From Cyclobacteriaceae bacterium (GTDB taxonomy: Bacteria; Bacteroidota; Bacteroidia; Cytophagales; Cyclobacteriaceae), in the NCBI GenBank assembly GCA_025055435.1, contig JANWWN010000025.1, positions 1 through 42,520 of the forward strand: DNA of 42,520 nucleotides, read 5' to 3'. The translations under genes and the position numbers were made by a program. Each line of letters begins with the position of its first letter. Within the stretch, counting starts at the first letter, position 1. The notes beneath the pieces are model-generated. The model searched no databases. It saw only the letters and a list, made by a program, of their open reading frames with translations, and was not told the DNA's origin. This document shows positions 1 to 42,520 of this stretch, piece by piece.

Positions 1-310
1 CCTGAAAGGTTACATGCGGATTGAGGGAAGCAAGCCGCGTGACCGCCGTTTCGGCTTTATTTTGTCCGATGTCGTTTACCGTGAACAAGACTTGTCGTTG
101 CAGGTTAGACTCCTGAACGTGATCGAAATCGACAATTCCAATACGACCCACGCCGGCAGCAGTTAGGTATAGCAGGGCCGGACAACCCAGGCCGCCTGCG
201 CCAACAACCAATACCGATGCACCTTTCAGCTTTTCCTGACTTTCTCTTCCAAAATTCTTCAAAGCCAGGTGGCGGCTGTAGCGTTCAAACTCTTTTTCAG
301 TTAACTTCAT
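1..310 (-). CDS. ThiF/MoeB/HesA-family adenylyltransferase (E1-like), 3' end cut by window
   Basis: Reading leftward from an ATG at 308-310 gives 103 codons that run off the left edge. The N-terminus reads MKLTEKEFERYSRHL, typical of MoeB/ThiF/HesA proteins. It is followed by the nucleotide-binding glycine loop GAGGLG at residues 37-42 and the signature DFDHVQESNLQRQ at about 61-73. The family adenylates the C-terminal Gly-Gly of a small sulfur carrier (MoaD or ThiS) in molybdopterin or thiamine synthesis, in the cytoplasm. The visible part cannot distinguish MoeB from ThiF, or show whether a C-terminal rhodanese domain follows. It diverges from the RidA gene with only 22 bp between the two start codons, so the promoters must overlap the opposing genes. 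The family call is secure; the pathway is not. Confidence 0.88.
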   Translation of the reverse strand, partial: MKLTEKEFERYSRHLALKNFGRESQEKLKGASVLVVGAGGLGCPALLYLTAAGVGRIGIVDFDHVQESNLQRQVLFTVNDIGQNKAETAVTRLASLNPHVTFQ

Positions 311-332
311 TGCGAAATAAAATTACAACAGT

Positions 333-719
333 ATGCGCAGGAATTATTCATCAGGTGCCAAATGGGAAGATATTGTCGGTTACTCACGCGCCGTACAGGT
401 GGGTAATCAGCTGGAGGTAACAGGAACGGTAGCGGTTGATGCGCAGGGCCGGCTTGTGGGAAAGGGTAATTTTTATGAGCAAACCCGCTTCATACTTGAA
501 AAAGTTAAAAAGGTGATTGAAGATGCCGGCTTCACACTGGATGATGTTATCCGCACCCGAATTTTTGTTACAGACATATCGAAATGGGAAGAAGTCGGGC
601 GGGCGCACCGCGAATTTTTTGGCTCAATAAAACCAGCCACAACCATACTGGAAGTCAGCGCTTTGATATCGCCTGAATTTCTGGTTGAAATAGAGGTTTC
701 CGCTATTCGGGCTGATTAG
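333..719 (+). CDS. RidA/YjgF/UK114 family protein
   Basis: This 128-residue protein has the usual length of the Rid family, small trimeric cytoplasmic proteins. Classical RidA hydrolyses reactive 2-aminoacrylate and other enamine/imine intermediates from PLP enzymes. Family features are a central VTDISKW stretch (about 87-93), a HREFFG segment (about 99-104) and the C-terminal LVEIEVSAI strand. In classical RidA the motif just before that strand contains a catalytic arginine (E. coli Arg105, PARS context). Here it reads KPATTILEVSAL, so the arginine appears to be Thr. The protein therefore probably belongs to a Rid subgroup without the classical deaminase activity. The ATG at 333 is chosen because it gives the standard family N-terminus. 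It is convergent with the downstream oxidase gene. Confidence 0.85.
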   Translation: MRRNYSSGAKWEDIVGYSRAVQVGNQLEVTGTVAVDAQGRLVGKGNFYEQTRFILEKVKKVIEDAGFTLDDVIRTRIFVTDISKWEEVGRAHREFFGSIKPATTILEVSALISPEFLVEIEVSAIRAD

Positions 720-805
720 TGTTTAGGCAATCATTAGTAACTTTCCGGTGTGCAGGTCCACCATACTACTAACCTTGTATTCCCTTGAAGTATTTTAAAA
801 TCTAT

Positions 806-2005
806 TCACCCAAGCATGTGCGATACTTTTTCAGCAACCTGTTTGCCAATAGATAAGGAAGAGGTTGCTGCGGGGCTTGGTGCATTACATACATGCACGA
901 TCTTTTTTCTTTCTAAGATTAAGAAATCATCCAGTAGCGACCCGTTACGATGACAGGCCTGTGCACGTACGCCGGCACCGCCATCCTCCAGGTCATGCTG
1001 ATTGATTTCCGGAATCAATTGCTGCAAAGCCCGGGTAAAGGCAGCCTTTGAAAGGGAGCGATACATTTCGCCTAAACCGGTTTGCCAGTATTTAACGGCA
1101 ACCTTTCTAAAGCCTGGCCATGCGAGGGTTTCCGAAAACTCGCGAAAAGAAAAATCCGACTTTTTATAACCTTCGCGCTTAAAAGCCAGTACAGCATTGG
1201 GACCTGCTTCCACACCCCCTTCAATCATCCTTGTAAAATGAACGCCGAGAAACGGGAATGAGGGATTCGGAACAGGATAGATGAGGTTTCGTACCAGGTA
1301 TTCTTTTTCTTTCTTCAGTTTGTAATATTCTCCGCGGAACGGAACAATGCGCACATCGAGCTGGGGGAAAGATTGCAACGCCAGTTTGTCTGAATACAAG
1401 CCTGCACAGTTAATGAAAATATCAGCAAGGTGTTCACCACGGTTGGTAGCAACGACAACCTGTTCCGATCGCTCCGTGATATGTTCAACCCGGGTTTCTG
1501 TATGAATTTGTCCGCCAGCCTGTTGAACAAGTTCGGCCAGCTTTAGAGCCACTAGCCGGTAATTGATGATTCCGGTTTGCGGCACAAAAATTCCTGCCAA
1601 GCCGGAAACATGGGGCTCGTAATCTTTTAATTCTTCCGCCCTTAATTTTTTAAGACCATTAAGGCCATTAGCAAGTCCGCGTTCAAAAAGTATATCCAGG
1701 GTTGGCAATTCTTCTTTGCGGGTAGCAACAATAATTTTCCCGCATAGCTCATATTTAATGTGGTGCTTCTGGCAGAACTCCAGCAATAAACGGTAACCAT
1801 GCACACAGTTTTTTGCTTTAAGGCTGCCAGGTTTGTAGTAGATTCCCGAATGAATTACGCCACTGTTATGTCCGGTTTGATGAATGGCCAGCTCTTTTTC
1901 TTTCTCCAGAACAATAACCTTTAAATCGGGTAACTTCTGCAGCAGTTGGTAAGCTGTGGCCAGACCAACAATGCCTCCACCGGCAATCAATATGGTTTGC
2001 TTCAT
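806..2005 (-). CDS. lhgO: L-2-hydroxyglutarate oxidase (FAD-dependent, LhgO/YgaF-like)
   Basis: This 399-residue FAD enzyme of the DAO superfamily is predicted to oxidise L-2-hydroxyglutarate to 2-oxoglutarate, removing a by-product of malate dehydrogenase or lysine breakdown and passing electrons to the membrane quinone pool. The N-terminus carries the Rossmann dinucleotide motif IAGGGIVGLATAY. The LhgO signature HNSGVIHSGIYYKPGS lies at about residues 46-61, and a C-terminal segment GGAGVRAQA is also present. The open frame extends upstream to 2164. The extra 53 residues are hydrophobic and unlike the family, whereas the ATG at 2003-2005 gives exactly the expected start. It diverges from the sensor gene starting at 2173; the 167-bp gap holds the sensor promoter. 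I see no clear terminator in the 86 bp between this gene and the convergent RidA gene. Confidence 0.9.
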   Translation of the reverse strand: MKQTILIAGGGIVGLATAYQLLQKLPDLKVIVLEKEKELAIHQTGHNSGVIHSGIYYKPGSLKAKNCVHGYRLLLEFCQKHHIKYELCGKIIVATRKEELPTLDILFERGLANGLNGLKKLRAEELKDYEPHVSGLAGIFVPQTGIINYRLVALKLAELVQQAGGQIHTETRVEHITERSEQVVVATNRGEHLADIFINCAGLYSDKLALQSFPQLDVRIVPFRGEYYKLKKEKEYLVRNLIYPVPNPSFPFLGVHFTRMIEGGVEAGPNAVLAFKREGYKKSDFSFREFSETLAWPGFRKVAVKYWQTGLGEMYRSLSKAAFTRALQQLIPEINQHDLEDGGAGVRAQACHRNGSLLDDFLILERKKIVHVCNAPSPAATSSLSIGKQVAEKVSHMLG

Positions 2006-2111
2006 AGCGAAAAGTAGGCGCAAACTAAGGGTATGACGACTTAGAGTGCAAAACAGGCAAAAAAATATCCGTGATAAAATATGCATGTCAGAAAAACACT
2101 GTTTTTGGTCG

Positions 2112-2141
2112 TTTTCCCTTGTCCGAAAACTTCTATTTTTG
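2112..2141 (+). promoter_or_regulatory. Candidate Bacteroidota sigma-A-type promoter for the HAMP-GAF-PAS sensor
   Basis: The -7 box TATTTTTG (2134-2141) matches TAnnTTTG exactly. A TTTT tract at 2112-2115 lies 18 bp upstream in the -33 position (consensus TTTG). The start codon follows 31 bp downstream at 2173. The -7 match is read directly; promoter function is inferred. Confidence 0.5.
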
Positions 2142-2172
2142 CCCGTTACGCTAATTTTTACCAAACCCAGCT

Positions 2173-4107
2173 ATGGAAAGAAACAACAGGTTCAAAATCC
2201 GGCTTACCGTAGGTAACAAAATTCTGCTCGGGTTTTTGATTGTGATGGGCTTGTTCCTGGTAAACGGGGCGATCATTTTCTTTACGGCTAACCGAATTGA
2301 CCAGGTGGTTGGAAATAACTCGGATGTGATCCGGCCAAGTAAAGATGCCATCAATGAATTTGTTTTGCAGGTTGAACGTTACCAAAAGTTCATTACAAGC
2401 TGGGTTTATCTGCAAACCAATGAAGAAAATAAAAAGGCGCTTATTCAATTGGTTAACTATGAGTACCCTGCACTGAAAGAGCGTATCACCAAACTTAAAG
2501 ATACCTGGGAAAGCGACAGCCTGCGCACCATGGTTGATTCTGCGTTCAACCTCTTTGAAGCCGTTCAAAAAAATGCCGAAGCCCAAATCACAAGCCAGTT
2601 AAACAGCTTTGAAAGCTACGAAGACGGCATTACAAAACTATTGGCAGAAGATGTTCTGGAAAGCCAGGTTAATCCGCAATTAAAGAATGTGCTGGCCATC
2701 CTGGGTAAACTGGCATCGGCACAAGTTCAGATTACAGCGCGTTCGGATGAAAACTTAAGAAACTCAACCCGTAGCCTGCGGAACATTACACTGATACTGG
2801 CTGGCGCTACAGTTGTTTTGGGCCTGGCCATTGCTTTCTTCCTGATTCGTTCCATCACCCGTCCTGTTAATTTCCTTAAAAATGTTGTGGTAAAACTGGG
2901 ACGTGGCGAGTTAGTTGAGGAAAAACAATCCAAATTCAGTAAAGATGAGATTGGTGAAATGGCCCTTGCCATGGACAACCTCGTTGCCGGCTTAAAAGCA
3001 ACCACACTTTTTGCTGAAAATATTGGTAAAGGAAACTATTCAACGGAGTTTAAACCGCTGAGCGATCATGATGTGTTGGGCAACGCCTTAATAAACATGC
3101 GCAATAACCTGGCGCGTGTAGCTGAAGAAGACAAGAAGCGCAACTGGATAACTGAAGGACTTGCCCGATTCGGAGAAATCCTCAGATCGAACACCAATGA
3201 TCTAAATAAACTGGCCGATGAAATCATCAGTAATCTGGTAAAATACCTGAAAGCCAACCAGGGAGCGATTTATATTCTGGATGACGACACAGAGGGAGAA
3301 GAACCTACCATTTCAATGAAAGCCTGCTATGCCTGGGATAAAAAGAAATATCTGAACCAGAAAATTCATAAAGGCGAAGGTTTGGCCGGGCAGGCCTGGC
3401 AAGAGGGAGACACCATATACCTTACCGAAGTACCGCAAAATTATATCCGCATAACCTCCGGTTTAGGCGATGCCAATCCCACATGTATTCTTATCGTTCC
3501 GTTAAAGTTCAACGAGCAGATTTATGGCGTGGTTGAAATCGCATCATTCAGCGTGCTTCAGGATTTTGAAATTCAGTTCGTTGAAAAAATTGCTGAAAGC
3601 ATAGCCTCAACAATTTCAACCGTAAAAGTAAACGCCCGCACCCAGCGGCTGCTGGAAGAATCGCAGGAGATGACCGAGCAAATGCGCGCCCAGGAAGAAG
3701 AAATGCGGCAGAATATGGAAGAGCTGCAGGCTACCCAGGAAGAAATGCAACGCAACCAGGCCGAAACAGAGGGGACCATGCTGGCTATTAACAATACCCT
3801 GGCCATTGCCGATTACGACATTGAAGGACACATCACCAAAATAAACACGACGTATTTGAATTTGATGGGATACGCTGCATCGGAAGTGGTGGGCGAGCAC
3901 CATAGGATTTTTGTAACCAAGGAAGAAAAAAGCAGTGAGGAATACCGGCAGTTTTGGCGCGACCTGGCCGCAGGCAAAAGCCAGAAAGGCACCTTTAAAC
4001 GGATTACCCGCCAGGGAACACCTGTTACCATAAAATCCACTTTTACCCCTATCCGTAACCGTCAGGGGGAAATTAGCCGAATTATGGAAATCGCTTACGA
4101 AATCTAA
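2173..4107 (+). CDS. Membrane sensor protein: two TM segments, HAMP, GAF, coiled coil, PAS; no output domain
   Basis: This 644-residue protein has a TM helix at about 15-38, a periplasmic helical region at about 40-204 resembling four-helix-bundle chemoreceptor sensors, and a second TM at about 205-226. A HAMP linker follows (227-278), with a possible second HAMP-like repeat to about 325. Then come a GAF domain (about 345-480), a Glu/Gln/Met-rich coiled coil (about 488-535, repeated EEMRQNMEELQATQEEM pattern) and a C-terminal PAS domain (about 536-640). The protein stops just after the PAS strand MEIAYEI. There is no histidine kinase, GGDEF, MCP signalling or DNA-binding domain, and a terminator follows at once, so no output domain is split off downstream. 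It could signal by oligomerising with a separate kinase. The start has a good promoter 31 bp upstream. Confidence 0.8.
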   Translation: MERNNRFKIRLTVGNKILLGFLIVMGLFLVNGAIIFFTANRIDQVVGNNSDVIRPSKDAINEFVLQVERYQKFITSWVYLQTNEENKKALIQLVNYEYPALKERITKLKDTWESDSLRTMVDSAFNLFEAVQKNAEAQITSQLNSFESYEDGITKLLAEDVLESQVNPQLKNVLAILGKLASAQVQITARSDENLRNSTRSLRNITLILAGATVVLGLAIAFFLIRSITRPVNFLKNVVVKLGRGELVEEKQSKFSKDEIGEMALAMDNLVAGLKATTLFAENIGKGNYSTEFKPLSDHDVLGNALINMRNNLARVAEEDKKRNWITEGLARFGEILRSNTNDLNKLADEIISNLVKYLKANQGAIYILDDDTEGEEPTISMKACYAWDKKKYLNQKIHKGEGLAGQAWQEGDTIYLTEVPQNYIRITSGLGDANPTCILIVPLKFNEQIYGVVEIASFSVLQDFEIQFVEKIAESIASTISTVKVNARTQRLLEESQEMTEQMRAQEEEMRQNMEELQATQEEMQRNQAETEGTMLAINNTLAIADYDIEGHITKINTTYLNLMGYAASEVVGEHHRIFVTKEEKSSEEYRQFWRDLAAGKSQKGTFKRITRQGTPVTIKSTFTPIRNRQGEISRIMEIAYEI

Positions 4108-4112
4108 AAAGC

Positions 4113-4141
4113 AAAAAAGTCCCGCGACCCGGGACTTTTTT
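4113..4141 (+). terminator. Rho-independent terminator after the sensor gene
   Basis: A perfect 12-bp inverted repeat (AAAAAAGTCCCG at 4113-4124; CGGGACTTTTTT at 4130-4141) with a 5-nt loop lies 5 bp after the sensor stop codon. A/T runs on both sides mean it could act in both directions, which would also cover the convergent msrA transcript. Confidence 0.9.
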
Positions 4142-4248
4142 GTTAACCTAAACCTAAACCTATGAGAAGATTTACTTGTTGCCCGAATTAACGGGAGGTT
4201 AGACAAAATGTTTCAACTTTCGTGCCGGTTTTTTTAAAAAAATTTTAC
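4142..4248. other. Short intergenic stretch with CCTAAA tandem and tiny ORFs
   Basis: Between the terminator and msrA lies a 3-fold CCTAAA-like tandem (TTAACCTAAACCTAAACC, 4143-4160). It is followed by ATG for a 9-codon ORF (MRRFTCCPN, 4162-4191). A GGGAGG at 4193-4198 then precedes a second mini-ORF, MFQLSCRFF, starting at 4208. A T7A7 palindrome follows at about 4230-4243. Nothing downstream on this strand could be regulated, as msrA faces the other way. It may be a small RNA, a decayed gene start or chance. Confidence 0.25.
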
Positions 4249-4902
4249 CTATGGCTGTTTCTGAAGCTTTTTGGCAAAAACTTTCCTGAACTTTTCCAGC
4301 TTAGGGGCAATAATGTACTGACAATAAGGAGCCGATGGATTTAGCCGGTAATAGTTCTGATGGTAATCTTCAGCCGGGTAAAATTCAGTAAACGGTGAAA
4401 TTTCGGTCACAATAGGCCGGCCGAAAGCACCCGATTCGTCCAGTTTTTTGCGATAATATTCAGCCTTTTTCTTTTGCACTTCACTGTGGTAAAAGATAAC
4501 CGAGCGGTATTGGGTTCCTACATCATTGCCCTGACGGTTTAGGGTGGTGGGATCATGCGTTTTCCAAAAAATCTCCAGCAGCTCATCATAAGAAATGACG
4601 GAGGGGTCAAAGGTAATCTGAACCACCTCGGCATGGCCCGTAAGTCCGGTGCAAACTTCTTTATAGGTAGGATTTTTGACCTTACCCCCTGCATAACCGG
4701 AAACCACTTTCTGCACCCCCGCCACCTGCTGAAAAATGGCCTCCGTACACCAAAAACAGCCACTGCCAAATGTGGCCAGTTCAAATACCGTATTCATGTT
4801 CTGATAGATTTGTTTCTTATTTTCAGTAATGGATTGCGCGCAACCTACAAGACCATTCAACAACAGAATGGATGTAGCAAGTCCAAGGAAATGATTGCTC
4901 AT
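4249..4902 (-). CDS. msrA: Peptide-methionine (S)-S-oxide reductase, predicted lipoprotein
   Basis: MsrA reduces methionine-S-sulfoxide in damaged proteins. The catalytic motif GSGCFWCTEAIF is present with nucleophilic Cys49, followed by the conserved GYAGG motif, GHAEVVQITFDP and the DYHQNYY segment. Ahead of the enzyme domain (from about residue 40) is a lipoprotein signal peptide ending LVGC (Cys21). The enzyme should therefore be anchored in the periplasm or outer membrane rather than act in the cytoplasm. The ATG at 4902 includes this signal and has an AAAAAGG purine tract upstream. It lies 44 bp after the unknown lipoprotein gene on the same strand and may be co-transcribed, suggesting a role in envelope oxidative-damage repair. 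Confidence 0.93.
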   Translation of the reverse strand: MSNHFLGLATSILLLNGLVGCAQSITENKKQIYQNMNTVFELATFGSGCFWCTEAIFQQVAGVQKVVSGYAGGKVKNPTYKEVCTGLTGHAEVVQITFDPSVISYDELLEIFWKTHDPTTLNRQGNDVGTQYRSVIFYHSEVQKKKAEYYRKKLDESGAFGRPIVTEISPFTEFYPAEDYHQNYYRLNPSAPYCQYIIAPKLEKFRKVFAKKLQKQP

Positions 4903-4946
4903 ACCTTTTTAACTAATGCCTGATGCATTTTGTTTGGTAACGTAGC

Positions 4947-6092
4947 TTAATAATTGCGGTAAAACTCGCGAATGGCCGGTGTGAGTTGGTCATAAATGGG
5001 TCCGGCGAAAGCAAGAAATAAGTTTTGCGGATCGGGCGGAAAGGCCTCCGGGCGCTTGCACATTTCAATCTGTTGCGGGCTCAGCGCGCGCTCATCGCCA
5101 TTAAACCGTGCCCAAGTGGCGTTCCATACATAACGTCCCGGAAATTTTTGATGGGTCATTACTGCACCTGTCTTGGCGTTTGTTATTATCATACTTAAAA
5201 TCCCTTGCGACACTACCTCCCGTCGTACGGTAGTAACTTTAGCTGTTACGGTATTATAAACTGGCACGGTTTGTCCGTTTACCTTTGCTTCACCTACTTT
5301 CACACTGTCTTTACTTACTGTTTCCACTCGCTCGTTGGTAGTAACATTTCCTACACTGAAATCATCAAACTGGAGGCGCATAACCTGATCAACCCGTGGC
5401 AGGTGCAACTCCTGCGCCGCAACGGGATTGAAAAATCGTACAAAACCCTGATCCGTATAATTGCGATTTAAAAATTCCCATATCTTATCCTGGAAGAAAC
5501 TGCCGCTCAGGTTGTAACGTGCGGGCACAGCAACCTGTTCAACAACCACAAAGACGGTTGCCTCGTTACGGGCTTTCTCCAGATATTCGATAACATCTTT
5601 GTAGTTGGGAATATACTGATGGACTTCGCTGAACTCATAAAAAGCGCGCTTGGCATCTTCGCGGGTTCCTTTCATGAGCGAGGCAATCCCGGCATTATAT
5701 AATTCCTCGGCAGCTTTTTCTTTGATGGGCCCGATTTCGGCATAGTAATTTTTTGGGTTTGGTATTATCCGCAAAGCACCGGGTGATTGCCGGATAGCCT
5801 CGTACATGGTATTGATTTTTTCATAGGATTGCAGAGCATTTCGCCATCGTGTGGGAGCATTCGAGGCAATTTGATTTTTCGCATCCGTCTCCAGCCACTC
5901 CAATGCCATGGGGTAGCTGTTGCGCAAAGTTTCTCTGGATTTATTATGGTCAGGGTTTTGACGCAGTCGCGCTACAGCCTGCATCACCGCCTCAAAATAA
6001 TCTCCGCGTTCAAAGGCCTGCTTACCCGATGAGCAGGCCGTGAGTACACCCAGCAGGGCAATAAGACATGTGGAGGAGAGATGGTTACACAT
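4947..6092 (-). CDS. Uncharacterised lipoprotein with N-terminal TPR-like helices
   Basis: I do not recognise a named family. The 381-residue protein starts with a lipoprotein signal (CLIALLGVLTAC, lipid-attachment Cys20). Residues about 21-180 are helical with alternating A/L/Y positions resembling tetratricopeptide repeats (for example KQAFERGDYFEAVMQAVARL and EELYNAGIASLMKGTREDA). Residues about 185-381 look beta-rich, starting with VFVVVEQVAVPARYNL, and include a KVTTVRREVVSQGILSM stretch. Such a helical-repeat plus beta layout suggests an envelope assembly or binding role, but this is inference. It follows the SLC45-like transporter by 73 bp on the same strand, with msrA 44 bp behind it. 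No ribosome-binding site is evident, as usual in this phylum. Confidence 0.75.
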   Translation of the reverse strand: MCNHLSSTCLIALLGVLTACSSGKQAFERGDYFEAVMQAVARLRQNPDHNKSRETLRNSYPMALEWLETDAKNQIASNAPTRWRNALQSYEKINTMYEAIRQSPGALRIIPNPKNYYAEIGPIKEKAAEELYNAGIASLMKGTREDAKRAFYEFSEVHQYIPNYKDVIEYLEKARNEATVFVVVEQVAVPARYNLSGSFFQDKIWEFLNRNYTDQGFVRFFNPVAAQELHLPRVDQVMRLQFDDFSVGNVTTNERVETVSKDSVKVGEAKVNGQTVPVYNTVTAKVTTVRREVVSQGILSMIITNAKTGAVMTHQKFPGRYVWNATWARFNGDERALSPQQIEMCKRPEAFPPDPQNLFLAFAGPIYDQLTPAIREFYRNY

Positions 6093-6165
6093 AAAAGTAA
6101 TTTAAACGACCCTGAATTTACGGTTTCCGCCTGATTATATCACCTCTCAAATCACCGGCATTTTT

Positions 6166-7695
6166 TTAATGAGCATGATGATTACCCGTCCGTCGGACAG
6201 TTACTTCATCCCGGTCATCTACGCGCAAACTCATAAGGCCCGCTATTATCATACTGATTCCTCCGGTTACCAGGACGAAAACTGTTTCACCATTGAAGAT
6301 TTGGTTAACCAGAAAGCCGAGCAACGTTCCTGCAACAATTTGCGGAATGACAATAAAGAAATTGAACACGCCCATATAATATCCCATTTTTTCGGGTGGA
6401 AGTGAGCCGGAAAGCATGGCATAAGGTATGGCAAGGATACTGGCCCAGGCAATGCCTATACCTATCATTGATAACACGAGCCAATTCGGATCTTGAAGAA
6501 AATAAAAAGAGGCAAGCCCGGCTCCACCTAATATCAAGGAGATAAGGTGCGCAACACGACGGCTGGAGTATCGGGCAATAACCGGTAAAGCAAATGCCGC
6601 GAGAGCTGCAACTCCGTTGTAAACCGCAAACAGAAAGTTGACCCAGTCTGCGCCATCGTTATATGCCTTACCTGCTGTATCTGTGGCGTGATAAAAATAC
6701 CGTGTAACTACCGGTGTGGTGTAAATCCACATGGAGAAAAGTGCAAACCAGGAAAAGAACTGCACCACAGCCAATTGTACCATGGTTCGGGGCATGTCGA
6801 GAAAATCCACGGCCATGTGCACAATGCCGAGATATGAGCGCCGCTGACGGATGTAAAGGGCAGCGAGTAAGAATACCAATCCGAAAATCAACAGGCCACC
6901 CGGTAATACATACATTTCTCTTTCTACTGACACCTCCAGCACGAATAGACCTGCCAGCAGGGCTGCTGCAACTAATCCGATACCCGTTCGCATCAGGCGC
7001 TTTTGATGATGATCTTCCTTTTCCAGTTTTCTTTTTTCCCGGTTACGAAGTTTTTCCAGTTGTTCGGCTGTTGGCGGATATTCTTTTGAAGAGAAAACCG
7101 TCCACATTACGGTAACAAAGAGCGCAAATGCACCCACGTAAAAAGCGTATCGAACTGATTCCGGCACAACACCTTCGGGAGCGGTATTGGCAAACCAGTT
7201 ACTGAAAACATAAGGCAGTAAAGAAGCTACCACTGCACCGGTACCGATAAAGAAGCTTTGCATGGCAAAGCCGGTGGTGCGCTGTGCCGGAGGAAGCATA
7301 TCGCCAACAAAAGCGCGGAAAGGCTCCATGCTGATGTTAATGGATGCGTCCATAATCCACAATGTCCCTACGGCAATCCACAAGGCGGGCGAGTTGGGCA
7401 TCAGGCAAAGACTAAGCGATGCGAGGATGGCACCAACGGTAAAGTAGGGTCGCCTTCTTCCCCAGGCCGGGTGCCAGGTGCGGTCGCTGTAAAAACCAAC
7501 AATGGGTTGCACTATCAGGCCTGTTATAGGTGCGGCGAGCCAGTATGCAGCCAGGTCATCGGCCTGCGCACCAAGGGTTTGAAAGATTCGGCTGGTGTTG
7601 GCATTCTGGAGGGCAAATCCAAACTGAATCCCCAGAAATCCGAAGCTCATATTCCAAATCTGCCAGAATGAGAGCCGTGGTTTAGCTGTTTCCAT
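6166..7695 (-). CDS. MFS sugar:cation symporter, SLC45/sucrose-maltose transporter type
   Basis: This 509-residue inner-membrane protein has about 12 hydrophobic segments. Its N-terminus (FGFLGIQFGFALQNANTSRI) and loop 2-3 motif with GFYSDRTW then WGRRRPYF are characteristic of the SLC45/SUT-like branch of the MFS, proton-coupled maltose and sucrose carriers. Residues 207-240 form a charged cytoplasmic loop (EKLRNREKRKLEKED) that splits the two six-helix halves. The start lies 3 bp after the GH31 alpha-glucosidase stop, so the two are one operon. The likely role is to import maltose or maltodextrins from the periplasm for cytoplasmic GH31 hydrolysis. This arrangement recurs in Bacteroidota alpha-glucan loci. 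The substrate is inferred from context. Confidence 0.85.
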   Translation of the reverse strand: METAKPRLSFWQIWNMSFGFLGIQFGFALQNANTSRIFQTLGAQADDLAAYWLAAPITGLIVQPIVGFYSDRTWHPAWGRRRPYFTVGAILASLSLCLMPNSPALWIAVGTLWIMDASINISMEPFRAFVGDMLPPAQRTTGFAMQSFFIGTGAVVASLLPYVFSNWFANTAPEGVVPESVRYAFYVGAFALFVTVMWTVFSSKEYPPTAEQLEKLRNREKRKLEKEDHHQKRLMRTGIGLVAAALLAGLFVLEVSVEREMYVLPGGLLIFGLVFLLAALYIRQRRSYLGIVHMAVDFLDMPRTMVQLAVVQFFSWFALFSMWIYTTPVVTRYFYHATDTAGKAYNDGADWVNFLFAVYNGVAALAAFALPVIARYSSRRVAHLISLILGGAGLASFYFLQDPNWLVLSMIGIGIAWASILAIPYAMLSGSLPPEKMGYYMGVFNFFIVIPQIVAGTLLGFLVNQIFNGETVFVLVTGGISMIIAGLMSLRVDDRDEVTVRRTGNHHAH

Positions 7696-7698
7696 GCA

Positions 7699-10098
7699 CT
7701 ACCAATGAATAATAATTTCCTGATCCGATTCCGGCAAGGTAAGGGATATTACCTCTTCTTCCATAGCCGGTTCCGGATCGGCAATCGGATCGAATTTTTC
7801 AAGGGGCTCAAACAACCTCAGGACTTCGCGTTGGCTTTTTAGCAGGTTGCCTGAAAGTTTAAAATCAGGGTTACCGGAGAAGCCATGAAAAATAATTTTC
7901 CAGGTGGTAAAGCCCGGTTTGAAAATTCCCGATGGTTTTTCCAAAATCAACCGCCTGTCATTTGAGGAAAACCGGATGCTGCGCCTGTAAAATTCATTGT
8001 CGCGGTAGCGAAAAGTTTCTCCGTCATCCTGGTAAAAAACAAATGATGAATCAGGCCCTGCGTACAAGTGAAGTTCGATGACAGGTGATTGTTCGCGCGT
8101 ATTTTGCCCGGGCTGGCTCATGGGAATAATGGCGCCCGCTCTGACAAAAACGGGCAACCGGTGAAGCGGACTTTCAATAAGCAGTTCGGTGTTTCCGCTG
8201 TGTAGTGCGCCGTTGTACAAATAATACCATTGGCCTTGCGGCAGGTAGAGTTTGGTTATATCACGGGTGCTTTCCGTTGGCGCAACAAGTAGATTTGGTC
8301 CGAAAAGATATTCGTTCTGATAGCTTGCCTCGTAAATTTTAGGGTCGTGGGTAAAATCAATGGCCAGCGAGCGTTGTACAGGCATTCCTGTCTGCGAGGC
8401 TTCATAAAACACCGAATACAAGTACGGCAACAGCCGATATCGGAACCGGGCATAGTTACGGCAAATTTGTTCGGCTTCTTCGCCATAGGTCCATGGTTCG
8501 GAGTCGCGGGTGTTAATCATGGTGTGTCCGCGGAAGAAAGGAGAGAAGCTTCCGATAGAGAACCAACGTGTAAACAGTTTTGTATCGGCATTGCCCACGA
8601 AGCCCCCAACATCATATCCGGCAAAGGCAACTCCCGAAAGGCCAAGGCTGTTGACCAGCCGCACGCCCAGCAGCATGTGTTCATCATAGGCAACATTATC
8701 GCCTGTCCATACGGCTGCATAGCGTTGTACGCCTGCATATCCGGAACGCGTGAGATTAAAAGGTCGTTTGTTCAAGAGTGCGCTGGCTCCTTCGTACGAA
8801 CTGCGGGCCATTAGTAATCCATACACGTTGCGCCCTTCGCGCATGGTGGTGGGTTGTCCGTCGAAGTTAAACTCAACCAATTCGGGAAGCATATTCCCCC
8901 AGGTAGCAATTTCATTCATGTCGTTCCAGAAACCCTCCACGCCCAGGTTGGTGTAGGCTTTCAGTTTTTCTTTCCACCATGCTCTGGTTTCGGGTTTTGA
9001 GAAATCGGGGAAGTGACACCAGCCCGGCCAAACCTGTCCGGTATAACACGTGCCATCGGGATATTTGAGAAACACATCCTTTGCTATACCGTCTTCATAA
9101 GGCTCGTATCCTTTTTCTGCTTTTATTCCCGGGTCGCACATCAGCACGATTTCAAAGCCCATGGATTTGAGCTGTTCGATCATTTTTTGTGGGTCCGAAA
9201 ACCTTGCCTTGTCCCAGGTAAAGATTTTGTAGTTGTCCATATAGTGAATATCGAGGACCAGGGCATCACAGGGAATTTGCTTTTCGCGGAACGTTCGGGC
9301 TACATTCATTACTTCGGCTTCAGGATAATAACTATAGCGACATTGCTGATACCCTAAACTCCAAACGGGCGGGAGTGGCATTCTGCCGGTAAGCCCGGTG
9401 TACTCCCGCAGAATGTCGGCAACGGTAGGCCCATATATGAAATAGTAATCCATAACGCCGCTGTCGGCCGAAAAGCTGGCAAAACGGTTGTTGGACGCGC
9501 CGAAGTTGAAAAATGTTTTATGTGAGTTGTCGAAAAATATGCCATAGGCAAGCCCGTGGTGAATGCCGATGTAAAAGGGAATCGAGCAGTACAGCGGATC
9601 GGTGCCGCCATGGTAAGCAAACGCATCGGTGTTCCAGTTGGTATAGCCTTGTCCTTTGCGGTTAAGCGGACCCGTTTTCTCGCCCAGGCCTATAAAAATC
9701 TCATTATCCTGAAGTTTCTTATACGTGGTAACCTGCTCACCAATCCAACCCGTACCGAACGATTCATCGTCCTGATTAATTATACGGCCATCTGTTGTAC
9801 TAACAGACACACGCAGCGGATATTTCTGTAAGGTGATTTTCAGGTGCTTTCCGGTAAGCGTGATTGCTAAATCGTGATTTTCAAGATAAAATTCGGCAGC
9901 CTGAGGATGACGGATTACGGCATATGATTTTCTTTCTTTCCTTTGGGTTCCGGACGTGATGCGGAACATCCAGTCGGAATAAAAAGTAATGTCATAAAAC
10001 CCGTTGTCGCTGTTAACGGAAATACCGTGTTGGGTCTGTTTAAAACTCTGAAAGTTACCTGCCGACTGATACAGTGAAGACGGATTTTCTGATTCCAT
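7699..10098 (-). CDS. GH31 family alpha-glucosidase
   Basis: This 799-residue glycoside hydrolase of family 31 has an N-terminal beta domain (about 20-240), then a TIM barrel. The catalytic nucleophile Asp393 sits in GFWNDMNEIATW. The acid/base Asp467 sits in AAVWTGDNVAYDEHM. The substrate-binding LVLDIHYMDNYK segment is at about 281-291. The C-terminus holds the beta-sandwich domains usual for the family. No signal peptide is visible, so it should act in the cytoplasm, releasing glucose from non-reducing ends of maltose and maltodextrins imported by the adjacent SLC45-like carrier. It is first in a leftward operon and divergent from susC; the 201-bp gap holds LacI-like operators. GH31 also includes alpha-xylosidases, but the alpha-glucan context favours alpha-glucosidase. 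Confidence 0.93.
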   Translation of the reverse strand: MESENPSSLYQSAGNFQSFKQTQHGISVNSDNGFYDITFYSDWMFRITSGTQRKERKSYAVIRHPQAAEFYLENHDLAITLTGKHLKITLQKYPLRVSVSTTDGRIINQDDESFGTGWIGEQVTTYKKLQDNEIFIGLGEKTGPLNRKGQGYTNWNTDAFAYHGGTDPLYCSIPFYIGIHHGLAYGIFFDNSHKTFFNFGASNNRFASFSADSGVMDYYFIYGPTVADILREYTGLTGRMPLPPVWSLGYQQCRYSYYPEAEVMNVARTFREKQIPCDALVLDIHYMDNYKIFTWDKARFSDPQKMIEQLKSMGFEIVLMCDPGIKAEKGYEPYEDGIAKDVFLKYPDGTCYTGQVWPGWCHFPDFSKPETRAWWKEKLKAYTNLGVEGFWNDMNEIATWGNMLPELVEFNFDGQPTTMREGRNVYGLLMARSSYEGASALLNKRPFNLTRSGYAGVQRYAAVWTGDNVAYDEHMLLGVRLVNSLGLSGVAFAGYDVGGFVGNADTKLFTRWFSIGSFSPFFRGHTMINTRDSEPWTYGEEAEQICRNYARFRYRLLPYLYSVFYEASQTGMPVQRSLAIDFTHDPKIYEASYQNEYLFGPNLLVAPTESTRDITKLYLPQGQWYYLYNGALHSGNTELLIESPLHRLPVFVRAGAIIPMSQPGQNTREQSPVIELHLYAGPDSSFVFYQDDGETFRYRDNEFYRRSIRFSSNDRRLILEKPSGIFKPGFTTWKIIFHGFSGNPDFKLSGNLLKSQREVLRLFEPLEKFDPIADPEPAMEEEVISLTLPESDQEIIIHW

Positions 10099-10181
10099 AT
10101 CAAATGCGATTAAAGGCGTTCGGGCAAATATCCGAATCTTGAAGTATTTCTCAGGAGGCGGTTTCTAAATTGATTGTTTAA

Positions 10182-10210
10182 TGCAAACGATTTCGCAAAC
10201 GATCGCGTGC
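10182..10210. promoter_or_regulatory. Candidate LacI-family operator(s) in the GH31/SusC divergent region
   Basis: Two copies of GCAAACGAT start at 10183 and 10195, 12 bp apart. The second copy forms an imperfect palindrome GCAAACGATCGCGTGC (10195-10210) centred on CGATCG. The GCAAACG half-site matches those at 28281-28316 and 32682-32692. It lies 20 bp upstream of the susC -33 box and next to a possible GH31 -7 box, so one regulator could control both operons. Binding is inferred. Confidence 0.55.
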
Positions 10211-10217
10211 AAAATTA
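10210..10217 (-). promoter_or_regulatory. Possible -7 box of the GH31/transporter operon
   Basis: On the minus strand this reads TAATTTTG, an exact TAnnTTTG. No good -33 box is found upstream, and the leader would be about 105 nt. Transcription would start inside the operator-like repeats, which suits repression by a LacI-type protein. Weak evidence. Confidence 0.3.
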
Positions 10218-10229
10218 TCTTAACAGTTG

Positions 10230-10259
10230 TTTGGAAATACTTGCCCTTCTGTAAATTTC
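10230..10259 (+). promoter_or_regulatory. Candidate promoter of the susC operon
   Basis: TTTG at 10230-10233 and TAAATTTC at 10252-10259 (one mismatch to TAnnTTTG) are separated by 18 bp, the expected Bacteroidota spacing. The susC ATG lies 40 bp downstream. Confidence 0.5.
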
Positions 10260-10299
10260 CGACTCGACAAGATTTTATTCTGTAAACAAAATTTAAACT

Positions 10300-13200
10300 A
10301 TGCGGATTTTTTACAAAAAGGTTCATTTAGCAACGCTGGTGCTGCTTGTCAGCTTAAGCACCGGCTTATTGGCGCAAAGCCGAACGGTGAGCGGCAGGGT
10401 GCTGTCCAGTGATGATGGCGCTCCTGTACCTGGTGTTAACGTACTGGAAAAAGGTACAAACAACGGTGTGGTTACCGATTCAGACGGCCGATTTTCTATT
10501 CGGGTAGGCGGTCCGAACTCGGTGCTGGTGTTTTCTTTCGTTGGATATGCTACTCAGGAAGTTGCCGTGGGAAACCAAACAACTATCGACGTTACACTTC
10601 AGGTGCAGGTTTCCTCGCTTGAAGAAGTTGTGGTAATCGGTTACGGACAGGTAGAAAAGAAAGACCTAACCGGTTCAATCGTTTCTGTAAACCAGGCTTC
10701 CTTTAATAAAGGCGTTATGGCTTCGCCACAAGATTTGTTGGTTGGAAAAGTGGCGGGTGTAGTGGTAACCCAGGGAAGCGGTGCACCCGGAAGTGGCGCC
10801 CAGATCCGCATACGTGGCGGCTCTTCGGTTAATGCAAGTAATGATCCGCTAATCGTAGTGGATGGTTTTCCGCTGGACAACAGCGGTGTTGCGGGTATGT
10901 CGAACTCACTTAGCACCATCAATCCCAACGATATTGAAACCATTACCGTGCTAAAAGATGCATCGGCTACAGCCATCTATGGTGCCCGTGCATCCAACGG
11001 CGTCATTATTATAACCACTAAAAAAGGAGCGGTAGGAAAACCCACGTTGAACTACAATGCCCAGGTATCGCTCAGTACGCTGGCAAGAAAAGCCGAGGTT
11101 CTTACCGGGGATGAATATCGGGATTTAATTCAAGGACTTGTGGGTAATTACGGCATAGATGCTGCGGCTGCATCCAAACTTGGCAACGAGAATACCGATT
11201 GGCAGGATGAGGTGTTCCGCAACGCAGTTTCAACCGACCACCTTTTAAGCCTGTCGGGAAGTACAAAAAATATTCCTTACCGGGTTTCCTACGGTTTTAC
11301 CGATCAGCAGGGAATTCTTAAAACCACTTCCATGCAGCGGCATTCTTTTAACATTAATGTTTCACCAACCCTCCTTAATGATAACCTCCGAATCAATGCC
11401 GGTATCAAGGGAATGCACACGCGCCACAACTTTGGCGATGAAGGAGCTATCGGGTCGGCTGTTTCGTTCGATCCTACGCAACCGGTTCGCAATGGTAACA
11501 CCCGCTGGGGTGGTTATTTCACGTGGACCATCGATCCGAATGATCCCAATTCCGATGCCAGTGCCATTGCGCCTCGAAATCCGGTGGCCCGACTTGAGCT
11601 TACGGATAACCGTTCGAAAGTATTTCGATACATAGCCAACCTTGAAGCCGACTACCGCTTCAGCTTCTTGCCCGAACTGCGCGCCCACTTAAACATGGGT
11701 ATTGATCATTCCAAAAGCGAAGGTTTCAATAACGTTTCGCCCCTTGCACCATGGACCAGCGAGTTGGGCAGCCGGACGGATTACACAGGAGAAAACCAAT
11801 CCAGACTTCTGGATTTGTACCTGAATTACTCTAAAATTCTTAACGACCATAAAATTGATTTCACCGCAGGGTACTCATATCAGAGTTTTCAGCGGGATGG
11901 TTCAAATTTCAGCCGCAGTTTTGATGGCTCTGTTTATTATGATTATGAGGTTACGCAGGATGGCGACACAGTTGCCCGTAAGTTTATCCCTAATCCCAAT
12001 TACCTCATTTCGTTTTTCGGAAGAGCTAATTACAATTACAAAGGAAAGTACCTGGTTACCGCCACGCTGCGTACCGATGGTTCATCCCGTTTCTCGGAAG
12101 ACAACCGTTGGGGACTTTTCCCGGCTGTAGCCGTAGCCTGGCGTTTGAAATCTGAAAATTTTCTGGCCGATGCAAGAAGCCTGTCTGACCTGAAGTTGCG
12201 ACTGGGTTATGGCGTTACCGGCCAGCAGGATGTGGGTGGAGCGTATCCGTACCTGCCCGTTTACGTATTGAGCACGCCTACTGCCCAGTATCAGTTTGGA
12301 AATACATTCTATCAGACTTTCCGGCCTTCGGCATATGACGCTTCATTTAAGTGGGAAGAAACCATTACCTATAACGCAGGAGTAGATTTTGGTTTGTTTT
12401 CCGACCGGATCACCGCATCGGTTGACTACTATTTCCGTGAGTCGCGCGACCTGATTAACACTATTCCCATTCCGGCCGGCAGCAACTTTAACAACTTCCT
12501 AACCACCAACATCGGAAATCTGGAAAACCGTGGGGTTGAAGTCACCCTCAACGCCAAAGCGGTTAAAACCAACACCCTGACCTGGGATATCGGCTTTAAC
12601 CTTTCGCACAATAAAAACAAGATAACTAAACTTACTGCCACGGACGATCCGAATTACCAGGGTATTAACATTGGAGGCATCTCCGGAGGCGTGGGCAACA
12701 CCATTCAGAACAACAATGTCGGATTTCCGCAAAATTCATTTTTTGTATTCCAACAGATTTATGACGCCAATGGCCGTCCGATTGAAGGCCTATATGTTGA
12801 CCGTACCGGCAATGGCGGCAACGTGGTAAGTAACCAGCTGAACAAGTACCACTACAAGCAACCGGCTCCAATTGTTTTAATGGGCTTTACTTCCATGCTT
12901 ACCTATAAGAATTTTGACTTCTTCATGGCCGGACGTGTAAGCCTGGGCAATTACGTTTACAATAACGGTGCATCCAACACTTTCTACCAGGCGGCATTCA
13001 ACAACAACACGGTAACCTTTAACAATCTGAGGAGATTTATCTACGACTCCGGTTTTGCCTCAGCCCAGTACTGGTCAGACTTTTATGTGGAGAACGGCTC
13101 GTTTTTCAAAATGGATAATATGAGCCTGGGTTATACTACTTCTCAGTTGTTTACCCAGAAGCTGAAGGCGCGTTTCAGCTTTACAGTGCAGAATGCATTT

Positions 13201-13308
13201 ATGATTACCAAGTACTCAGGTATCGATCCGGAAATTGCAAACGGCATCGATAACAATCTGTATCCGCGTCCGCGCGTGTTTCTGTTTGGTGTCAACTTAA
13301 CTTATTAA
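10300..13308 (+). CDS. SusC-family TonB-dependent outer-membrane transporter
   Basis: This 1002-residue outer-membrane transporter has a signal peptide (residues 1-26, ending LSTGLLAQ) and an N-terminal carboxypeptidase-regulatory-like domain (about 28-105). A TonB-box region follows (SLEEVVVIGYGQVEKKDL). The plug domain includes the SusC signatures IRIRGGSSVNASNDPLIVVD and LKDASATAIYGARASNGVII, and a long beta barrel ends in an aromatic-terminated strand (GVNLTY). It imports oligosaccharides captured by the SusD lipoprotein, driven by TonB. The neighbours (SusD, SusE/F-like binder, GH13 amylase, divergent GH31) indicate maltodextrin as substrate. SusD follows within about 30 bp. The ATG at 10300 gives an ideal signal peptide. 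Orthology to Bacteroides thetaiotaomicron susC itself is not claimed. Confidence 0.95.
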   Translation: MRIFYKKVHLATLVLLVSLSTGLLAQSRTVSGRVLSSDDGAPVPGVNVLEKGTNNGVVTDSDGRFSIRVGGPNSVLVFSFVGYATQEVAVGNQTTIDVTLQVQVSSLEEVVVIGYGQVEKKDLTGSIVSVNQASFNKGVMASPQDLLVGKVAGVVVTQGSGAPGSGAQIRIRGGSSVNASNDPLIVVDGFPLDNSGVAGMSNSLSTINPNDIETITVLKDASATAIYGARASNGVIIITTKKGAVGKPTLNYNAQVSLSTLARKAEVLTGDEYRDLIQGLVGNYGIDAAAASKLGNENTDWQDEVFRNAVSTDHLLSLSGSTKNIPYRVSYGFTDQQGILKTTSMQRHSFNINVSPTLLNDNLRINAGIKGMHTRHNFGDEGAIGSAVSFDPTQPVRNGNTRWGGYFTWTIDPNDPNSDASAIAPRNPVARLELTDNRSKVFRYIANLEADYRFSFLPELRAHLNMGIDHSKSEGFNNVSPLAPWTSELGSRTDYTGENQSRLLDLYLNYSKILNDHKIDFTAGYSYQSFQRDGSNFSRSFDGSVYYDYEVTQDGDTVARKFIPNPNYLISFFGRANYNYKGKYLVTATLRTDGSSRFSEDNRWGLFPAVAVAWRLKSENFLADARSLSDLKLRLGYGVTGQQDVGGAYPYLPVYVLSTPTAQYQFGNTFYQTFRPSAYDASFKWEETITYNAGVDFGLFSDRITASVDYYFRESRDLINTIPIPAGSNFNNFLTTNIGNLENRGVEVTLNAKAVKTNTLTWDIGFNLSHNKNKITKLTATDDPNYQGINIGGISGGVGNTIQNNNVGFPQNSFFVFQQIYDANGRPIEGLYVDRTGNGGNVVSNQLNKYHYKQPAPIVLMGFTSMLTYKNFDFFMAGRVSLGNYVYNNGASNTFYQAAFNNNTVTFNNLRRFIYDSGFASAQYWSDFYVENGSFFKMDNMSLGYTTSQLFTQKLKARFSFTVQNAFMITKYSGIDPEIANGIDNNLYPRPRVFLFGVNLTY

Positions 13309-13336
13309 TGATTGTTTCATGAACAAAGGAATTTCT

Positions 13337-14902
13337 ATGATACGCCTTATCTGTAAAACGGGATTTTTTACCCTGGCGCTGTTGATGACAGCCTGCCTGG
13401 GCGACCTCGATCCAAAGGATCTCGGTCCGAATGTGCTAAACGCATCCAACGTTTACCGCACGAAAGAAGATTTTAAACGCGGTTTGGCTAAACTCTATGC
13501 ATCGTTTGTGCTAAGCGGTCAGCAGGGCCCGGTTGGACAAAATGATATTGCAGGGATTGATGAAGGCTTTGGTGTGTACCTGCGGGCTTACTGGTATTGC
13601 CAGGAACTAACGACCGATGAAGCCGTGATTTCCTGGAATGACCAGACCATAAAAGATTTTCATTGGCACACCTGGACACCCAGCGATGTGTTCATATCAG
13701 CCATGTACGCCCGTATTATGTACACGGTTGCCATTGCCAATGAATTTATCCGCGCATCGGCAAATAACACTGATCCGGATATTCAGAAGTTTCACGCCGA
13801 AGCCCGCTTTATCCGTGCGCTTGCTTACTATCATGCCATTGACCTGTTTGGCAATCCGCCTTTTGTCACCGAAGCCGACAGGCCCGGTTCATACTTTCCC
13901 CGGCAGATTTCCAGAAGTGATTTATTCGATTACATTGAGTCGGAATTGATTGACATTGAAGATGATTTGGGTAATCCGAAGTTTGAATACGGCCGGGCAG
14001 ATAAAGCCGCAGCTTGGATGTTACAGGCCAAGTTATATCTGAATGCGGAAGTGTATAAGGGCACGCCCAAATACACCGAATGCATTACTGCACTAAACAA
14101 GATTTTCACTTCCGGCGCGTACACCCTGGCCTCCAACTACCGCCATAATTTCGTGGCCGACAATCACAACAGTCCGGAAATTATACTCGCCTTTAATCAC
14201 GATGGCCAGCGTACCCAAACCTATGGCGGCATGGTCTTTATTATTCATGCATCAATAGGAGGCAGCATGAACTCAATGGCAACATTTGGCGTGCAAAACC
14301 CGTGGGCCGGAATTCGCACCACGAAACAGTTTGTTAACAAGTTCAGTGACATTAGTGGCAGCACCGACACCCGGGCATTGTTCCATACCGATGGACAGTC
14401 GCTGGAAATCAATGATATTGGTGTATTTACCGATGGTTATGCCATTACCAAATTCAGAAACCGTACGTTGGCCGATAATCTGCCGCCCAATCCACATCCT
14501 GATTTTGTGGATACCGATTATCCGATGTTCCGCCTGGCCGATGCTTACCTGATGTACGCTGAAGCCGTGTTACGCGGAGGTACCGGTGGTTCATTGTCTC
14601 AGGCACTGACCTATGTTAATCAGATCCGTCAGCGTGCTTATGGCGACACTTCGGGTAACATCACGCCGGCCATGTTAAACCTGGATTTTATTCTGGATGA
14701 ACGTGCGCGCGAGTTGTATTGGGAAGGACACCGCAGAACCGACCTGATTCGCTTCGGCAAATTTACCGGTGGGTCATACCTGTGGGCATGGAAAGGTAAT
14801 GTTAAGGAAGGTACATCCACACCGGCTTTCCGTGATTTGTTTCCTATTCCTGCCGCTGATATGGCTGCTAATCCTACTTTGACGCAAAACCCGGGTTATT
14901 GA
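13337..14902 (+). CDS. SusD/RagB-family glycan-binding lipoprotein
   Basis: This 521-residue outer-membrane lipoprotein pairs with SusC as the lid of the transporter. The signal peptide ends at LLMTAC (Cys20). SusD hallmarks are the early segment AKLYASFVLSGQQG, the TPR-helix stretch HAEARFIRALAYYHAIDLFG with nearby NPPFVTE, a YMMYAEAVLRGG-like helix (YLMYAEAVLRGG), the DERARELYWEGHRRTDLIRF motif and the C-terminal LFPIPAADMAANPTLTQNPG. The last is an almost universal SusD ending. The open frame begins at an ATG at 13319. The ATG at 13337 is preferred because AAAGGA lies 6 bp ahead and it gives a standard-length lipoprotein signal; either is possible. It is part of the susC operon, with the SusE-like gene 14 bp downstream. 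Confidence 0.95.
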   Translation: MIRLICKTGFFTLALLMTACLGDLDPKDLGPNVLNASNVYRTKEDFKRGLAKLYASFVLSGQQGPVGQNDIAGIDEGFGVYLRAYWYCQELTTDEAVISWNDQTIKDFHWHTWTPSDVFISAMYARIMYTVAIANEFIRASANNTDPDIQKFHAEARFIRALAYYHAIDLFGNPPFVTEADRPGSYFPRQISRSDLFDYIESELIDIEDDLGNPKFEYGRADKAAAWMLQAKLYLNAEVYKGTPKYTECITALNKIFTSGAYTLASNYRHNFVADNHNSPEIILAFNHDGQRTQTYGGMVFIIHASIGGSMNSMATFGVQNPWAGIRTTKQFVNKFSDISGSTDTRALFHTDGQSLEINDIGVFTDGYAITKFRNRTLADNLPPNPHPDFVDTDYPMFRLADAYLMYAEAVLRGGTGGSLSQALTYVNQIRQRAYGDTSGNITPAMLNLDFILDERARELYWEGHRRTDLIRFGKFTGGSYLWAWKGNVKEGTSTPAFRDLFPIPAADMAANPTLTQNPGY

Positions 14903-14916
14903 TACTTTTAATTTGA

Positions 14917-16344
14917 ATGGATATGCTAACAAATAAATCTCTGATTAAAATATTTTCGACTGCGCTCCTGGCACTATTGATTCTTTCGGTAGTGTCGTGC
15001 GAAGAAGATGGCGAGAAAGTTACGCTGCCTGATGCCGAAACATTTGCTGCTCCTGAACTTTTGTTTGAACCCGGAGCGCCTAAGGTTCTTCTTCCTGAGG
15101 ATGATGCGGATTTGTTGTACGAAATTCCTTGGAAGAATGCGAACTACGGTATTAATGTTTCCATTCGATATGAAGTGGAAATTTCGGATAGCGAAGATTT
15201 TGACGGTGCCGTTCGAACAATTGCGGCCATCGAAGGTCGGGGGCCTGGAGAAACGCGAACGGCACGCGTCACCGTAAAGCAAATGAACGATGCTATGCTG
15301 GCCCTGGGATTACCAGCTTTTACGCAGCATGAAATTTATTTCAGGGTAAAATCAACGGTCAATGGAACTACACTCGAACCGCTATATTCTAACGTTGTAA
15401 GTGCCCTCATCACCGGATACAGAATCAGTGAATGTGGTAATTTCTGCTCGGTAGGGATTATAGGAAGTGCCACTCCAGGCGGATGGTCTACGGATACCGA
15501 TATGCGTCTTCTCGACCCTTCGGGAACAGATCGCTCAACCTGGACCGTTACCATCTACCTTACGGGCGGGCAGCACGTAAAGTTCAGGGCAATGGATTCC
15601 TGGGACACGAACTGGGGGAGCACGGCCTTTCCTACAGGCACCGGTACCCAAAACGGCCCGGATATTCCGATACCCACATCAGGATACTATAATGTAACTT
15701 TTAATGATGAAACGGGAGCTTACAGGTTTGTTCTTATTACAAGCTCGTATTCTCAAATTGGAATCATAGGAACGGGTGTAGGGGGCTGGTCGGACAGCAA
15801 CGAAAAATTTCTTACCCGTAGCGGTCCGACTGGTGCTGCTGCGCATATTTGGACCGGTACCATCAACTTTGTTGCGGGTGAGGTGAAATTCCGGGCCAAT
15901 GCCTCCTGGAGTACCAATTGGGGTGGTACCCGCTATCCTAGCGGATATGGTATTAATGATGGTCCTAACATCACTATTCCAACCGGCGGAACATACTTTG
16001 TTTACTTTAATTCAGCTTCCGGCGAGTACCTAATCGGCTCTGTTGCCAACAGCGCGCCTTATGGCACGGTAGGTATGATCGGGCCAGCAACACCCAATGG
16101 GTGGGGAGGACCTGATACTGACCTGATTAAAAACCCGGCTAATCCGTACCGGTACTCCAGGGTGTTTACTTTAGTTGCGGGTGACCTGAAATTCAGAGCT
16201 GATGACAGCTGGACGGTTAACTGGGGTGCCTCCTCATTCCCCGGAGGTATAGGAGTACAGGATGGCGCCAACATCCCGGCTCAGGCCGGAACCTATTTTA
16301 TAACCTTCAATTCGCTGACAGGCGAGTATTATTTCCTTAAGTAA
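14917..16344 (+). CDS. SusE/SusF-like outer-membrane glycan-binding lipoprotein with three tandem binding modules
   Basis: This 475-residue lipoprotein (ILSVVSC, Cys28) begins with an N-terminal Ig/FN3-like SusE domain (about 38-165). Three homologous repeats follow at about 178-272, 280-374 and 383-475. Each repeat starts with a G(I/M)IG strand and a GW motif. Each then carries KFRA..SW..NWG (for example KFRAMDSWDTNWGS), a (F/Y)P.G.G segment and a closing FN..(S/T)GEY-like strand. The conserved Trp and Lys/Arg in the repeats are typical starch-binding residues of SusE/SusF modules. The protein should sit on the cell surface and retain alpha-glucan near SusC/SusD. B. theta SusE has two such modules and SusF three, so this combines a SusE-like place in the operon with SusF-like module number. 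A strong terminator follows. Confidence 0.9.
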   Translation: MDMLTNKSLIKIFSTALLALLILSVVSCEEDGEKVTLPDAETFAAPELLFEPGAPKVLLPEDDADLLYEIPWKNANYGINVSIRYEVEISDSEDFDGAVRTIAAIEGRGPGETRTARVTVKQMNDAMLALGLPAFTQHEIYFRVKSTVNGTTLEPLYSNVVSALITGYRISECGNFCSVGIIGSATPGGWSTDTDMRLLDPSGTDRSTWTVTIYLTGGQHVKFRAMDSWDTNWGSTAFPTGTGTQNGPDIPIPTSGYYNVTFNDETGAYRFVLITSSYSQIGIIGTGVGGWSDSNEKFLTRSGPTGAAAHIWTGTINFVAGEVKFRANASWSTNWGGTRYPSGYGINDGPNITIPTGGTYFVYFNSASGEYLIGSVANSAPYGTVGMIGPATPNGWGGPDTDLIKNPANPYRYSRVFTLVAGDLKFRADDSWTVNWGASSFPGGIGVQDGANIPAQAGTYFITFNSLTGEYYFLK

Positions 16345-16359
16345 TAGCTTGAATGAATT

Positions 16360-16398
16360 AAAGCCGGCATTGGTTTTTCTTATGCCGGCTTTGTTTTT
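16360..16398 (+). terminator. Rho-independent terminator between the SusE-like gene and the GH13 amylase
   Basis: An 11-bp perfect stem (AAAGCCGGCAT at 16360-16370; ATGCCGGCTTT at 16382-16392), an 11-nt loop and a GTTTTT tail lie 15 bp after the SusE-like stop. Because the same-strand amylase starts 11 bp beyond the tail with no recognisable promoter between, this probably attenuates rather than ends the transcript. Confidence 0.88.
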
Positions 16399-16409
16399 AA
16401 ATTGAGAAT

Positions 16410-19238
16410 ATGCGCAGAGTAATCATCTGGTTGATTTTTTATTTTCCGGCAACGGTATGGGCGCAACGCGTAGTCCTTGATCCGGTAATTTCACCTGTCT
16501 TTTTTCGACACAACGATGTGATAACGGTAACCTATGATGTTACCGGAACTCCGCTGGCTTCATTAAATAACGCATGGGCATGGGTATGGATACCCGGCCC
16601 AAATATCAATTCCCGCTACAACATCAATCCGGCTACTTCGGCAGCCGACCCGGCCAAATTCACAAAAAGCATCAATGCCGGACGAACAATCTTTACACTA
16701 TCGTTTAAGCCAACCGATTTTTTCACGCAAAATATAACTTCATATAATCAACTGGGGATTTTGCTGAAAGCCAACGACTGGCCCGCCGGCCAGACAAGTG
16801 ATTACCTGGCTACATTCTGGGATGGTAACTTTCGGATAGCGCTTACTTCTCCGCTAAGCCGACCCCTCTTTGTAAACACTAACGATAATTTTACGATTTC
16901 TGCCGAAATACCCGTTAACGGAAGCTTTCAACTTTTCATCAACGGTACGCTTGTAAGTTCACCTGCTAATGTCAGGAATTTGTCGTATACGCATACTGTA
17001 ACGGAAACAGCCGGCTACGGAACGGTTGTGTTGCGTGCATCGCAGGGTACAAACTTCGATCAGGTTGAATTTCAGTATTTGCTCCGCACAGGCAGCCCAA
17101 CTCAGTCACGGCCTCCCGGAATTATTCCGGGTATAAATTATTCCCCGGATCCAACCCGTGTTACTTTGTGTCTTCAGGCACCGGGAAAAAATTCAGTTTA
17201 TGTGCGGGGAGACTTCAGTAACTGGGACGTTCTTCCGCAAAACCTGTTGAAAAAAGACGGAGAATTTTTCTGGATTGAACTCACCGGGCTTACGCCAGGG
17301 CAGGAGTATGCCTTTCAGTACCTTGTAAACGAAACGCTTTGGATTGCCGACCCGTATGCGGATAAAATTCTGGATCCGGATGACCAGTACATTCCTTCAA
17401 CCACATATCCTGGTTTAAAACCATATCCGGCAAAGGCGCGTTCTGCTTTTTGGTATTTTAACCGTGTATCGGTTTTTCAAACTGCACAAACACCCTATGT
17501 ATGGCAAAGCACCGGCTATCAGCGCCCGGATAAAAAGAAGCTGGTGATTTATGAACTGCTGATTCGTGATTTTTTTGATTCCGGCAACCGCAATTATCAA
17601 AACCTCATCGATACGCTTTCCTACTTTAAGCGGCTGGGCATTAATGCCATTGAACTCATGCCCGTCATGGAATTCAATGGTAATGAAGGATGGGGCTATA
17701 ACCCTACCTTTATGTTTGCGCCCGATAAATATTACGGCACAAAAAACAAACTCAAGGAATTCATCGATAAATGTCATCAGAATAACATCGCGGTAATACT
17801 CGATATTGCGCTTAATCATCAGGATATTCCCAATCCGATGGCCATGCTTGATTTTGATTTTACGAATTATACGCCAACCGCGAACAACAAATGGTTTAAT
17901 GTTACAGCCCGGCATCCGTTCAATGTTTTCTATGATATGAACCACGAAAGCCCTTATACCAAAGCTTATGTGGATACGATATGCTACTACTGGCTGAATG
18001 AGTATAAAGTGGATGGCTTTCGTTTTGATTTGTCAAAAGGATTCACACAGGTAAACAGCGGCAACAATGTGGACCTGTGGTCAGCCTATGACCCTTCGCG
18101 AATTGCATTATTAAAGCGCATGGCCGATAAAATCTGGAGCCATACTCCGGATGCCATCATTATTCTGGAGCATTTTGCAGTCAATACCGAAGAAAAGGAA
18201 CTGGCTGAGTACCGGGCCAACGAAGGCAAAGGAATGTTGTTATGGGGAAATTTGCACTACGCATACAATCAGAACACCATGGGCTACTCCGATAACTCTT
18301 CACTCAACTGGGTGTACCATGGCACGAGAGGGTGGACTGTTCCCCATGTGGTGAGTTACATGGAAAGCCACGATGAAGAAAGGCTCATGTATAACAATAT
18401 TACCCACGGTAACGCTGCGTCAGGATACAGCACCAGGAACCGTGCCACAGCTTTGGATCGGATGCGCGGCGCAGCAACGATTTTTTATACCATTCCCGGA
18501 CCTAAAATGCTGTGGCAGTTTGGCGAACTGGGTTATGACTTTAGTATCAATCATTGTGTAAACGGCACGGTTAACAACAATTGCCGCCTGGATCCCAAGC
18601 CGGTAAAATGGGACTATCGGCAAGAGGGCTCACGATACCTGCTGTATAGGCACATTGCCGATTTAATTCGGTTGCGCAATACGTATAGTGTGTTTCACAG
18701 AGGTACTGCGACATTCTCAGGAGCCAACAATCTGCTCAAGCAACTTACGCTAAGAAATGCGCCGTACACGGCTACACCTTCATCGCCTGAACAGATGAAC
18801 GTTCACATAGTGGTAAACTTTGATGTGGTGTCACGAACGGCACAAATCAATTTTCCGCATTCGGGAACATGGTATGATTACTATTCGTTTGGTACACCTG
18901 TTTCAGTTTCCGCCCTGCCTTACACGCTGCAGCTACGACCGGGCGAGTACCGGCTGTTTACCGATGTAGAGATAAGTAATCCGTTAATCACCGAAATTCC
19001 GGAAGAGAGCAGCGAAGAGTTAGCTGTTTATCCTAACCCAACCGAAAAAGTTTTGTACATTGAAGCCAGCGAACCGGTATTGTCGGTTTCGGCAACATCC
19101 GTTAACGGAAAAGTATATCAACCACTTCGTACGGGCGATGCAGAATGGAGTATCGAACAACTTCCTGCAGGGCTGTATGTGATCTCCATTTACAGATCGG
19201 GTAAGCCGGTTAAACACGTACGAATAATAAAACCCTGA
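16410..19238 (+). CDS. Secreted GH13 alpha-amylase with T9SS C-terminal sorting domain
   Basis: This 942-residue protein has a signal peptide (about 1-19, ending ATVWAQ) and two N-terminal beta domains (about 20-225). A CBM48/E-set-like module follows (about 250-330, VYVRGDFSNWD), then the GH13 barrel (about 375-800). The C-terminal type A T9SS domain begins LAVYPNPTEKVLYIE and ends VKHVRIIKP. Catalytic residues are intact: region I DIALNH (Asp465), nucleophile Asp540 in GFRFDLSKG, acid/base Glu587 in ILEHF and Asp655 in MESHDEER. It should cleave internal alpha-1,4 bonds outside the cell after type IX export, feeding the neighbouring SusC/D/E. It starts just after the terminator and ends 5 bp from the convergent GH53 gene. 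Exact specificity (amylase versus pullulanase-like) cannot be set from sequence alone. Confidence 0.92.
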   Translation: MRRVIIWLIFYFPATVWAQRVVLDPVISPVFFRHNDVITVTYDVTGTPLASLNNAWAWVWIPGPNINSRYNINPATSAADPAKFTKSINAGRTIFTLSFKPTDFFTQNITSYNQLGILLKANDWPAGQTSDYLATFWDGNFRIALTSPLSRPLFVNTNDNFTISAEIPVNGSFQLFINGTLVSSPANVRNLSYTHTVTETAGYGTVVLRASQGTNFDQVEFQYLLRTGSPTQSRPPGIIPGINYSPDPTRVTLCLQAPGKNSVYVRGDFSNWDVLPQNLLKKDGEFFWIELTGLTPGQEYAFQYLVNETLWIADPYADKILDPDDQYIPSTTYPGLKPYPAKARSAFWYFNRVSVFQTAQTPYVWQSTGYQRPDKKKLVIYELLIRDFFDSGNRNYQNLIDTLSYFKRLGINAIELMPVMEFNGNEGWGYNPTFMFAPDKYYGTKNKLKEFIDKCHQNNIAVILDIALNHQDIPNPMAMLDFDFTNYTPTANNKWFNVTARHPFNVFYDMNHESPYTKAYVDTICYYWLNEYKVDGFRFDLSKGFTQVNSGNNVDLWSAYDPSRIALLKRMADKIWSHTPDAIIILEHFAVNTEEKELAEYRANEGKGMLLWGNLHYAYNQNTMGYSDNSSLNWVYHGTRGWTVPHVVSYMESHDEERLMYNNITHGNAASGYSTRNRATALDRMRGAATIFYTIPGPKMLWQFGELGYDFSINHCVNGTVNNNCRLDPKPVKWDYRQEGSRYLLYRHIADLIRLRNTYSVFHRGTATFSGANNLLKQLTLRNAPYTATPSSPEQMNVHIVVNFDVVSRTAQINFPHSGTWYDYYSFGTPVSVSALPYTLQLRPGEYRLFTDVEISNPLITEIPEESSEELAVYPNPTEKVLYIEASEPVLSVSATSVNGKVYQPLRTGDAEWSIEQLPAGLYVISIYRSGKPVKHVRIIKP

Positions 19239-19243
19239 AAGTA

Positions 19244-20326
19244 TCACTCGGCAGCGAGTGCACGCATACCCTGTGTGGCGCGGAAACTGAAGTCGAATAA
19301 GGCCATGTTTTCCCAGCTCGACCCGTCGGTGGCTTCAGGACCTTTAAAGGCTACCCAATCGGGTGCCCAGTAACAAAAGCCGATACCCTGAGGCACATTG
19401 TTTAGTATTTGCCGAATGCGCACCAGGTATTGGTATTGCCCCTGCTGGGATGCACCGTAGCCATCTATGAGGTGCTCGTTTAATCCTACTAAATTATTGG
19501 TCCAGTCGGCCCAGTTTAAGGTAAACGGATACGCAGTTTCAGCAAGCACAATAGGTTTATTGAACTCGCTGGCGAGTGAAGCTAAACTGGTTTGCACGAT
19601 ATTCAGGTTACGTGTATGCCAGCGGGCATAGTAGGAAATTCCAATTAAATCGTATTCAACATTTTCTTCCTTAAGAATATTGAAAAACCAGTTACTGTTT
19701 TGCGGGTTGGCATAGTGAATCATGATTTGCGAACCCGGATGACCATTGCGCAAGCCCGATATGGCCCGCTTAAGCAGGTGGATGAAGTTTGCCCGGTTAA
19801 CCGAAAGACGACCATCGGGCCACAGTAACCCATCGTTTATTTCATTACCGGCCTGAACTATGTCGGGTTGCAACAGGCCGGCAACCTTTCGGCTGTAATT
19901 GAAAACACTGTCGGAGAGGGCCGTGAAGCCCAGCGATTGCCAGGCTGAGGGCTTGGTTTGTGCGCCCGGATCGGCCCAGGTATCGGAGTAATGGATGGTT
20001 ATCCAGAGTTTTAGTCCTTTATTCTTTATCTCACTGGCAAATGCCTGTACTTCGTTTAATGAACTATGTGCTGAGCCGGGTGTATGCCACAGGCGAAGAC
20101 GAACATAATTACTACCGGCTTCTTTAAATATATCCAAAGCATCACGCTGAATGCCTTGCTGATTTTTGAATGGGATGTTCCGCTGCCGGATTTCCGGAAG
20201 GAACGATAGGTCAACCGCACGAATAGTAGCAGGCGGAAGTAATTCGTTGGGTGAAGCAGGCGTATCTTCCTTCTTTTCACAACTCATCCACACTAAACAA
20301 ATCAGTATAATGCCGAATTTCCTCAT
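19244..20326 (-). CDS. GH53 endo-beta-1,4-galactanase (arabinogalactanase), lipoprotein
   Basis: This 360-residue protein matches family GH53, which cleaves beta-1,4-galactan side chains of pectin. A lipoprotein signal is present (MRKFGIILICLVWMSC, Cys16). The barrel starts AVDLSFLPEI and continues with NYVRLRLWHTP, LWITIHYSDTWADPG and the acid/base motif QAGNEINDGLLWP (Glu162). The nucleophile motif is VLAETAYPF (Glu263), and YWAPDW lies near the end. The frame extends upstream to 20380, but the ATG at 20324-20326 gives the correct lipoprotein signal and leaves a 57-bp promoter space from the divergent GH5-like gene. A galactanase beside an alpha-glucan locus is unexpected; the site of action is likely the periplasm or cell surface. 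Confidence 0.92.
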   Translation of the reverse strand: MRKFGIILICLVWMSCEKKEDTPASPNELLPPATIRAVDLSFLPEIRQRNIPFKNQQGIQRDALDIFKEAGSNYVRLRLWHTPGSAHSSLNEVQAFASEIKNKGLKLWITIHYSDTWADPGAQTKPSAWQSLGFTALSDSVFNYSRKVAGLLQPDIVQAGNEINDGLLWPDGRLSVNRANFIHLLKRAISGLRNGHPGSQIMIHYANPQNSNWFFNILKEENVEYDLIGISYYARWHTRNLNIVQTSLASLASEFNKPIVLAETAYPFTLNWADWTNNLVGLNEHLIDGYGASQQGQYQYLVRIRQILNNVPQGIGFCYWAPDWVAFKGPEATDGSSWENMALFDFSFRATQGMRALAAE

Positions 20327-20383
20327 AACGCTGTCGTTCAGTCTGAAAAGTACTATACTTGGCCTTTGATTACAACACATATT

Positions 20384-22935
20384 ATGCGCTTCTGTGTTCT
20401 TATTATTTTATTTTCTGTTCATGTAGCGAATGTAACCGGCCAAACCACTTTTGTAGATAAAAACGGAATATGGCGCTGGCGTGATTCAGGTAGGGAGGTC
20501 TGTGCATTCGGCGTTAATTATACGGTTCCATTCGCTCATGCGTACCGGACTGCCAAACGAATGAATGTCGACATCGAAAAGGCTATCGATAACGATGTAT
20601 ATCACTTTGCCCGATTGGGTCTTGATGCATTTCGTGTTCATGTGTGGGATACGGAAATAAGTGACACACTGGGTAACCTGATTCATAACGAACATTTACG
20701 ATTGTTTGACTACCTCATCTTTCGGATGAAGGAGCGTGGAATGAAATTTATCATCACACCCATTGCGTACTGGGGTAATGGATGGCCCGAGCCCGATGAA
20801 AAGACACCGGGCTTTTCTGCTAAATACGGTAAAGAGGCCTGTTTGGAAAATCCGGATGCTATTCTGGCGCAGCAGCGTTACCTCGAACAATTTGTTAATC
20901 ACGTAAATACCTACACGAAACTATCCTATAAAGATGACCCCGATGTGCTGGCATTTGAAATTTCGAACGAGCCGCACCACAAAGGAACTCCCCAACAAGT
21001 TACCGGTTTCATCAACAGTATGGTCAAGGCTATACGTAAAACAGGGTGCAGGAAGCCCATTTTCTATAATGTTACCCATAGCATTCACCTGGCCGAAGCG
21101 TACTTCCTTGCCGACATTCAGGGTGGTACCTATCAATGGTACCCAACCGGGCTGGGTGCGCGTCACAGCTTACAGGGAAATTTACTGCCACACGTTGACC
21201 GCTATCCGATACCTTTTTCCCGGGTGAAAGGTTTCTCGCGTAAAACCAAAATAGTTTACGAGTTTGATGCAGCCGATTGTGCAGGCTCCTACATCTATCC
21301 GGCTATTGCTCGCAGTTTCCGGACAGCCGGGATGCAGGTAGCTACTCATTTTTCCTACGACCCTTCATTCATGGCCCATTTAAATACGGAATATGGTACT
21401 CATTATATGAACCTGTTGTATGCGCCGCATAAGGCAATTGGTTTAATGATTGCAGCTGAAGCTTTTCGCTCGGTTCCGTTATTGAAATCATACGGCAGTT
21501 ATCCGCAAAACACAACCTTTGAGGGAATTCAAATAAAATATGAAACGGACTTAGCCGAATTGAACACCGTTGAAAAGTTTTACTACACCAGTCATACTTC
21601 ATCCCAACCAATTGACATTGCTAAAGTCAGGCAAATAGCCGGTACAGGTAACTCACCGGTGGTTCAATACAACGGCAGCGGCGCTTATTTTCTGGATAAG
21701 ATTGCTAACGGACAATGGCGTTTGGAAATACTTCCTGACGTAGCGTGGATCGATGACCCGTTCGGGCGAACAAGTTTGCACAAAGAAATAGCCTGCCTGG
21801 GAGTCAACAACCGAACCATAGGGTTACGATTGCCCGACCTTCCGCCGGATTATTACATTTATTCAGTAATGGATAAACGGTTGTCAGGTCGGGCTGAAAA
21901 TAGTTATGCGGAATTGAAGCCGGGTGTTTACTTGGTTTCATCTACTGCTTTAAATGATTTTGACGCACAGATGAGGATTCGGCATATTCGCTTGGGCGAA
22001 TATGCCTATTCACCGGAGGTAATGCCTGCTTTAAAGCCGGATAACATCCGGGTAGTGCACCGCCCTTTGTACGAAGTCAACGCTGAAAAAAGTCATCGGA
22101 TAAGTGCAACTGTTTATGCTCCTGAAGGAGCGGGTGTATCTTTACATTACCGAATAAACGGAAGATACAAATCACTGCTGATGAAGCAATTTTCTGCTTA
22201 TGGTTATGAAGCAGAGTTGCCGGGCGATGACCTGCAGGAGGGAATATTAGAGTATTTTATTACTGTACATTCCGGCAATGATTATTGGACATTTCCTGAC
22301 GGATATAAAACCAATCCTTTGTCGTGGGATTTTCATTTTGTGCAATCCTACAAAAGCAGGATTGTTTATGCAGCGTATCCCGTACAGCTTTTTAAGCCAG
22401 AGCGTGACCATGAAAAAATTCTGCGACCATGGGCCCCATCGCGATTAAAACCGTTACCTGATGGAGGCAGTTCGTGGATTGTCGAGCTGGAAAAACCATC
22501 ATCGGTAGCCCACTACGACAGCAGCACCCGAAATTATTATTACCCCATGCAGCTTTCCGTTTCGGATGTTGCACAGGGAAGAGGTGCTGACCTGATGAAC
22601 AAAAAACACCTGGGCATACGCGCTCGCACATCATTGGGAGCACCTGTAAAACTATCCGTGGGCCTCATTTCAAAAGATGCACTGGCCTTGGGTTATGAGT
22701 TTGTTTCTGACACAGACAAAAATGATCAGCGCATAGGTTTGGAGCAATTAAAGAAAATAAGGATAGCGCTGTTGCCGCGCGGTTATCCTGTTTTTATTCC
22801 ATACTGGTATGACAGTCATGTAAATGAAAAAGACTTTTCATGGGCAGAACTTGAGAACCTTCAACTGATACTGATTATTCCGGAATCCGTAGCCGGCAAT
22901 CCTCTTGAAATAGAAATCGAAAAGATATGGCTTGA
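20384..22935 (+). CDS. Large secreted GH5-like (clan GH-A) glycoside hydrolase with C-terminal beta domains
   Basis: This 851-residue protein has a signal peptide ([20 protein letters not shown]). Residues about 24-400 form a clan GH-A barrel. ISNEPHH carries the putative acid/base Glu196 and [10 protein letters not shown] the putative nucleophile Glu293; an [10 protein letters not shown] strand lies at about 82-91. The architecture resembles GH5 mannanase-type enzymes, but the exact family is uncertain. Residues about 400-851 appear beta-rich, including a module with [20 protein letters not shown], and are unrecognised. An upstream TTG at 20366 also opens the frame; the ATG at 20384 gives a clean signal peptide and is preferred. 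The stop codon TAA ends at 22939. It is divergent from GH53 (57 bp) and followed by the propeller protein. Substrate unknown; possibly a beta-linked plant glycan. Confidence 0.7.
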
Positions 22936-22973
22936 ATAACTTATCTTACAAATGGCAAAACCTCGTAAGCGCT

Positions 22974-25900
22974 ATGATTAGGCTGATAACTGCTGTATGT
23001 CTGATGTTTTCCGTATCTGTTTTTGCACAGGCACCTGATAGCATCTTTAAAAAACTTTTCTTCCGGAACATAGGCCCTTTTCGCGGCGGACGCTCGGTTT
23101 GCACCAGTGGCGTGGTCAACAACCCGTTGATTTACTACATGGGTACTACCGGAGGAGGGCTATGGAAAACTGAAGACGCCGGCACCACCTGGAAAAATAT
23201 TTCAGATGAATTTTTTACCACCGGTTCAGTCGGAGCTGTTGCGGTTTCCGAAAGCGATCCCAACATCGTTTACGTGGGCATGGGCGAACATGCCCCGCGC
23301 GGCGTGATGACTTCCTATGGTGATGGCGTGTACAAATCGTATGATGGCGGAAAGACGTGGAAAAAACTGGGGCTTGAAAACACAAGGCAGATTGCCCGTA
23401 TCATCATTCATCCGAAAAATCCCGATATCGTTTATGTTGCTGCTCAGGGTGCCATAAACGGCCCGACTGCCGATCGCGGTGTTTACAAATCGACCGATGG
23501 AGGACTCACCTGGCGCAAAGTTTTATATGTTAATGATTTAACTGGATGTTCGGAGCTTTCCATGGATTATCATAACCCGCGCGTGCTGTATGCCGCCATG
23601 TGGCATCACCAACGGCTGCCCTGGAAAGTAATCAGCGGAGGTCCGGGCAGCGGATTGTACAAGTCCACCGATGGCGGGGAAACATGGGAAAAAATCCATA
23701 ACGGCTTACCGAAGGAGCTGGGAAAAATGGCTATTGCGGTGTGTCGCTCCAATTCGGAAAAAGTGTATGCATTAATTGAAAGCGATTCGGAAAAAGAACA
23801 GGGCGGTTTGTTTGTAAGCAACAACGCAGGTAAAAGCTGGACAAAAGTGAGCAACGACCACCGGCTGGTACAACGGGCATGGTATTACATTGAAGTTTAT
23901 CCGGATCCGCAAAATGACAACGTGGTATATGTGCTCAGTGCGCCGTTTTTGAAATCCATAGATGGCGGAAAAACATGGGAAACCATTTCCGGTCCGCATG
24001 GCGATTACCATGACATGTGGATTAATCCGAATAATCCGAAAAATTTTGCCATTGCCGATGACGGTGGAGTGGGAATCACTTTCAATGGTGGAGCAACGTT
24101 TTCAACAATCTATAATCAACCAACCGGACAGTTTTACCGCCTTAATGCCGATAACCATTATCCCTATCGCATTTATTCCGCACAGCAGGATAATACATCG
24201 GTTCGCATCGAAAGCCTGGCTTTAGGTCGTCATGGCATAACCCAGGAAAACTGGACGTATTCAGCAGGGGGAGAGAGCGCATTTCTTGCTTTCAATCCGG
24301 ATAATCCGCGTTATGTGCTGGGTGGCAGCTATTTAGGAACCATTGAAATACTGGACAGTGAAGTAAAAGCCGGTACCAACATCATGGCTGCTCCAATTCA
24401 ATACCTGGGCCGTGACGCCAAAGACATGAAATATCGTTTTAACTGGAATGCCCCGATCATCTGGTCGCGGCACGAGCCCAACACCTACTATCATGCCGCA
24501 CAGTGTTTACTGCGCACGCGCGATCTGGGAAAAACATGGGAAGAAGCGTCTCCTGATCTGACACGCAATCAAAAAGATAAGCAAGGTAAAATGGGAGGGC
24601 CCTACACCAACGAAGCAGTGGGTGCTGAAAACTACGGAACCATTAGCTATGTTGCCGAATCGCCTAACGAACCGGGCGTAATATGGGTGGGTACGGATGA
24701 CGGACTTGTACAGCTTACACGTGATTATGGAAAAACGTGGCTTAATATAACACCGAAAGCCATGCCCGAAACCCTGGTAAATGCCATTGAAATTTCTCCG
24801 CACGATAAGGGTACGGTGTATATCGCTACAACGCGGTATAAGTTTAATGATCTGGCTCCCGCGATTTACAAAACAACCGATTACGGAAAAAGCTGGGTGA
24901 ACATCAGCAACGGTATTCCCTACGGAGCATATGCCCGCGTGGTTCGGGAAGACCCGAAGCGCAAAGGCTTATTATTTGCCGGCACCGAAACCGGTTTATA
25001 CGTATCGTGGAATGGAGGTCAGCAATGGCAACGCATGCAGCTCAATCTTCCTGTTACACCCATAACCGATTTATTGATTCATCAGGATAACCTGATTGTA
25101 GCAACCATGGGTCGGGCTCTCTGGATATTGGACAACCTTCACGTTATCCGTCAATACCAGCCGGCTGATTTGAAGGGAAAATTGTACCAACCCGGTGATG
25201 TTTACCTGGGTAACTGGTCAAGCGTGCTCAATGATCCACCCGAAGATTTTGAAGGAACAAGTCCGCATAGCGGTATCAATCCGGTTAACGGTGTTTCGGT
25301 TTATTACTATCTCCCCGAAAAGCTTGCCGACTCAATTCATATTTCGCTCGCCATTTTGGACGAACAGGGAAATGTGATAAGGAATTTTTCTTCAAAAAAA
25401 GATGAATCGTTTGAAGAATATGATGGCGGACCGGATGCAGAGCCCATACTTACGCGCAATAAAGGCATGAATCTTTTTATATGGGACATGCGGCACAGCA
25501 CCATGCCCGGTGTTCCTCATGTTTACCTGGAAGGTAATTACCGTGGGCATAAAGTCATTCCCGGAACATACACCCTTGCATTGAAACTGCCGGATAAAGA
25601 ATGGAGGACTACAGTGAGAATCAAATCTCCTCCCACACTCAGCATTCCGGAATCCCAATACCGCGAATACCATGAATTTATGTCCCGGCTCGAAAACGAG
25701 TTAACCGATATGCATAATAAGGTGAATTCACTCTACAAAGCACAGCTTCAGCTTGAAGAGTTGCTCAATGAACTGGAAGAGAATGAAAAGTATGCGGCCC
25801 TTAAAAAAGAAGGCGAAACCTTATTAAAGCGTATGAAGGCCTGGGATGAGGATATGATTCAGCGTAAATCGAAAGCATACGATGACGTAGAAAATTTCCC

Positions 25901-26117
25901 AAATAAATTCACAGCCAATTTTCTGTTTCTAATCAATCAAACCGAAAGCGACTTACCGCGCGTGAACCAGTCCTCACGCGATCGCTATAAAGAGCTCCAT
26001 GCCGAGTGGGAAGCCTTAAATAAACGATTTGAAGAAATTGCCCTGAGGGAACTGCCGGAATTTAACCGAAAACTGTTTAGTGCCGGAGTAACCGTTATAC
26101 GTATGGGTAAATTTTAA
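22974..26117 (+). CDS. Secreted Asp-box (sortilin/VPS10-like) beta-propeller protein
   Basis: This 1047-residue protein has a signal peptide ([19 protein letters not shown]), then the conserved opening [14 protein letters not shown]. About ten Asp-box repeats of the S.DGG.TW type follow (for example [60 protein letters not shown]). These indicate two stacked seven-bladed propellers as in sortilin/VPS10 and GH74-like proteins. Residues about 905-1047 are charged and helical, likely coiled coil. Members are often labelled glycosyl hydrolase in Bacteroidota, but I see no verified catalytic pair. The frame opens from a TTG at 22932 overlapping the previous gene; the ATG at 22974 yields the signal peptide and is chosen. 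It lies 34 bp behind the GH5-like gene, so it is probably co-transcribed. Function unknown. Confidence 0.8.
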
Positions 26118-26162
26118 CGGAGACAAATTGCTTTCGGTTTAGTTATGAAAGAAAAAGATTTG

Positions 26163-26170
26163 TATATTTG
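26163..26170 (+). promoter_or_regulatory. Candidate -7 promoter box before the putative outer-membrane barrel gene
   Basis: TATATTTG matches TAnnTTTG exactly; a TTTA about 22 bp upstream is a weak -33 candidate. The 140-bp gap here (26118-26257) shows nothing else convincing. Confidence 0.4.
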
Positions 26171-26257
26171 ACGTATAAGCGTTGTATACTTTGCACGAAA
26201 GTGTTTTAGTCGTTATCTGATCGTAATGCATCTAAAAAGATGGGCAAAAAAATACTC

Positions 26258-26965
26258 ATGAAAAACATTGCCATACATCTTGTAATTTTCATATGTACGG
26301 GATTAGTAGTAGCGAAAGCACAAAAATTCAGTTACGGATTTAATTTGGGGTATGCTTTAAACATGTATTCCTTCCCGGTTGAAACAAGTCGATTTCATGG
26401 TCAGAAAATAAACGCAGGTGGCTCTGTAATTGTCGGTTTTCATGGCTATCGAAGACTAACCAACATTCTAAGATTTGGGACTGGAATAAACTATATGCAT
26501 GTCAATTCTGATGGGGAGGCAGGGCGTTATCGGGGCTTTTTGGTAAATCCCAACTCAATTGGTACTGTTAATTACCAGATAACTACATCTATCTTTCATT
26601 TTCCCGTAGAGATGATCGCCTTTTTTGAGAAAGAAAATGAGTGGAGACCGTTTATGCTGGCCGGGTTAAATTTTTTTTATTATCTTAAAGATGAAAAAAA
26701 TTTTTTTGTTGTCCCGGATGACTACAATTCCGGCTATGCACTTGTTGCCATTAAAACAAATGAAAACACTATAGACCGGCATTTCGGCTTTCATCTTGGC
26801 CTGGGAATAACCCGGCAAATCAGCGATAAGTACGAGGCAACATTAAGGATGACCTATCGGATTAACACCTCTTACTACCTATTCATAAGACCCAGGTACG
26901 AAGAACAGAATATTCGGTACACCATTCCTGAATTGTCGTTGCTGTGGTCTTTCCTGCGAGGATAA
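26258..26965 (+). CDS. Putative outer-membrane beta-barrel protein (PorT-like), uncharacterised
   Basis: This 235-residue protein has a signal peptide (MKNIAIHLVIFICTGLVVAKAQ). Amphipathic beta strands with alternating aromatic and small residues follow (FSYGFNLGYALNMY, FGTGINYMHVNS, HFGFHLGLGITRQI, ATLRMTYRINTSYYLF), ending in the barrel-like ELSLLWSF. This is the pattern of the small outer-membrane barrel families common in Bacteroidota; no specific function can be named. The frame opens at 26240 (six extra codons); the ATG at 26258 gives the better signal peptide. It is visibly richer in A/T than its neighbours, with long A and T runs near 26669-26708, hinting at a different origin or weaker constraint. 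It has its own promoter candidate and is convergent with the MFS gene. Confidence 0.65.
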   Translation: MKNIAIHLVIFICTGLVVAKAQKFSYGFNLGYALNMYSFPVETSRFHGQKINAGGSVIVGFHGYRRLTNILRFGTGINYMHVNSDGEAGRYRGFLVNPNSIGTVNYQITTSIFHFPVEMIAFFEKENEWRPFMLAGLNFFYYLKDEKNFFVVPDDYNSGYALVAIKTNENTIDRHFGFHLGLGITRQISDKYEATLRMTYRINTSYYLFIRPRYEEQNIRYTIPELSLLWSFLRG

Positions 26966-27008
26966 GAATGGTTCTGTTTTATTCTATAAATAGTTTGACA
27001 ACCCTAAG

Positions 27009-28232
27009 CTATGTTGTTTTTTTCTCCTTAAAAAACAAACCAAAAATTATCAGAACCACCAGCGCAAATCCGGCAGGCAGCAGCCAGAACTGTTGCCATT
27101 GTTGAGCTGTAAGTGAATCGGCATCCCGAAGAAAGTTGTTATAAGTAACACCCGCAACCTGTGCACCAATAAGCATGCCCAACCCGTAAGTAACCAGCAC
27201 CAGGAAGCCCTGTGCCTGGCCGCGTATTTTATCGGTTGACTGCTTATCTACGTAAATCTGGCCAGTTACGAAAAAGAAGTCATAACAGATTCCATGTAAC
27301 GCTATTCCAATAATAATCATCCAGGTAACACTTTCCGGGGCACCGGCAGCAAACAAGGCGTAGCGAACTACCCAGGCCAGCATACCTACCAACAGCATCT
27401 TCTTCACACCCAGCCGGGCGAAAAACAAAGGCATGAGCAACATAAACACCACTTCGCTCATTTGTCCGAGTGTCTGGGTTCCGGCAATGTTTTCAAATCC
27501 CGAAGCCTGCAGGTAGAGCTGGGTAAAATTGTAATAAGCAGCAAGCGGTATGCAGATGAGAAAAGAACATATCAGGAAAACATAAAAAGGTTTGCTGCCT
27601 AGCACTTCCAGAGCATCCAGCCCGGCAATACTGCGAAGCGAAACCTTTTCGCCAGCTCCTTTGGGAGGAGTGTGAGGCAGGGAAAAACTGAATAAACCCA
27701 ACAATACCGAAGCCGTGCCCGCTGTATAAAGCGGCAGCGGAGTTTTTTCAGCAATTTGTCCGGTAAGTTTTCCCAGTATAAAGCTGATGAACAAACCCGC
27801 AACAATCCAGCCGATTGTGCCAAACACCCGTATCACCGGAAATTGTTTCTCCTGATTTTGAATATGATGAAAGGCCAGGGAATTGGCCAGTCCAAGGGTA
27901 GGCATATAACATAGGTTATACGCCAGGAGCAGCAGAATAAACAATACAGGTGAAGTGCTCGCTTGTGGCGTGATGAAAAGAATAAGACCGCCCAATATAT
28001 GCAGAACACCCAGTACCTTTTCCGTGGCAAAATACCGGTCAGCTATTAATCCCAGGAAAAAAGGCGCAACAATGGCAGCAATTGGGTTAACCGTATATGG
28101 CCAATGGGTTAAGTTGGTCATGCCCAGCTCGGTCATGTAAACTGCCACACTGGTGTACCATGCACCCCAGATAAAAAATTGAAAAAACATCATGGTACTG
28201 AGACGGAAAACCAGGTTGGATGATTGCGACAT
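27009..28232 (-). CDS. MFS transporter, nucleoside:H+ symporter (NupG-like) family
   Basis: This 407-residue inner-membrane protein has 12 predicted helices. The N-terminus FFQFFIWGAWYTSVAVYMTE and the motif APFFLGLIADRYFATEKVLG are typical of the NupG/XapB nucleoside-symporter branch as found in Bacteroidota. Other matching segments are RVFGTIGWIVAG and DFFFVTGQIYVDKQ. In this phylum such proteins commonly sit beside Gfo/Idh oxidoreductases and TIM-barrel isomerases and probably carry sugars or modified sugars rather than nucleosides. Here it diverges from exactly such a cluster, with a LacI-like operator in the 151-bp gap. The substrate is inferred from context only. Confidence 0.82.
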   Translation of the reverse strand: MSQSSNLVFRLSTMMFFQFFIWGAWYTSVAVYMTELGMTNLTHWPYTVNPIAAIVAPFFLGLIADRYFATEKVLGVLHILGGLILFITPQASTSPVLFILLLLAYNLCYMPTLGLANSLAFHHIQNQEKQFPVIRVFGTIGWIVAGLFISFILGKLTGQIAEKTPLPLYTAGTASVLLGLFSFSLPHTPPKGAGEKVSLRSIAGLDALEVLGSKPFYVFLICSFLICIPLAAYYNFTQLYLQASGFENIAGTQTLGQMSEVVFMLLMPLFFARLGVKKMLLVGMLAWVVRYALFAAGAPESVTWMIIIGIALHGICYDFFFVTGQIYVDKQSTDKIRGQAQGFLVLVTYGLGMLIGAQVAGVTYNNFLRDADSLTAQQWQQFWLLPAGFALVVLIIFGLFFKEKKTT

Positions 28233-28280
28233 ACTGTTTGGGTTTGATTAAGCATCGAAAATATCAAAGGATTTTGCCGG

Positions 28281-28316
28281 TTATGCAAACAAGTTTTTAC
28301 GAAAACGTTTGCATAA
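28281..28316. promoter_or_regulatory. Nested LacI-type operator palindrome in the MFS/Gfo-Idh divergent region
   Basis: Perfect 10-bp arms TTATGCAAAC (28281-28290) and GTTTGCATAA (28307-28316) enclose a 16-bp spacer that itself holds GTTTT-TACG-AAAAC. The right half GAAAACGTTTGC fits LacI/CcpA-type operators well. Placed midway between the two divergent genes, it could control both. The symmetry is direct observation; the binding protein is inferred. Confidence 0.65.
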
Positions 28317-28383
28317 AAATCCCATGAATTTTCGCCTTCATCTTTTGCTATATTGTGAGCCGCTAAACCAAACCTGTATTGAA

Positions 28384-29541
28384 ATGAAAAGAAAGCTCAG
28401 AATGGGCATGGTGGGCGGAAGTTCCGATGCATTTATCGGAGCAGTCCATAGAAGGGTGGCTGCGCTTGATGGTTACATCGAGCTGGTATGCGGGGCATTC
28501 AGCAGCAATCCGGAAAAGAGTAAAGCCACAGGCAAAAGTTTATTCCTTTCGCCCGACCGTGTTTATGAAAGCTACACGGAAATGATTGAAGCTGAGAAGA
28601 AGCTTCCGCCCGATAAGCGAATGGATTTCATTTCCATCGTAACACCCAATCACGTTCATTTTGCACCGGCAAAACTCGCGCTGGAAAACGGCTTTCATGT
28701 AATATGCGACAAGCCCATGACCTTGTCGCTTGCCGAAGCAAAGCAACTAAAAAGAATTGCAGATAAATCAGGGCTGGTGTTCGCATTAACACATACCTAT
28801 ACGGGCTATCCCATGGTAAAAGAAGCCCGGCAGCTTGTGCGAAAAGGAGTGCTGGGCGCTATTCGAAAAATTTATGTAGAGTACACACAAGGTTGGTTAT
28901 CCCAACCCATAGAACGAACAGGTCAAAAACAAGCCTCCTGGCGGTCCGACCCGAAATATTCCGGCCTGGGCGGAGCCATTGCCGATATCGGCACGCATGC
29001 TGCCAACCTTGCTGAGTTTATTTCCGGTCAAACCATAACTGAGCTGTGCGCTGATTTGCAAACTGTTGTTGCCGGACGCGTTTTGGATGATGATGCCACA
29101 ATGCTGCTTCGCTTCGATGGCGGAGCAACCGGTATGCTCGTGGCTACGCAGGTGGCAGCCGGTGAGGAAAACAACCTGTTTATACGGGTATATGGCGAAA
29201 AAGGTGGACTGGAATGGAGGCAGGAAGAGCCAAATACCCTGGTCGTGAAATGGCCTGACAAGCCACGCCAGATACTGCGCACGGGATTGCCCTATGTAGG
29301 CGAAGAGGCAAAAGCCGCCACCCGCGTTCCTTCAGGTCATCCGGAAGGCTACCTCGAAGCATTTGCCAACATCTACGTAGCGTTTGCGCGTGCGGTAAAT
29401 GATCACAGGAGCGGCAAAAAGATTGACCCGCATCGTTATGGTTTTCCCGATGTTAATGACGGTGTGCGGGGAATGGCCTTTATTGAAGCCGCCGTTAAAT
29501 CATCACGACAAAAACAAAAATGGGTACGCATACCGGTTTAA
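28384..29541 (+). CDS. Gfo/Idh/MocA family NAD(P)-dependent sugar oxidoreductase
   Basis: This 385-residue protein has an N-terminal Rossmann domain with the motif GMVGGSSDAFIG (about residues 8-19). The family segment VTPNHVHFAPAKLALENGFH is followed by CDKPMTLS, the usual EKP Lys motif with Asp for Glu. The C-terminal domain carries GGAIADIGTHAANLAEF with the expected catalytic His. The family oxidises or reduces hydroxyls of sugars and inositols. Neighbouring TIM barrels and the cytochrome suggest keto-sugar metabolism. The frame opens at a TTG at 28309, overlapping the operator region; the ATG at 28384 gives the standard N-terminus. No signal peptide is visible, so it should be cytoplasmic. 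It is first gene of a rightward operon reaching at least 32328. Confidence 0.88.
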   Translation: MKRKLRMGMVGGSSDAFIGAVHRRVAALDGYIELVCGAFSSNPEKSKATGKSLFLSPDRVYESYTEMIEAEKKLPPDKRMDFISIVTPNHVHFAPAKLALENGFHVICDKPMTLSLAEAKQLKRIADKSGLVFALTHTYTGYPMVKEARQLVRKGVLGAIRKIYVEYTQGWLSQPIERTGQKQASWRSDPKYSGLGGAIADIGTHAANLAEFISGQTITELCADLQTVVAGRVLDDDATMLLRFDGGATGMLVATQVAAGEENNLFIRVYGEKGGLEWRQEEPNTLVVKWPDKPRQILRTGLPYVGEEAKAATRVPSGHPEGYLEAFANIYVAFARAVNDHRSGKKIDPHRYGFPDVNDGVRGMAFIEAAVKSSRQKQKWVRIPV

Positions 29542-29565
29542 ATTAGACAATTAATTCATCACAGC

Positions 29566-30618
29566 ATGAAAACCATCAAAGGTCCCGGTTTATTCCTCGC
29601 ACAGTTTATGGGCGATAAACCACCGTTTAATACCATGGAGTCCATCTGCAAATGGGCAGCATCTCTGGGATTTGTCGGAGTACAGATTCCTACAGTGGAT
29701 GAACGTTGTATTGACTTGAAAAAAGTTGCCGAAAGCAAAGACTTTGCCGATGAATACAAGGAAACCATCCGCAGTTATGGTGTGGAAATAACCGAACTAT
29801 CAACACACCTGCAGGGACAACTGGTTGCCGTTCATCCGGCTTACGATATCCTGTTTGACAGCTTCGCCCCGCCTCAATACCGCAACAACCCGAAAGCCCG
29901 ACAAGCCTGGGCTGTTGACCAGCTTAAACTGGCAGCCAAGGCCAGCCGTAATCTGGGTATTGATGTTTGCGTTACGTTTTCAGGTGCATTGATTTGGCCT
30001 TATGTATATCCGTGGCCGCAACGTTCCAAAGGTCTGGTAGATGATGCATTTAAAGAGCTGGCCAAACGATGGTTGCCCATACTGAATTTTTTTGATGAAC
30101 AGGGTGTGGATTTATGCTACGAAGTTCATGCCGGTGAAGACCTGCACGATGGAATAACATTCGAACGCTTTTGGGAAGCCACCGGTAAGCATCCCCGGGT
30201 AAATCTGCTGTATGACCCAAGCCATTTCATCCTTCAGCAACTCGATTATATTACTTACATCGACCACTATCACAGTTTCATCAAGATGTTTCATGTAAAA
30301 GATGCCGAGTATCATCCCAACGGAAAATGCGGAGCCTATGGAGGCTATCTCGACTGGAGCGAACGTCCCGGACGCTTCCGCTCGTTGGGCGATGGTCAGG
30401 TGGATTTTAAACGCATATTCTCCAAACTGGCCTATTATAATTATCCCGGCTGGGCGGTACTCGAGTGGGAGTGCGTATTAAAACATCCCGAGCAGGGCGC
30501 TGCAGAAGGCGCACGCTTCATAAAAGACCACATCATTCGGGTAACCGATAAAGCTTTTGACGATTTTGCTGCGGCAAAAACAGATACAGAAATCAACCGA
30601 AAAATTATGGGACTATGA
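29566..30618 (+). CDS. Sugar phosphate isomerase/epimerase family TIM barrel (AP-endonuclease-2-like)
   Basis: This 350-residue protein belongs to the xylose-isomerase-like TIM-barrel superfamily. Probable metal ligands are Glu186 (CYEVHAGED), Asp217 (LLYDPSHF), His243 (MFHVKDAEYH) and Glu300/302 (VLEWECVLK). The insert YLDWSERPGRFRSLGDGQVD is common in Bacteroidota members found next to Gfo/Idh proteins. No signal peptide is seen, so it is likely cytoplasmic. It lies 24 bp after the Gfo/Idh gene, and its TGA overlaps the cytochrome ATG (ATGA), implying translational coupling. Relatives act as isomerases, epimerases or 3-keto-glycoside lyases/hydrolases; which applies cannot be decided from sequence. 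Confidence 0.85.
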   Translation: MKTIKGPGLFLAQFMGDKPPFNTMESICKWAASLGFVGVQIPTVDERCIDLKKVAESKDFADEYKETIRSYGVEITELSTHLQGQLVAVHPAYDILFDSFAPPQYRNNPKARQAWAVDQLKLAAKASRNLGIDVCVTFSGALIWPYVYPWPQRSKGLVDDAFKELAKRWLPILNFFDEQGVDLCYEVHAGEDLHDGITFERFWEATGKHPRVNLLYDPSHFILQQLDYITYIDHYHSFIKMFHVKDAEYHPNGKCGAYGGYLDWSERPGRFRSLGDGQVDFKRIFSKLAYYNYPGWAVLEWECVLKHPEQGAAEGARFIKDHIIRVTDKAFDDFAAAKTDTEINRKIMGL

Positions 30619-30971
30619 AACGGATAATACAGGCTGCCGCAGCAGTGGCATTGACGCTTTTTTGCCATGCCTGCGGAAAAAAAGTTGACAGCGAATCGCA
30701 GATACGCGAAGGAGAAATTCTGGTGCGCGCAAGTGATTGTAAAACCTGCCATCACGTCACCAATAAAATCATCGGACCTTCACATACTGACGTCGCACGT
30801 AAATATGAATTTACAACTGCCAACGTTAAAATGCTGGCAGAAAGAATCATTAAGGGCAGCAGCGGGGTGTGGGGTGAAATTCCGATGACGGCCCACCCGG
30901 ACCTCTCGCAGGAAGATGCCGAAAAAATGGCGCGTTACGTGCTTTCGCTGGACGGTGAAACGGAAAAATGA
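30615..30971 (+). CDS. Small class I c-type cytochrome
   Basis: This 118-residue protein has an N-terminal export signal (residues 1-19, possibly lipoprotein with Cys20 in CHACGKK, though the lipobox is poor). The heme-binding motif is CKTCH (42-46) and the axial ligand is probably Met91 in GEIPMTAHPD. The IIGPSH and ARYVLSLDG segments are typical of cytochrome c551/552-like proteins. It should carry one covalently bound heme in the periplasm and shuttle electrons to the respiratory chain. Its ATG overlaps the TIM-barrel stop, so it is an integral part of the operon. In related clusters such cytochromes often accept electrons from sugar (for example GMC-type) dehydrogenases; no such enzyme is present in this window. 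Confidence 0.9.
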   Translation: MKRIIQAAAAVALTLFCHACGKKVDSESQIREGEILVRASDCKTCHHVTNKIIGPSHTDVARKYEFTTANVKMLAERIIKGSSGVWGEIPMTAHPDLSQEDAEKMARYVLSLDGETEK

Positions 30972-31018
30972 CCGCGAGAAGCCGAAAAGATTGGCATTTT
31001 TTTTCGCAACTTAACCTC

Positions 31019-31444
31019 ATGATTATCCCCATATTCGATAACGAATATGTTACCTGTGAACTGGACGATGCGCTTCCGGTGCTGAAACACCGGTGGAAAG
31101 GCCCGTTGCCCGGAGAAATTTTCCGGCAGAACTTACTGGCCATTGCTGAACGCTACCGTGAATTATCAAAATCGTATAAAAACCTGGCCTGGCTGGCTGA
31201 TACGCAACTGTTAGGTGAAGTGGATGATGAAACCGAAAAATGGTTTGCCGAAGTCTGGGATAACCTTTTGTTTAGTGAACTAGGTGTTAAGTTTCATGCC
31301 GTGATTTTAGGAGAAGACCTGTTTGCCGAATATCCGATGGAAAAATTCAAGCTGCGTGCAGCGGAAAAATTCAAAATGCATGGAGTTCAGCTTGAGGTCT
31401 TCTCAGATGAAGAAGAAGCGTACGACTGGATACGAACCCGTTAA
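31019..31444 (+). CDS. Small uncharacterised protein, SpoIIAA/STAS-like
   Basis: I do not recognise a specific function. From the ATG at 31019 the protein has 141 residues, no signal peptide and no TM helix. It starts with a beta strand MIIPIFDNEYVTCELDDAL. It then has helices around NLLAIAERYRELSKSYK, a strand NLAWLADTQLL, the helix ETEKWFAEVWDNLL and strand FHAVILGEDLF. It ends with the EVFSDEEEAYDWI helix. This alternation and the terminal DEEEAYDWI pattern resemble SpoIIAA-like/STAS single-domain proteins. An alternative ATG at 30968 overlaps the cytochrome stop (ATGA) and adds 17 residues of polar, family-unlike sequence; it could be the real coupled start. It lies between the cytochrome and the second TIM barrel. 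Confidence 0.65.
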   Translation: MIIPIFDNEYVTCELDDALPVLKHRWKGPLPGEIFRQNLLAIAERYRELSKSYKNLAWLADTQLLGEVDDETEKWFAEVWDNLLFSELGVKFHAVILGEDLFAEYPMEKFKLRAAEKFKMHGVQLEVFSDEEEAYDWIRTR

Positions 31445-31455
31445 ATCTAAATACT

Positions 31456-32328
31456 ATGAAAAGAAGAGAATTTATTTCCCGCTCCGCAATAGCCGCCGGA
31501 ACCGTTATGTTGCCTGCCTGGTTACAGGCCTGCACAACAGCTTCGCGTAAATCCATCGGATTGCAACTTTATACGCTGCGCGATGTGATATTCCAGGACC
31601 TGCGCGGCACGCTTGAAAAAGTGGCCGGTTTCGGATATACCGAGGTTGAGACTTTTTCTTATGGCGATGGAAAAATTTTTGGTCAGCCATTTTCCGACTT
31701 TGTTAAAATGACCCGCGACATGGGATTAAAAGTTACCAGCGGGCACTATCTTACCGGCTTCGGACAAAAGGCAACAGGTACACTGCGCAATGGCTGGGAA
31801 AAAGCCGTGGAAGATGCAAAAGCAGCAGGGCAGGAGTATATGGTTATTGCCTACCTCTTTGATGGTGAGCGGCAAAGCCTTGATGACTACAAGCGACTGT
31901 GTGCAGAGATGAACAAAGCGGCTGAAGTATGCAAAGCCGCAGGCATCCGGTTGGGCTACCACAACCATGCTTTTGAATTTGAACCACTTGATGGGCATAT
32001 ACCCTACGATGTAATGCTGGCAGAACTGGACCCTAAACTGGTGGCGATGGAACTTGACCTGTATTGGATAGTGCGCGCTGGCAAATCGCCCGATGATTAT
32101 TTCAAAAAGCACCCTGGCAGGTTTGAACTCTGGCATGTAAAGGACATGCACAAAGATGATCCCGCTAAAAACGCTGATTTGGGACAGGGAAAGATTAACT
32201 TCCCGGAAATTTTCAGGCAGGCAAAACAATCCGGAATGAAACATTTTTATGTTGAGCAGGAAACGTATGAAGTTTCATCGCTCGTAAGTGTTGAAAACAA
32301 CTACAAGTACATTTCAGGAATTATTTAA
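31456..32328 (+). CDS. Tat-exported sugar phosphate isomerase/epimerase-like TIM barrel
   Basis: This 290-residue protein begins with a twin-arginine signal (KRREFISRSAIAAG, Arg3-Arg4), followed by LQAC, a plausible lipobox (Cys26). It should therefore be folded before export and be periplasmic, perhaps membrane-anchored. The barrel starts IGLQLYTLRD and carries probable metal ligands in GYHNHAFEFE (His169/His171), MELDLYW (Asp201), LWHVKDMH (His227) and YVEQE (Glu267). Such Tat-secreted AP-endonuclease-like barrels are frequent in Bacteroidota sugar clusters, and some relatives act on 3-keto-glycosides. It forms a pair with the cytoplasmic barrel at 29566: one periplasmic, one cytoplasmic. 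It starts 11 bp after the small protein's stop and lies 6 bp before the membrane-protein gene. Confidence 0.85.
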   Translation: MKRREFISRSAIAAGTVMLPAWLQACTTASRKSIGLQLYTLRDVIFQDLRGTLEKVAGFGYTEVETFSYGDGKIFGQPFSDFVKMTRDMGLKVTSGHYLTGFGQKATGTLRNGWEKAVEDAKAAGQEYMVIAYLFDGERQSLDDYKRLCAEMNKAAEVCKAAGIRLGYHNHAFEFEPLDGHIPYDVMLAELDPKLVAMELDLYWIVRAGKSPDDYFKKHPGRFELWHVKDMHKDDPAKNADLGQGKINFPEIFRQAKQSGMKHFYVEQETYEVSSLVSVENNYKYISGII

Positions 32329-32334
32329 CCGGAT

Positions 32335-32715
32335 ATGCGCACCCTCCGGTTTTTACTGGCACTGTTGTTTATCATTCTTGCCTTTTATGAAACATCCGGG
32401 TTGCACCCCCTAATCTGGATTCTCCTCTTCGGGGTAATGGCACTGCTCTCCATATTGGCCATGTTTAATGTCTTCTTCCGGCCGGTTCTCATGGCCGCGG
32501 CATTTGGATTTCTGCTGTACATGCTGTTTTCATTTCAAAATTTTACAGGAGCAGTACAACAGCAACTCACGATTAGAGAGCTTTGGAATCATCCGGACAT
32601 CCGCTACTGGATGTACGCCGCATTGTGCTTTGTAGTTTGCACATCCTACTTGGTACAGGCGCTGCGAACTAAATCGCACCTCAAACGTTTGCAAAGTAAC
32701 AGTCAAATGAAATAA
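32335..32715 (+). CDS. Small four-helix membrane protein, TMEM220-like
   Basis: This 126-residue protein has about four hydrophobic helices (residues about 3-21, 25-45, 48-68 and 90-108) and a basic C-terminal tail (RTKSHLKRLQ). The pattern of a short loop followed by PLIWILLFGVMALLS resembles the TMEM220 family, whose function is unknown. It is the last gene of the Gfo/Idh operon, starting 6 bp after the Tat-exported barrel. Its final codons contain the perfect palindrome CAAACGTTTG, apparently an operator of the next gene. Confidence 0.55.
   Translation: MRTLRFLLALLFIILAFYETSGLHPLIWILLFGVMALLSILAMFNVFFRPVLMAAAFGFLLYMLFSFQNFTGAVQQQLTIRELWNHPDIRYWMYAALCFVVCTSYLVQALRTKSHLKRLQSNSQMK
32682..32692. 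promoter_or_regulatory. LacI-type operator-like palindrome upstream of the lipoprotein amylase
   Basis: CAAACGTTTG (32682-32691) is a perfect 10-bp palindrome extended to CAAACGTTTGC. It shares its core with the sites at 10182-10210 and 28281-28316. It sits inside the 3' end of the preceding gene, about 30 bp upstream of the -33 box of the GH13 promoter. Confidence 0.5.
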
Positions 32716-32721
32716 TCCTTA

Positions 32722-32750
32722 TTGCGTTTCTTGGCAGCACAATACCTTTG
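32722..32750 (+). promoter_or_regulatory. Promoter of the lipoprotein GH13 amylase
   Basis: TTG (32722-32724), an 18-bp spacer, then TACCTTTG (32743-32750), an exact TAnnTTTG. The start codon at 32765 would leave a leader of only about 8 nt. This is the best promoter match in the window. Confidence 0.65.
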
Positions 32751-32764
32751 CGCTATTTTTAGCC

Positions 32765-34540
32765 ATGATTCAAAGGTTGCTGATTTTGTCGTTGTTGCTC
32801 TTTACCTGTTGTGTGCGAAACAAAGAATCCATACCTGAACTGCCTGAAGTAAATGCACCGCACAACCGCACTGTTATTTATCAAATCATGGTGAGGTTGT
32901 TTGGTAACAAGCAAACCGTAAACAAGCGTTTTGGAACCTTGGCTGAAAACGGATGCGGCAAAATGGCTGACATCAATGACGCCGCCCTTCAGGGCATTAA
33001 AGAATTGGGCGCTACCCACGTATGGTACACGGGTATCATCGAACATGCCTCCTGCACAGCCTACCCGGAATATGGTATTCAGGGTGATGACCCGGATGTG
33101 GTGAAAGGTGTGGCCGGCTCACCTTATTCCGTTCGTGATTATTACGATGTGCATCCCGACCTGGCTATTAACATTCCGAACCGGATGAAAGAATTTGAAG
33201 AACTGGTGGAACGTACACACCGGCATGGTTTAAAAGTCATAATCGATTTCGTACCCAACCATGTGGCCCGTTCATACCGTTCGGATGCAAAACCGCGCAC
33301 GGTTCGTGATTTTGGTGAAGACGATAACCGAAACCTTGCTTTTGCTCCGGCAAACAACTTTTATTATCTACCCGGCAAACGTTTTAAACCGCCCCGAACC
33401 GAATTTATTATTCCCGGGATGGACGGTGAATTTGATGAATATCCGGCCAAGGCCACAGCTAATGATGTGTTTTCACCAAATCCCTCTGTAAACGACTGGT
33501 TTGAAGCGGTTAAACTGAATTACGGTATTGACATGAATGGGGGAGAAGCTTCATTCTTCGATCCTGTGCCGGATACCTGGATTAAAATGCGCGATATTTT
33601 GATGTACTGGACAGATAAAGGAGTTGACGGTTTTCGTTGCGATGTAGCCTGGATGGTTCCCGTTCAATTCTGGAACTGGGTTATACCTCAGGTAAAATCG
33701 CGTAATCCCGATATGCTTTTCATTGCCGAAATCTATCAACCCGAATTGTACCGCGACTTTCTGAACATTGCCCGCTTTGATTTACTCTACGATAAAGTGC
33801 AACTCTACGACACATTGCGCCTGCTGATGGAAGGCAAAAGCGAAGGGCAAGCCATTGCAAGTATCCAAAACGAACTCCGGGATATCAGCAGCCGGTTGCT
33901 TCACTTCATGGAGAACCATGATGAACAACGTATCGCTTCCGAACATTTTGCGGGTAATCCATGGAAAGGAATTCCGGCTATGGTCATTTCATCAACCCTT
34001 GATAACGGAGCCATTCTCATCTACTTTGGTCAGGAAGTTGGCGAGCCGGCAACTGGCGATCCGGGCTTCCAGACTTTTGAAAAGAAAGGTGTTACCACCA
34101 AGATGGATTATTGGGCCGTACCCGAACATCAGAAATGGATGAATGGCGGAGCGTTTGATGGCGGGGGTTTGTCGGAAGATCAGAAACAGCTTCGGCAAAC
34201 CTATGGCCGTCTCCTCAAACTATCCGCCACGTCACCGGCTCTTCTTTACGGTGAATTTGCTGACCTGACAAAATTTAACTTCGCTAAAAAAAATATTTCC
34301 AATCGCATTGTAGCATATTTGCGTTATAACCAATCCGAAAAACTGTTGATCATTGCCGGCTTTAACGACCGTACCGAAAATGCAGTTGTTGAATTTCCTG
34401 TTCATCTGTTAAGTGAATTAAAAACCGAATCTGAAACGGTTCGGCTGAAGGATATGATGAGTGAAACCGAAATGGAAATAACTGATGCGTTGGGCATAGC
34501 GATACGACCTTTCGGATATTATCTCTTTAAAGTACAGTAA
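32765..34540 (+). CDS. GH13 alpha-amylase family enzyme, predicted lipoprotein
   Basis: This 591-residue GH13 enzyme has an N-terminal signal of lipoprotein type (LLILSLLLFTCC, Cys15 or Cys16). Its catalytic set is complete: region I DFVPNH (Asp161), nucleophile Asp293 in GVDGFRCDVAWM, acid/base Glu322 in LFIAEIYQ and Asp386 in FMENHDEQR. A C-terminal beta domain ends GYYLFKVQ. As a lipoprotein it may occupy the SusG-like position, cutting alpha-glucan at the outer membrane, complementing the T9SS-secreted amylase at 16410. It has its own promoter and an operator-like palindrome upstream, and is followed by 105 bp before the TreS-maltokinase operon. Exact product specificity is unknown. Confidence 0.9.
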   Translation: MIQRLLILSLLLFTCCVRNKESIPELPEVNAPHNRTVIYQIMVRLFGNKQTVNKRFGTLAENGCGKMADINDAALQGIKELGATHVWYTGIIEHASCTAYPEYGIQGDDPDVVKGVAGSPYSVRDYYDVHPDLAINIPNRMKEFEELVERTHRHGLKVIIDFVPNHVARSYRSDAKPRTVRDFGEDDNRNLAFAPANNFYYLPGKRFKPPRTEFIIPGMDGEFDEYPAKATANDVFSPNPSVNDWFEAVKLNYGIDMNGGEASFFDPVPDTWIKMRDILMYWTDKGVDGFRCDVAWMVPVQFWNWVIPQVKSRNPDMLFIAEIYQPELYRDFLNIARFDLLYDKVQLYDTLRLLMEGKSEGQAIASIQNELRDISSRLLHFMENHDEQRIASEHFAGNPWKGIPAMVISSTLDNGAILIYFGQEVGEPATGDPGFQTFEKKGVTTKMDYWAVPEHQKWMNGGAFDGGGLSEDQKQLRQTYGRLLKLSATSPALLYGEFADLTKFNFAKKNISNRIVAYLRYNQSEKLLIIAGFNDRTENAVVEFPVHLLSELKTESETVRLKDMMSETEMEITDALGIAIRPFGYYLFKVQ

Positions 34541-34598
34541 CACTGCAAAAATTAACCTGTGTTGAAAGAAACGGCGTTCGTTGGTTATAACTGGATTT

Positions 34599-34617
34599 AT
34601 CATTAAAAACTAATGAT
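34599..34617. repeat. Short inverted repeat before the TreS-maltokinase operon
   Basis: ATCATTA (34599-34605) and TAATGAT (34611-34617) form a perfect 7-bp inverted repeat around AAAAC, 29 bp before the start codon. It could be an operator or chance. No clear TAnnTTTG promoter was found in the 105-bp gap. Confidence 0.3.
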
Positions 34618-34645
34618 GTTCGCGTAGCTTCCACGATAAACCATT

Positions 34646-37600
34646 ATGAGTAAACGTAAGTCATCTGCGATTATCGAAACGCCCTGGTTTAAAGAAGCCA
34701 TTTTCTATGAGCTTTCCGTTCGTGCTTTTTACGACAGCAATGGAGACGGCATCGGAGATTTTCGGGGATTACTTGAGAAACTGGATTATCTGGAAGACCT
34801 GGGAATTAATGTGATATGGCTTCTGCCGTTTTATCCTTCGCCTCTGCGCGATGATGGTTATGATGTTACCAACCACACCGACATCCACCCTGATTACGGA
34901 ACCCTTGCCGATTTCAAAGCCTTTCTGAAGGAAGCCCACAGAAGGAACATGCGGGTAATTACGGAACTAATCCTTAACCATACATCCGACCGGCACCCCT
35001 GGTTCATACGCGCCCGAAAAGCCAAACCCGGAAATCGTTACAGAAACTATTATGTATGGAGTGATACACCCGAAAAATACAAGGAAGCACGCGTAATTAT
35101 TCAGTCGGAAGAATCATCGAACTGGACATGGGATAACGAAGCGCGTGCGTATTATTGGCACCGGTATTTCAGCCATACCCCCGAACTGAACTACGAAAAT
35201 CCCGAAGTCCAGCTCGAAATGATGAAGGTCATTGATTTCTGGCTTAAGATGGGGGTGGACGGTTTCCGGCTCGCAGCCGTTCCGTTTCTTTATGAACAGG
35301 AAGGAACCAGCTGTGAAAACCTGCCGCAAACGCACGACTTTATCCGCAAAATCCGCAAACATATTGATACCCATTATCAGGATAAAATACTGATTGCCGA
35401 TGCCAACCTGTGGCCGGAAGATGCAGCAACCTATTTTGGAAGAGGCGATGAGTGCCACATGGTTTTCAACTATCCGCTCATGCCGCGGTTGTTCCTGAGT
35501 TTGCGAACCGAAGACAGCTACCCCATAACCGACATCATGGAACAAACTCCGGAAACGCCGGAAGGCTGCCAGTGGGCTTTGTTTTTGCGCAACCATGATG
35601 AACTCGGTTTGGAGATGGTTACCGAAGAAGAAAAAGATTACCTGCTGAAAGCTTACGCCCGCGATGCACAAACCAAATTCAATTCAGGCATACGGCGCAG
35701 ACTGGCCCCGTTGTTAAACAATGACCGCAGAAAAATTGAATTGCTGTACACCCTATTGTTTTCTCTGCCGGGCACGCCGGTTATTTACTATGGCGATGAA
35801 ATCGGTATGGGCGACAATGTTTACCTGGGAGGCCGGCACAGCGTGCGCACACCCATGCAGTGGAACATGAATATCAACGCCGGTTTTTCAAATGCCAATC
35901 CGCAACAATTGTATCTGCCGGTAATTACCGACCCGGTTTACCGATACGAATCGGTAAATGTAGCAACGCAACTGGAGAGCACTTCCTCCCTGATATGGTG
36001 GGTGCGAAACGTAATTGCCATGCGCAAACGACTTTCGCTCTTCGGCAAAGGGAAGATGAAGTTCATTTCAACCAACAACAACAAAGTGCTATGCTTTGCC
36101 CGTACCTGGGAAAAACAGCACGTAGTGGTGGTGGTAAATCTGTCGCAGTTCTCACAGGCTGCCACACTTGATTTGTCGGAGTTCCGCGGCTGCGAAGTAA
36201 CAGAAGTATTTAGTCAAAACCGCTTTCCTGGTGTAGGCCATGGTGAATACCTCATCACCCTGGGGCCGTACAGTTATTATTGGCTTCAGCTGGAGCTATC
36301 GGAAAAACCCAAAAGTACCGGCTCCGGCTCCGAACTTCCCTTGTTTGAATCGGCCCTCTCATGGGAGCGTGCCCTGCAGGAATACCAGTACCGCAGATTT
36401 ATCGAACGTAAAGCACTGCCGGCATATCTGAAAAAGTGCAAATGGTTTAACGGAAAATCAAGGCAGATTAACCGCGTGTCGGTGGACCATGTCATGCCGC
36501 TGAAGGTGGATGAAACCGTTCATTACTTACTGCTTATTGAAGTTACTTTCTTACAGAAACTGCCCGAAATCTATTTGCTGCCTATTGTGTTTGTGCCAGG
36601 CGACCGGCTTTTCGAAGAGGTTGAATATTCGCTGCAAAGCGTAATTTGTCGGGCTGATATTCAGGGGCAGTCAGGCTTCATCATGGACAGCCTGTACGAT
36701 TCCCTGTTTCGCACCTTTTTATTTAGAGCCATCGAAAACAAACAGCGCGTTGCTTTGGATACCGCTGCGCTCGAATTTAATCCAAGCGTGTTCAACAAGA
36801 TTTCTGCATTACCTCAGATTCAATCCCGCATCATCAAAACCGACCAAAGCAACACAACCGTTATTTATAACGACCAGTTCATTTTCAAATTTTATCGCCG
36901 AATGGAACGCGAAATCAACCCCGATATGGAATTGATTCGGTTCCTTTCCGAACAGACAACCTTTACCAACAGTCCGCGTTACCACGGAAGCGTGGAATTG
37001 CGCGAAAAATCAGGCAGCACCTTGACCATTGGCATGCTGCAAAATAAAATTGAGAACCAGGGCGATGCCTGGACCATGGCTACCGACTCCGTTGGCCGTT
37101 TTTTTGAGCGGGTTATTACCGGTGCCAAGCACAGCAAACTGCCACCGTTGGTGAACAAGCCAATGTTGAAATTTGAAGATGCCCCTCCGTTGATTCAGGA
37201 ATTTATCGGTCGCGGATTTTATGAGCGGGTGGTGCGGCTCGGTCAGCGAACCGCTGAAATGCATCTTGCGCTTGCCTCCGATAAAACGCGGCCAGAAATG
37301 GCTCCCGAACCCTTTACCTCCAACTACCAGCGCGCACTGTACTCTTCACTGCGTAAGCTAACCCGCGACCGATTTGCTTTGTTGCGAAATTCAAAAAGCC
37401 GGTTACCGGATGATTCCGTTCCTTTGGCTGATGACGTACTCGGATTGGAAGACACCATACTGGAGGCGTTCCGCGATGTGTACGAAACTCCCATTCAGGC
37501 GATGAAAGCCCGCATACATGGAGACTTCCATCTGGGTCGTGTACTTTTTACGGGAAATGATTTTGTAATTGCCGATTTTGAGGGCGAAACGGATATCTCA

Positions 37601-37999
37601 TTCAGCGAAAGAAGATTGAAGAGAAGTCCGTTGAAAGATATAGCCGGCATGATGCGCTCATTTCATTATGCAGCTTTTGGTAAAATACTCATGAACGAGA
37701 ACTACAGAAAACGCGACCGCGATTTTCTTGAATCATGGGCCGAACAGTGGCAGCATTATATCAGCCGTTTTTACCTGGCCGCTTATTCCGGGCGAATGGG
37801 AAAAAGCGAATGGACCGAAAGCGATGATGTGTTGCTAAGAACCTTTCTGATTGAAAAAGCCATTAACGAATTGGGATATGAACTGAGCGAGCGACCGGAT
37901 TGGACCAGTATCCCGCTGCGCGGATTGTTGTACCATATAAACCGCTACAAATCCGAAAAGGAAGAACGGGAAAAAGGTTCCAAACACAAAAACAGGTAA
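34646..37999 (+). CDS. treS: Trehalose synthase-maltokinase fusion; TreS active site degenerate
   Basis: This 1117-residue protein fuses a TreS-type GH13 domain (about 12-550) to a maltokinase/Pep2 domain (about 565-1105). The TreS part is clear by sequence ([73 protein letters not shown]). However, the nucleophile position in GFRLAAVPF is Ala210 where GFRLDAVP is expected. The acid/base position in [11 protein letters not shown] is Asp252 instead of Glu. Region I reads ELILNH (Glu107 for Asp). Asp318 is kept. The kinase half retains its catalytic motifs [12 protein letters not shown] and VIADFEGE plus [14 protein letters not shown]. Predicted role: ATP-dependent maltose to maltose-1-phosphate, with the TreS half probably inert. 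It is cytoplasmic, and first gene of an operon with glgB 1 bp downstream. Confidence 0.9.
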
Positions 38000-38000
38000 T

Positions 38001-39971
38001 ATGTCAGGCGATACTTCTTCCAAATCAGTTGCACAGCACACGGCATTCTACAGCCTGTTTACCGATTTTGATATCTATCTCTTGAAAGCGGGAAGGCATT
38101 ACCGTTTATATGAAAAACTGGGTGCACATCAGGCCACGCATCAGGGTAAAACAGGGACTTATTTTGCGGTTTGGGCTCCCAACGCCAAATCGGTATCCGT
38201 GATAGGAAATTTTAACGGCTGGCAAAAGCAACAGCATATTTTATACCCGCGTTGGGATGAATCCGGAATTTGGGAAGGCTTTCATGAAAACATTACAACT
38301 GGCGAATTGTACAAATACGCCATTCTGACGCAGGATGGGCAATGGCTTGAAAAAGCCGATCCGTTTGCCTTTTATTGCGAAACCCCGCCACGCACGGCTT
38401 CCATCATCTGGCCGGTAGATGGTTATAAATGGAACGATGAAGACTGGATGAACAGGCGAAAGGAAAAGAAATGGCACAAACAACCGGTTTCCGTTTACGA
38501 AGTTCATCTCGGCTCCTGGCGCAGGGTACCCGCTGAAGGAAACCGTCCGCTTACGTATCGCGAACTGGCCATAGAGCTGGTAAACTATGTTAAGGAAATG
38601 GGTTTTACCCATGTGGAATTCATGCCTGTAATGGAACATCCGTTTTACGGATCATGGGGTTACCAAACCACAGGTTATTATGCACCCACAAGCCGATACG
38701 GTAGTCCGCAGGATTTTATGCACCTCATCGATTCCCTCCACCAGGCCGGCATTGGAGTCATACTCGATTGGGTGCCATCGCATTATCCGGGTGACGAACA
38801 TGGTTTGTTCCGGTTTGACGGAACTCATCTGTACGAACATGCCGACCCGCGCAAAGGATTCCATCCCGATTGGAAAAGTTACATTTTCAACTACGGCAGA
38901 AATGAGGTCCGGTCGTTTTTAATCAGCAGCGCCCTGTTCTGGCTGGACAAATACCATGTTGATGCGTTGCGTGTGGACGCGGTAGCCAGCATGCTTTATC
39001 TGGACTACTCAAGGAAAGAAGGCGAGTGGATACCGAACTGGTACGGAGGCAGGGAAAATCTGGAAGCCATATCGTTTTTAAAAGAATTCAATGAGGCGGT
39101 TTACGGTCAATATCCCGATGTATTTACGGTAGCTGAGGAATCAACCGCCTGGCCCGGCGTTTCGAAACCAACGTATCAGGGTGGATTAGGCTTCGGACAG
39201 AAATGGATGATGGGCTGGATGCACGACACGTTGCAATATTTCAAACGCGACCCGATTTACCGTTCGTATCATCAGGATGAAATCACCTTTAGTCTGGTGT
39301 ATGCCTTTACGGAAAACTTCATGCTACCGTTATCGCATGACGAAGTGGTTTATGGAAAAGGCTCGTTGCTTTCGCGCATGCCCGGAGATGAATGGCGTAA
39401 GTTTGCCAACCTCAGGCTTTTATTCGCATACATGTTTAGCCACCCCGGAACCAAACTTTTGTTCATGGGTGGCGAATTTGCACAATCAGCCGAATGGAAT
39501 CATGATCAAAGCCTGGACTGGCATTTGCTACAATGGGATTACCACCAGGGCATTCAAAGATTAATTGTTGAACTCAACCGCCTGTATCGAAGTGAGCGAG
39601 CTTTATTCATCTGTCAGTTTGAGCCCGCCGGATTTGAATGGGTAGATTACTCTGACCGGCAAAACTGCGTGATTGCCTACAGGCGTAAATCCGACCAACC
39701 CAACGAACTGATACAGGTAATTTGCAATTTTACCCCCGAAGTGAGGTACTCATATCGAATCGGTGTACCTTTCAACGGGCAATGGCAGGAAGTTTTTAAC
39801 TCAGATGATAAAATATATGGCGGAAGTGGTGTGCGCAACGAAGGCCGGTTGATTGCCGAAGAGATACCTTGTCATGGAAGTGCATATTCCATAACCCTGA
39901 CCTTGCCGCCATTAGCAGCTATTTACCTTAAGAATATACAAGAGCCTGAAACGGGGCACAATTCTAATTAG
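38001..39971 (+). CDS. glgB: 1,4-alpha-glucan branching enzyme
   Basis: This 656-residue GlgB has an N-terminal CBM48 (about 30-135, [10 protein letters not shown]). The GH13 barrel carries the branching-enzyme signatures [32 protein letters not shown] and the nucleophile Asp326 in [16 protein letters not shown]. The acid/base is Glu379 in [12 protein letters not shown], and Asp447 is in [14 protein letters not shown]-terminal beta domain follows. All catalytic residues are intact. It creates alpha-1,6 branches in glycogen in the cytoplasm. It starts 1 bp after the TreS-maltokinase stop and ends 5 bp before the GH57 gene, so the three are surely co-transcribed. With maltokinase this recalls the GlgE-type glycogen pathway, although no GlgE is in the window. 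Confidence 0.96.
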
Positions 39972-39976
39972 AAGGT

Positions 39977-42391
39977 ATGGAGGGGAGCAATAACCGGAAA
40001 TTCATTTGCATTCATGGACACTTTTATCAGCCACCACGTGAAAACGCCTGGCTTGAAGTAATTGAGTGGCAGGAATCGGCACACCCTTACCACGACTGGA
40101 ATGAGCGCATATCGGCAGAATGTTATGCACCGAATGCGGCATCGAGAATACTCGATGAAAACAGTGTCATCAAAAACATTACCAACAATTATACCCGCAT
40201 CAGCTTCAACTTCGGACCTACGCTATTATCGTGGATGGAGGAAAATGACCGGGAGACATACGAAGCAATCGTACAGGCCGATAAGGAAAGCGCCCGACTT
40301 TTTGGCGGTCATGGTTCGGCCCTGGCGCAGGTATATAACCACATGATTATGCCACTGGCCAACCGCAGGGACAAGGAAACGCAAATCATTTGGGGTATTC
40401 GCGATTTTGAATACCGGTTTAGTCGTAAACCCGAAGGCATGTGGCTGGCCGAAACCGCAGTGGATTTGGAAACGCTCGAATTACTGGCTGACCATGGAAT
40501 AAAGTTTACCATTCTGGCGCCGCATCAGGCAAGGGCCTTTAAAAAGGAAGGAGAGGGATATTGGACCGAATTGAAAGACCGCGAAATAAATACCCGCAGG
40601 GCCTATCGGTGCCGGTTGTCCTCAGGAAAAGATATAGCAGTGTTTTTTTACAATGGTGCCATTTCGCAGGCGGTAGCTTTTAACGGACTGTTAAACAACG
40701 GGCAAAGTTTTGCCGAATCACTGATTAATTCGTTCGATGGCTCGGATGAAGCGCAACTGGTACACATCGCTACCGATGGCGAAACGTATGGTCACCATCA
40801 CAAGCATGGCGATATGGCACTTGCCTATTGTTTGGCCTACATCGAACAAAAACCGGAGGTGAGACTTACCAATTACGGTCAGTTTCTTGAAATGTTTCCC
40901 CCGCAGTATGAAGTTCAGATTGTTGAAAATTCTTCCTGGAGCTGTGTGCATGGTGTTGAACGTTGGCGCGACAACTGCGGATGCAACACAGGAAAGCCCG
41001 GTTTTCAGCAACTATGGAGAAAACCTTTACGCGAAGCCCTTGACTGGCTGCGCGATACCCTCGCTGAATGTTTTCAACAGGCCGCCTCGCAACTTTTGGC
41101 TGATCCTTGGAAAGCCCGCAACGATTATATCGCAGTCATTTTAAAGCGCAATGAAGAAAGTGTTAAAAAATTTATCCGTGAACACGCGGTTAAAACAGCC
41201 GAACCTTCCCGTATCCTTCGGTTGATGGAGATGCAACGCAATGCCATGCTGATGTTTACCAGTTGCGGATGGTTTTTCGATGAAATATCCGGTATTGAAA
41301 CCACACAGATTTTGCAATATGCCTGCCGGGCCATTCAGTTAGCCAATCAGCTTACCGATAAAGACCTGGAACAGGAGTTCATCGGGCAACTAAGCCATGC
41401 ACCGTCCAATATTCCGCAATTCGAAAGCGGGGCGGGTGTTTATACACAGCTCGTATTACCATCGAAGGTTTCGTTGCAACGGGTAGGCATGCACTATGCA
41501 GTGGCCTCCTTATTTGAAGAAGATCCGGAGAATTTTCCTGTGTTTAATTACACCACATTTAATGAGGCCTTTTTGCGAAAGGAGGCAGGCGAACAACGCC
41601 TGGTGCTGGGTATAACGCGTATCCGGTCGAATGTAACCTGGTCGGAAAAACGATTCAGTTTTGTAGCCGTGTATATGGGCAAGCACAATATTATCGGCTC
41701 CATTTCAATCGATATGAAACCGGAGGATTTTAGCTCAATGCAGTTTCGCGTGGTAAAGGCATTCGAGGAAGCCCGTCTGGCTGATGTTATCGGTTTGTTG
41801 CAAACTTATTTCGGCCCGGAGCATTACACCATCTGGCATTTATTTAAAGATGAAAAGCGCAAGGTGCTAAATCAGATTACACGTCAAAGTCTTGCTGAAC
41901 TGGAAGAATCGTTACGCAGGGTTTACAACCGCGATTATCCGTTGGTCAACGCCCTTCGGCATAACTACATGCCCATTCCACGTGCTTACCTTACCACATT
42001 TGAATACATTTTAAATGCCGATTTGATGTCCAGTTTCCGTTCAGTAAAAATCAATCTGAAGAAAATTGAACGAATTATGCAGGAAATGGCCGCATGGAAA
42101 CTTAGCATCGAAGACCCCGAACAGGTGGCCCGCCTGGCGGGTGAACGGATATATAAAGAACTTCGCAGTATATCGGCCGAACGCAGTAATGTGAGAAGGA
42201 TAGACCGGCTAAACCGACTGTTCCCGCTGTTACGAAAGTTCAGGCTTGAACCCAACTTGTACAAAAGCCAGAACCTGTATTTCGAAATTTCGCAGCAGGA
42301 ATATAAAAACGGGAAGGACCGAAGCTCCGAATGGCAAAAGCAATTCGAGTTGCTGGGCAAAAACCTGGGCGTAAAGGTTAAATTCGGTTAA
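39977..42391 (+). CDS. GH57 family glycoside hydrolase with C-terminal DUF3536-like region
   Basis: This 804-residue cytoplasmic protein has the GH57 opening FICIHGHFYQPPREN (residues 9-23). The family motif region GGHGSALAQVYNHMI is present, then the nucleophile Glu159 in GMWLAETAVD and acid/base Asp267 in ATDGETYGHHHKHGD. The insert VERWRDNCGCNTG is also typical of this GH57 branch. Residues about 340-804 correspond to a long helical C-terminal region like DUF3536. GH57 members act on alpha-glucans as amylases, 4-alpha-glucanotransferases or branching enzymes; this branch is poorly characterised. It begins 5 bp after glgB, implying a role in glycogen trimming or debranching beside GlgB. No signal peptide is present. 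Confidence 0.88.
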   Translation: MEGSNNRKFICIHGHFYQPPRENAWLEVIEWQESAHPYHDWNERISAECYAPNAASRILDENSVIKNITNNYTRISFNFGPTLLSWMEENDRETYEAIVQADKESARLFGGHGSALAQVYNHMIMPLANRRDKETQIIWGIRDFEYRFSRKPEGMWLAETAVDLETLELLADHGIKFTILAPHQARAFKKEGEGYWTELKDREINTRRAYRCRLSSGKDIAVFFYNGAISQAVAFNGLLNNGQSFAESLINSFDGSDEAQLVHIATDGETYGHHHKHGDMALAYCLAYIEQKPEVRLTNYGQFLEMFPPQYEVQIVENSSWSCVHGVERWRDNCGCNTGKPGFQQLWRKPLREALDWLRDTLAECFQQAASQLLADPWKARNDYIAVILKRNEESVKKFIREHAVKTAEPSRILRLMEMQRNAMLMFTSCGWFFDEISGIETTQILQYACRAIQLANQLTDKDLEQEFIGQLSHAPSNIPQFESGAGVYTQLVLPSKVSLQRVGMHYAVASLFEEDPENFPVFNYTTFNEAFLRKEAGEQRLVLGITRIRSNVTWSEKRFSFVAVYMGKHNIIGSISIDMKPEDFSSMQFRVVKAFEEARLADVIGLLQTYFGPEHYTIWHLFKDEKRKVLNQITRQSLAELEESLRRVYNRDYPLVNALRHNYMPIPRAYLTTFEYILNADLMSSFRSVKINLKKIERIMQEMAAWKLSIEDPEQVARLAGERIYKELRSISAERSNVRRIDRLNRLFPLLRKFRLEPNLYKSQNLYFEISQQEYKNGKDRSSEWQKQFELLGKNLGVKVKFG

Positions 42392-42405
42392 AACGTAATT
42401 ACCCG

Positions 42406-42513
42406 TCATCGCTTCAGGATACGCAGTGATTTAACGCGTGTGCCGTTCGAAAGCTGCAACACATAGAGACCTGATGCTAGATTGTGGTTCACTTTAATGA
42501 GATTTGATTCTTC
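42406..42513 (-). CDS. C-terminal T9SS sorting-domain fragment at the right edge
   Basis: On the minus strand 35 codons end at a TGA (plus 42406-42408). They encode EESNLIKVNHNLASGLYVLQ, then LSNGTRVKSLRILKR. This is the end of a type A T9SS (Por) sorting domain, as in the amylase at 16410. Going upstream, an in-frame TAA occurs at plus 42514-42516, only 7 bases from the window edge. Thus the gene is either a pseudogene or frameshifted, or the last bases of the window are unreliable. The cargo protein cannot be identified. Confidence 0.6.
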   Translation of the reverse strand, partial: EESNLIKVNHNLASGLYVLQLSNGTRVKSLRILKR

Positions 42514-42520
42514 TTAGTTT

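Follow-up and report, generated by a model that had tools for sequence, protein, structure and literature searches.

A clade of TreS-maltokinase fusions without the TreS nucleophile, and loss of GlgE in one of its genomes

The window analysed here is one whole contig of 42,520 nt from a 2.79-Mb draft genome (100 contigs, 97.37% complete), and it encodes a TreS-maltokinase fusion in which the catalytic nucleophile of the trehalose synthase (TreS) half has been replaced by alanine. Throughout the sequences compared, this loss is common to an entire clade, in which the TreS half has nevertheless stayed strongly conserved and the fusion gene lies in an operon with glgE and glgB. In the window genome glgE is absent, and the kinase half carries a substitution at a magnesium ligand. 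I consider it probable that the TreS half in this clade is a non-catalytic body serving its maltokinase in a GlgE pathway fed by maltose, and that this pathway has since been broken in the window genome.

Results

The fusion gene, the positions discussed below and the neighbouring genes are as follows.

34646..37999, + strand: TreS-maltokinase fusion gene, 1117 aa (open reading frame, profile search)
34685..36295, + strand: TreS half, residues 14-550, GH13 barrel and C-terminal domain (TIGR02456, 842.8 bits against a cut-off of 678.35, profile positions 2-539 of 539; PF00128; PF16657)
36359..37930, + strand: maltokinase half, residues 572-1095 (TIGR02457, 422.4 bits against a cut-off of 375.05; PDB maltokinases 4o7o, 4u94 and 5jy7)
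34964..34966, + strand: Glu107, codon GAA, in region I; normal in this branch of TreS and no loss (alignment)
35273..35275, + strand: Ala210, codon GCA, instead of the nucleophile Asp (alignment)
35399..35401, + strand: Asp252, codon GAT, instead of the acid/base Glu, which is present in 81/83 clade sequences (alignment)
35597..35599, + strand: Asp318, the region IV aspartate, kept here and in 83/83 clade sequences (alignment)
37523..37525, + strand: Asp960, equivalent of the kinase catalytic base Asp305, kept (alignment)
37538..37540, + strand: Arg965 instead of the Mg ligand Gln310; Gln in the other 82/83 clade sequences (alignment)
37574..37576, + strand: Asp977, equivalent of the Mg ligand Asp322, kept (alignment)
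32765..34540, + strand: GH13 protein, 591 aa, with a lipoprotein-like start as judged by eye; its counterpart in the sister locus L069 lies directly upstream of glgE (profile search, locus comparison)
34541..34645, no strand: gap of 105 bp at the site of glgE in L069 (locus comparison)
38001..39971, + strand: GlgB branching enzyme (PRK05402, 987 bits)
39977..42391, + strand: GH57-DUF3536 protein, 804 aa (profile search)

An earlier note on this DNA had placed the fusion at 34646-37999 with codons GAA, GCA and GAT at residues 107, 210 and 252, all of which is correct, and the fusion of a TreS half with a kinase is equally real, both profiles being matched above their cut-offs. It had also counted three changed catalytic positions, of which Ala210 and Asp252 stand in the alignment. 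Glu107 does not: glutamate occupies this place in 41/41 sequences with Asp210, and the solved structure of PDB entry 5x7u, deposited as a trehalose synthase, reads ITELVLNH with its nucleophile Asp intact, so that a threefold catalytic loss is rejected and the alignment leaves two altered catalytic positions in the TreS half of the window. A whole-protein search of the window genome returned the fusion gene and two weak GH13 matches, that is, no second TreS.

Homologues were drawn from 59 related genomes, 78 contig loci, 295 family genomes and 40 further stretches. Among 126 distinct aligned open reading frames, residue 210 is not Asp in 85 (Pro in 31, Ala in 28, Ser in 18 and Gly in 8; 84 distinct sequences, since L127 repeats part of the window), and the codons used in the clade are GCN, CCN, TCN and GGN. 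The other 41 have Asp210, followed in every one by Ala at 211, a residue that among 83 clade sequences is found only in the window, the others having mostly Ser (71) or Asn (11). With respect to full-length homologues of the window protein, the divide between sequences with and without Asp falls at 52%-56% identity. When I read 15 additional places to check copies that had been assigned by their identity alone, the distant copies had Asp in 8/8 cases and the near copies lacked it in 7/7, as predicted, although several of these seven near copies were already in the sequence set.

In a tree of 48 rows, from which columns 210-211 had been removed, 21 thinned nucleophile-less rows are separated from 27 Asp rows by a branch with a support of 100 (SH-aLRT, a quick method), and in a tree of the TreS half with 68 rows, rooted with distant TreS (20 outgroup rows), the nucleophile-less rows again form one clade. 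As to the earlier proposal to ask whether the substitutions form a clade, it is thus the loss of the nucleophile that does so, whereas Asp252 occurs only in the window and L082, and Glu107 is normal. In a sample of the phylum, 104/395 genomes matched at an E value of 1e-120, and in the 44 places read outside the clade the nucleophile is Asp (44/44), with no nucleophile-less TreS among them. As every outgroup read keeps Asp, a single loss is the simplest history. The clade includes the named isolates Ohtaekwangia koreensis, Chryseolinea serpens, Dawidia soli, Parachryseolinea silvisoli and Chryseotalea sanaruensis. A sequencing error at position 210, which the earlier note had dismissed because the GCA codon requires two base changes, is indeed rejected; as the loss is shared by the whole clade, that argument is superfluous.

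A loss of this kind could mean that the TreS half has become a neutral pseudogene throughout the clade, carried along by its fusion to a kinase that is needed. In favour of this, dN of the TreS half relative to that of the kinase rises to 0.72 (37 clade pairs), as compared with 0.33 in the 6 Asp pairs whose fusion adjoins glgE (p = 0.0004) or 0.31 in all 11 Asp pairs (p = 5e-6), and 62 of the 231 positions that are invariant in the Asp group are kept below 90% in the clade. However, the median omega of the clade is 0.012 for the TreS half and 0.021 for the kinase half (12 pairs with usable dS out of 38), compared with 0.021 and 0.042, respectively, in the Asp group (5 of 11 pairs), and the mean pairwise identity within the clade is higher in the TreS half (0.789) than in the kinase half (0.734). 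Omega and dN ratio together indicate a TreS half that is strongly constrained, yet, when compared with the Asp group, about twofold relaxed relative to its own kinase. Moreover, the pocket residues are invariant and none of the complete clade members has a truncated TreS half, and I regard neutral pseudogenisation as very improbable.

The surroundings of the lost nucleophile are kept. In 83/83 long clade sequences D73, H112, R208, N254, R315, H317, D318 and R401 are invariant, and the TreS half of the window has D318, R208, H112, H317, D73 and R401; in the GH13 family, these six and others are residues of the -1 subsite. Tyr72 is replaced by Phe in 40/83 clade sequences. Position 210 itself has undergone 21 changes among Ala, Pro, Ser and Gly, a number equalled or exceeded by 11/200 scored sites, so that in the alignment the nucleophile position is free except for size and the sugar pocket around it is conserved.

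Could such a protein still be catalytic, for instance through inverting attack by water or phosphate aided by the acid/base Glu? The presence of Glu252 in 81/83 clade sequences, the eight invariant residues and the restriction of position 210 to small residues would all fit. However, the 21 changes among small residues disfavour a defined role for the side chain at 210, the TreS half of the clade has fixed no new Asp, Glu, His or Cys that could act as a surrogate nucleophile (type II list), and the window and L082 have Asp at 252. The pocket, too, is less telling than it seems: its residues are kept in 9/9 cases, which has a chance probability of about 0.06 given that the clade retains 169 of the 231 positions that do not vary in the Asp group, so that pocket conservation alone is not decisive. 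Residual chemistry is therefore improbable in my view, and the TreS half is predicted from its residues to be catalytically dead, with its TreS activity lost.

The gene order around the fusion points to the GlgE pathway. L069, at 80% identity the nearest relative, has a transporter, an oxidoreductase, an isomerase, a GH13 protein, glgE, the nucleophile-less fusion, glgB and GH57 in this order. Where 1.5 kb or more of upstream sequence is available, glgE adjoins the fusion in 73/74 clade loci, and where 1.5 kb or more is available downstream, glgB does so in 75/75; with less than 1.5 kb upstream, glgE is still visible in 8/10 loci, and the remaining two include the repeat of the window.

Genomes with only a nucleophile-less copy also differ in their trehalose and maltose genes, in counts whose rows are not independent. 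TreY scores above its cut-off in 24/25 genomes with an Asp copy vs 0/35 with only a nucleophile-less copy, OtsA is found in 22/25 vs 8/35, and both are absent from 27/35 of the latter; when TreY and the second copy are mapped on the tree of the clade, their changes coincide in 3/3 cases, a number too small to be significant (sign test, p 0.25). These genomes are not free of trehalose, since 21/31 of them, the window genome included, have a strong trehalase match, by which I rejected trehalase as a marker of a trehalose-free life; what is missing is synthesis by OtsA or TreY, and trehalose may be taken up as food. MalQ, a characterised source of maltose elsewhere, is present in 9/9 genomes with an Asp copy vs 0/31 with only a nucleophile-less copy. 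This absence counts against the preferred reading, in which I infer that maltose comes from starch or maltodextrin. PF08323, tried as a marker of full-length GlgA, matches a frame of 270-340 aa in nearly all 40 genomes, so that it does not discriminate between them.

In the window genome this operon is interrupted. The GH13 gene ends at 34540 and the fusion begins at 34646, with 105 bp between them where L069 has glgE, and a profile search of the draft with PF11896 found no GlgE domain anywhere, compared with 16/16 positive genus relatives. One other clade genome, G309, lacks GlgE and has the same kind of gap in its operon; GlgE is present in all other clade genomes searched. The draft state of the window assembly could suggest an artefact, whether of the codons or of the absent glgE. 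However, the nucleophile is absent from dozens of independent assemblies, including those of named isolates, the glgE gap is internal to the contig, and G309 shows the same type of gap together with kinase damage, which makes an artefact extremely improbable.

The maltokinase of Mycobacterium vanbaalenii has Asp305 as catalytic base, Gln310 and Asp322 as Mg ligands, and Glu324 in its DFE motif (PMC4306142). The earlier note held that the kinase half of the window keeps HGDFHLG and DFEGE, and both motifs are indeed there; an intact kinase is not supported, however, as the very next residue after HGDFHLG is Arg965 at the place of Gln310, a substitution that probably disables it. In the kinase of G309 (L160), Asp305 is replaced by Asn and Glu324 by Gln. 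At Asp305, Gln310, Asp322 and Glu324, deviations among the 83 clade sequences are restricted to the window and L160, and over the seven kinase sites scored there is one further deviation in the clade, Phe323 to Tyr in L154, from a GlgE-positive genome. Over both groups, the kinase is damaged in 5/8 GlgE-less vs 0/22 GlgE-positive sequences (p = 0.0004, for rows that are not independent). The kinase site is intact in 20/20 Asp-type copies next to a glgE, and three further damaged Asp-type kinases, L026, L100 and L109, have no adjacent glgE, adjacency being what was scored for them. Three GlgE-less genomes have an Asp-type fusion with an intact kinase site.

The kinase half of the window also appears to evolve faster. 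With L033 as outgroup, private changes of the window and L069 number 64:24 for the kinase (p = 2e-5) and 29:21 for TreS (p = 0.32), and nothing comparable is seen in the flanking genes (GlgB 46:29, p = 0.06; MFS and GH57 in the opposite direction). Of the sites conserved in the clade, the window has changed 16/144 in the kinase vs 4/217 in TreS (p = 0.0002), and L160 21/149 vs 6/218 (p = 6e-5). However, a direct 2x2 comparison of kinase and TreS does not reach significance in the window (p 0.05-0.12, five outgroups) and gives mixed results in L160 (p 0.001-1); the median ratios over eighty-one outgroups are 1.70 for the kinase and 1.38 for TreS. An uneven kinase half is also seen in 2/11 sister pairs (L065/L089 and L088/L158), neither of which was chosen for GlgE loss.

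These observations allow the reading that the window fusion is a decaying relic, free of selection after the loss of glgE, with a TreS half that has not yet decayed. The absence of GlgE, the lost Mg ligand, the uneven toll among conserved kinase and TreS sites, and the acid/base Glu252, altered only in the window and L082, are all in line with it. It sits less well with the 1117-aa frame, which is unbroken, or with the TreS half, in which changes are not significantly more numerous than in the sister (27-29 vs 21-23, outgroups L033 and L034). In addition, dN between the window and its sister is 0.089 for TreS and 0.188 for the kinase with dS saturated, which together with the TreS counts argues for purifying selection along the whole window branch. 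I take this possibility of a relic seriously for the window genome, though I do not expect it to be correct.

In the two lineages without GlgE the TreS half does not seem to evolve faster, which would allow it a function of its own. More tentatively, and with distinct doubts, I suggest that the nucleophile-less pocket could be a sugar-binding allosteric sensor, derived from a glycosidase, for maltose, a maltodextrin end or maltose-1-phosphate that gates the attached kinase, and that in these two lineages would have outlived the kinase under its control.

Discussion

The preferred reading remains that of a non-catalytic TreS body at the service of the kinase. The TreS half would have lost its nucleophile once, early in the clade, and would have been retained afterwards without catalysis. 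The kinase would be the working part, converting maltose into maltose-1-phosphate for the adjacent GlgE, whose product GlgB would branch, with maltose supplied by starch or maltodextrin and not by trehalose. The most likely role of the dead TreS half is to hold or tune the kinase, as the mycobacterial TreS:Pep2 complex suggests. The lost catalysis may also prevent a leak of maltose into trehalose: where maltose derives from maltodextrin and trehalose is not synthesised, an active TreS would divert maltose, and the loss of its catalysis would be neutral or helpful. Purified TreS is reported to favour trehalose over maltose (PMC11046441), and a trehalose-independent route to maltose-1-phosphate has been described in a different bacterium (PMC8084333).

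A dead TreS acting as scaffold or activator in a pathway fed by maltose, not trehalose, had already been proposed in the earlier note, and for the clade it is still what I would infer. Its premise that TreS activates Pep2 holds in part: in passages of PMC6509496 the effect of TreS on Pep2 activity in Mycobacterium tuberculosis is marked in one place and modest in another, and in M. smegmatis there is essentially none. As TreS does not raise the activity of Pep2 in M. smegmatis, an activator role is not general. Furthermore, the scaffold idea alone leaves the retained sugar pocket unexplained, which counts against the preferred reading. That the trait is ancestral to the whole clade, that relatives have a GlgE operon and that GlgE is absent here go beyond the earlier note.

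In the window genome the pathway appears to have been broken since, with glgE gone, the Mg site of the kinase damaged and the kinase evolving faster. Without GlgE, maltose-1-phosphate has no known user there, and a functioning kinase would be a liability if maltose-1-phosphate is harmful. A Streptomyces glgE mutant is harmed by maltose-1-phosphate, whereas a pep2 mutant is fine and growth is unaffected when TreS is lost (PMC5042117). Kinase damage in GlgE-less genomes fits this known toxicity, and its association with GlgE loss in two independent lineages could be the evolutionary counterpart of the harm seen in the laboratory. However, the three intact Asp-type kinases in GlgE-less genomes count against this liability.

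If the preferred reading is true, TreS has been retained for a non-catalytic purpose and the clade offers a natural test of a structural or regulatory role of TreS in the TreS:Mak pair, as well as a GlgE pathway supplied by maltose without TreS. In annotation, a TIGR02456 match or the name 'trehalose synthase' predicts for clade members an activity that the protein probably lacks.

Proteins of the GH13 fold without full catalytic machinery include the 4F2hc/rBAT heavy chains, which are subunits of animal transporters. The plant isoamylase ISA2 is a non-catalytic GH13 protein that partners an active enzyme in alpha-glucan synthesis; it differs from the clade TreS in belonging to another GH13 subfamily, in being a separate subunit and in having a debranching enzyme instead of a kinase as its partner. 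The TreS-kinase fusions of Estrella and Pseudomonas aeruginosa resemble the clade in their two-domain architecture and their GlgE pathway. In the Estrella fusion, however, both TreS and kinase are reported active, whereas the window has a TreS without nucleophile and no glgE, and the P. aeruginosa fusion makes maltose-1-phosphate, whereas the window genome lacks glgE. In the mycobacterial TreS:Pep2 complex, TreS is a platform for the maltokinase, with an effect on the rate of Pep2 in one species; the proteins are separate, however, TreS is active and the rate effect is not general (PMC6509496). As the earlier note had supposed of a pseudo-TreS fusion, my searches of the open-access literature turned up no account of a TreS clade that lacks the nucleophile. 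TreS-Mak fusions, the GlgE pathway and GH13 pseudoenzymes are already known, and what appears to be new is a clade of nucleophile-less proteins that are homologous to TreS and are predicted from their residues not to be trehalose synthases.

Predicted loss of catalysis in either half of the fusion

Some TreS-maltokinase (Mak) fusions in Bacteroidota, found at the homologous loci L100, L109, L026, L027, L181 and L182, and at L188, L190, L194 and L217, have damaged kinase motifs, altered for example to HGN or DFGG/DFSG, while the TreS triad is intact. They are the mirror image of the nucleophile-less TreS clade, and the damaged motifs beside an intact triad suggest that catalysis can be lost from either half. 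In Spirosoma telluris (L105), in contrast to the one-ORF fusion, the two proteins are encoded by an overlapping pair of frames:

9950-11683 and 11662-13308: TreS and maltokinase, 578 and 549 aa

Trehalose and maltose genes

Despite a full-length trehalase in the window's genome, I found no OtsA, TreY or catalytic TreS there.

Contig C46, 3563-4990: trehalase

Among the related genomes, single frames of about 1440-1470 aa contain TreY and MalQ matches in several of G111, G230, G002, G008 and G011, which suggests a MalQ-TreY fusion; matches to both are present in G111, G002, G008 and G011.

The window itself also carries a utilisation cluster of starch type, in which TonB-type receptor and SusD-like genes were identified by eye, and a GH57 gene.

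6166-19238: GPH-type symporter, GH31 alpha-glucosidase, GH13 protein with T9SS sorting domain
39977-42391: GH57 with DUF3536, 804 aa

The GH57 at the Pontibacter GlgE locus is reported as a 4-alpha-glucanotransferase (PMC11206854), and the window's GH57-DUF3536 protein may be of the same family.
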